From Apus apus (Eukaryota > Chordata > Aves > Apodiformes > Apodidae): a stretch of 64,000 nt of DNA. The DNA lies in NCBI RefSeq assembly GCF_020740795.1, contig NC_067301.1, positions 1,612,001 through 1,676,000 on the forward strand, read 5' to 3'. The translations under genes were made by a program, and so were the position numbers. The number at the start of each line of letters is the position of its first letter. The stretch's first letter is position 1. The notes beneath the pieces were generated by a model. The model was given only the letters and a program-made list of their open reading frames with translations. It did not search any database and was not told the origin of the DNA. This document shows positions 1 through 64,000 of the stretch, one piece after another.

Positions 1-3000
1 TCTAAAAACTTAGGACCAAGGTTCCTGAACACTTTCATGAACAAAAACGGCCCAAACCAGCATTAGATATGCTCCTTCCATTCTCTCCCTTACATCAGGC
101 AAAAGCAAACTCTGTTGCAGTCATAAAGCTATACAATACTCCTGCAGTAGCATATATTAAAACTTCTTGCTAACTTCTAAGAGTGAGCAAAAGCGTTAAA
201 AGTACACCAAAATTATTCCTGAAAGTAGCAAACTAAAACGAAGCAAAAAACTCACACACCTTTCTCTCTCCTCTCTGGACAGTGCAGACAAGCTGTCCCA
301 GCTTCTGTGCACGTTGCATCGGAACCTTCATAATCGTGACACAAAAAAGGGGAGGGAGGGAACTGCAAAGTCTGAGAGAGAAGGCTCCGCCCCTGCACTT
401 TGCATGTTAAGGGCTCTCAGCTCACTGATCGCAAAGCAGCTCTTACAGTCATTATTCAAACAGTTCAGCTCCAGGGTAACAAGTTCAAAGTGGGAGGAGG
501 CAAAAGGAATCGGAGGGTGGAAACAATCCTGAACAGACATTTCACTCCTTTCCATCTGCAGAACCTGTTCTTCAGGTTGGTAACTGCAACATCTGCCTGT
601 TGCCATGTGTGAAAGCTGCACTCCAAACTTATTCTATATTAACAGGTCTGCAGAGGTAAAACCATATTTAATAATGCACAAAAAAGCAACATGTGGGAGG
701 AAAAGTTAATAATTATTGTGCACTGAGTTTGTTTTACATTTTGAACTTCCTTAGGTTAATGACAGTGCAGCAGCTCATTCCCTTATCTGGCCTGTTATGA
801 GGAAAAGTAGAGAAGCACGCAAAGGAAATAAAGTCTGAACAGAAATTAATCTTGCAAAATCTTAGATAAAACAAAGCAGCTAAATTTGAAGAGACATGGC
901 AGTTTTCTGCAGTTGCCAACAGGAATCAGAATACAAGTTACAAGAAACAGATTTTTCTTGCAACTTGCTGTATAATAACTAATGTAACAACTAACATTAG
1001 TCTGATCTTGCTGTATGTGATGAAGGGAACAATTAGCCATGTTAATCCCAGGGTGTTTTACCATGCCACTTCCAGTATCAGCTGAACCATCACATTAGTA
1101 AAGCATCATATTTATTAACAATAGTGTAGGTACTTAATTTTTTCTTATAAATAACTAATTGGCATATACACTTAAAAATTCAGAGCACTTAAAAATATAA
1201 CCCAATGCTGCACGGGCAAAAAAACCTGCTGCAGGAGGCAGAATACTGAATTAAGAATATTTTCAACTAATTAGTTTCTAGATTTCATATCACCTCTTTG
1301 TTTCTCCATTTATCCCATCTTCTTAGAAGTGATAATGACATTGATTTATTATGTATTTTGGTAACAAAAAAGTAGCACAGAAATACCATTACTGTTATAC
1401 ACACATGCCAATGTCACTCCTCATGGGAAACACAGCAGCTGCCTAAACAATTAAAAATGCTGGAAATCAAGAAACGAAGAGTGTGTTCCATTACTGTGAT
1501 AATCAGTTACATGAGAGGTGGAGAGTTTCAGCTCTCTCTTACCTCCAACTTCCAGTGCAAGCAAGCAGCTGGCTAAAACAGGTCAATTCTAGCCAGCTGT
1601 ATGTCCATGAAAGTTGTCTACCCAACACGGAGAGGTTATTTGGCATGATGTCAGCTCCTCAGTTCAAAACAAAAGATATTTTTAATTATTTTCAAGATTT
1701 GGACAATTCTGCTCCTTTTGAGAGGAGATCAATATGTTTATTGCCATACTGAATAGAACTCCCACCCTTCAAAATATCACAAACCAGCAAAACCAATTTA
1801 ATTTGTTAAGAATGGTCACACACAGAGAAGTTAAACACATTTTAATATTTGAGGGAAGAGAGTCTTGGCAGCCTGGAATGCTAGATAAGGATAAAGAACA
1901 GTTAATGTGTGAATTCAAAACACCAGTAAATAATTAATGAGTTGGCCCCATAAAACATTGATGCAAAGAACAGACAATGAACACACAAAAGGGAAGCAGT
2001 TCCCATATAAAATTGCTTACAAGTTGGAATTTCAGCTGGTCAGGTTGGGTTTTCTACCACATAAAGTAGGAATAGACCCCATAATCAGTTACACAAACTT
2101 GAACAGCACCATAAGAGTTTATTACCTCATTCTTTTTACATCTTTCAGATACTCTTGGACTGTGCTGTTAAAAATAACTGACTCTACTAAAAAGAAAAAG
2201 TGTATTATTTACCACACAATCCTCCAAAACAACATTTTTAAGGGATGAACACCTGACCTTCAGAAGCTGAAACTTATCTTTTAAATGGTTTCCAATCTAT
2301 TAATTAAGTGCTTACTACCCAGTTTTTCAGCTTTGCAAAAGAAAAAAAAAAAGTATCTTGAGTTCTTCTTTGGTTTCTTGACCTATAAAAAAAGAAAACT
2401 GTATTTACACATTTCAATAAAATAGTAACAAACATTTGCCCTGCACACTTACTAAACCAAGATCTCATACAGAGCACAAATGAGAAATTATACCCAGCAG
2501 ATATCACAACCAAGCAGATATCACGTTAAGCTAGGGTGGGAGATCTAACAAATTATCACCATTTGCTCCTAATTGCCCCTAGACTTATTATGTTCCGATT
2601 TTCTCATGTGCAACAGATTTAAGAGCTATTAACCTCTTCGCTACTGAAGGAAATCATAGGACACAAAACAAAGAAAACACTACTCATCACAGTCAATGTG
2701 AAGTTTAAACTGGCATTTTTAGGTAAGGAGGGTAGCAGCGTCAAGTTTCTTAACTTGGAATATCAGATCATCATGATATATCAAGATTTAAGCGGGAAGC
2801 GCACACTAGATGTAAAAAAAGTCGTATTCCAGATCCCATTCCATGTAGGACATTTCCTTATGCAGGTGCTCCCCCTACTGTTCTACCGAATAAAATGTTC
2901 CAGTTCCTCCGAGGGAGGGGATCGGAATGCATTACTTAAATTTAATCTTAATCACAGCTCTACTTCTAATTTACAGCTTTTTGTGCAGTTAAATTAGAAC

Positions 3001-3690
3001 TTTGATGTCACAAGCTGCGTTGCTAATAAGACTACTGAAAACCAAAGAAATACAAATTTCCAGTTTGTGCTTATGTGTGTCAGAAAGTAGCCTTTCTTTC
3101 TGTTTCTCAGCACTGAAGAGTAAAAAAACAACTACAAGCTCCATCTCCTTCACGTTGCTTTTAAGTGAGTTACTGAAATATTGGTCTGTAAACTCTTCTG
3201 GAAAACATCTATTTTAATCCAAGTTAGAGTATTTTTCTCAAGTAAATCAATTGCATTGCAGAACCGTTTAGCTTCCCCTTCCCTTATGCATGTTGCAAAG
3301 CTGAATTTATAACTATGTGACATGAAAATCTGCTAAGGGGAAAGCGTTTTGATAAGAAAATGAATGTATCAAACTTCAAGGCACACACAGTATCAAACAG
3401 TTTAAGAATGCGGCTGCCTGTTAAAAAGGCCGTTGCTCGTAGGAAGCATAACAAAAGTATTTTTAAAGGCTAGTCACACCTGCAGCAAACTCAGAGTAGG
3501 CAGTGGGATTCTGGCTGTCTCCATCAAGAGGCCATTAAGCCTTAAGGCAACAAGAGTCATCCGACAAGGCGCCATGCTCAAGTCCCTAAATAAACCAACA
3601 ACTAGACACAAGACCAAGAGCAATTAGTCAGAAACTCTATTGACTAAGGTCTTAACGCTTCCGTTTACTCATCCGTCGTTCGCCAAACAC
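1..3690. other. Intergenic DNA upstream of PEX10
   Basis: No coding gene is recognisable here. All open frames are short (under 105 codons), overlap on both strands and resemble no family I know. The sequence is AT-rich, ordinary flanking DNA. From the human gene order recalled for this block (RER1, PEX10, PLCH2), the 5' end of PLCH2 on the minus strand would be expected to the left, but no PLC-eta domain is encoded in the window. Confidence 0.6.
260..395 (-). other. Candidate first exon on minus strand (possibly a PLCH2-side transcript)
   Basis: Read on the minus strand, a GC-box-like GGGGCGGAG (about 385-395) and a pyrimidine-rich stretch precede an ATG at 319-317. About 60 bases of open frame from that ATG (starting MQRAQKLGQ) end at 260 in AAAG followed by GTGTGTGAG, a good splice donor. 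It could be an alternative first exon of the next gene to the left, and synteny predicts PLCH2. The encoded peptide matches nothing I recall in PLCH2. Position and donor are seen in the sequence; the gene assignment is a guess. Confidence 0.2.
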
Positions 3691-4075
3691 CAGCTTTGAC
3701 CAGTGACTCAAGCACAAGATGAACCGGCTGTTGCAGACGGGCGCTCAGGGCGGCCGCGGAGCGCGGGCTCCCGCCGTTACCTGCCCGGTACAGCTTTACC
3801 TCAGCCAGACATGGCCCGGGATCCTGAGCCCCCACCGCCTCCCGCTCCCCAGGGCGGGTGCGACGAGCCCAGGGCAGCGGCGGGGCAGGCACGGGCTGCC
3901 AGGACAAGAGGCCGCCGCAGCGCTGAGGAAACCGAGGAAACCTGTTCCCGCCTCTTCGGAGGCGCCGCCTCCCCCGCCCGCCCTGCAGTGACGCCATATC
4001 CCTGCGCCTGGCGCACGGCGCCCCGCCCGTGCCGGCCGCAGCGCCCCGCACGGGCTGCATCTCCCTCCGCCCGCC

Positions 4076-7000
4076 ATGGCGGCGGCACCGGCCGGGCCGG
4101 CACAGCTGGTGCGCAGCGGGCAGAAGGACGAGCTGTACCGGAGCGGGCTGCGGAGCGGGGCCGGCACCGCGCTGCACGGGCTGGCGGGTAATGCCTCCCG
4201 CGGGGGGGGGGGGGGGGTTCTCGACCCCAAAGCCCTGCCGAAGGGGTGGGAGGGCGGGGCTGCGGGGTCCGCGGGTCCCCCCTGCCCCCCGGGTCCCCCT
4301 TGCCCCCCGGGTCACCTCGCGGCTCCCGGGTCGGGTGGCGGAGCTGGGCCGATCCGTCGCGGGGGCGTTAACCCCGCGCTGGAAACTCTGGGAGGATTCC
4401 CGGGGAAGGTTTGGGACAGCGTGAATGTCATGGGAAGTCACGGCAAGGGTCCCATCCCTCAGGTGCCAAGAGGTGGCTGGAATGGAGGAGAGAGGTTGAA
4501 CTGCTGTCGGATGTCGCCTACTTCACCCTTACCACTTTGGCAGGTAACGTGCCTGGTAACTTGATATTTAGCATTTAACTGTGAAAAAGGGCAGCTGGTG
4601 TTGGTGACCAGACTGAGAAGTGGTTTTCTTTAACATGGGGCTTTGTTTTCCTGCTTTGTCCTACAAACGGCTTTTTATTAAATATGAAACCACTTAATTC
4701 TCCAAAGTTTGAGTTGAAATGCAGTTTATCAAGCCAGATTAATGTTCTTTCAAAAGCAAAAAATATTTTTAAAAAAGGGATGTGTGACAGTGTGAAAAAG
4801 CAACCCTGCTTTAACCCTGAAACCATTGCAGATACTGATGCTGCAGATGCTGATGTAAACATACCACTCATCTCATTCAACATAAAAAAAACAAAAGCAC
4901 CTATTTCTGAAACCCCAGAACCTGATGTATCCTGAGTTGAGCAGCCTGTCACCACTGCTCGACCAGACACAGAATGGCCCCATCTCACCAGGCATGTTTT
5001 GTTACGTGTGTTATTTAGGTTATCAGACCCTGGGTGAGGAGTACGTTAACATTGTTCAAGTTGACTCAAGCAAGAAAAGGGTACCTTCACTTCTTCGACG
5101 GGCCCTGTTCATTTCTCTCCATACTGTGCTACCCTACTGCTTAGAAAAGGGATTGCTGCATCTGGAGCACGAGCTGCAGGCAGGAGCTGAGGAGTCCAGA
5201 ACCTCACAGAGCAACCCAGCACTTGGCTTATCCTGTAGGACCTTAGTACGGAACTGGATACAGAAACAAGTTGGGGAGCTGACAGAACAGCAGAAGAAGA
5301 GAGCCTTACAAACTGTGTATGTTCTTAAGCAATGCATACCTTTGCTTCATCGACTACATCTGGCAGTATTCTACATCAGTGGCACTTTTTATCACCTGTC
5401 TAAAAGAATTGCAGGAATCAAGTATGTAAGTGGATGTGTTTCTTGCCTGAAGATGGTGCCCATTGCAGCATTCTGGCCTCTTTTGGGATGCCCTGTGTGT
5501 AAAAGAGATACAGAATTTCACTGTAGCTGAAATTGGTTACACCAATGCAGGGGTTTCAGATCTAGATGATCTTTAAGGTCCCTTCCAACCCAAACCATTC
5601 TGATTCTAAGAGGATATGGCCAGGGTAGACTGGGTGAGAAGGAAATTTTTAATATATGTAGAGGGCTTATGAGTCCCTGTAGTCAAAAAGTTACGGCTAA
5701 TAAATGGTCAGTGGGCTGTCAGGAGTTAATATGTAACACTGCTTAGTCAAGTCTGTGCTACAGATACACAAAAATGAGAAGTGGTTTAATAAATCCATGA
5801 GAAATACTTAAATATAGTTTTGAACAAAAATCAGTACACATTTAGATAGTTCTTTTCTATGTGAGCTATCTTCCCAAAAAACATCAGCCACTGGCCCAGA
5901 AATGCAGAGACAGAAGGCTACTTGACAATTCCCAAGGTCTTTGTGGAAAGGAGGTGTCTGGCTATTTGCTCAGAGCTACATAAAACCAAACTGATGAAAG
6001 CAGCAGTTTGGATGGATGGACAGACAGACAACTGATCCTTACACAAACAATCGTGTAGTCTGAGGTGTATCCAAGACACATTAGACCTGAGAGACAGCAG
6101 GTTGGTAAGTCTTAGTAACATGTCAATTTTTTTTGACAGAAAAACTGTCAAATCAAGAGTTTATTGATACAGGGAGGAGAGATGCATACTTTCATAAAAC
6201 TGCAGTAACAATTCTCTTATTCCTGTGAACTATGTAGCTGCATTTTGGAGGACTGCAAAGAGAAGATAAGAGCATTCGATCAAGTTACAAGATTCTTGGA
6301 ATAATTTCACTCTTCCATCTTCTTCTAACAATTGGTGTTCAGATGTACAGCTTCAAACAGAAGCAGAGAGCAAGGCAGGAATGGAAACTACACCGCAACC
6401 TTGCTCACCAAAGGTACGATGGTTTTTACTTACTAGGAAAGAGCTGGAAGCAATGGTGGGAACGGTAGTAGCTTTTATGAACAGTGACACTTTGACTTAA
6501 GCTAGAACCTGATGGTATTTAATGTCTGATGCATTTCTCACTGCTTTAAATATCTCTTTGCTTTAGGATTGTATTATCAAGTATTTCCTACAAGCAGGCT
6601 AAATGAAATTATCTGTAACTATGTTAATTAGAGATACGACCAAAGAAAAAGCTACGGGGCGCCTCTCCCGCTGCACTTTGTGTTTGGAAGAACGGAGACA
6701 CACAACAGCCACCCCCTGTGGCCACCTCTTCTGCTGGGAATGCATCACCGAGTGGTGTAACACCAGAGTAAGTACAGAAGGACAAATGGAGGCTGCAAGG
6801 AGTATAAATTTCTACTTGAAAATACCAGTCAGCCTACATGTTAAAATAATACCCTTTTTCTCTCAACTAAGGCACCCAAAACCCCCACACAAGAGTTTAC
6901 CAGGACCTATGTATTTTATTAGAATAGAATGACTATGCATTACATAGATGAAGTAAATAAGGTGAGCAATTTTCTGTCCCAGCCATTGAAATGCAACTGG

Positions 7001-8315
7001 ATAAGTGTGGAAGCCAGACATGGAGATCATTCCTTTATCTACAGACCTAGGCTATAAGTCTGACAGCAAAGAAACCAAAGCAATAAAGCTCTGAAGCCTT
7101 CTTCACCTGATTTCCAGTAAAAAAGAATAAATAACTTAGAACTAAACTGAGCTAGGTCTTATGCATGGTATTTTAAACTTGGATTTTGCTCTGTGTTAGT
7201 GAAATACAACAGAATTTTCATCCATTAAGGATTTTATAGACATCATGGAATAACACAGGGCCCATTTATTTCCTTAAAGCAAACAGCAAACCTTACTTAA
7301 AAATAAAATCCTTGCCACAGAGGCTGTGTCTGTGCCATAAATCAGATGTACTACTGCAGCTGTTTTAGAAATGAGTGATGTCATCTACACCATCTACAGC
7401 TGTGGTGGAACAGGATCAAGCAAATTCTCAGTGAATTTTCCTAAGATCCAAAATCAATATAGCCTAAGGATCAATATCAAAGGCTTGTATTTAAATGTTA
7501 GATCTAAGCTGTTAAGTTCTACAGTACATGCCTCATTTGAAAACACAAACTAGAATGCAGTTTGGGATGAGCCACTGCCTTCCTAACACCACCCTGACTC
7601 AAATCAGGAAACATCAAGAGTCACTTCAGATTTGCTTGCAAAGACCTAGCCAGAAGCTGTGGCAGGAACTTAAACCTAGCTCCAGGGAAGGAGTGGTGAC
7701 CTACTGAATTACTCAGATGTGTTTTCCAAGGTTGAGAAAAGAGATGCTTTTCTTATTGGGTAGTCAGACTCATTTAATTAATCCTTATTAAAAAAAAAAA
7801 AAAAAAAAGTTTGCCAAACACAACCCATCCTACCCACCCCTCCAGTGAGTGTTTTCCAGCTTATCAGCAGAACAGTAATTGCATCTTTGCCCTAAAGGCT
7901 TGGTGACTAATTTACTACTCAGAGAACAGTTCAAGGTCCATGGTACAGGATTTTTGTTTCAGATGCAGAGAATTAAGCTTGTTTTTCTTTAACACTGAGA
8001 ACAATTGTTACCACGTTAGTAAGGAGCACCCACATCACCTCAAGTTGCCCCTTAAATGAGGCTAGCTTAGAATGCTTTGCATGGTTAAACTTGCACTACA
8101 AACTGGCCTGAAAAAAAATGTTTTTTGTAATTCTGGATGTTGATTATTTTCTAGAAGTAGCCTAGCAGTTATATTTGGCTTTTTTTTAAAAAAAACTTAT
8201 AAATACAGTAGTTCAGTACATCTAATTTATTGTCTTTTTGTAGACAGAATGCCCACTGTGCAGAGAGAAGTTTCATCCTCAGAAGCTGATCTACCTACGT
8301 CACTATCAACTGTGA
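4076..8315 (+). CDS. PEX10: Peroxisome biogenesis factor 10 (peroxin-10, RING E3 ligase)
   Basis: Coding exons are 4076-4187, 4463-4543, 5019-5425, 6238-6413, 6632-6767 and 8244-8315. All introns are GT-AG, phases agree at every junction, and the total is 984 nt for 327 residues plus TGA, against 326 recalled for human. The N-terminus ([20 protein letters not shown]) and blocks such as [17 protein letters not shown] and [10 protein letters not shown] match PEX10. Residues about 30-245 form the hydrophobic membrane region of PEX2/10/12 proteins. A C3HC4 RING occupies about residues 273-310 (C273, C276, C288, H290, C293, C296, C307, C310), with the motif [12 protein letters not shown]. In the family it sits in the peroxisomal membrane, pairs with PEX2 and PEX12, and ubiquitinates the PEX5 import receptor for recycling. 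The protein ends LRHYQL, slightly longer than human. Nothing is broken. Confidence 0.97.
4202..4217 (+). repeat. G16 homopolymer in PEX10 intron 1
   Basis: An uninterrupted run of 16 G lies 14 bases after the exon 1 splice donor. It is prone to slippage and sequencing error and can form a G-quadruplex in the nascent transcript. Confidence 0.9.
4273..4308 (+). repeat. 18-bp C-rich tandem repeat (two copies) in PEX10 intron 1
   Basis: The unit GGGTCCCCCCTGCCCCCC (4273-4290) is repeated with one change at 4291-4308, and a partial third copy starts at 4309. On the minus strand this gives closely spaced G5-G6 runs, a strong potential quadruplex. Confidence 0.85.
5545..5612 (+). mobile_element. 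CR1 LINE 3' tail fragment
   Basis: Sequence ending in AAGGTCCCTTCCAACCCAAA followed by CCATTCTGATTCTAAG has the stereotyped 3' end of avian CR1 retrotransposons. Only the last 60-70 bases are present, in sense orientation inside PEX10 intron 3. CR1 copies are usually 5'-truncated like this. Confidence 0.8.
6768..8243 (+). other. PEX10 intron 5
   Basis: This intron separates the RING exon from the last coding exon. It holds an A19 run at 7790-7808 and otherwise plain AT-rich sequence. No further exon or recognisable repeat family is visible. Confidence 0.8.
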
Positions 8316-8730
8316 AGGAAAAATCTCTTCTGTTTCACAAGGGCCTCAGCTCTCATACCCATTATAAAGTTGTCATACAGTTTAAGTTAGTCCAAGAAAA
8401 AGACTTTTATTATAAAACTGGTAACTGCCAGTGCAAGGTGGCACTTCATTCATGTTTTACAGGATAAATCTATATCTGCCTCTCCTCTTCTGTTTCTTCT
8501 AACATGGTTCTTGACCATATAAACACCATAGTTGTCTCCCTGATTTGCCTGTATTATTCAGAAATTCCAGCAAACCTGGAAAGCCAGGGCTTTCAGATTT
8601 GAGACAACAAACTGTCAGCATCCATGCCTGGTTCTTTTATAAGGCCCTTTCTGGATACCTTGTTTCCATATTTTTCTGTTTTGACATTACTGGTTTCCAC
8701 AATGCCAATAAAACAAACACATGCAAACAA
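8316..8730 (+). terminator. PEX10: PEX10 3' UTR and polyadenylation signal
   Basis: The first canonical AATAAA after the PEX10 stop is at 8707-8712, giving a predicted 3' UTR of roughly 410 bases. Further AATAAA hexamers near 9083 and 9111 could give longer isoforms. The exact cleavage site is not visible. Confidence 0.55.
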
Positions 8731-9219
8731 ACAAAAACAAGGGGTCAATGTGAACTAAAACTACCTGTCATTCTCCCAGGATTACTGAAGGCTGAATTCC
8801 AGAGCTCTATAATGACTTCATCTGACAAAATCAGATTAAAGGGTTCCTACAAACATTCTCCAATTAGGTGTCTGTTGAAGTTGCCACTATTCTCCATTCA
8901 GAATCTTCAAAGAGCTAGTCTTTTCCTACTTCCTGCAAATGAGTGCTCCCTGAAGAGTTGAAAAAGGCATTTCATGAGTAACCAAAATGAGAAACCATTA
9001 CTGAAAAGGAGCCATAAATACTGTTAGGCTTTATATATGTATATAAAGATAGAGAACAAGTCAAGGGGGACACTGTCTTTTAATAAATTTTGGAATTAAA
9101 AAGTCACTTAATAAAACTTCAGTTGTATCACATGAAAAAGTTTACATGCAGATCATTTATCTCTGATTCTCTTTCCCCCCATAGAAAATGAAAAGCTGTG
9201 TCAAAACCCACGCTGTTGG

Positions 9220-10045
9220 TCTGCTCTGGCCAGTTTGGGTTTATTCTGAAGGGGCTGCATGAAGTCATCTTAAATAATCCAGAAACCCTTAAGTATGAAA
9301 GAAATTCCCAACTAATAACAATTAAAATATATATATTTATAATTTCAGGTCCTCAAAGGAGATTGTGGTAGAGTTTGAACAAAGTTTTGAGTCATCATGA
9401 AAGAGCCCAATTTTAGCATCTGCTCAGAGACGTCATGGTGAAACTGGCATTAAAACCCAACACAAATGAGTTACTTCAGAAGCAAAACCCAGAATTTAGT
9501 AGATTTCTTACTACTATCTAGATTTGTTTGGTTACGACTCAGTAATACCATGCATTTGGGAAACTGGCTTAAGATCTGCATCTCTTTATGTCTACTGAAT
9601 TTTTCTATGAAAATAGCACGTGGCCATGAAGCAGAAAACAGCATCATGTGTGCCATCTTTCACTTCTCCTTCACAAATGTGCACAGCACTTCAGGGTGGT
9701 AGTGGGCAGGGGATTTATGTAAAAATATCCAACTCTTCAGCCGTTCATCTCTCTACTGCAAAGGATCTCAAAAGAAATACATAATCCCAAATCTATGGGA
9801 TTACCCAAAGTTTCTGCAACTTCTTACAAAAGGTACTAAACTCAATGCAATTTGGTTAGAATGCCAGTTTCTTCAAGAAACTGATATTTCAGATAAAAAT
9901 AGCAAGGTCCTCTCAAAATGAAAATTCAACTGCTTTGTCACCACTCTGTTAATCACTTTTTATGAAGAAAAAAGGCATTGTTACAATGGCTCAAAATCGT
10001 TCCTTTAGTTAGAAGCAGAATTGGTCAACAGGTTGATTGCATCTC
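9220..10045 (-). terminator. RER1: RER1 3' UTR and polyadenylation signal
   Basis: On the minus strand an AATAAA (plus-strand TTTATT at 9240-9245) lies about 800 bases after the RER1 stop codon. It is a reasonable polyadenylation signal for this tail-to-tail arrangement with PEX10. No other feature is seen between the two genes. Confidence 0.45.
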
Positions 10046-12815
10046 CTAGCTGGCAAAGGTCTTCCCCACATCTTCTTTCCCTTTGTATTTCCTCTTGCCA
10101 TGTGTGAAGGGGATATATCTGTACTTGATCATGTGCTGTAGAGAGAAAAGACCCATTTTTGAGGCAAAAATGTTTCATAAGACACATTGTAAATTACAAA
10201 GTCTTCTAAAAAGACAGTTCTCCAGTATTGTAAAGGGAATGAACTAGCTAATCATAGAGCAGTTTACATCTAAATAGGGGTATGAGCCCAATCTTATAAA
10301 TCTCAAATTCAGGTTTACCAACTTATACAGTACAGGGAAGATTACTGACTGGGGGAATCAAAGGCAACTGGAGACAGCATAGCGGTATTAAATGATTACT
10401 ATCCTTTAATGTTTGATTTACAACTTTGAATAACGATACCTATACAAAATTCTCAATGTCTGGGGAAAAAAACTGGTACTATTTAAAAAATGTTCTGAAT
10501 GACTTGCCTATGTTCCTCCCAAGAAGTTCTCACCAACTTGTGAGAACATCCCTTTTTGGCCGTCAGAGAACCTACAAGACCTCTTCATTAAAAATAGCCA
10601 CAGTTAACTGAAGGAAGTGGATGAGAAATTTCAAGACTTGTCCTGTATAAAAAACAGACACTGAATTCTAAGATCAAAACCTTCTGAAATCAAGCGTAAC
10701 AGTTTCTAACGTAGTGAATGAAGATTTCTTTTACCAAGTATTTTTGCCTCCTATTGCCAATATTTGCTCAAAGTTGCAAACACTTGAACACATTCAAGTG
10801 CTGCACATTTGCAGCGTTGGGCAAATACTGAACTAATGTTCAAGTGTTGGTTGTTAAAGTTCCACCAGTAAAGAAGTGTGTGCAATACATTTAATACCTG
10901 TGAAGTGTTCAACTGGATGGACAGTTTCAAACAATACTGTGACATCAAAACTGCCACTAGCTATTCTTCACAAGTTACCTTGATCTGCCTCTTCATAGTG
11001 ATACAAAAGAGCATAATAAAGTACATCACAAGGATTGGCCAAAAAACAGGAACGTTGAAAGCCTCAAAGAATGTGCAGGCCATAGCAACCAGGATTCCTT
11101 TAGTGGCAGAGTGCCTTAAAAAGAATAATAAAAATTAATCCTTCAACCCCAGCTACCACTAATTTTATGCAAATAATTATATTCTTTAAAATCAGAGCAT
11201 GGGCAGATGGATCCACTCACCAGAATTTAAACTCTGGGAGCCTTCTAATGAAAGGACGAAATTCTTCATTTTGCCTTGTAGGTAAGGAAGGACCATCATC
11301 TGAAAAATAAAAAAAAGAACCCCACACAAACCCCTTTATACTAATTTGCCACACAATTCAGAGTCCACTTTTTATTTTTAGGTTATTTAAAAAAAAACTT
11401 TCACTGCTACACAAAGACTCCAGTTAGAGTGGCTATTCTAACGTAACTTAACACTGATTTCCCAAAACCAAAACCAGAAGTAAGTGCCAGGTCACTTAAG
11501 TTACTATTGGGAGAACTTAAGTCACATAAACCTTCTTTCAAAATATAGAAAACTAATACAATATGGAATAAGTTCAAGTCCTGAAAAAAAAAAAAAGGAT
11601 AAATTTCATAGTAACTCCTGATGTCAAGTTTTATAGATTTTTTAATATAATGTCATGTTAAATATAACGTCATGTTAAAATTGCACATCTTTACACCACT
11701 GTATGAGACAAAAAGAGCTGAAAGTTTGTCTAAGTACAAAATTATCACAAAATTAACTACTTATCATACCTGAATCCTCCATTAAAGAGGGGTCTACCTT
11801 TGGCGACAAGAAAGCTATGAAGAGGTTTAGATGATAGATTCCCAAGGCATATGTCACAATGTACCAACCCTGAAGCAGGAAGGGAAAAAGAGCCAAGATT
11901 AGTGTCTTCCTGAAAACCATTTTCAGATACTGTTTTTTTCAACAAGATCAAACTACCTGTTTTTTGCTTCTTTGAGAAGTGCTTCCTACATCCTCACATT
12001 AACACAAGTGCTAAATGATACTGCATGCAATTGCAAAGTGAAACCATACTTCAAAAACACTCAGCACAAAAAAAAGGAACAGTAATGATATCTGAACTAC
12101 TTCAGTAGTAAAAGCAGCTTTTCTTACCTGCAGTAAATAAACTCTAATCATGTAGATAAAACTCAGACCCAAAGTTACAATCCATCGCACCGCAGTGTAT
12201 GGAGTAGATTTGTCTAACCAGGACTGGTAGATCTAGGAACAAATACAAAGTGTGCATCTGTAAAATACATATTGCACAAAAATAAGAAAAAGTAAACACT
12301 TGTGAAGAGTATTTTGGGGAGTAACCTGAAACATTTGTACTCTTTCTTACAATTAAATGGAATTAAATAAACTTTGAAAAGCTACTTTGACAGAAGCAAA
12401 AACAATTTCTTAGCACTTGGAGCATCGTAAAGCAATTTAAATGTTCAATATTTTATACAAGTTTACTTTCCTTAAGATGAATCTGTTAAGAAATCTCAAG
12501 TCACTCATTTTTGACAGTAACAATATATATTCAGCTGTGCAATGTCACATACACACACATCAAATAATCCATTAAGCTATGTATTCTAATCTTTTTAATC
12601 TATTTTTAAAATACTTCAAAAGAAATACTTTGTGTAGATTTTCGTATTTAATCCAAAAAGTAAAAGTTTAAGAAGCTACATTGAGACCTGCTTCTAAGGA
12701 GTCAGAAAAAAACCCTACAGAAAACCAACCTGTCCCAGTCTTGAGAAAAATCTATAGACCACAGAAGGTTTTCCATGAACAGACTCGCCAATGCTGTCCC
12801 CTTCTGACATGGTTG
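10046..12815 (-). CDS. RER1: Protein RER1, Golgi-to-ER retrieval receptor
   Basis: In transcript order the coding exons are 12810-12730 (the exon itself begins at 12815), 12232-12128, 11869-11770, 11299-11221, 11114-10979 and 10135-10046. Splice sites are GT-AG and phases match. The total is 591 nt, 196 residues plus TAG, the length recalled for human RER1. The product starts [20 protein letters not shown] and ends [11 protein letters not shown], nearly identical to mammals. Four hydrophobic segments are visible at about residues 41-58, 63-82, 126-143 and 147-163, the usual topology with both ends cytosolic. The family returns membrane proteins and unassembled subunits from the cis-Golgi to the ER through COPI. 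The gene is tail-to-tail with PEX10 and its 5' end shares a CpG island with MORN1. No defect is seen. Confidence 0.97.
10779..10848. repeat. Inverted repeats in RER1 intron 5
   Basis: An 11-base arm AACACTTGAAC (10779-10789) is perfectly complemented by GTTCAAGTGTT (10838-10848). Within it, CACTTGAA (10781-10788) and TTCAAGTG (10793-10800) form a second tight stem with a 4-base loop. It lies about 130-200 bases from the exon 5 donor on the RER1 transcript. Confidence 0.7.
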
Positions 12816-15796
12816 CTGTGGAAACAACACATGATACACAGGTAACATTTGAAATAAAAATCTAAGCTCAGTGAAACTATACAGTCTATTATCTGACTCA
12901 GCATTTACACACAACACTCTTTTGAATTGGCCAAACTATTTTTAATGAAGGACTCAAGAAGGGACATTTATTAAAAAATAAATTAATTTCCAAAATAAAC
13001 TGTCAAGAAAGCAATGAACAGGGTATTTTTTAAAAAGGCAAGACAGGATCGAATCCATTTTAGGGAAAGGGGGGAAAAAGTCCATACAGAATGCAGGAAT
13101 GAGTCTTGTGAGACATCTTCACCTTGGTAAGACAGGAGCTGAGTTATAACATGTAAGCATTGAGATATGAACTGCAGCAACACCCTCCTGTCACCTCAGT
13201 TTCTAAAGGCAAAGAACAAAACCAAAATAAATATATTTTTATAAAAGGTGCCTCAGATTTTTAAATACTGAGTAACTAAAAAGTGAAGAAGTTTAAGTTC
13301 AGAACCCTGTACACCAGTGGTTACAGACAAAGTACCTATACCAAAACACTGCCCATTTCTACAATTATTCAAGGAGTTCTGCCTCTAGAACATGAAGAAC
13401 TCAGTAGACAGAGGAAAAAATTTATGCATGAGCAAAATTGTGTTGTGAAAGAGCCAGGATTCTGAACTCAGGTAAAAAAAATTGAACCATGTGAATTATT
13501 TTTAGTACATGCTTCTGCCACCAATTTAAGATCTTTTTTCTTTTCAGTTAAGCTCAACTTCCAGATATAAAGCAAACAAAATAAAAGAGATTCTAAACAG
13601 AAACTTTTCTGCCACATCACCAGAAGCAATCTCTGACATTACTTCCTGGAGTCCTCATCTGTGGGTGGGACCACATAACTCTGGGATAGTGGGAATACTT
13701 TCTGCCCTATAATAACACCTAGAGAGACTCAGATGATAATATGAAACATTAATAAATCAGAAAAATGTAAATTATCTTAGATGCTGCAATACAGTGACTG
13801 CTGCAAACAACAATTTGACACCAAGGACAATATGTGGAGGCACAGAACTTTAAAGTTGTATATTTCATCCGTAAAGAGATGAAAACTATATCCAAATAAT
13901 TAGTAAGTCAAAAGGAGCAATATCACACTTCAAAAGATAGGGGGATTAATTATGAGGCTTCAGGGGCTACAGTCCTCTTTAATTCAAGCTACAGCTAAAA
14001 AAGGAAAAATAAACAAATATAAACTCTTACAATATATAAATTTTTTCATTACAGGCAAATGGAAACAATTGTTCTTCCCATTCACCCAGCATTATTACCT
14101 AAGCACAGTTCTGGGCTTTGTTTTTTTTTAAATGTCCTGAAGTAAAAAGCCATAACAAAAATATATGCAATTTATTGATCAGATAGCAATTCTTTGAAGA
14201 TCACAAAGATAAAAACTCTCATATTCTCAAAATTAATTTTAGAGATAGCAAATATGAGCTATAAGGAGAACAATACAATCTTGTAAATGTTAACCTGTGC
14301 AGATGAGGTGAAGAATGATGTGTGTAAGGCTACTTTATGATGGAGCAGGTGTTCTGCTTGGTGTAAAAAATGACATTATATGTGATTATGTGGGATTGTT
14401 TATCCTACATACAGTTCTTCCACAGCAGACTGAGAAATACAACCAGCTAACAGTCAGTGCTCCTGAGAAGAAAGCTCTCAAGAGCTCAGTTTAAGTAGCA
14501 CTGACTGAAGTCTATCACATGACATAGCTTAGACTTTATTATTTCTCATCCCTTTAAAACATCTACTGAAAGAATATCTGTAATTGGGCTATTATCAAGA
14601 AAAGCAGTCTTTAGCACTTCTTTGAAGGTAGTTTACAGTTAAGAACACAAGTCAGATCTCATTGGTTTAAGGGAACAGTTAAATCTAAACAGTGGCAATC
14701 CCTCTTTCATAATGTAACACAAGACTTTACTGTTTGGCATAATATCATAATGAGTTATGATAACCCTTCAGCCATTTCAGCAAAGCCAACACTCTGGAAG
14801 ACATAAAGATTAACATAATAATAATAATTCAATACTTTGCTACTAGCAAATATGGACTGGTACTAGAACTAACCCATATTAAAACATTTTCCTCTGCTAG
14901 AAAATACCAACTAGGGGAAAGCATGACCTCCAACAATTATGCTTTTTACCCCAATTGTTATGGCAATAGCATTACAAATACCACTGCATCACTGACTTCT
15001 TAAGTGACAGGGCCTAGGGCAGTAAAACGTGTTTAACTTAAGGTTCACATCACACATACAGAGGTGGAGAGTTTTCAGGCAACCCTCTGATCACAACACA
15101 GATTTTTCTTAAATTTAAAATACAAATTAAGCAAAATTAACTAGCAAAACCACATTACTGCTCATACAAGCTTCCTTGTCTCACAGAGGGCATTAATGTG
15201 AGGAGCAAGGCACTAAAGTGATTTATTAACAACTGAGTGAACAGACAAATACACGAAATGAACCCGTTTGTTGTGCGAACTGCGGGGTTTTGTGTCTTGG
15301 TTGGTTGTTATGTTTTTAAGCCTAAAAAAAAGGTATCCTTTGGCTTTATCCATGGCAAGAGGAGCCTGGTCTGTCAGCTCAGCCCCTGCGCTGGGGACCC
15401 CCGGGCCTCGCCCCCTCAGCCCCGCCCCAGGCCCAGGCTGCGGGACAGGAGCAGCACCAGGCGCTCGGGAGGCAGGAAAGGCGCAGGAAGGCTGGCACCG
15501 CTCTGCACGGAGCCCAGAGGGAGAAGCCCCGGAGGCAGGGGCCGGACCCGCTGAGGTGAGGAGGGCCCAGGAGCAGCAGCAGGACAGGGAAGGCCCCGCG
15601 GAGGGTGCCCAGCAGCCCCGGCAGGCCGTGCTGGGGAGCGGAGGCAGCGCCGCACAGCGCGGCCCGCACAGCGCCCAGGCCGCGGCGGGGGTCGCCCAGC
15701 CCGGCCAAGCCCCCCGTTCTCCCGGAGAGGCTCCAGGCGCCCTCCCGCCCGGGGCCGCCCCCGCCCCGCTCCGGCCGCGGGGCCGCAGCTACTCAC
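12816..15796 (-). other. RER1: RER1 intron 1
   Basis: The region between the start-codon exon and the CpG-island first exon is AT-rich and has no recognisable gene or repeat family. The short open frames in it are chance. Confidence 0.7.
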
Positions 15797-16380
15797 AGAC
15801 GGCCGAGCCGGGTCCTTCCTTCCGCTCCGCCCCCCGCTTCCACAGAGCCCAATATGGCGGCACCGGCGGGGAGAGACCTGCTTCCGCTACCGGGGCAAGA
15901 GGGGCGGGGGAAGGGCTCGGTACTGCGGGGACGGGCGGCGGTTGCCGCTGGGGAACCGGCTGGGGAACCGCAGCCTGGGCCCGGCGCTGCGGGCGGGACG
16001 GGGCGGGCACCGGGGGGCACCGGGGCGCGTTACGCGGCCTTGAGCGGCTGCGCATGCGCGGGCCCGCGCCACCGCCCTCCGGGGCGGCTCGCCCCGCCCC
16101 CCGCTGCTGCCCAGCCAATCAGCGCGGAGAGGGGGCGGCGGCGCGCGCGGCCCGCGCGGCTGAAGGCGGCGGGCGCTGAGGGGGCTGCGGGCTCGGCGGG
16201 CTCGGCCTCCCTGGCTTCTCTCCCTTCTCTCACTTCCCGCCTTCCCGGGCACTCCCGCTGCCGCCTCAGCCTCGGCCCTCACGCTGAGGGGGCGAGAACG
16301 AGTCTCCTACCACCGCCAAGTTCGGCCTCCCGTTGAGGGGAAGAGCCGCTGAGCCCGCGCTCCTGCGTGCAGGCTGATGT
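15370..16380. promoter_or_regulatory. CpG island, divergent promoter of RER1 (-) and MORN1 (+)
   Basis: This kilobase of very GC-rich, CpG-dense DNA holds the presumed RER1 first exon and faces MORN1 on the other side. A CCAAT box in the context GCCAATCAG is at 16114-16122. A YY1-like CAATATGGCGGC is at 15850-15861, the kind of motif found at housekeeping starts. No TATA box is visible. Long overlapping frames on both strands here are compositional artefacts. Confidence 0.75.
15797..15870 (-). other. RER1: RER1 non-coding first exon (predicted)
   Basis: On the minus strand, CCGTCT ends at 15797 and is followed by GTGAGTAGC, a near-consensus splice donor. It lies inside the CpG island upstream of the exon that opens at 12815. 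The first coding exon carries only five bases of 5' UTR before the ATG, so an upstream exon is required. The 5' boundary is a guess from the promoter motifs. Confidence 0.6.
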
Positions 16381-17536
16381 AAATACAAGCGCTTTTCCTC
16401 TCACGGGTTTGTTTTCTGGTTTCATGCGCAGGTTGTGCAGCCGCTTTGGCTTCTGGCTGTTTCTGTGTAGTCTGTAGCGCTCATCATGAGCTTCAGGCAC
16501 TGAAGAGCCTGGGTTCCCATTACAATGTGAATGTAAATAGCAAGCAAAGTAATATATGTGTCTTCATATAAATGTTGTTTATGCCGGAGTTTAAAAATAG
16601 GTATCCTTGAGTGCAAATAACGCTTTTGTGTTGCTAGGTTTTAAGCATCCAACCTCGTGTTTCCGTATTGTTTGAGTGATTTTAGTTGTCTTTTTACCCG
16701 GTGTGCCTGCAGGCCTCAGGTGAGGCTCCTGAGGGGAGCTGGGGCCTGTTGGCTGCGCTCAGGGCCAGAGCATAAATGGAGGGAGCCTGCCACAGGACTT
16801 CTAGTTTCCTGTTTGCAGTTGTTAGCTTGCTTGTCTTGTTTGGGTTTTTTTTTGTTTGTTTGTTTTTAATAGCGTCGTTTGTGTTATTTAAACCTTTTGT
16901 ATGACGTAAGGTGGAACAAGAACGAAAACGGATCCTGTTTTTCACACAGTATGGTAAATGCTTGTAATCTGTAAAACTGGCATCGCTGTTGAGCTTACAG
17001 GCTGAAAGTAGGGTCCTTGACTTCAAGAGTTCTAAAAACTGTGCTTCTCTGCTATTAGAGCCAATAGGGAAAAAATTAATGGATTTAGGATTTCTGCCTT
17101 GTATCTACTTCATAAATTCACTTGGGGTCAATGTTTACAGTCTGTTTTTTCAGGCTTTGACACAGTTTTTGAATGAGTACATACCATCCAAAAGCTGTTG
17201 ACTATGAAATTCAAGTACTACTAACCATTCCTTAACCATAAGAACACATACTATGAATCTTTTCTTTTTAACGTATCTCTGTCAATTTTAAAGACTAAAA
17301 GCACTGTGATACATAGATTTAAAATAGTGAGCACCGTTTATAGTCTTCATTAGACACGATTAATAGTGAAAAAAGTAGTTGCTATAAACTTGTAGGCTTT
17401 TTGAATGTTTTTTATTCATGCTCTATAAGTAAAATATCACTTATTGGTGAACCCTAAATTTATTTAAAAAATAAGCCATGTTTTAAAGATCTACTGTTTC
17501 TTTCTCTATTTAACTTTTCCACTTATTTGGTTCAAG
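16381..17536. other. Expected site of MORN1 first exons; none recognised
   Basis: The first MORN exons would be expected here, encoding the GYGVYVYPNSFFRYEGEW-like segment recalled from human. I find no open stretch with the alternating YEGEW / HGHG pattern on the plus strand. Some exons may be deleted, diverged or lost to an assembly gap. Confidence 0.45.
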
Positions 17537-17642
17537 GGAACACACTCTGGTCAGTTTGTGTTTGGGAAGCTCCATGATCACAAAATATTGCAATATTAAG
17601 ATGATGGGAAATATGAAGGAGAGTTCTGTGGAGTGAGAAAAG
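17537..17642 (+). pseudogene. MORN1: MORN1 relic exon A, in-frame stop
   Basis: The acceptor TTCAAG and donor GTAAGT bound 106 nt. Translation gives GNTHSGQFVFGKLHDHK, then ILQY, a TAA stop at 17,597-17,599, then DDGKYEGEFCGVRKG. Human MORN1 as I recall it reads SGDTFSGQFVLGEPQGYG followed by VMEYKAGGCYEGEVSHGM, so the two align along their whole length. The stop replaces a lysine codon. The glycines expected after KLH (HGHG-type) read D and K, consistent with G-to-A changes, and one residue is missing in the GEF-GVRKG turn. Confidence 0.8.
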
Positions 17643-20600
17643 GTAAGTTAGGCTTTTTGAGCAAGCTTTCTTTAGAGTTTACTCTGTCAAGACTGAACAG
17701 ACCTGTTTGTGCTACATAAATAAAATAATCTAGTTATTTTTCAAAGATGGCTTTTGGTCTACTGAAAGCCAGGAAACTAAGCTCTTGTTCTCACTTTATC
17801 TCGAAGAAAATACGTGCAAGTGCTGTTGTGCGGTTTTTTTCTTTATAACCCAAACACTGTTAAAAAAAAAATGTGTCGGTTTAATAGCTTCTCACTTCTG
17901 AAGACCTTGAAGAGAGGATGTTTTAAGTATAGTTGGTACGCGTGTGCACCCACAGTTTTGTACCACTGGGTGTCTCTCTAGCACCTGTTTTGAGATTGAA
18001 TTAGGGAATTCTTCAGGCTTACACTTGCTCAGTGGCTGGGCTGCCTCTAGGTTGTAAGCATTTAGTACTGTATTGATTTACTCTAGATATGTGCTCAAAA
18101 GTGACACATTTGTTGAAGTTTATATTGTATGGTTGAAGTTTGATACTGTTGAAGTTTGTTTTTTATGGTCAGATGTCCTGGTGAGTGTCAAACTTCAGGT
18201 ATTAATGTTGAATTTGTCTGTCTTTTATCTTCAGTTTTAACTGTAATCATGTCAGGGGTAGTTTTCTAGATCAATCTTTTGCAAGTGATAAATTCTCAGT
18301 AAGTGGACGCTGTCAGTTAATAGAATCTTGTATTCTGTGAACCTTCAGAGATTCTAGTCCATTAAATGTCTAATAAACAAGCAATAATTATAACTATATT
18401 AACTGAGGAGTCAGTTGACAAAAAATGCTGATTTATATACTGCTTAACAATAAAATTGATTTCACATTGGGTAAAAAGGTGGTCAAGTGATGCAAGATAA
18501 AAACTACAACTGAATGCTAGGGAATGTGTAATAAAACAGCCCCTGAAAGCTGCTGATTTAGAAAAAAAATAATAACCACTCTAGTGACCTGTGGTGGATT
18601 GTCTGGTTTTAGTGGGTTTGTATGTGCATGCATTTCAAAATGACAGAAACCTATGACATGTAAATTAAGTTTGCAGAGGTTAATGAAGCAAAACACTCAT
18701 TTTCTTCATGCAAATGTTTCCTTTCCATGATTTCTCATTTCTGGCTGCTGCCTAAGTCCCAGTAAGCAGATGCTGTGTTCCATTCTGTCCCTGTTGCTAC
18801 TTCTTTGTGTGTTTTGGCTGTGTTTAGTTTGTCTTCTTTCCCAGAGGAAGGCCTGCTGTTTGATACACCTGTTAACCACATTAAACAGGTGGCAAGCCTT
18901 ATGGGCTTCTTCACCTGCAGGCTTTGGTTCCCCTACCCCCCCAGAATCCGTTTGGATTACCTGTTGAGAGAATCGTAGTTTCAGTTCTGATGCAAATGAT
19001 TTAAATTACTGGAATTTTATTTGCTCAGAATTACACTGCCTACTAGTGGATAACACAAAATTTGATGAGGCAGACAAGTTATGTGTAGAGACAGGCAAGT
19101 TTGAATTTGAAATAAACAGAATTACAATAAAAAATGTAATGGTCACTAATTGATAAATGAATTAATTTATCCCTTCATTAATTGACTGGAAATTGCTTCC
19201 TGAAATAAAGTGGTAAGTATTATGACCCATTTTTTACATATTTTTCTATATTTGTAAACTGTGACTTTGAACAGCTTACCCTGCCACACAATGTTGGGAG
19301 TAACTGACATGAAAAATGTCAATTCCTGAATAAAAACTGACAAAGTTTATATCCACTGAAGGTAGTATTTGAAAGTCTTGCTTAGTAAGAGACTACCCCG
19401 AGTGAAGCTACATGTGAATTTCTGTAGTTAACCTGCTTTAGTAGGCTGTTGCAGAATTAATATAATATGAAATTATTACTGTTCGTGTACTAAATGTTCT
19501 AACTGTTATTACCCATAACAGTTAATTGTGGCTTAAATGAATTCCATATCAACACATTTACCTGAGAGTGCAGAACCAATCCACAATTACATCGTGCAGT
19601 TAGCAGAATAAATTCCTTATTACTGATTCTTAGGATAGGATTTCTGTGGATGATACCTTAACGACTTTGCCTTCACCTGTTCCTCTTCTTCATGAACTTT
19701 ATTTCTGTTTTGGTCTCTATTAGTAGATTGCAGTGTCTTAGTGTCTGCTGCATTGCATGTCTCTGAATCACAGGAAATGGAGTACCTTACGAAAACTCCA
19801 GGTTTTTGTTGCTTTAAAGCGGAATTTTCTGTTCTAGTTTAAAAAGCAAACCAAGCACAAACAAAAAAACCTCACAGCATAATGGAGCCCATCACTGGAA
19901 GCTTGTACCTTTTTCTTTTTCTCTGTTTCCTGTTTCCCTTTGTTTGTGTACTAACTGGTAGCTCTTTTTCTGGAGGCCCCCATGTCACTCTGGCTGTACA
20001 CACCTTTGTTTCTCTGCATAAATGTGTGATGTATAGATAGTGCTTATGTGGACGTCAGCATTTCCAAACCTTACATGTGTTGCATTGCTAAGCAACTTTT
20101 AGCAACACTTATCTCTCGTCCTTATGCCATCTGGAAAAGAGGATTAGACAAGGAAATGTGCCAGAGAGAGACAAAGGCAAATCTAAGAAAGTGGTGGCTT
20201 AATTACTGAAGAGAATGAGTGACATTAATAGTAGGCAATCATAAGATTTGATTGAAAGCAGGAACAATGCCTTTACAGGTAGTGATAAGGAACCACCAAG
20301 AAAGGCTGCATATTTTATACCCCCTGTCCTATTTCCTCCTCTGGAGGAAGCAGCACACAACCAAATCCCACTGTGTTTACATATGATGATGCCAAATGAA
20401 GGCCACTATGATTTCAGTCCATAGTTTTGATAGCGCACTGTAACTGGAATTCTTTTTCTAGACCACCTTCCATTTGTTATGTACATGCAGAGGTGTAACT
20501 AGCTGACTGCTGTTTTGAAGGTCTCTTCCACTGAATAGAGAAGACTGGGAAAATGCCAGTGGAGCTTGAAGCTTGTGTACATTGGAATTAGCAAGAGTGC

Positions 20601-22001
20601 TGCTGTCACTGGGATAGCTGCATCGTGTGCTCTAAAATTATGGAATAGAGCAAAGCAAGCAGCATCAGAAGCAGATTTCCAAAGATCTGCTTTGTCTCTG
20701 CTTTTATCTTCCATCTTGCATCTATAATTGCTAAAGGTGCAAACAAAGAGCTAGAATTTTAGCCACTATATCCCTCTGGAGTTTCAACTGGGTTCAGACA
20801 CCTTTTAGAGTTATAGTAGCACTTTATTCGGTACCTCTGCTGTTTCACATGGAAAGCCAGATACCCTACTTAATAGAACAATTATTACTTTAGATTTTAA
20901 ATATTCTCTAATACCTTATGTACTCTAACATGAAAGAAATGAATTCTGTCTGATAGCTAAACAGGATTTAGGACCATGTGACATCTGTTACTGAGTATTA
21001 CTTCCCATACCTGAACTTTTGACTGTACTTTGACCATTACTTGATTATTTCCTTATATGTGTCAACTCTAAACTCTTCCAATAATAGGGGAGCAGTTCAG
21101 GCTAACTTCCAGTACCAGTTCTATGGTTCAGTATGTTTTTTTATACATATTTTGGTCTAAAAGTGCATGCTACAGTGTACAATACTATTCTCTCACATCT
21201 GAAACTGATACCAGTGTTCCTGGCTCTGACCTTCCCTGTCCTGTCAGCAAATACCTGTGAAGTATCTGACAAATTTTCTATCCTCCCCTGGTATACACCA
21301 CAAAGAGGAATTGGTTCACTCTGCTATCACTTAATATTAGTGAAATTGAGGCTGTAAATTAATCATCTCAAGATTATACTCTAATGAGTAGGAAATGGTA
21401 CACTAGAAAAACTGGATGCTCATCATGACGTAACACTAAGTCACACAATTACGTGTGCAAGTTTAATGTCACTAGAAACTAATTAGCCTATACCTAAGCC
21501 TCTGTGGTATTTGGCTTTGCAGCCTTAGGAATCTTTAAACTTTTACGTAAAGGGTGTATCTTGGCTGAAATACAGTCCAGATTTAAATAATGAAAGCTTT
21601 TTGGAATGGAGTTTTGTACACTATTTCACTTTTCACAATCTTTAAAAAGCAGAATAATGTTCAATTCTGTAGGTGACAAAGCAGTTATTCATTATTGCCA
21701 TGTAATTTAATGCAATGTAATATATGAACTGAAGGACTTCACATAATAGTATCCCACAGTAACAAACCTCGGGCAAGAAATGTTTGATTCTCCCCCTTTT
21801 CCCCTTGAGAGGAGTGCCACATAATCCATGGTTGTTGTGTGGTCTCCTATTCAACTTTTCACACAAATGTTGGAAGGGCATTTATAAAAAGCCTTGAGGA
21901 CCACCCACTTTGCTATTGAAAACTGGCAGAAATAATCCCTTCTTTATAATTTAGATGTGGTGTTGTCGAAATTTAAATTCCGCATGTATTTCTGTTTAAA
22001 G
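17643..22001 (+). other. MORN1 interior, no further exon recognised
   Basis: About 4.4 kb separates relic exons A and B. Roughly 60 residues of MORN repeats present in the recalled human protein should lie here, but I see no open MORN-like segment. A short array of GTTGAAGTTT units (three copies, 18,113-18,165) is the only local repeat noticed. Confidence 0.45.
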
Positions 22002-22096
22002 GGGCAGTGGAGAAATGACACTCAAAGAACGGGGCGCTGTAGTTAATTGTTCTGGTGACATCTGTGATGGACTGTGGATCAATGGCTACCCTGCTG
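22002..22096 (+). pseudogene. MORN1: MORN1 relic exon B, frameshifted
   Basis: The acceptor TTTAAAG and donor GTACGT bound 95 nt. One frame opens GQWRND, matching human GQWHSD. The next frame reads KERGAVVNCSGDICDGLWIN then GYPA, matching human GLGSMAHCSG...GLWINGHPA. The two blocks sit in different frames, and the exon is 2 nt shorter than the 97 nt the human alignment predicts. Read in the first frame it hits a stop (TAA) within 45 nt. The identity of the block DGLWINGYPA makes the assignment strong. Confidence 0.82.
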
Positions 22097-24867
22097 GTAC
22101 GTACATTCATTATGCTCTCCAGTTATTAACAACTCTTTGCCATAATGCTTTAGTTGTCCTTCTTTTGATTAATATGATCTGACTATAGTGTTTAGCATCC
22201 TCTGAGTACTCACTTGTAGAACCTAGAGTTCTCTGGAGCAAGGGGGATAGCTATCTGAGACCTTTTCTGAAGGGAGGGAGCTCATTCAAATTACATGGAG
22301 AACTACAGTGAGGTGTGGAGTGTTCTGGTAATGGGTTTTTATTTTTGCAGTGAGGGAGAGGTCTTTAGTTTTAATAGTGTGCATTTTTAGCTTAAAAGTG
22401 AAAGTATTTTGGAATTAAAAAGTTGGAAAGGTAGCAAAAGAAACAAACTGTGTGCATGCATGGTACGCATGTGTGTAAGAGTAATCCCAGTTAGTTTAAA
22501 TTGTGCTGTTGGAAATAGTAAAGAATTGCTCAGCAGGTTATAATTTGTTAAGCACAGAGCAGAAATTAATCCCATCATAATGCAAAGATATGGCTTAGTA
22601 GAAAGCTTTTCTAATCCAGTTGCCTTGTGCATGAGGGGACTGTTACACTTTTGACACAATGTAGTAGTTCCAACTTGAATGCAGCTAGTCAGGAGATGCT
22701 TGTAATTTAATTTTTGTGTTGCCTCACAGCATATATGCATGTATTGTTGGTGTCAAGCAGCAAAACATTTGGAATGGAACTTGGAAGAGCAGATCTGTGC
22801 CCATCTTAATAATGTTTGCATGTCAGAATCTCTACTTCAGGATGCTAACACTCTAAAAATGTAATATTTAATTAAAGAATCAGAATAATATCATTCACCA
22901 GATTGCTTTATTTCTAACTTTAGTATTAGATGCAATACTAGGTCATGTTCTCAGAACCCAGAAAGAAAATGTTTCTTTTTAGAAGCATTTCCTGTAAAGG
23001 AATCAGTTTTTAGTAGCTATCGTAATTCTCACAGTAAAGTGCTTCTTTAATCCAGTCAAAGTTGGTAGTAATCAATATTCATGGCTGTGTTCAAACCCTA
23101 TAAAATGTTGTGATGGTCTGTTTCATGATTAGTTAGCAGATGTTAACTTTAACAGGCCCTTTTTTCTGGCACTGTAAGCTGAACAATAAGGAATTGAATA
23201 GGTCTTGAAGAAATCTCTGCACAATCATGGAAGTATTCTCTTCAGATTACTATAAGGATATATTTGAAGAGAGAAAATTTGTTCTGCTCCTGTTCATTGC
23301 GTACTTAGAGGACTTAATTTTCACTTTTCTCAGCAATGCAATCATTTACATTCTGTATTAAGAAAGCATGATATTCCTGTTTATCACTTAAACTTAATTG
23401 TTTTTTAAATCTTTTTAAAATGCACTTTTGCAGAAGTCAAGGTTATTTGTAGGACTTCACTTTAGATGTCTAGATAAATATTTTAGGCAGAACAATAGCT
23501 TGGCTTTTGTGCAGAAAATGCCTTCATTACAAGGAATAAATGTGTATCTTTGTTCCACCCTTCTTGAATAAAAAGTAGAGTACATGTGTTTTATATGCTG
23601 GATTAAAATCTGTACCTGTAACTGTAAGAGATAGTTAATACAGATTCTTGACATACTAACTATTTGTTTCTCTTTTGATAATCAGCTGTGAGTAGTCATG
23701 GATTGAGGATCTGGTCTGGCATCAGAAACTATCAAAATGCATCAAGTTCTGCTACCAACTTAATTAAGTTAATTGAACAAACTGAGAGGAAAACAGTTAA
23801 CTTCTGTGTACGTAGTGTGGGAAGAGCTGAACTCATTCTAAATTTCACATTATTAATGTGTATGCAGTAATCTAAACCTGGGTAGTTAATATGCCAACTT
23901 CATAAATTACATCAAATGTGCAAGTATTATACTCTAAAAATAGTAGTAAATACCTTTTTTTATAGTCTGAGATGTTTTTGTGACTGTCATACTGACTTTT
24001 ATAATGTAGTACTCAGAACAAGTTGTTTGTTGCCCTCCCCTCCCCCTAATGGGTGGCTTCTATTCAAGGAAAGATTCTCTAATAAAAAAAATGCAGCAAG
24101 CTCTGCCTTCAACAACCAGGGCCATAAAAATCACCCCTCTAAATACTGATTTGCAATCCAAAATTAATAATTGATTTATGAAGTATTGTTAAATCCACTA
24201 GAGTCCCTGGAAACGGATTAATGTTCTAGTACTTCTAAGAATCCTAGGACCTTTAAGTCTCACTGAAATTTGTTTAAAAATCTTACCCAGCATTTGGTTT
24301 CTCTTTATATTTTTATAGCAACAGTTTTATTTTTTTTCCCTAGCATGGATAATATCAGATGGCAGAACTGTAATTATTCAACAATAATGATTTGAAGTAT
24401 TGCACCAGATGAAACAAACTACAGTGAAATATTTCTTTGAAGCTGTGAAACTTGATTCTTTGTTTATTAGGGAACTCACAGCTTTAAGTTTGTGCAGCAC
24501 TTTAGCAGAAATTGGGAAACACAAGGAGTAGCCTAAGTGGATGCTACATCCCCATTTGTCTACTCCGGTTTGACAAAATCTAATAGAGGTAATTTTCAGT
24601 GTTCTGCTTAATGTATGTTTTCTGCTGTATACCCAGTTGTAAATTTAATACACTGAATACCTAATGGCTGTTGTGGTGAATTTATTCTTATATTTGGACT
24701 TCTAATTAAGATTTTAAAACCTATGAGCACAAACAAACACTGTCAAAACTATTTTCTTCTACTGGATTTGAGTGCATAATCCCTCTTTTGACGTATGTTG
24801 CATCTGGGAACTGGGCACTGAAATCTGCCATTTCTGTCATTAGTAGCTCTGGATTTGCACTGGCTAG

Positions 24868-24951
24868 TTTACCAGTCCCTAAGGGAGATGGAGCCAGAAT
24901 CTGGATCTGACACCATAACTGGAGCAGGAGATGCTTCAAGCAGCCAGTGTG
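24868..24951 (+). pseudogene. Candidate MORN1 exon C
   Basis: An AG acceptor at 24,866-24,867 and a GTGAGT donor bound 84 open nt reading YQSLREMEPESGSDTITGAG then DASSSQC. Acceptor phase fits the donor of exon B, and donor phase fits the acceptor of the last exon, which would restore GQYVPLV. ESG and the following ITGAG loosely match a segment of human MORN1 (GEIAKSESGRVLQISAG) recalled from memory. The polypyrimidine tract is poor, so this is tentative. Confidence 0.35.
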
Positions 24952-26518
24952 GTGAGTAAAGATAAGGGATTAGTTGACTGCGCAGCTTTTTAGTTAACTG
25001 AAAAATGAAAAAGTATCTTTGCACAGCAGTAATACAAACAGGCAGTTCTTAAGTGATTTATAATTTTTTTTAGCACAGAGTGCTGTATTTCTGATAATAA
25101 ATAGAAATGAAACAATTTTTTGACATTGATTCCATTTTATGAGAGATCTGTTCCCTCCCAGGGTTTCTTTTCAGTTATTTTAATCAGACAAAACACACTG
25201 GTGTGATAATTTCTGTGGTCTTAATTAATTTACTAAGAATGAAATAGGACCTGAAATTTTAATCTGGAGTCCAGATTTTATACCCTTCATTAATGTTCAG
25301 AAATACTGCTGGTACTTCACACACTTTTAGTAACACCCTTAACTGGCATGTGAAACTGGTCCCACAAATAAAGCAGTTAGAGTATCTTAAGTTTCCTAGT
25401 TTCAGAGAAAATCAGAAATATTCAGCCATACAGGCTTTTATGTCCACACAAAAGCCCTTTTGCATTGAAATAAAATATTCAAACAGACAAGGCAGACAGA
25501 AATTTTTAACTTTTTCATTATTTAATATTCTTCATGCCTGATTTGTAATTCCTGGACAGCCAGCAAGCTTTAACCTGTGAATTATTGTTATACTGGAGTA
25601 GCCCAGTATTGCCAGTCCAGGCTGTGAGAAGTTGAGAGTCAAACCACTTCTTCAGAAGGCTTAAGTCCAAAGTGTTATGTATCTGTAACACTTTCTCTTG
25701 ATCCCCTAAAGTGCAACAAAAGGGTTTAAGAAAAAAAAAATACAAAATGCTGCCAACCATGTAATAAAATCATAAGAGTCTTTGACTTTGAAGTTTCAAA
25801 TTTGATGCTTTGAGGAGGCATTTTGTTGACCACTGGGTAGTTGAGACTGCAAAGGTAGCTGTCCTAGCTATGTGTTATTCTGTGAAATGCATGAAAAACA
25901 AGCAGTTGCTTTTGCAGTCCATGGGCAGCTCCTGTCTATGACTCATGCAATTTAATCAATGAGAAACAAAATCTCTTGTGACTCTGGATGGGATACCATA
26001 TGTTGCAACAGAAAAAGAGCACTTTCAGAGGAGGCATTTCAGTGTTTTTAGAAAGATGGCATTGCAGAGAAAATGTGTTTTGCTTTAAACATTAGGACTT
26101 CAAACCAGACCCAGTGATTCTTTTACATAGTTCACTAAGCTAAAGATACTTCTGGGGATTCAAGGCATCCTGTTGCTATGGGCAGTCAACCATTGTTTTC
26201 TAGTCTTAGTGTCACTACTTGGGTATGCCTGTTTGTGTGCATGTGCACATGTTCTTGTGTCCTGTAGGAGGATGGAATAACAGATGTAGAAATGATTGCT
26301 TTGTTTTCCATAATTTTGAAATGTTCTCCTGTTCTGTAAAAGAGATGCAACAAGAAAGTTATTGTGCAACAGCCACACACACCTTCATCCTGGTCCATCC
26401 CTCTGTCTCCTATTGTCCTTAATATTTTGATTATCACAGCAGAATGAATAATACACAAAAAATTAATGGTTCGTGGAGTTCTATCTTGTCCTTTTTAGTT
26501 GTTTTTTAATTCACCAAA

Positions 26519-26913
26519 ATAAATTGTGGTAGGCGACGGGAGAAAAGCGACCGACCATGGTGATTGATCAGCAAGTCTCGTTTATTGACTCCAATCAGGC
26601 AATATTTATACTCTCAATAATGAAGCTCATAACATAGTGCAAAGCTAAGCTCACCATTGGCTAGCTATTAATGTTAACCACACCTTTGATTACATTCTTG
26701 TAGTTAGTGTTCCCAGGTTAGCTTTCTCACACTCATGTCCAAGCTTTCCCTCTATCATATCTTGTTATTGTACAGCGGTTTGGTGCTCAAGGGCATGCTG
26801 TCCTGGTTTCTTGCAAAACTCCCTTTTCTCAGCTCTTACAATTAACCAGCTGTATCATGTCTACGTGACCTTTCTCACGCAGCCAGTCTTCTGCAAAACT
26901 CTCCACAATAAAT
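26519..26913 (-). mobile_element. Solo LTR of an endogenous retrovirus, with 6-bp target duplication
   Basis: The LTR spans 26,525-26,907 (383 bp), starts TG and ends CA, and is flanked by perfect ATAAAT repeats (26,519-26,524 and 26,908-26,913). Read on the minus strand it has TATAAATA (plus strand 26,603-26,610) followed about 20 bases later by AATAAA (26,581-26,586). That is a compact U3-R-U5 layout. A 6-bp duplication fits alpha/beta-like (ERVK-type) avian elements. No internal gag, pol or env remains, so it is a recombined solo LTR, antisense within MORN1. Confidence 0.9.
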
Positions 26914-29539
26914 GGTGAGTTTCTCCAGCCATTGCTCTACTGATTTCTGATTCTTCTCATCTCTGTTTTTGGAGAGGGAAATGTTGGCTAACTCTCAAAA
27001 TATCTTGGGAATAACTTACGATGGGTAAATTATGAGATCCTTGAGGTTTTCAGGCATGACTGCCTGTAGTATGGATATAATCATGCAATGAAGGAAAACC
27101 ATCCAGTTTTTATCCAGTATTGATGAACTGTCAGTGAAAAAGTTCCAAGAGTTTTTCTTGTTCAGGAATAAATATGTAGCTATTGTTTAAATATGGGTAA
27201 TTTTTCATATTTCAAATTACTAATCGGTTCCACAACCATGGAAGATATATTAGATGTAATTTGACTGGGAAGTCTCTTTAGTCACTATTTAGTCACACAT
27301 CTTGTGCTTAGAGATTAATTTCTAGGAGTTTTGTGATGTTGGCCAAGCAAGCAAGCTCGGTATCGATGCAACTTTTCAGGTTGTTTTTTTTTTCTTACTA
27401 TCAGTTATGTTTTTCACAGCACTTTTTGTTTCAGTATTAATTATTTTCCAAGACTGTCTTTAGAAAATATATTAATGCCTGCTTAAATTAGATTAATAAA
27501 ATTAGATACATTAGTAAATGGACTTAGAGTAGCAATATCATCTTGGTTGGTTCAGTTTGCTCCAAGGAAGCAGCACGTGCGAGAAGAGTAATGTTCTTCT
27601 ATTATTGGTGTTATTACAAGACATCACAGTGTAATAAAGAGAGAAATTTCTAGGCACTGGTATTGGTGACATAATGTTGCTGGTTGTCCAGATTGTTTTA
27701 ATCCCCCTTTTTTACATTTGTTTCATATCATCCCATTTCTGCTGCGTCAGCTGAAGCGTTTTTCATATTTCTGGATTGAAGAACGTTGCTGTCATGCTAT
27801 GTGTCTAAAATTTAGGGGCATTTACAAGGAGGAGTAAAAAGCTTTCAATTGAATCCAGGGCTCGGAGTGTGCACAGCCTCCTTACAAAGCCAGCTCCAAT
27901 CCATTGCTGGTTTGTTGTTTGAAAGGTTGGAGCTGTCAAAAAATCCAAGTTTTGGCTTCTGCTGTTTTTGGTTGCAAGTGTTTAGCTTTAAGTGTTCTGC
28001 CATCTGATTCATACTCATCGTTACTTGATGCTTTTACTTCCTTCACCCACTGACTCCATTGAGTTACTCTGAAAATATATCTGTTTGAGATACTTTTTTG
28101 AAGGCTTGTTATGGATGAATGGATTCCCTTATTTTATCATTGTGAGTATTCAACTGATAACATTGGATTTGATTGAGGAACAAAACGCACTTGGGTGAAG
28201 TAGTAACTGATGATTTTACTGGTTCATTGAAGCAGAAAGATTATAGATCTGATAGACCTACATTAAAATTACTGGCTAAGCAGGATACAAGACAAACAAG
28301 GTTGAATTTCCAGGATTGGGGCTTATGGAATTGTAGGTAGTTTAACAAAAAAAAAGACTGAAAAATAACTACTCTTTGTATCATAAAGTCATAGTCCAAG
28401 CTAACAAAAACTTGCCTGTATGCATTAATCACATAATAAATGTTTTAATGAATTAAAATTATGCTTGTGCCTAAATAGTTTGAGGGGAAAAATTATTTTG
28501 TGCCACTCCATGTTTAAAGGGGTTTGCTTTGTAATAGTGCTGAAGCTTGCTTTATGGCATTGATAATTCAGGAGAATACACATTAGTCTGTAACAGAAAT
28601 AACTTGAGCATAAATGTTTTGGGATTTCCTTTAATTGTCAGTACACATTTTGATCATGGAAGTTTTAGATTCCCCAATAGTGAGAGAGTTTACATGATGA
28701 CCAAGATTCTTTTACGGGAACTTATTCATTGAAGCTTATAAAAAAAAGGAGGGTGAATATTATAATTTCTCTTTGGAGGATGTAGGAAGGCTAAGCCAAA
28801 CCTGCATCATTTCATATGTAGCTGGACATGTAAGGGTTTGGAGCAATTTTGTAGCTGCCAAAGCAAGGTACTTGGGAAGAATGTTTTACTCTCTCCCCAC
28901 TATTTCTTCATCCAATAAGCCTTTTTAGACTATCTGACAAAAATAACTTAATTCAGGAGCAGCATCAGATGACACACAGGCTGTCATGTGTTAGTTAAAA
29001 AAAAAAAAAGAAAAATAGTTACCATAACAACTGAGTCATCACTTGTATTTCCAGGAGTGAGAAGATCTTTAAAAGAAAATGTAATAGGTCAGTCATGTGC
29101 ATGTTAGTAGTGTTTTCAGTGAAAAAGCATGAAACATCTTTTCATGGGTGACAAGAATGGTTTGGTTTTAATATCAAAGTTCAAGTAAGGTTTTAATATG
29201 AAAATAGATGATTGTGTCAATTATTGGAAGCAGCAGCAGCAAGTAAGTATCTTTCAAAACAAAAACCCCCAACACTGAATACCTAGTTTCTAGTCATATT
29301 AGGGATACTCTGGACAGCTGACTGGAGAGAATCTCTATTAAACAATGAAATAACACCATCAGGTGCCTTCTTTTAGCCTTGCTGATTTTTTTTAATCATG
29401 CAGACTCAGAACAATCTATATTTTTGATTCATTGTTGAGGACCTGATTCTGCTCATGTTTGAAGTCAATAGAAGTTTTCCCTTTGACATCTGTTTGTGGG
29501 ATCAAGCCTGAACATGATTTATTTTATATTTTGTGTCAG
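26914..29539 (+). other. MORN1 intronic sequence, no exon recognised
   Basis: AT-rich DNA without a recognisable exon or repeat family. A GC-richer stretch near 27,820-27,960 reads like unique, perhaps constrained, sequence, but no coding frame persists through it. Confidence 0.5.
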
Positions 29540-29636
29540 CTTTTCTGAGGTAACTTCAAAGCCCACTTCGCCATCCATGTTTCCTGCTTCTCCACTGAAG
29601 CCCTCAGTGCTAAAACTCTTGACATCATCAGTAGAG
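29540..29636 (+). pseudogene. Candidate MORN1 linker exon
   Basis: A good pyrimidine-rich acceptor (TTTTGTGTCAG) and a GAG/GTAGCC donor bound 97 open nt reading FSEVTSKPTSPSMFPASPLK then PSVLKLLTSSVE. The opening FSEV resembles YSEV of human MORN1 and the rest is a polar Pro/Ser linker. Homology beyond four residues is not visible, so this may be chance. Confidence 0.2.
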
Positions 29637-32600
29637 GTAGCCTGAGGATCATCAGAGACTTCTTTGAAGACTTGTTAGTAATTTCCATTACAGACAAATA
29701 TTCTGCTGAAAAAAAGGTTCTGACTGTACCCTCTCTTTCCTGCAGGCAGTGATAAATAAAGAATTTCTGCAAAATTAGATAATTTAAATGTGGCACTTTA
29801 TAGGCACTCCTGGATGAGGCAGAGGGAAAGTGTAGCTATAATTAGGTTTCTCCTCTGTTTTTTAATTTAGTTTTGTTACTCTCTGGCCTGCATTTCAGCT
29901 AGCAGTTTCTGCCTTTTTTTTTTTTTAGCTGATTTATATTTATTTTAGTTTTGAACACTTTATTTGGAATTTTATGTGAACTTATCACTGCAGTAAAGAA
30001 GCCTCACCCCTCCACATATAATGTGGGAAAGAACTACTAGATTTTGGGCTTATATAAATTTGTTATTTAAGGAGAAATACGTTTTCATTTTCAGTATAAA
30101 TTTGGTATATAAACTGTCTGCCATAACTTTATTTTCTTAACAGTTTCTCTTTTACTTCTCTTGAAGTTTGAAAAGACACTTAACTTGGGCATAGCAATGA
30201 GTCTGTTGGAGCCCACCTGTGGGCATTTCACTGATGTGCAGCCCCTCCTGATAATCACTGCTTCCCATGGATTTCTCCATGCCATTCTTAAAATTAATTA
30301 AGATATTCATTAATATTGATTAAAAAAAATATTCTATAGTAGTAGGAAATTGGGGGCTAGGGCAGAAGGAAGGGAACTCCTGTTTGTACTAGAATGTGTA
30401 TAGAAGCTGCTAACCTGGCTCACCTTTTAGACCAGTGTTAGCACTAGTACACTGGGAGCCTCACAGATGAATCTAAGAAGAAGTAATGATGAGAAGCATA
30501 CAACATGGCAACAAAGTGATGATTAACCTGTTTGCTGTTTTGCAATTAGAAACGTTGGGCTAAACATGCTGATTCTGTGAGACTTGCACAGGGTGCTGGA
30601 GATGTTGCACTAATTGTGATAAAAGGAGTCCCAGCATGTGTCTAGCACATCCACGTTAACTCAATTTAACAAGACATCAATTTGAAGTTGGAATCTACCT
30701 GTACAAGTCCTTATCTGCTTTGCTTTGTTGCTACTTCTGTAGCCTATGATATGTTCCCCAGGTAATTGTTACCTGTAAAGTAAATTATTGGGTGGTAAAA
30801 GGAATTAAACTTCTGTGTAAAGTTCTTACTTTGAGTTTATCTAGATCCTAAATTCCTGTATGACCATTATCTTGTCAACAAAACCCACAAAGGACAACCT
30901 ACACAAAATTTTAGATTTAGTTTGTATTTTTACTGAAGATTCTTTTTCCTAATGCCTATTAAGCTTTTATGTTCTCATCAAATTCAATTTTATGATATAG
31001 TACTTTTAATGAGCAGAATTTCTTTGTTGTCATCTGTTCTGCTTGTATTTTCAGTCTATATAAAACAAAGCTGTGGTTCCAAGCATTATGAAAAAAATTT
31101 ATTATTTTATCATTATTATTTGTTTCCCCTCTTACCTACGCAGAAGTAGAAGCCACTTATGAAAATGTAGATATTGATATAATAACGACCCTTTGAGTAA
31201 ACTGTTCATTATTAGAGTTCAACCAAATCCAGAAACTTCCAGCATACTGTATTTTGACCACTAGAATATTTCCCTTCTTCAAATAATGCAATAAAATACT
31301 TTTGGATTTTGAATTTGACTGTATAAAAAGATCATTCTTAGTCGTGGTAAGAGTGGTGTCCATTTTGATGCTAAGCTTAAAGTAAATAAAAACCAAAACA
31401 TAGATGTATAAAATGCTTTCTTGGAGTCTTTTTTTTTTTTTTGCCCTGAGGTTTGTTTTGTTTTAAACTTTCAGATTGGCTGCTTGGCATTTTGCTGAAA
31501 AGAAAAGCCAAGCTCACACATGGATGATTGCCAGATACTCCAGACCCTATTTTGGTTAAATTACAGTACCCACGTTTTGGTAACAAAGCACATTGATTTT
31601 ATATTCAAAAAGATTTTTATATTTAGTCTGTTAACCTTTTGTAATTCCCACCCACAGCTTTAAACTGCAGAACATTTTGATGCTAATTGTTGTCAGGAGG
31701 GTATCTGCCATGGCCCCATGGCAATTTAAATCCATTGAATTGTAATGCAGGTGCTGGTAATTGCAGAACTGGGTTTGTCTGGCTGCAGCATGTATGTCTC
31801 AAACAATTATTTTTAAATTGGATTTGAGAAGATTTAAAAAAAAATAAATTCTGTATTTGAAGATAACCTTACATCATATTTAAATGAAATAAAAATATTG
31901 GGTGAATTTTTCCTCTCACTTTCAAGGCAGTTTTATGTGTTTGCAGTTTTAGAACAGTCTTCACTGTGGCAGATTCTGAGGTTCAGCAGCCATTGTGTGG
32001 CTTTTAAAATGCCTGTTAGTCCCTTGGTTTTGGAAGTTCATAGGAATTTTAGTCCAATAGTTCTTGAAAATATGGTTGCTTGGTATAATATCATAATCCA
32101 GTGAATACAACATGGGGGCAGGAGGGAAGAAGTTTTGTGTTCTGACCCCCAAATGGTTTGGGTGGATTTGGACAGATCACTTCCTTCTGGTCTTGCTTTT
32201 CTCAGTATAAAATAATGACATTGCTTTTCTTTTACACATCTCAAACCATTGCATCAAATGCTAACAGAAATCTGTCCTGTAATCTTAATGTGCAGATCTG
32301 TATGTCTTGTCTGGCCACAGGACACTGAATGTTCTGCCTTTTACCAGCATCTTCATTATATTCGTCAGATCTACGTAGAGCAGAGTTAATGATTATGCAA
32401 TAGCACTTTGTTTGGAATACACAACATGCTGAAGTGCTGCCTGGGAAAACAGATACAGAGTAGTCATTACTTTTAATAAATTATTATAATTTTAGTGGAT
32501 TTGATGAACCTTCCCTCTGAGTGAAGCCTTTCCACAGAATGCTTTAATATGGATAAAAGTAATTTTCATGAGAAAAGCCTTTAGTTAACTGAAGTTACTA

Positions 32601-35600
32601 TACAGAGAAGATAAATGTAGGGTCAAAAATAGAAGGGTTTAGTGATATTCACTGTAAGATGTGATTCTTTTTTTCTTTAAAACCACTTGATCTTAGGAAA
32701 TTAATACTGAATTCATATGGAAAAGGTATTCTAACCGTTTAAAGGCAGTGACCAATTGTAGTGGAGAATCCCTGCTGGAAGATGGAGTTCAGGTTCCTGC
32801 CTGAACCCCAGAAGAACTGGTGTCAGGGGTCAAGATGGGCTGGTTTTGGCTCCGTTGCCACTTGCTGCAGAAGCTCTGGTGAGGAGATGTAGCTATGAAA
32901 CTATTGCAATATCTGGTTGTGGTAATAGAGAGATTAACTCAGTGAGCTTGTATTAAGATACAGAAGGCAAGATTCACTGCTCTTTCTTCATGCTTTATAA
33001 CTACTTGTCTGGACATAGTTACAGAAGTTCTAGTTTCTTTTAGAAATAGTTTATTTGGCTTATTTTGAAGCAAAATTGATTAATATTGCAAATACAAGAA
33101 GAAATTCTGTGGAAGTTGTTACCTGATTTGTAGTATTTCACATCTCTTAGTGAATATTCAGATCTAATTGGCTAAAGACTTCAGTGATAAGTAGCTGAGT
33201 GGAGCAGTGCTCTGCCTAGGAGTTACTGCTTCTGCTGAAAGGCTGTTCATTTGATTCTCTTTTTCAGGTCCTGTTGAACATTTATATAATCTGTTCTTAA
33301 ATGATTTAACTAATCTTGTCCAAGGGTCTTTTAAACCAGAGATTTTTTGGGCTTCTGGCAGATAGGTTCATTTCCTTTGCCATCATATGTAACTAAGATA
33401 GTTTTGAACCTGTTGATGTAAATGGGGGCAACTTTTTTATATAAATGTGCATTCTGACTCTTGGTGCTTTCTAATGCATATTTTCTGAATGTGAAAACTT
33501 AAATGCAGCCATTAAGAAGATAATTTTGGGGAGTAAACACTGGTGCTACACGCTTGGAATTCTTCATGACTCAGCCTTCTTGGTTCAGGATTTTGGGGGT
33601 TTGTTTATCCTACAATTATACTGGTGCTAGTAACACTTTTTACTTTTTTCTTAGACTCTGGCAGCCTATCTGTGTGTGGCTTATTTTTATTATAGGTAAT
33701 TTGAACACCATTTTCTAGCACTGGCTGTATTTTTAAAGCAGCACTGAGTTAAATTGACCTCATAGTTTTGCTCTGTGTGTGTTTATAAAACAGGGTTTTG
33801 GTTTAATAGGGTACTTGTTTGGGAATGCTAGTATCTTCCCAGACAGGATTTATGGTGAAAAGGAACAAAACTAAGCAGTGTTAGCAGGCAAGGCATAGAT
33901 TGCCACCAACTGTACTGTTACAGTCATACCTGTGCAATTTGCACCTGGTGGAGCCTTTTCAAAGGACATTGATTTAGCCACTAATGTGCCAGGTGTAAAT
34001 TTCATTCTGGTTGCATTATATTAGATTGATTAGATATTTGTCAAAAAAATTCAGTCAAATGAGGATGGTATCACAGCATTTAGTCTGCTACGAAGATATA
34101 ATGACTATTTGCATGATGTTAATAAACCTTTATATCTGCAACTGTAGAACTACTGCCTTTTCACCCTTACTGAGGCTTGTTCACTGCTAATATTTTTTCT
34201 GGCTTTCCCCAGCTGCCCCCAGCTTCTGGCTGGATGTCCTACACAAGTGATTAGTAGGCTGTAATTGAATTGGCTGTAAAAAGATAACTTGATATTTCAC
34301 TCACAGAGAGGTCAAGCTGCCCTATCTCAAATGGTTGTTATGAAAGTAGTCATCCTGCTGGCATTATCTCTCCAAGGTGGCACATAATCTTTGTCTTGTT
34401 GATAGTAATAATTATTGTAATTGAAATTAACATGAAGAGGGTAATTAAGGAGTGATTCTCTGCATTGAATACTTTAGCTCTACTTTGAAAGCATGTGAAA
34501 CTGGAATTTATAAACCTTAGCAAGTACTTGTCTGGGTAGTGTATTTAATGCCAGGCAAAATACTACCTCATTAACTGTCTAAACCTTCTTGGTACCACAT
34601 CACCAGTAACATGGGACAGCACAAGTACGACTATGGATGTGTAAGATTTCTGAAATGACTAATGGGAAATCCTGTCAGACACCTTGAAACCATTGGTCTT
34701 AAACACCTTCTTTGAACAGCTGCTTACTTTTGAGATTATTTTAGCTAAAGATTGGCATGGAGAATTATTTACTTTGTGTACTTACAACTGTCTTAGAGAA
34801 GGATTACCTGAGGCAGTAACTCTTCTGTAGTTCTAACAGCAATGTCACTTCCTCTTTTTAAAAGACTTTTCACAACTGTAAACATAATAAATAATTCTGC
34901 CATTCCTAGTAAGCCAGGTATGTATTGTTGCTTTTTCATGTGTGTCAGGGTAGGGCTTGTGTCAGACAGAAAACATATTTGCACTAGAAATGTTCATCTC
35001 TCCTTTATTCCCAAAGGGTCAGTGATGTTCCTTCTCTGCACTGGTATAGAAAATAAATTGAATGGGGTCCCCTCCCTTTTTTTAAAACTTGATTTCCCAC
35101 CCCTGATGACAGGTATACTTGCCTTTTGACTACAGTGCACTGTGCAAGGTATCTTCTCAGTGCTAAGCTCTTTCTTTGGATTTGTGTGGCACAATTAATA
35201 ACAATTTTAAAATGGGTTAAATTTAGTTACACAGGAACTTTTTTGAAACTGTTAGTGCATAAAGAACCTGGAGTTATACTGTGAGCAGTGTGGTTCTCAT
35301 TCATTGCCCCAAGAATAAATACTGCTGCTACAGCAAAAGCTAATGGAGGGAAAGATGTTACTTACTGCCCTTGCAGAGGGAAAGACTTAACTTTCATCTT
35401 GCCCTATAATGATAAAGTTATGGCACTGTGGAGATGACTGCAGCATTTGCAACTGGAAATGTCTTACTTTAAGGTATTATAGCTAGGGTGAAGTTTGGCA
35501 GCTAAAATATTATCTTTCACACTCCACCCCACAGAATTGGAGACCAATACTTCCCCTTTGACTGTTGAGTTGTACATTCTGGCTTTAATTTTTTTTTATT

Positions 35601-35859
35601 ATTTGGCTCTCATCACCATAGGGGATGTTAATAGTTCAGTGACCAGGATCCAATTTTATTTAAAGAAATAAATAATAGAAAAGAATGAGAGAATCATAAT
35701 ATATGTAAATGAAAATCCACCGTATTCAAGTGCTGATGACTTTGGATTTGATGTTAACTTATGAACACAAAGCAAAACACAAGCACATCATAAATTACAC
35801 CATTTTTGGCATCTTCCTTAAGCATTACAGAAATACTTTTTTTTTTTTTTCCTGTATAG

Positions 35860-35945
35860 AGCAGAGGCAAAAAGCCAAGTGGCAGGATATCTGCTGAGAA
35901 AGCTGAGAAGATGACAGTCTCACAGGAGAAAATGGAAGACAGCAG
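35860..35945 (+). pseudogene. Candidate MORN1 linker exon with strong splice sites
   Basis: A long T tract ending CCTGTATAG is followed by 86 open nt and a GTATGT donor. The frame reads SRGKKPSGRISAEKAEKMTV then SQEKMEDSR, a charged linker comparable in character to the low-complexity region before the human C-terminus. Its donor phase (2) does not fit the last exon (1), so another exon would be needed between them. It could also belong to an unrelated transcript. Confidence 0.35.
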
Positions 35946-38900
35946 GTATGTGTGAATCAGTATTCCTGGTGCTCAGCTGGAGAAAGCTGTCTGCAGTTTC
36001 TCTCTCTTTGCAACACACCACTGCTAATTGGTGTTACTTTCTTGGACAAATGGTGCTGTCTCCTTCTTAGCTGACCACTGAAATATGATACTGTCTTTCA
36101 CATTTTATGCCAATACATCTTGTACTTCCTTATAACCTGGGCTTTTGCTTGGAGAAACAATGTTTCTCAGTCCTTCAATTTGGAGAGTGTTTGGTGTTGG
36201 GTTTTTTGGATGTTTGGGGTTTCTTTTAACTGCTTTTCTTGTTTTATTAGAGCTTTTTTCCTCTCTTTCAAATGAAGTAGGTGTGGGAGGTTTTTACCTG
36301 GTTTTTCACTTTAGTTTTGCAGTCTGCTCTGATTTCTGTGTTGCTGTGATACACTGAATAATTACACCTAACCTTGCTAGTTTTAAACTGATGTGTTTAA
36401 ATGAACCTCCATAATTGCGTTACAAATGATGTAGATAGTTAAAAATAAAAGAAATACAATGGGTAGAGAAATTTCTCCTCTGCTTACTAAGCTAGTCAAG
36501 TTTTGCAAGGGTGATTTGAACAACTGTGACAACATAAAAATTATAGTTTATTGAAGAGCAGAAAATCCCTGCTCTCTGGGGAAAAAAAAACTAACAAACA
36601 ACAAAAACAAAACAAAAACCCCAAACCCACTACTTTGAATTTACTGAATAGAACAGAATTAGGTGATAAAGTAGTATCTTGTGACCCTTCCTAGTGTTAA
36701 TGCATCAGAAATAAACTCCAACTGTAGTGCATGCTTTCTGTGCTTTTACTGTTTTTAGGGAACAATAGTAATTTTTTTTGAACAGCGTTATTTCCTCAAA
36801 ACAAAATGTAATCTGTCATGATACTGCTTAGATGTAAATTAAGAATATATTTTTAGCTTTTGAAAAACTTTCTGCCTTTCCATTTGTTTTCTCATACAGA
36901 TATTTTTGCTGAGTGATTAACTTGAAGAATGAACTGTCATTTCAAGTACAGTGAATAAACCTTCCTTTTTGTAAGTACCATGTGAGAACACAGTAAATAA
37001 GTCTGGTTTCTCATAACCATGGAATCGATGTGCAGCTCTGACAGCAATACTGAATGTCTTCCTTGCTCCAGCCACAGATGTGCTTGCATTAAGGCTGTGG
37101 TATGACAGTAAATGAAATTGCAGCTACAGCAGCAAGTATTAGGGGAAAATGAAAATTCCTGACTCAGAGGAGCAGGGCAATGACAGAAAGACTCCTCATT
37201 ATAGATCTTTTCATATGGAGAAGAATGACTGGTAAATGAGGTTTCTGTGACACAAAAAGAATGGAAATACAGTTGGACGTTCATGCAGAAATTGTGCTCA
37301 CTGTAAAAACAAATAGCAGAATAGGGGATATCTGCTTTGCATTTCTTAACTGACAAAATGAGTATGGAGATATCCTCTGAGAGGGGTTAAGAAAAAGGTA
37401 TTGTTTAACTTTCCCATTATTTAGGTTGTGATGAAAGTGACTTTTACTCTAGCCAGCTTATTGGTCAATTTTCTAGTGACTGCTTTAATTTATTTGCTGT
37501 ACAATAGGCTCATACAGAAACCAGAGTACCTAACTATTTAAAGCACTTTCAGAAATGCTTCATTTACCACATGCAACAATTGTCTCCCTCATTTTTGCAG
37601 CATGACCAAGGAATTTAGTGTAGACTCTTGTTTTTTTTGTTTTGTTGTGTTAAAATGGCATAGCTTGGCAGCACTCCAACCCCTTAGTGTGAAGCTCTTT
37701 TGCTTTATCCTATTAAGTGGCCTAGAGAGTTGCAAATTCCCAGATTTCTGGATTTAGAAAAGCTGGAGGTGCTTTTGCATAGGAATCCATCTCTCTTCTG
37801 TGGCTGGTCCTTGGGCGTAAGATACCTTAATATATTATTTTAAATGCTTGAAGAAATAAAGAAAGAGGGAGAAGGCTGTCTTTCAGTTGAGCTTAGCTAG
37901 ACTTTTATACTGTGATGTGAAGGGTATTCACACGTGCTGTGAAGGGGGATCTACCTTTTCAGGTACTTGCAGTGCTTGTCTTTGTCTTAAGTACTTTATA
38001 TAGTCAAAGATCAGGAATGACCTGTATAAGCAATGTACACAGAAAAAAGACAATACTGAAGTTTCAGACAGTACTTCATGTACTTGCCATTGCCTCACAT
38101 TGATCTGCACCAATCCCTAGTAATTCCTTCAAACCCACAGTAAGTTATACATTGAGTCATTAATTAGCTTCACCTAGAAGTCAGTCTCTGCCTACAGTGG
38201 CAGCCACTGCATTATCATCTGGTGCATTTCAAACAATAGAAATGATTGAAACAGGAACTCCTACATTTCTGTGAAGATTAAGAATGGCACACCACCCTGT
38301 AATTTAGGTAGTTGTGCAAGTTTTTCATTTGCATTAGCATAATAGTGCAGATTGTGTTGAATTATTCCATAACAATATCTTCAAGTTTTGAAAGATTTAC
38401 TGTGCCATATGTATGTTATTTATTTTGGAGTGTTCTGGTCTGGTTCTTGATGGATTTTGTAATTGTTTTAACTATGTGTGTCTTCAGATGAAGGTAAAAC
38501 GAAGATGCATTAATTCTATAGAGTGGCACATTTGAGTCTTAATGCTGGTTTTAAGCCTTGGGAGCCACCTTAAAATTCTGAATTACATTTATAGAATGAC
38601 TGAATTTAGTTTAAATCTATCAGTCAATTTCTATATTAGTAAAATAAACTTCTTTCATATGTGACACTGACTGTTACTACAAGCAGAGATTTGTTGTCAC
38701 ATATTTGTTTTCTTCAGTTATGTGGTACATAGAGTCAAGTTTCACTACTTGTTGTGTTATAATTAATTCAAACTAATTGGAGTTTGTATTTACTTTAAGT
38801 ATTTACTGGATGTTTGACTGCAGGATTTTGAAGAAAAGTAACGTTTACAGAATTGGACAAGTGATGATAATAGTGACAGAGCTATACAAATTCTCCCCCC

Positions 38901-39589
38901 CCCCTTTAAGACATATTTAATTTTAATGTTATAAGAACTGTTATATATGAGAGAGTGTATTTTCATCTGGGATATGCTTAATTGTTGCAGCTCACGACAT
39001 GGCAGACTTGCTGTGCCTGCAAATACGATTTTATTGAAATTCCAGGACAGCAAGCAAAGTATTTTCTGTGTTACAATTTATACTTTTGGACTTCAGCATT
39101 TTAGAAGTAATGTTTCCTCAAAATTGTAGGTGGATATTAGGAGTTACATGCAAGTGGAACGTTTGTTCATCTAATCTCAAGACACACTTTTTTCTTCCAT
39201 TACTCATTTTAATAGATTGTTTTAAATAGATTGGTCTCAGCTGTTGAGGTATAAGCAGCTTGTTGTTTTTCCATAGCAAAGGTCACTATGCATTGGGGGA
39301 GTCAGGTGGCCAGCAGATAAAACTTAAAATAATCTTTTCATTTTATATGGCCATTTTGCTTTGCTTGAAAAGGACTCATTTAATTGCCTGGTCATTTTAT
39401 TCATGCAGGAAAAATTCCTTGCATATTTCAGGATTTCACTGTCTGACAGGGATCCCTGTCAATTCTAGAAGAATATTGAGGAGCTGAGAAGGATGGGCTT
39501 GATTTAATGCATGACGTTTTGGGACCTCACCCATCAACCCGTAGAAGTTGTATGTGAATCTGGGTTGGCTGGTGCGAAGATGGAAGAGG

Positions 39590-39950
39590 AAATGTCAACT
39601 TCCTTTATTATTTATTCTGAGCAATATTAATTACCTGGTTTGTGATTGGAAAAAAGCAGCCACATGCAGAACCCAGCCAAGCACCCAGCCCAAATCCAAT
39701 CAGCCTGATGGATGCAGAAAGTTTACAGAATGACCTTGTGCATAATTATTCATTTGATGGCTGTTAGTAAATGGCACAAATGGAATCTGACATACATTAT
39801 AACACGTTAATGATTGCCTTCCTCCCTCCATCCTCTTCTGTACAGAAAAATGATTTTAATTAAGACTTCCGTGATTAGTCATTTAATCAGTCATTAGGCC
39901 AATACAGATGGAGTCAATTAATTTTTTTTACACTTGAATAGAGACTTGAT
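39590..39950. promoter_or_regulatory. Possible conserved non-coding element
   Basis: The block has dense TAAT/ATTA homeodomain-type cores, CAATCA/GATTAG and TTAATTA words, and balanced composition without simple repeats, unlike the surrounding T-rich intron. This texture resembles developmental enhancers. SKI is the developmental gene expected nearby. Only sequence texture supports it; no alignment was possible. Confidence 0.25.
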
Positions 39951-41388
39951 GCTTCTGCAAACTGTACAATATATTTTTTTTAATGTTGTATTATGGACAA
40001 TTGCCTTGATGTCTCTCTAGTAAGTGCACATTACTTCTCCAAAAACTGGGTAGCACTTGCAGCACCTCAGTGTTGTGGCAATTATAGGTGTGTTTTATTA
40101 TTTAGAGTCTACCCAAATTCTAATGAATCAGTTTGGTTCTAATTTGAGACTGATGGTTGTTCTTGTTATGGAGTATCCTTTAGCATTTAAGGAGTAGTGG
40201 GGTGGAGTTGCCTTTTAATGCAAATGTATTCAGCATTTCCTCATGTATTTTTTAATTACAAACTATAATACTTTGTGTTTCAGTGCTAAATTTCATGCAA
40301 GAATTTGAAATGTTTTGTGAACTTCAGGGCCTGTTTCATTTGGTGCGGGAACACTTTCTGCCTCCTTGGTAGATTGAAAAAATGAGGTGAATATAGCTAT
40401 GAAATGATTTGCTAAAAATCATGAGAAGGAGTTGAGTGATCACCATCCATCTTAGATCAACAATACTTTAAATGACTTATTGGCTGTAGGTCAAAGTCAT
40501 TGGCCGTTTACTGGACAAGAAGAGAACAGAAGTCTTAGTTTTTTAGTCTTAGAACTATTTTAGAGTAAGTCTTTGCCTGTTGCTGTGGTTGGCTGATATA
40601 GCTTGTCTTTAAAAGATATCAAGGCTAGTTTAGAAAAGACAAAGCAACTTTCATTTCTGTTCTGAGAAATTAAATCCAGAGAGAATTCATGAACTGATGA
40701 AACTTCCACAGTGTTTTATGTGACTGCTTTATGTTGGCTCATCAAGCAGCATTGGTTGTTTCTAGTGGTGTTCATTTATTGGCATGATATTGCCCTATTT
40801 AAAAAAAAACAAACCACCAACTCCAAATTTTCTTAATGAGAGAAGTACCTCATGTTACATCCGTGTTTTGACTTGCCAAGAAAGCAAGATATATTCACAG
40901 TTAAAATGTTCAAAAGCAAATAACTGTTTCCTCATTGGCTTCTGCTGTCACTGTGAGGCTCCCTGCTCCCTTGTGTTTTCTGGTGCTTGGTGAGTCAGAT
41001 AGTCTGGCCACTCCTGATACCCTGAGCATCAGGTTGTGAAGAAGGGAAGGAGCTGAATACCTCACCTGTAACAATTGAAGGAATTGCAAGCAAGATAGAA
41101 GTTTGTTTCAGCAATTAATAACCTGGTATGGTAGGTATATGAGACAACTGCAGATGGGGACATGTTTGTGCAGGAAGTACAGGGAGCTCTGGTACATTTG
41201 GTTCGCATTTTATATGTGATTGAATAATTACTGTTGAGCAGTTAATTAGAAAGATCATAATATAAGACTAGCCTGTGACATGAGAGAAGATTACAAAAAG
41301 AATGACTTATGAGTCCCTGTCTGGAAAAATGGCTTGATAAAAAAGGACAATCAAATGCTGAGGCAGTGTGATCTGGAGAACAGGAGAG

Positions 41389-41420
41389 CAGTTCAGCTGG
41401 GCTGCAGTTCAGCTGGGCTG
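41389..41420 (+). repeat. 16-bp perfect tandem duplication
   Basis: CAGTTCAGCTGGGCTG occurs twice in immediate succession (41,389-41,404 and 41,405-41,420). Confidence 0.9.
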
Positions 41421-44400
41421 CCAGCAAACAGTTCGTGGGAGCTTGAAACAAGTGGAGACCTGGCTGCATCAAGGAGGACATGAAATAGTTTAATTCACTG
41501 CCACCCAAACCTCTTGAATCCATTTCCAATGTAAATGAAAAACACGGTGATTGAAACCTGTGGGAGTCAATGGGGTTCAGGGTCCATGCCAGCAGCCAGC
41601 CTTGGCAGTTGATGGTTTTCTGTTCCCTGTCACAGCAGTGTCCCTGTGCTGGGAGAGAAGAGGGCAGTGTCCACCCCGGCCTGAGGGGCAGATCCTCACT
41701 ATGTCAGCAGTTTGTTTTAGTGTGGTCTTGGTGGGCTATTGCAGAGGCAAAATGGAAAAGAATAGATTGATTTGTGTCTTTCTTAAGAAAGCTTTCAAAA
41801 ATTGAAAAATTAGTCCTGTCTTGTCTAGCCCAGGAATAATAAATAAAAGCAGGTGTGAGGTATTGGAATTGAAAACAGCTGGATATGACTGACATGATCT
41901 GACTTCTCTAGAGCTTCAATCTTTAATCCCTGTGGCTCAGTGTGAATATTTCCCTCCTGATGCAATGCAGAAATAATAAATAGAACACAGCATATGGAAG
42001 GGTTCCTAGACTGAGCAGTGAGGAGGGAACAAACCACAGTTAACTCTCTTTATGCTCACTTTTCCTTCACTTTAATGTATACCTCAGCAACCTTTCTGAA
42101 TGCCTTCTGCTAATCCTTATTGTCTGTTTCTTGGTGTTTGTAGCAGGGCATGTCATGCTAGGATGAAAAATGAGAAGTCTTTGGAACTTTGTGTGTCAGC
42201 TGGAATCTACCTTAATTCAGAGCTTTTTTGAAGATGTTTGGTGATCCCCTCCCCATTTTTGATGTAGCTTTTGCATGTAAACACTTCTTCCCCAGTAAGC
42301 ACTAAATCATCGCTGTGTGGCGAAGGAAGGCCTCTCTCTACCATTAAAATTATCTGATAAAGTAGAGTGTTATCCAGCCTTATTCTGTGTCTTGAAACTG
42401 GTCAAATCCTGATACTTGGAGCCTGCCAGAAGGTGGATTTGTCCACTGGAAAAACTCTGCCATCTCTTTTAGAGAGTTCCATACAAGGAATGGGTAGGAA
42501 GAGCAGCTCAGTTGATAGAGATAGCATGTTAATTGAGATGACACCAAATGATTCATTACACTTGTCTGAGACAGCAGGGTTCAAAAATAGGCACCAGGCA
42601 ATTCTATCCTACCCAATAATGGTCTTTTATTTAACCGGGATCTGAATGGCTTTGTATGTTGGAATGAATCCTTTGGTGTGGATGTGAAGTACTATGTAAA
42701 AGAAACTAAGCAATGCCTACGTAAGTAAATGATAGGTGGGTTCTTTCTTTCATGTTTATTCTGTTCCAACAGTAATGATAAGATTCATCAGGGTCACACT
42801 TGGAAGCTGTCTTGCAAAGTAGATAATTTAGAAAAACATTTTGGCAACCTGCTGTTTTGTCATATATTTCAAGCAGGTTGTGCCAAAAGAAAATTGTAGA
42901 AACTGCTGTTATAGAGTAGAAAATCATGGGATTTATAATAGGGAGCCAGTGGCAAGAATTCATTATACATTCACACCTGCAGATAAAGAGCATCTAAAAT
43001 TGGAAGTTTTATTCCACTCATCTTTGATCCTGATATTATTAGGTGATATTAGCATCATCCTACACTAGGTTCTGGAATTGAGCAGAAATTAATTCATCCA
43101 TTGCTTTTTTAATGTGTTGTTCTTTTTGTACAGCAACTGTAACTTGTATTTAGAGCAATAGTCCTGGATATCGAGTCTCTTGGTTTCTGTTGTTGAACAT
43201 TGTATGGCCCTGATCTCCCATACATAATTTACCTTTAGTGAACTAATAAAATTAAAATGTTCTATCCTGAAGAGAAACTTTTTGATACTTCTGAAATATT
43301 TGGAATAATTTCATCAGGTTCTAGACACAACCTGAATATCTTTACATAGAAGTTGCTAACTGAGGCTCTTTGTATTTGTAAATGCCTGGCTCTGTGTCAA
43401 AATACCACCTAAACAGGAACATAATGGGAATTCTCTTTCATCTCAACCTAACTTTGGGAGCCCAAATTCTCAGTTTCAGCTGAACAATCATGATTCTAGT
43501 ATCCCAGTTCAGATCTTCCTGCCCCTGTTTTCCAAATATGTTACTTTGGACTTACACAAAGAGAAAACAGAGTGTTTAAAAATAGGATTTTGTAAATCCA
43601 CAGATTAAATTGTTAGTCTTCAAAATTCTGTTCTCCAACAACGAATCCTCCTGGAATTTATTGAGCAGGGTGTTGTTCACAGTGTACCAGATGCATTTAT
43701 CATTTTATCTACTTGTGGAAAATCTGGTAGACTGAGATTTATTGTTTCCATATAGATTAAATGACTGGCAAGATTCACTCATTTCTACAGTATATTCTTT
43801 GAAAAATATTTGCTGGATTCTTTTTCTGCAAATACTTGCATTAAATAGTTGTTAGGAGAGGTATATGCCTAGCCAGGTTAACTCATTGAAAATCTTACAG
43901 AAAGACTGTACAGCAACTTTTCTTTGCTGCTTTACTCTGTGCAGAGGGACATAAAGCAGAAGGACCCTGTTCCCTGAGCTTCAGTTTTCTGGCAGAGTCA
44001 CCAAGCAGTGGAGCACTCCCTTGGAAAGCTTTTATAAGCACCGGTGAGCTGGAGTGCCTTCATCCAGGTGAATATACCTGTTTTCTGTCCCACCTCAAGT
44101 GCTCATTTGTGCAACTTTGAATGATTAACTACAAAGACTTAAACCAGATGGCAGATTCTACAACCCCTCCCATGATATATTTGATCCATGGCTGCTGAAG
44201 TTCTAACAAAGAAAAGGGAAAATGATACTTGGTTTCTAATTAAAGAAGTAATTTTCCTTTGCAAATAGACTTTTTATCTCAGCTGCAGTGTTAAGGATCA
44301 ATGGGTTGTCACATGTATGTCTTTTTAATAAATGCCAGCTGAGATGACATTAAAGTGATAGACTGATCACTGTAATCAATGCAATTCAAAATTGCTTTAT

Positions 44401-47400
44401 GTCTTAAATGAACTTGGTTCCTTTCTGTGATTCTCCTCCAGTTAACATTGCCTGAGCAATGAAGTACAAGGTTACATCTTAGTTTAAAGGAAGAAGTGAT
44501 GATGATACGGAATTGAAATTCTTTACATAGGTGCAGGTTGTGCAGTTTAACTCCTGTTCTTATGCAATTCAAAGGACCTGGCTATACAATTCTTCCTGCA
44601 AAAAAGCTAATGAGAGGGAAAAAAAAGTAAAAGAAAAGAAAATAATGCAAAGCTTCCTCTGTCTTCCTCTCCTGCCCTAACCCTTCCCATACCAAGAGTG
44701 AGTGGCCAAGTCTTACTAAGATTTTTATTTGCTTAGTTGTTTTAGGCCATGAATATTGACACTCCACAACACACAAGTTACTCAACTCAAAGGCAATTAG
44801 CATGGTATTTGAGCATGAACATGTGATTAGTCTTAAAAGAATGTGTGTGTGTGTGTGTTGTGCAGTGCCTGTACTCTTAATGCCAACCATAGGCTTATCT
44901 CTATTTTTTAGGAAGATACTGATATGTTTTGGGCTCCCATGAGCACATCTTCGCTAGCTTCTGACAAGGTGATGCATCTGTTAAAACAGCCCTACTGATG
45001 AAGCAGCTGGTGATGGTAGAGGAAGGCAAACATACCACCAGAGAACAGTCTAATTTGCAGCTAAAGGAATCTTTCCATACCGTTATTCTTACAATCTAAT
45101 CGGTGTCTTTAAAATCTATTTATGCAGAATACTTCAGAACTCTTTTCTTGTTCTGGATTTATTTTTTCAAAACCCTAGAGGTTCTGTAAAAACGCTCAGG
45201 ATTCTTGTAAACCCTTTTATTTCTCTTAAAGTTGGCAGACTGACAGGCTTTAGTTATGCTTAGTGCTAAATTATTTATCTTCCTTTTCCCTCCTAGCCCT
45301 GACTTCTGAATCTTTAACTTGACTCTTGGGATGTATCATCTTCTTTCTCCCTTTAAAGTGAAGTCATTTTTATCTTTTGTCTTCAGTGTTTTACCATTGA
45401 AAAAGTACATGTAAAGTTTGAATGTATATTTAAGATGCAGTCCTTGATTTTTTGTCATTGCAATTCCTAGTATTACAAGGTAACTAGGCCATGTAAACTA
45501 TTTTGTTACTTGTATATGATTCTTATTCATGACCAACATTCAATAGTGGATCTCAAATTGATTTATTTTTTGAAAAACACCATTCCTATTCCATCTCGTG
45601 TCATGTGTTATAGAGCAGTCTTGAGGCATTCTCCTCTAGGATAAAGGTCATTTAATTGCCAGGAGTTTTTCAACAATGATGTTGAAATGCTGGTAAAATA
45701 AAAAGTTAAGCACATAATCTCCTTTAAATCCAGCTTCCCGTGAAGTACAATGTAGTGTCACTATATCAGTCTGTTTTTCATGGGACATAAGCAGGCAATT
45801 AAATGCCTTCCTAATAATAATAATGTTACTGTGTGCTTTACATTATGTATGTCCTAATAACTTTCAAGTAGGGAAGAAGTGAATAAATGGTAGAAGAGAG
45901 GATCTTTTTCATTTTAATTGCTCATCAGGGGTGACAAGCATTTATTTTTACAAAATACAAGGATAACTATTTGAATTCTAGCTTTTTTCAGTGTGTTATG
46001 AACTTTGTTATCTACAAAGAGTTACATATGCTAAAGTATCACCATGTATACTATAAAATGTGATTAATGGGTACACAATTTTAATATAAGTGAATTTGTA
46101 GTATCCAGTGAACATATTTGTGACTGTGACTTGGATGCTAGTTGTTACTTCCTTATTTATAATTTTCTAACTATAATTCTTTTACCTCACAAATATGTTT
46201 AAGTCTTTTCAAACTGTTACATCAATCAGTAATGTTTGGCTTGTTTTGAGAAAGAAGGCAATGTGGTTTCAGAATACTGAAAGCTTTTGAAAATCCAGCC
46301 TGAAGGATCTGAATCTTGTTATGTTGTTATGAAAGTAGCCAAATATTTCACATTAAAGTGACCAGTGCAAGACACGTTACAGGAGGAAGTGTCTTTGACT
46401 GTCTTTAGGAGCTAATAACAAGCTCTCTTCAACATGTAAGTAAGCATCAGTATTTGGAGTAACAATATATTTAATCTCTAGATTTTGCATGATATCCAAA
46501 GAATAAAAGGTACAAAAGGATCAGCACCTCATCAAGAATTCTAAGACATCACAAGGTAAATATCTTTTTTCCTCTTGTCTGTGTTATAGTCATCAAATGA
46601 AGAGCTGTAGAGGCTGGTTCATGGAATAATTTTAGTACTGAATGTATTGATCATGAAGATGTGTCCATTCCTAAACTGCTTCTAGGATTTGTAAAGGAAG
46701 CCAGACAAATGTTCCTAGAACTTTTTCTTTCAAAACATTGATCTTTGGTGTCTTGTTTAAGTGTCTAATTTGTCTGACAACAAAGAATCTGACAATTCTG
46801 GGTGCTACTTTTAATTAGGATTCTGTTGTTTCTGGTACTCTAAAACAAGACTCTGGGAACCTTTAGTCTCTGTTCTTACAACACCAAAAAGCAGAGTCTC
46901 TTGAAAGGGAGCTTCCATTGAAGTTTACTTGGAAAATAAATACCTGCCAATAGCATGAGAAAATGTGAATAAGTGTTTGCTCTTGAGGCTGCAGAGGATT
47001 AGGAGCAGGGCAGTGTGCTAGCCACTGAGTCCAGGTCATCAGTTCACATCAAATAATGTCACTGGATGATGCTGGTGAGGTTGTACCTACTTGTTTAAGT
47101 CACGGAATTGGCAGTTACTGTCAAAGGGGAAATATCACCTGACTGGAGGGGAAAAGACTAAAAAAGCTCCACATTTTGTTTCCTAAAAATGGATGATGTA
47201 TATACACTTATTTATTGTGCTGTAGCGAGTGTTACCATTTTAACAACTCGAATATTTGTGGTTTCTTTACAAAGATGAGTGAAAAAAAACAAAGACCATT
47301 GTTACTGGAGGAGTCATGCATCCTTGATAGTTTTGTGAGTGTGAGCTTGAAGCATCCCATGCATACAGCACGAGAGTCATAGAATGGAAGATCAGACTTA

Positions 47401-48680
47401 TTTACTGTTGTCAAAATGCATGTTCTGTGCACACATTGCTTTGCAAAATGCACAGTAACCTTTTTTGGAGCATACTTACAAGGGGCACGGTAAATCTGTC
47501 AATTGCTTGCTGTCTATAAACTCTGATCCTAACTTCTGTCTAGCTTAAAGCCAAGAATCTGCATACTTGTAAATTTAAAATACACAGAGAAGGTTCAAAA
47601 TGGATCATAATCATCTATATAGTTCTAGTTTTGTCTTCCTTCATTCCAAGTCCTTGACAAGGTAGATTTTCCGTATCTTGTTTTATTAGACTGTTCAAAT
47701 TGCCATACATGATACTTGCTATAATAGTTCTGTTTCATTTTTACTCACATTAGTATTAAACAGTAACTTTCTATTCTATTTTTGAAGTTGGTGACCTCTG
47801 AAGGATTTGGAAATCTGAAACTTTCATTGGTGGAAAAATACCTGATAGCATATTCTGGAAAGCCTATGGCTCATTAACTTATGTCTATAAATGGCTGCAA
47901 AATTCATAAACCTTTACATAATGATTTTCTTTAACTGTGGTACTATTAATTTTTATGGTAATTTTAGTGTTATTTATGATCGTCAAAAGAGTCTGTTGGA
48001 AAAAGATAATGGCACAGGGCTTCCAATTTGTAGATCCTCTATGCCTGGTAGTAAGTGTTGCAGGCTCTATTAAAGATTAAGGAGGTTACAAGCTTTGACT
48101 TTATAAGGTGAAAGTAATTCTTTGAAGGGAAAGTTATATCATTAAAAGTGATTGGAATTGATTACTCAAAGAGCTATAGTAATTCATTCGTGATTTCCAT
48201 TCAGTTTTACCTCTTTAAGGCTTTAAAACATTTCTCTGTAATCAGAGAGATCCTAATTTATTTTTGTCTGTCTGCTTACCAGTTATAGGAGCTTTTACAT
48301 TCAAAAAAACCCCACTACAAACACACAAGCAAACAGAAAAAACAACCCTGTAATTACAGCTCAGATTAAAAAGTTTAAATTAGTGTGTTATCTTTGAAAG
48401 CTGCTGGAGTAAAACCAGTCTGCCCTTCTTCTTCTCTCTCTGGAATATACAGAATACATGGTAGCTCCTGATCTACACTGTGCAGATGGGGAACAGATAT
48501 TTAAAAAGGCAATTGGTTGGGTAATGTAATGCTCCAGAAATGGAGTAGCTAGCAGGTATTTTCTGTAAGGTGCAGAGTGAATACCCTGCATTTTGATCCT
48601 TTTTACATGCACAGGGTGAAGCAATGAAACATGTTATACAGGCAGGAGACATTGAGTTTTAGGAGATGTTAGATTGATTT

Positions 48681-49645
48681 ACTTGTGTCGCGGGCCGGTA
48701 CCAAGAGCTACCGGCTGTCAGGATATTTTCGCGACTTCCCCCCCCCCCCCAATGTGGAGAGGTTTATAAATGAGCCCTGAGTGTGGGATCGTTTCTTAGA
48801 GGGTAGATTAAAGTACCCCCCCTACCACGCTCAGAAATTGTTACTGAGACCAATGTTTAGTTTGTAAATTAATCAGTTTATTAAGAGATAACACATACTA
48901 AGGGATCAAGGTTCAGGAGAGGTGCAAACCAATGGAGTGAAAGGGTAGGAGTTGAGCCCTGTAAGAAGGTAAAAGTATGTGTGTGTGTGCGTGTGTGCCT
49001 GTATATTTACCTTCCTTCCTTAATTTGATCGTCCGAAGTGCTGGCAGGCTCAATTGGAGATCTGCAAGGGGGCCGGCGTCCCAGTAACCGGGGTGACCCC
49101 TTCCTGCTACTGGCGGGCAAGACTCCGGTCCCGTGGCAAGTGGCAGACGCAGGCTGGGCTGGCTTCTTTGGTCCGATTCGGTCCGGTCCAGGCAGGCAGA
49201 GTTCCAGGGAGCGGGCACGACCCCCGCGGGGCGAGCACAGGCGGCGCCCCCCTTTCTCCGTTCCTTCGAGCACGGGAGTGGCGTCCAAGCAGGTCCAGGT
49301 GCTGCAGCGGGGTCTGTCCAAAGCAGGCAGAGAGGGCGAGCAGAGTCCTAAAACCCCCCCGCAGATTTTCCTCTTTCTTCTTTTTTATAGACCAAAGACC
49401 ATTGTTCCAAAAGATACCACTGTCTGAATTAGCCATGTATATTTACGTTTTTAATCTATTGTTTTTTCTTCTGCCAGTCATCATAACCTTTATGTTGTTC
49501 CTTTGCTATGCACCTATCTTGCAGGGCAAGAGGCCTGCTCATTCTGTCCTTGAGTGAAGGCGTCACTCCTGTTTTGCTGGCTTGAAAGGCATCTTTTGTT
49601 TAGTCTTATGTGGGGTAAAGAAGATAGGGCGTTCCCCACATCTTG
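48681..49645 (-). mobile_element. Solo LTR, 955 bp, antisense to MORN1
   Basis: The element spans 48,686-49,640. Its termini are inverted (TGTCGCGGG... and ...GTTCCCCACA on the plus strand), giving TG...CA ends on the minus strand. Flanks ACTTG (48,681-48,685) and TCTTG (49,641-49,645) look like a 5-bp target duplication with one change. Read on the minus strand, CTATAAAAAA (49,381-49,390) serves as a TATA box and AATAAA (48,877-48,882) as a polyadenylation signal. It is far GC-richer than its surroundings and includes a C13 run and a GT repeat. No internal retroviral genes are present. The long frames inside it are compositional. Confidence 0.8.
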
Positions 49646-50769
49646 CTATCCACAAGTTCCTGTAAGGAATGTCTTTTCTGCTCAGAATTCTGAGCTAGCA
49701 CCAAAAGCTGCAGTCTGAGGTCTCATTAAAGATTTGCACATGAAGAGGCTTCAGGGTCAGAGAGAGATTGATCTGTAAGTTAGGATATTATTTTCTAGCA
49801 TCAATGCAAGGGATGTAGTATCTTAAAAATATTTCAGAGATGTTGTGCTAATTCTTGCTTTTCCATCTCGCTCTGTTGGGGAAAGCAGTATTCCTTTAAA
49901 ATTATTTCCACTGTGTAAATAACTACTTTGATTTTCAGGCTGTCCAGCTTGGGCTCTCTCCATTGCACAAACCACCACATGTTTCTGTCAGTTGAGTGTA
50001 GAGCAGTGGTTGTCTCCTAATCTGATTGTCAGTCTGTTGAAGGCTGTAATTTCTGTCTAGAAGGTTTTGTACTTGAATATCTGGTATGGGTGGACACAAC
50101 AGATTTGAGGGCTGTTTTCCTAGGAGTTCTCAGCTGAGCTTTATTCGCTACTTTTCTTATTGCAAATCTTACAGTGGCTTGGTGGCCTGTTTGTGTTAGT
50201 CCTGCAGTCATGGCAGCTTCTCCTGGGAGTTGCACACATATTGGTACCCATCCAATTTTACATACATGAGTAGTCCCATTGCAGCTATTAACACTGCTCA
50301 TCTGCATAAAGAGGAATTTCTTCTGGGACTTGGCCTATTGTTTATTTTATTACCTGAGAGCTTTTGAGAGAAAGTATCCTACAGGTACACCAGCTATTAT
50401 GAAAATGCTATAGTATCATAAATCCCTGGTTAAATTACCATTGGGGTGTCTTTGCTACTTTAAGTGTATATTGTCTTAGGAGTTTATTGTATATGTTAAT
50501 GAATTATAGGCCTAATTGGTAGCACAAGTTGTCATGCTGTCTACTTAATGATCACAGTTGTCTTCTAGTTGTGATTTAGCAGATATAACAGAATTTGGCA
50601 CTGGAATTGTATAATTTTTTAATACTTTATTTAAATATACTTATGATTGTAATTTTTTCATGTCACTTCTCCCTGTTTGTGTACTGAAACTCTTTGTTTG
50701 GGGGAGGTTTTGCTTTATTCTTTCCCCATTTTAAAAGTTTAATTCCCCACTTTCCCTTATCTTTTTCAG

Positions 50770-50951
50770 GCCAGTATGTGCCTTTAGTCCATGAAGTGAC
50801 CATGCCCCCATTCTTGGGCCAGACTCACACCTACCTTCAAACTCTTGGATTCTTCCAGAGAAAACCAAAATCAAGAACAAAGTTTCATTCAAAGTCATCA
50901 GCAAGTACAGAGGATCGAACCCCACAGCCAGGGCTCTTATCCAGTAGATAG
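50770..50951 (+). pseudogene. MORN1: MORN1 last exon, C-terminal segment still open
   Basis: The acceptor TATCTTTTTCAG precedes an open frame to TAG at 50,949-50,951. It reads QYVPLVHEVTMPPFLGQTHT, then YLQTLGFFQRKPKSRTKF and a polar tail ending GLLSSR. Human MORN1 as recalled has [20 protein letters not shown] at its C-terminus, so TxPPFLG and flanking residues are conserved. No disabling change is seen in this exon. The acceptor is phase 1. It fixes the 3' end of the locus at about 51 kb. Confidence 0.82.
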
Positions 50952-53500
50952 TTCAGCTGACTAGTAGGGATGAGGCTGTAGCACAAAACTTTCAGATTAC
51001 AAGCCTCTGTTATTTATTAGGCTTCCTAGTACAGATAACCTTGTTAATTAGTATTTGAAAATTATATGTAAGATTGGAATACTTGGCTTGCCAAATGGAA
51101 ACCATCATCCTTTCTTTTCTGATCCTTTTCTGCCTCTATGAAGAAGAGGCAAATGTTTAATAGAAAAGCGATAAATAATGTTTCAGAAGGATCAATGATG
51201 AGGAATATGTGCTTGGAAACTGGGAAACAACGTGTTCTGGAAGGATGGTTTGACAACAGTGTGTGCCTTTCTAGAAGGCAATGCTTTTGTCTCAGTGGTA
51301 GCTCATGGGGGCTGTGGTTGCCATGGTAAGGTACATGTTTTGTTATGAATGCTATAAATAGTCCTGTCTTTGGCCAAAAGCCTAAGTGGGGATCCTGCTC
51401 TGGTTGTGTTTATTGTGAGTTTTGATCATGGTCACAAAGATTTATGTGGTGATTTACATGGCAAATTAAATGGGCATTAAGACAACCATCTTTGTGTCTT
51501 TCTGCAATGGAAGTGTCTGCCTCATGTGTAGTCATTCTCTGGACTTCTGAAATTTTAATTTTAAGTGTCTGTGAATAAGATTTTGATCTTGTCTTTCCAA
51601 TATTCTATCTCTGTCTGTATCCCTGACCTGAAGGGAACAGACTGCTGGGTGGTCCTACACAGACCAGAACTGAAATTTAGAATACGTGACCTTTGTACCT
51701 AGATCTGCTGCAGATGAGCTTCTGTAGAGTAATTATCTCTGAGAAGCAAAAGCAGTAGAAAAAGGGTAAAATATCACCTGCATCGAGATGGAAAAGCTTA
51801 AGTCTACAATGTTTCTGAACTTTTGAGATCTTTGGGTGAAGAAAGCAGAATGTTGCTATGGCACTTCTTGTCATTGTGCATTTGGACTGTCCTCCAGTCA
51901 TTTTTCAACTATGTGGACTTAGCTTGAGAAGGCTGAAAGCACAGGAAACAATTGCATACATCTGGTGACAGAAGCTGTCTTAATTGTTTATGGATTTGTG
52001 ATTGCAGGAGTGCTCAGCAGTGGTCCATGGCACGTGCTCTCAGGTGGTGCTGGAGTGACAGCCATGGACTGTGTTTCTTGAGTATTTCAAGAGCAGAAGT
52101 TGAGAAAACGTCCTGTTTCCACCTTGGAAAGTTCACTTTGCTTTTGCTGCTGAGATTGCTGGCCAGACTGCTTCCCAGTGCCAGTGTGGTATAATTGGCA
52201 GCTGAGCTCAGTTTTCCAAATCATTGTAAACAATGCACTGAATATCCAGCAGAAGGCAGTCCATTTCATTGGATGCTCTTTGGTTAGCTAACAGCAATAC
52301 CTGTTCTACAGTACTTCTAGTTCTTCAGCTGGTGGGATCCAGCTTCTGTCTCTTCTGATGCAGGGCTTTTGATAGCAGTCCCTGTCTAGCACAGGTGGAA
52401 GGATTGCACAGGAATCACAGTTTTAGAAACTTCATTAATCTCAAACCAAAATCCTTCTGCCACAGTTATTGCTCTGGCCTATGTCCCCCTTTTTCTTTCA
52501 TACAGAAAGTGTGTCACACAGAACAGGCTATAGCTGAAGGCTTTCTGCTTTAGAGTGAGATTTATGTACCTCTTTTAATATTAAGCTAAGTTAGGGAATG
52601 AAGAGAATTGGGGCATGTTACAGCTGTGATACAAGTATTCCAAGAAGTGCAATGAAAGCTTCATCCATAACACTTCAAATATTGCCATTCTTAATATGTT
52701 CCCAAGGAGTGGTGAATGCAGATAGAAGTATCTTGGGTGCAGAGCAGTAGAAATGCCATGTCTGGTTTTCATTCTCTGCAGACAGGATGAGCAGTTGCTA
52801 AAGCAGTTGTTCTAAAAAATGAGTTAACAGTCAACCTATCTGAAATATATTTTTCAAAAGTTTGGAGTGTTTCCATTAGTATTTAAGTACCAAGAAATAT
52901 ATCATAAAAGCCAGTTGGCCTCACAAACTTTGAATCTAATACCATTTAATTGTATCGAGTTGCAGTTGTTCTAATGTTTTCTGTGTAAGGGGTCAGGGTT
53001 CCAGCAAACATGTTTCTGGAGTTGTTGGCAGCTAAAGGAGAGAGGCTGCTTTATTGCTCTTTCATAACTGTTCTGATTTCCATAGCCAAGAAAGCTCCAT
53101 CAGAGTTTTTATTATTTTTAATTTAAAAAATGCTTTAGAAAATGTATTATTCCAGGACACCTGCAGGAGCAGAAAAGTTCTGAAATTTTGGAAACTAATC
53201 TTGCTTTGGAAAGAGACATTTTCTTTCCTATGCTAAAGAAAGCACAACATTTGAAAACGTGTATTTGTGGCTTTGTAGCAGTGATAAACTTCACTTAACA
53301 AGCCATCTTCTGCTTTGTATCATCTGGTCACATCTTCACTGTGCTTTTAAACCACGTCCAATCTTCACGTTCATTGCATCTTCATTCCCATTTAAGGCTT
53401 TTAAGAGGTATTATTAACCCAAGTTTGATACATGTCCTCAATTCCCAATATACATGTGATGTTTTGCCCTTAAGTTTTTGATCTATTCTGCTGCAGATGT
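50952..53500. other. MORN1 3' flank, no gene recognised
   Basis: No coding exon or known repeat is recognised. A clean AATAAA close to the MORN1 stop was not found; an ATTAAA near 51,466 is the nearest possible polyadenylation signal. Confidence 0.45.
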
Positions 53501-53519
53501 CAAATCCTCTGGTCCCATA

Positions 53520-53730
53520 TCAAGATGGAATTATGTAATAACAGAAATCAGAGATGGGGGAAAAATCTATGAGGTCACCTTGTCCATCTCTTCTGCCAGC
53601 TCAGAAGAACTCCCTGCAGGATGTTCTCCAGTGGGTTGTACAGCTTAGTTCTGGACAGTTCTTTTGAAAGGACTGCGAAGTCTTTCCTATGATTCTCAGT
53701 AAATACCTTTTACTTGTCTGGTTTTAGTCT
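53520..53730. mobile_element. Possible ancient CR1/L3-like fragment
   Basis: The stretch containing CTATGAGGTCACCTTGTCCA followed by TCTCTTCTGCCAG resembles old amniote CR1/L3 tails (…GAGGTCATCTAGTCCA…). It is diverged, and both boundaries and strand are uncertain. Confidence 0.35.
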
Positions 53731-54259
53731 TCTATGACGGGGTCAGATTGTATCCATGACACTTCTGTAATGCAACTATTAGTCGTAGCAATAAGAGCAA
53801 CTGGCATTTTTGTTTAATAAATTACTTTTGTTTTAGGACCAACTTTGCATCTTCTGGTTTTGATAGCTGGCTAAGGAAGTGAAAGGCAGCTCAGAACTTC
53901 TGCAGCACTGTACTTGACAGCTCTCCGTACAAACTCGTAGAGTTGCTAATTGTAGAGCTCAGTTCCAGAGCAGCAGTTGCTTATTAGTATCAAGAAGACT
54001 CAAATGTAGCAGATTTCTGTAAGACATGGAGGAGCTGGGTTTTGTGACTTGGAGAAAACAGGCCTATGAGTTCTCTTGTTTCAATCTGCAGCCATATGTT
54101 AATTTTCACATGTTCTGTGAGTAGGGCAGAAATGTCTTCTTCAGAGGGCGTGCTAATTTCCTTCCTAGGGATCTTTGTGCATCACTGCTGTCAATGTAGA
54201 GCTCATCTGTCAGAATTTTTCAGACAGGAAAAAAAAAAGCAGGGCTTATGCTTTTGAGA

Positions 54260-54512
54260 GGCAGTGGGGACACACTGAAACACTTTTTTCTTAAACATAA
54301 GTAGAATTTCCTGTATTTTTACTGTCTCATTGAACAGTGGAGCAGTTTGCCCAGAGAGGATGCTTATGAAGTCTCTGTCCTTGGAGATACTGAAAATAAG
54401 ACTGGACAAGGCCCTTAGCAACCTCCTCTATTTGATCCTGCTTTGAGCGGGGAGGTTGGACCAGGATTCCAGAGGTCCTTTCCAACCAGAATGTTCCTAT
54501 GATTTTGTGATT
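54260..54512 (+). mobile_element. CR1 LINE 3' end
   Basis: Typical CR1 3' sequence is visible: GGAGCAGTTTGCCCAGAGAG, later CCTTGGAGATACTGAAAATA and AGACTGGACAAGGCCCTTAG. It ends in GGTCCTTTCCAACCAGAATG and an ATTTTGTGATT-type terminal repeat. Sense orientation, 5'-truncated and moderately diverged. Confidence 0.88.
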
Positions 54513-57500
54513 ATTGGAAAGGCCCCAAACTGGGAAAAAGAATAGGGGTTTTCCTTCTGGAAAGGGACAGACTTATCCAGATTCAGGACACCTAATTTTG
54601 GGTCCTCTGTATCTGTCTTCCTGCAAATTACTTTGGTAAAGTCCTAGATTAGAACTTGAGGTTACAGATAATAGAATGATACCCTCATTTCATTGTTTTT
54701 ACTGTTCAGTGTCATCATGAAGCCTAGTCATTGCCATTCCTGATCTTGATTTCATAAGTTTTGTTTAGATTTCTAGTTGAAAGAAGCAGGCACTGCCCCC
54801 ACAGGGCTGTGGTGAATCTCAGTTACTCTGGATCAGCCACTCATTTCTCAAGAAGGTCCTCAGGATTGCTGAGTAGCTGTGAATCTACAGGAGCCTGTTC
54901 CCTTCTCTGTGGTTCAGCCAGTCAGGAGAGACCACAAACAGCCTTGCCTTTCTGTCTGTGAAACCACATGTGCATAGTGAGAAAGTGAGGGAGGAAAAAA
55001 GTCTCTGCTAAATCCAAACACAGCAACTGCATGTTCTTAAAGCTTGTACCTCCATTATAGGATACTCTGGCATCTTGCTAGGCAATATGTAAAATATTTC
55101 ATTAAAAATCCTCTATGTTCTTATTAAGCAGTTATTTTATAGTAATAAATTGTCAGATTTAGAAGGTTTTGAGAGGCTTTTATGTAGTAATAATGTCATA
55201 CCATCTTCATGGTCTGTTGGAAAGAGGAGAATTTCACTGTTTAAAAAAAAAAGTGTGCTCCTACAGGGCATTGTGAAATGAGAAAGAAGTAGGTGAGAGC
55301 TTCTGGTTGGGCTTAAAGTCACTGCAATAGTCCCTGCAACAGCAAACAGGCTTTTCCCATACTGAACATTTTTCCAGTAGGGAGAAAGGAAGACAAGTCT
55401 CGGTCTTACGAACACATGTAGATTTTTATGGCCAGAGTGCTTTAATTTTTTTTTTCCTCCTTTCCCTAAATATGCAACTTAAATAGCGTTATTCTGATAG
55501 GTAGTGAAGTACAAATGTGATGAATGGAAGAGCTCTTGATGAGCACTGGTAGTTCAGCCCCAGAGAAATGAGCAGCTGGTTTACTTTGGCCATTTTCCAA
55601 AACCCACAAAGAGTTAAATCACATTAACTATACAAAGAACTGAGACATTTGTCTTCACTATGGCTGCAGTGTCTTCTCATGAGGAGCTCAATATTTTAAC
55701 CCTGTTTATGCCCTTTGAGAGACCTCTGAATCTCAGTCAGGGACACTAATACTAATGAGGCTGTAAGGAAGAATCACTTGGGAATTCAGAACAAAAACAG
55801 GGGGTTCTGCTTCTTCTAGAAGAAAAATATATAAAGAACAAAAAACCTCTTCCTACTGTAACTTTAATTCTGATTTATTTTTATGTTTACCTAATTACGC
55901 AGATCAGAAAGAATACAAATAATTGACTGGGTTAAACTGGAAATGCTGTAATTACTGCCTGGGGGATGAAGGAGAACAGGCTGGGGTAAGTCTGAGCTGG
56001 GCTGCACCCCCACACAGAGGGTGCCAGGCTCTTGCTGTGAGTCCAGCCTAGGGTGGGGTCACCTCACATCCCTTCTCTCTCCCACTTTCCCTTTGTCTCG
56101 AAATTGCTTTCAGTTAACATCTGGAACTTTTTTTTTCTAATCAGCATCATTTCCTTAGCTAGAGCAAAGTGTTTTCATGATGGGGGCATTCCTACAGTTT
56201 GAGATCAGCCAGAGAAAAAAAAAATAATTAGGTTTTGGCTTCACGTCTCTCTTTTTTCTAATTTTGGAAGAAGTGTGTCTGAAGTTTGTGTAATGCCTAG
56301 TCTTACTCCACTGAAAAATTTCAAATTCCTTAAAGGGAATACAGCAAATTCAAGGTTTTACTGGAAACCTTTGCTTATCTTTGGGATTGTAAAGTTGTTA
56401 CACCCTACAGGCTTAGGGGCACAGTAGCAAAGTTTAGTGTCTGTAGCAATTCAGATCTGAAAACATGAAGCAAGTTGTAAAGTCCACTCATGAGTCACAA
56501 CTCCTCTAGGAAACAAGGGGTGCGTGGGGATCGTTTACCTCTGAAGGGGAAGGCAAATGCTTTTTCACTTCAAACACAAATGTTTAAAATGGAGTGAAGA
56601 GTCAGTGGGCTTTGGAATTTCCACGGGAATGTAGGAAACAGAATATGTTTGTTACATTTGGAATTGAATACTGAGCTGGAAACCCAAACTTTTCATGCCG
56701 TTGCTTCTTTAATAATAACATCAAGTGGTAATGGATTTTTTTGTTCTTTGTTGCACCCAAAAGGAAGCCTTTGCTAAGATCCTATGAGTGTGACAGAGCA
56801 CAGCACAAAGGAGCAGCCTCTCTTGAGTAGACTGAGCAGCCGTGTCTTACTTAGTCTAAACACACTTTTGGTGCCTTCCCTGCTAGAGAGAAGCCAGTGT
56901 TCCCTTAGTCGTGGTTACTCAGTTATTTTCAGAGTGCAACATACTGTCCTAATTATTCTGAAATGTGCTGCTCACAGTTTTGGCAGTCTACAAAAAGCAA
57001 GGTGTGTGCAATCTGCTCAGAAACAGAGTTCAGTACCAGTAGGGAGCTGCCCCACGTAGTCTTCCACTCCAAACAAAATAATACTCAGCCCTGAAGTTGT
57101 GCTGCTTACCATCAGTGTTGATGCATTAAGCTATTTGAGTCCATCTAGAGGAATACAATGTAGCTTTTATAAATCTGACAGCAGCACAGGAGATGCACCA
57201 TGGCTTGTCCCAGGGCACAGAGGGAGTCAGCAGCAGAGCTGGTGCCTGAGTTCAGAGATTGTTTTGGCTGTTAGAAACTTCAGCATATATTTGCCAAATC
57301 ATACAAGGAGGTTGGGAACATCAGTCAGGCATTCCATTTTGGTGACTTTTATGTAAGCCATCTCATGTCTTTGTGCTGCCTGTGAATAACACTAACCATA
57401 GTACCAATGGGAGCACTAGTACACTTGTTTCTGAGGGGCCCTATTCTGTTTGACAGTCTTGATACTTTGACACTCTCTCTAAATCTTACAAATAACTTAA

Positions 57501-60500
57501 TAAATACCTGCACACTTCCAAAAGGAATTCAAATTCCTCTTGCTTCAATGATCTATTTCCTAAGAGTGAAATGATCTAAACATTTCTTTCCAAGTGCTTT
57601 TTAGACTGTTCCTCCTTGGCTTTCCTTCATTGTGAAAAGCTGTTTTTGGTTTCTTGGCCTGATTTTTCACTCACATAGTTAATCTTTCTCTGGCTTCTGA
57701 TAAGATGCCAAATGTTTAAAATCTGCTTTGGTATTCCCTTGTAAAAGAGGCTGGATTTACCAGAGTTCATCACTGTAAGCTATTTCTCCATTTTCAGTGT
57801 TCATTTTGCTGTAAGATCTTTCTAGCAAACGAACAAACAAAACCCCCATTTTACTGGTAACTCAGTGTCAGGAATAAGAACTGTCATTGCACCTCTAATG
57901 AATTCCATCCTTTCCTCTAGCACAAACATTGCTCTCCTCTTTTGTAATTGTTTCATCCAGACTCAGTAGGACTCCTGTCTCTGAGCTGTTGCAGTTATTG
58001 GCTGTTTTGGTAGCTCATCAGATGTTGTTAGACAGGCTCCAAGCTTTATGTAGATCATTCTCATATGTGTGATCAGTGTGTAGATCATACTCATACATTG
58101 CAGGCAGCCACAGTTTGCCCACTATACATTAATTAGTACCTTGCCTTTTGCTGTAGTAAATGTGGCTCTGAAAGTCAAATTTATGGATCTGTACCTTAAG
58201 AACCCATTTATCATCATCTGGTCTGATTTTCTGCAAAGCACAGGCCAAAGATTTATACCTAGGTACAGAATCAATTAAGAAGATATTTGATGAATAGAAA
58301 TCTGGGCAAGAGGGGCAGATCCTTTAATCAGATTTCATTAAAAAGCTGGTAATTTGTCACTTGCCTTTTTGCAGTAGTAGGTGGAAGATACTGAGGTTGG
58401 GATGATAGATTTTAGGGTCTTCTTCATGAATGGTAAAACGTTCTTAAAGCATATTCATCAGTCTGCTAGGTGAATGTAGGTACTGTGAGAGTATTGGTGC
58501 CCAAGATACTTTCTGCATGTTTTTTTTATAATCTAAAAGATTTGACTACCAAGTCCAGAACTAATCATTCTTATCCTATACTTCCTGTATCCTATATTCC
58601 TCTGATAATCCTATTTCATTTTATAGTCCTTGGTGGGGAGTTTGCTGGACCTCCTGTGTCCTGCCTCCTGTGGTGGTGACCATGGCCAGCAACCCATAGC
58701 ACACATGCATGTGTAATCTGCCTGGACAGCAACTTGGCAGTGCAATGGTATGGTCCTTCTGTGCACCTACCAAATCTTCTATGGCTGGCATCATGGAGTT
58801 ACAGTCCTGCTTGTGAAACACCTTTTTCACAGTCATGGGCTTCACTAGTTCCTACTGAGCAGCTCTTTATTCTGTAGGCAAATTCCTTAGAATAATTACA
58901 CCATTTGGGGAATATTCAGTGTTTTGTGAAACCTCTGAGGTACTTTTTTAAGTGGCAAGCATTTTTAGTGTATTATTTTTAACTTCATTTTCACTTATTT
59001 AATTTTTGAAATAGTATTTTTTTAGAATCCCAAATCTAAGAACAGTGGAAGCCTGTGCTGTGCTATCAGGAAGATGTCTAGTTGGAATGCCACTGCTGGT
59101 TGTATCCCAGGAAAGTTCTGTATTGTGTGAAGCAAGCATATAGCAGGGAGCCTCCCAGGATGGCTTTAGTCACTGCAAATTGCACTGAGAAATCTGCTAC
59201 TTTACATTTCTTTCCAACTGCTCTTTTCAGAGGCTTTCTAAATCTACAGCCCGTTAGTTTACCTTTATTCTCTGAAGCAGTATTTTATGTTTGAATATGT
59301 TGCACGTTTTTACATCTTTGCTGTCATTTTTGTACTGAAACATATTTGAGTTTTGCCATCACAACAGATCGGTGCTGCTGTGCTAATGCAGGTGTAAATT
59401 GAAATTGTACACACAGGGATGGAGAACAGGCTGGGAAAGGCAGGTCTGTGAGCAAGGCTGGCTCAGTTACGTGCTGGGGAGACGTGAGCTAGAAACAGGG
59501 TTTCCTTAGGACCTAGTCCTGCTTGTAACAGGACTGTGCCACAAATACCCTTGTGAATAAAGGCTACTTAAATAAGTTTGCATTTGTGAATTTGGGCTTC
59601 ATGACAGCACAGGATGGCCTGCATGGATAAGGCAAAAACCCAAGAAATCCCCCTCCCCTGGTGAAGGAGCTTGTCTGCAGGAGCTCTGCCCTGCTGGCTG
59701 CTTGCAGGGCTTTGCCCAGTTACTCTGTGTGGCAGTGAGCTGCCTGCCTCTGCCAAAGCAATTATGATTCATGAGTATAATTAGTTTTGTTTTCTCTCTT
59801 CTTGGAATTATTGTCTCTAAGATGATTTAAGGAAATGCACAGTTGAGCAGTCAAGTGGATAATTCATTTTTATTTGGAGAGTACCAAAGCTGGAATAAAC
59901 CAAATAAAATTAACTGTCTTCCATGGCTCCACAGGCATTGCTGGCTTCTCCAACAGCAAAGGTCTGATGTGCAAGTTACTATAGGGTAGACTAGAGGTGA
60001 ATCTGTGGGCAGTGAGGATGAGTATTAAAGAAATAAGCTCATGTCTGGTTTGCTTTCAGTAATTCAGGTTATTGATCCTAAGAACTGAGAAGAAAATGCC
60101 TATACCAGAACTGATGTAATTGTTTTTGTTACACTGTTTGTGTAACAGCCTGGGGCCCTGAGTGAGATTAGGACCCATTCTCTTAGGCACTGGAAACCTG
60201 CATGGTAAGAAAAAGTTTTCCTGCATTTCTCCATGAACTTAATACAAGGAACCAGCTAAATGCTATACATGGTGACAAGAGGTTTTGATGATGTGCTATT
60301 CCCTTAGAATAATGAGTCAATATTTGCAGAAAAAATAGGAGTAATGCACCTTTCTAGGCACCCAGTAGGTATCCTGGCTCCTTCAGGACATCTTGGAAGG
60401 CTTCTTTTTCTTTTGGGATGAAAGCATTGTACACCCTCCTTGAGCTGTCAGAGATGAAGATTTTTTACTTACATGCAGATATGTAAACCCTGCACGGTAT

Positions 60501-63500
60501 GTCTGACTCCTGCCATTATTTATTTGCACATATCGCAATCCCAGCTTCCTTATGCATTTTCTAAGCACTTACAAAATTTGTATCTGCTCTGTCCTCAGCA
60601 TTGTCCTTGTGCTGGACATGTTCAGAGATAGGGAGAAAGGGGGAAGCTGACTTAGTGCCTCTCTGATACCTTTAACTTTTTGTTCTCAGGAGGACAGACA
60701 GTCTCTGTCATGTTTAAAACATCCCCACACAAAGCTATGATTACATCCTCTGCTTTTCATTAGCATCATACTCACCAACCATTGTTTCTAAGGTTTTGAA
60801 ATGGCCTGGATAGATGTTTATTACTAAGCCCTGCAAATATTGTTCAGCTCAATTCTATTCTTTATTGCAAAAGAAAAGCAACAGTTTCATTTGGGTGTTC
60901 AGATTTCATGCGCATTCAAAAGCCTATTTTTTAATGTTTGTGTTTGAAGAACGTTTTTTGTCTTTCATGGCATGTTTCCTTTCCTCTCCTCTTTATTTAG
61001 AATATTAGCTTTATTGGAAAGTCAAAGTTTTTAAAGTGTCTTTTTGAACTGTCTGGGATCAGGCATCAGCAAGCAGTTATGGTTCTGGTTTAAAATGTCT
61101 TTTGCTTCTCAGCTGAGGGAATAAAAGAAAAATTAGCGGTATTCTCAGAATTCATGCTGCCAAAGCCAGCTGCTAGTGGGTTTTGAACTTCTGTTTTGGT
61201 TCTGAATGTACAGCTATCCAGTGTCTTAAGATTCTTTTTACCTATTAATTTGTCAAGCAGCATTTTGAAAAGTCATACAGCAAAAAGCAGGTTGTCTGTA
61301 GGTCGAAAAAGGCTGTTGTTGATTCGTTTACATAAATGTCAGATTCAATCCATGACCATTTGCATTACCAATAATCTAAATTGTTAAGGGGAAAAAATGG
61401 AACCCGTGCAACCGTTTCCTCCTTGATTTGTGATTTTAAGAACAGTTTTATCAAATAGCCATTCCTGAAAATAAAAAACATCTGGTTGGCAGAAGTGCCC
61501 TGTCAGCAGACAGCAGCAATTACAGAAGCCAAACAACATCTTAATTAGTTACAAGGGAGCCCAACTGTCAAAGAGGGGCGCCCTTCTAAGCTAAACACAT
61601 CTGCAGCTACATGCATTCTTTTATGTAATGCAGCCCATGCCTCCCCTATTAAAAAAATTTAAATCTCAGACCAAAACAAGTTTCATTAGAAGGGAAATTA
61701 AAGCTAAACTTTGACTAGCAAGAGTGGAACCAACAGGAAATAATAATCTGTATTAACATCTTGGCTTTTAGTTTATCCTGCCATAACACACAGTGAGGCT
61801 CAGCAATTAGAACGAGTTCTGGAGAGGCGTATGGACGTGATGACAAACCAGAGGGTATTTACTTCATGCAAAAAATCTTAATCGCTTTTAAACCACTTAA
61901 TATTAGCTTAGTAAGTCCCTGTCTTCACTTATCTGTGCATTTAGTTGTATAAAACCCTGAAATGGCTTCACTGAATGTGCTAGTGGGACAGACCAACCAA
62001 CGGCTGGAATCAGGATCATCCAGAGGTTCCAGAATTGTCTTCAGTCTCTGTAATGCAAAACTTAATCAGAAGTGATGTGTAGAAACCAGACCTGCTTTTC
62101 TAATTCTGCTGATTCCAGCATATATGGAATGTAATATAGTGACAGTGAGAGAGTGTGTAGTCATGAGTTTGTTATGATAATATTGGATGCTGGAGGCGGC
62201 TGAGTTCTCTAATAGCAGAAAGCATCACTCCCTGCAATACATACGTGGGTCTGCTGGTGTTCCCAGTGTCACTGGGTGGGGCCAGAGGAGAACCAAGAGC
62301 AGCTGTGGTGGTGACACAGGGCAAGCAGAAGTTGAGTTATTGTTAACATACGCACAGCTGTAATCAACCCCCAGTTTGATCACTTACATGAACACAGCAT
62401 ATTGCTGAATAAACCCCCTCTGGATACATTTGTATTCCAAAACATGTCATAAGGAGAGATTAACAGTTTTGGAAAGGGATCTTTTCCTTGGGATGAAGAT
62501 TTCATTTCCTTGCCTGGTACTCTTGGAAGTCTTTCAAAAAGCTGAAAGCAAAATAGAAAAGTTGTAAGATGGTGTGTTAGAACCTGACTATTCTCTTGTT
62601 TAACTAGCACAGCAGTCAAGCCCAAAGGAGCAAACTGCAAGCAAGGCATAAGTTTGTGGTCCTGGGAAGGCCAATTCTCTGTGAATTAGGCTGGAAATTT
62701 GTAGGAGTTACTGCACTTGGGGAAGTTTGTAGTTTTCCAAAAATAAAAAAAAAATGCTGAGGTCTTCCAAGATTTTTTTTTTTCCCCTCTGCTATAAGTA
62801 AATGATATAAAACTATTTTATCAAAATAGAGATTTGTTTCTGTTACACAGGATTGGAAGAATTTTGCTTTCACATCTGCGTTCTGCCCTCTTCTTGCAGT
62901 TCCTAAAGAAATGTTTTGATCTTTCTGGTTTCACCTCTCAGTAACATCCCAGTGCCCAAATCCTGCCCCACCGTTCATACCTTGCAAGTCATGAAGACAA
63001 ATCTGCATCTGGTAGCAGTAGCCTGAATAATTTCAGGAGAAGAATAAATGAGAACAACTTACATCAGTGAGACTGCAGGCTTTTTTACTCTGACTGAAAA
63101 TCGTGTTTAATCAGTTTGTCAGAAGGATGAGTGAGACCTCAGTGTGGCCTCTTTATTGAACTCTATTGCTCTCTAGTTGTTCCTCACAAATCAGGTAACC
63201 ACCTTCTCATCTACCTCATTCTCACTAAAGCTTAAGAGCGGCAAAGATAAATTACTGTTGTGGACTAGTTCTATAGAATGAACTGTAGCCAAACGAATAA
63301 ATTAATTACTGTATTACAGTCAAGCTGGTTTTCAAGGGCTCTTGTAATGCTCCTATCAAGCACAGCCATGAACAATGCAGGGGAGATGTTTTTTTGTGAG
63401 TGTGCTCACTGCAGCGTTTCAGATGTGTGACATGGGATCCAAAAGAGAGTGGTGTGCTTAGTTGCCATTAGGACTGAGGTGCTGCATTAACCCTGCTCCA

Positions 63501-63689
63501 CAGCACAGTGGGGTTCAGCAGATTTTAGTGAAGCCTTTTGAATGAAAAGCTGAAGGATGCACAGGGATGGTTTGGGCACCAGCATTATTTGTGTACAGGG
63601 CTCATCCCATTCGCCAGTAGTGATGCAGCTGCACTTTTGCTAGCAGCAGCAGACTTGAGCTAACTACCTAGTAATTAATAGATATATGA
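54513..63689. other. Intergenic DNA between MORN1 and expected SKI, no gene recognised
   Basis: SKI should converge on MORN1 from the right on the minus strand. I looked for its coiled-coil C-terminal coding pattern on that strand and saw none, so SKI probably ends beyond 64 kb. Open frames here are all short and unrecognised. An imperfect 30-bp direct repeat (TAGATCAT.CTCATA) is near 58,050-58,100. Confidence 0.5.
61440..61880. promoter_or_regulatory. Possible conserved non-coding element
   Basis: A complex, repeat-free block with TTAATTAG, CATTAGAAGGGAAATTAAAG and TGACTAGCAAG words and even composition, in the direction of the expected SKI gene. It looks like a developmental enhancer or unique constrained DNA. 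Only sequence texture supports this. Confidence 0.25.
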
Positions 63690-63760
63690 ATTTTAAGACC
63701 AGAAAAGACTGTTGTCATCATCTAAGATGATCTGTTGTGTAATTGCTCTCTATTCATTCC
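63690..63760. mobile_element. Possible ancient CR1/L3-like fragment
   Basis: TTTTAAGACCAGAAAAGACT, then GTTGTCATCATCTAAGATGA, resembles the old amniote motif of the form AAGGCCAGAAGGGACCAT...ATCATCTAGTCTGA. It is highly diverged. Confidence 0.4.
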
Positions 63761-64000
63761 TGCCTCAGATCCAGCAGTGGTGCTCGAAGTGGAGTATGGC
63801 ACTGCATTAAGAGCTCAACTTCTGCTTCTCCTTGTTTCCAGATATATAAGCCTAGACTTGAAATACTTTGTTTCTGTATAAACCTTACAGAGCAACTGCT
63901 ACGTTTTTGTTAACGGTGATAACTAGTGCTCATTATTCTCCTTGTTTCCTTTTGTTTCTGTTATAAATATACATTCTAACTCTAATTTACAGTTGTTGCT

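Follow-up and report, generated by a model that had tools for sequence, protein, structure and literature searches.

Remnants of MORN1 in the common swift Apus apus and the probable loss of the gene on the line to birds

The 64,000-nucleotide stretch of the Apus apus genome analysed here (the window, C21:1612001-1676000) very probably contains part of a unitary pseudogene of MORN1, and the gene probably lost its function in the bird lineage ahead of the split of the sampled orders. That it is a pseudogene follows from the ancestral position of the remnants, the failure to find six of 13 segments of the gene (the one with the start codon included), the presence of two stops and four net 2-nt deletions in the other seven, and the absence of any other copy among the matches of a whole-genome search. 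An intact MORN1 orthologue is present in crocodilians, turtles, squamates, amphibians, fish and mammals.

Genomic context and copy number

The MORN1 remnants occupy the ancestral syntenic place of the gene, in the order PEX10, RER1, remnants and SKI, by comparison with the human gene order, in which MORN1 lies between RER1 and SKI with PEX10 alongside. Human protein queries matched PEX10 (4076-8309, plus strand, human residues 1-326) and RER1 (10049-12810, minus strand, human residues 1-196) exon by exon with no stop, except for residue 305 of PEX10 at an exon edge, and these two intact genes thus serve as a control for both the assembly and the method. Some 78-84 kb past the end of the window, the minus strand carries exons for the SKI C-terminus. 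Long open frames on both strands at 15262-16336, with proline- and arginine-rich translations, probably belong to a CpG island at a common RER1/MORN1 promoter.

A search of the whole genome (1.10 Gb, 110 contigs) with Alligator MORN1 gave 21 matches with E of 10 or less among the best candidates scored, five of which are remnants in the window (45-73% identity), and no second MORN1 copy was found among them. The other 16 matches (27-51% identity) probably represent other MORN-repeat genes. Open MORN-repeat exons at C17:12253559-12256458 are 47-49% identical to Alligator MORN1 (47% at C17:12256294-12256458), and probably belong to another MORN gene. The Pfam family PF02493 has 11 matches in the genome, none of them on C21, the contig of the window.

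Remnants of MORN1 in the window

Alligator MORN1 was divided into 13 segments, and one profile per segment was run against the window. Seven segments survive, in order and on the plus strand, spanning 33 kb (six recognised by profile and one through bird models alone). R1 (segment e4) lies at 17537-17642 and is described below. R2 (e8, 22002-22096) has both its acceptor AG and its donor GTACGT, and has 7 nt (22020-22026) in place of three codons, a net 2-nt deletion. R3 (e10, 23686-23801) is an open frame with an acceptor AG and an unclear donor. R4 (e11, 24764-24951) has 7 nt (24884-24890) for three codons and a donor GTGAGT, and the sequence preceding it (24730-24763) contains no AG. R5 (e13, 35860-35945) is intact, with AG and GTATGT in place, and all 27 of its residues match the bird majority. 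R6 (e14, 46482-46555) has AG and GTAAAT, and a TAA at 46504-46506; it was recognised through bird models only (E down to 6e-7), as the profile of non-bird sequences scores 1.8 bits on it versus 2.7 bits in the reversed window. R7 (e15, 50770-50905) has an acceptor AG, and has 10 nt in place of four codons and 7 nt in place of three. The disabling lesions of the seven remnants are therefore two stops (R1 and R6) and four net 2-nt deletions (R2, R4 and two in R7). The remnants keep intron positions and splice sites over 33 kb, so they are not a processed copy. The intactness of R5 and the 11 splice sites still recognisable across the seven remnants count against a pseudogene.

Segments e1_2 (with the start codon), e3, e5, e6_7, e9 and e12 were not found in the window, where their best profile score was 3.0 bits (up to 2.7 bits in the reversed window); nor did searches with bird proteins recover them at an E of 1 or less among the matches listed on the plus strand beyond 15000, and no further MORN1 remnant was found in 130 kb of flanking sequence outside the window. 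Assembly gaps were rejected as a hiding place for the inner missing segments, because the window contains no N and those segments would sit between recovered exons. Human MORN1 as the sole query detects two clear pieces, and bird and crocodilian proteins detect all seven; the nearest MORN1 matches of the window are to birds. Other matches were discarded: that at 32537-32644 to the eagle and Limosa models is model-specific sequence with stops, unlike the MORN1 of other vertebrates, and those at 21957-21998 and 47969-48034 derive from intron sequence included in models. No Rfam family scored above its threshold within the 64-kb window. A second cluster of open frames, overlapping one another and present on both strands, is located at 48913-49557, inside the region of the remnants.

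The exon at 17537-17642

The identification of 17537-17642 as a MORN1 exon in the first-pass annotation of this DNA is borne out by the match of the Pluvialis MORN1 model to 17528-17704 (E = 7e-22, with the 64-kb window searched) and by a profile of the exon from 17 vertebrates, which scores 38.3 bits there and no more than 0.7 bits when the window is reversed; the match is not due to chance. Both splice sites, which the annotation had described as retained, can be read directly in the sequence (AG|GGAACA...AAG|GTAAGT), and the TAA at 17597-17599 falls in the MORN1 frame. Its column contains lysine in all three birds that have the exon, in both turtles and in Xenopus, in agreement with the proposal that the stop took the place of a lysine codon; it contains arginine in both crocodilians, alanine in two lizards and glycine in Ambystoma.

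After KLH, the window reads D-H-K where all eight non-birds have glycine at both of the glycine positions, and the reading in the three birds that have the exon is G-H-K, G-H-N and G-H-K. The second glycine was thus lost in the common past of these birds and the first only in the window. The annotation had correctly read the two positions as D and K; only the D is private to the window, the glycine at the K site having long been lost in birds. In addition, the exon differs from the three birds by a tyrosine-to-histidine change, a second glycine-to-aspartate change, valine and lysine close to its end, and a 3-nt deletion. With X written at the stop, the R1 peptide matches no Pfam family at an E of 1 or less, whereas Alligator MORN1 contains seven MORN stretches.

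A sequencing or assembly error as the source of the stop, in a MORN1 that still works, is hardly credible: the TAA is known from the assembled sequence, but it is one of six separate disabling lesions, accompanied by six segments that were not found, in a window with no N and with intact neighbours. Relaxed constraint rather than a single error, as first proposed from this exon, is right but understates the condition of the gene as a whole: of its 13 segments, six escaped detection, and the seven others carry the stops and deletions listed above.

MORN1 in birds and other vertebrates

A protein search with Alligator MORN1 gave 758 matches with E no higher than 0.001 (7988 candidates scored), and the 120 matches listed include MORN1 relatives in crocodilians, turtles, squamates, tuatara, amphibians, fish, sharks and mammals. 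No named bird is among these 120, and fragments of bird MORN1 may be among the other 638. An intact bird MORN1 would be expected near the top of the list, because crocodilians are the closest living relatives of birds. A composite query with residues of the window found 28 proteins from 31 candidates, and birds account for eight of these proteins (Theristicus, Morus, Pluvialis, Alca, Morphnus, Aquila, Limosa and Chlamydotis). These bird MORN1 records are only fragments or 'LOW QUALITY' models (four of the eight are so labelled); models can skip exons, and those labelled LOW QUALITY may have been patched by the annotator.

Segments e1_2, e5, e9 and e12 are missing from the window and from all eight bird models, and are present in 8, 8, 8 and 7, respectively, of eight chosen non-birds. 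Absence of a segment from any single model proves little, because some of the eight non-bird controls lack e10, e11, e12, e13 or e14. The two best bird models have two Pfam MORN stretches, compared with the seven of Alligator. The Gavialis MORN1 model has dissimilar sequence in place of e10, which is present in Alligator; this discrepancy is probably an annotation slip.

Shared and private lesions

Two frameshifts of the window are shared with other birds. At R4, both eagle models read LDLHWLIYQSLREI(E/Q)PESGSD, which is an alternative frame of the first half followed by the ancestral frame of the second half, and the window at 24849-24947 has the same frame offset, making the same switch from alternative to ancestral frame; the R4 offset is therefore shared with the eagles. 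Morus, Alca and Chlamydotis have PKGEEPES at this site, one residue fewer than crocodilians, which suggests that an annotator patched these models over the same shift. At R7, Pluvialis and Chlamydotis continue after KLL in the shifted frame of the window (7 nt for three codons). Because these two frameshifts are common to the window and other birds, and the same four segments are absent from all eight bird models, MORN1 was probably dead before the sampled orders split.

The other lesions appear private to the window, with the proviso in each case that LOW QUALITY models could be patched: the R1 TAA (all three birds that have the exon read lysine), the R2 shift (eight of eight bird models in frame), the R6 TAA (another residue in six of six birds, Morphnus in part only) and the first R7 shift of 10 nt for four codons (five of five birds in frame). 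The TAA at 17597-17599 is thus probably a late, private hit. The decay that the first-pass annotation read from it is real, but the stop came late, to a gene that, judging by other birds, had been broken before.

Several independent losses of MORN1 within birds, in place of one before the sampled orders split, would account for the many private lesions and for the set of retained segments varying between bird models, half of which are labelled LOW QUALITY; this explanation is unlikely, given that the same four segments are missing everywhere in the bird sample and that the R4 offset of both eagles and the R7 offset of Pluvialis and Chlamydotis are those of the window. Even less probable is that birds kept a shortened, working MORN1 and that the loss is recent in Apus apus alone or in some species. 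Open frames over R1, R2, R5 and R6 in several bird models, together with the intactness of R5 and of most splice sites, would fit a shortened protein, but none of the eight bird models has the start-codon segment, several birds have frameshifts in common, and the seven Pfam MORN stretches of Alligator are reduced to two in the two best bird models, and R1 of the window matches none. For Apus apus itself, a shortened working protein is excluded by the two stops and four shifts.

In the preferred sequence of events, a single loss of MORN1 function on the bird line would have preceded the split of the sampled orders; the shared damage (four segments and the frameshifts of R4 and the second R7 site) would have come first, and the private damage, including the TAA at 17597, afterwards. 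The remains would now drift as intron DNA does. Neutral change is slow in birds, which may be why exons and splice sites are still recognisable.

Rates of change and the intact exon

With turtle as the third sequence, changes found only in the window outnumber those found only in Alligator by 40 to 14 (two-sided binomial P = 5e-4; the two stop columns skipped). By exon, the counts are 15 versus 1 in R1 and R2 together and 1 versus 3 in R5. The ratio of 40 to 14 by itself proves little, in view of the lack of a control gene and the slow rates of change of crocodilians. Outside R5, 27 of 174 residues of the window depart from the bird majority (the two stops are counted here as changes), as against none of the 27 residues of R5 (Fisher P = 0.03, uncorrected, R5 being one of eight pieces). 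R7c was excluded from both comparisons and R2a from that with the bird majority.

In the residue comparison with birds, for which bird pieces below 45% identity were set aside as absent, the window differs from seven birds at 7 of 189 residues in R5, 20 of 184 in R2b and 23 of 102 in R1. The other birds differ among themselves at 41 of 540 residues in R5, not far from the 79 of 621 in R2b, so the conservation of R5 may be due to luck, and its intactness may be no more than that. There is a slim chance that MORN1 was dead by the time the bird orders split and that R5 (35860-35945) has since been under selection in another role, such as a regulatory element or a noncoding-RNA exon.

Comparison with known gene losses

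The fate of MORN1 is an ordinary event, a lost gene leaving a fossil. Since MORN1 has been kept from sharks to mammals and crocodilians, its decay is a further, traceable entry among the genes that birds have dispensed with, and a natural experiment on the role of a little-studied protein. It also illustrates that a stop codon with the look of recent damage may have arisen late, in a gene long dead.

The literature yielded no description of a loss of MORN1 in birds, judged from titles and abstract openings among the matches listed, subscription journals excluded; PMC5005375 mentions MORN1 in passing. Surveys of genes missing from birds (PMC4290089, PMC12954441) likewise describe, in their available text, vertebrate genes absent in birds and present in non-avian relatives; unlike MORN1, these concern syntenic clusters and dot chromosomes, and PMC12954441 describes no pseudogenes left from lost bird genes. 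The losses of the ciliary genes WDR93 and CFAP46 (PMC10445033) resemble that of MORN1 in leaving exon remnants between intact neighbours, with shared and private lesions that order the events, but differ in falling in separate bird groups, so far as the available text describes them. None of PMC10445033, PMC4290089 and PMC12954441 contains the word 'MORN' in its main text, as available.

MORN1 is thus a new case of a kind already known, avian unitary pseudogenes, for which STK33 is the closest precedent. The available part of PMC4509753 describes STK33 as a unitary pseudogene in neognath birds that is intact and expressed in palaeognaths. The present case differs in the gene and in its sampling (nine birds, eight of them as proteins only, versus 28 neognaths); in both, a vertebrate-wide gene is left in birds as remnants at its old place, with missing exons, indels and stops.
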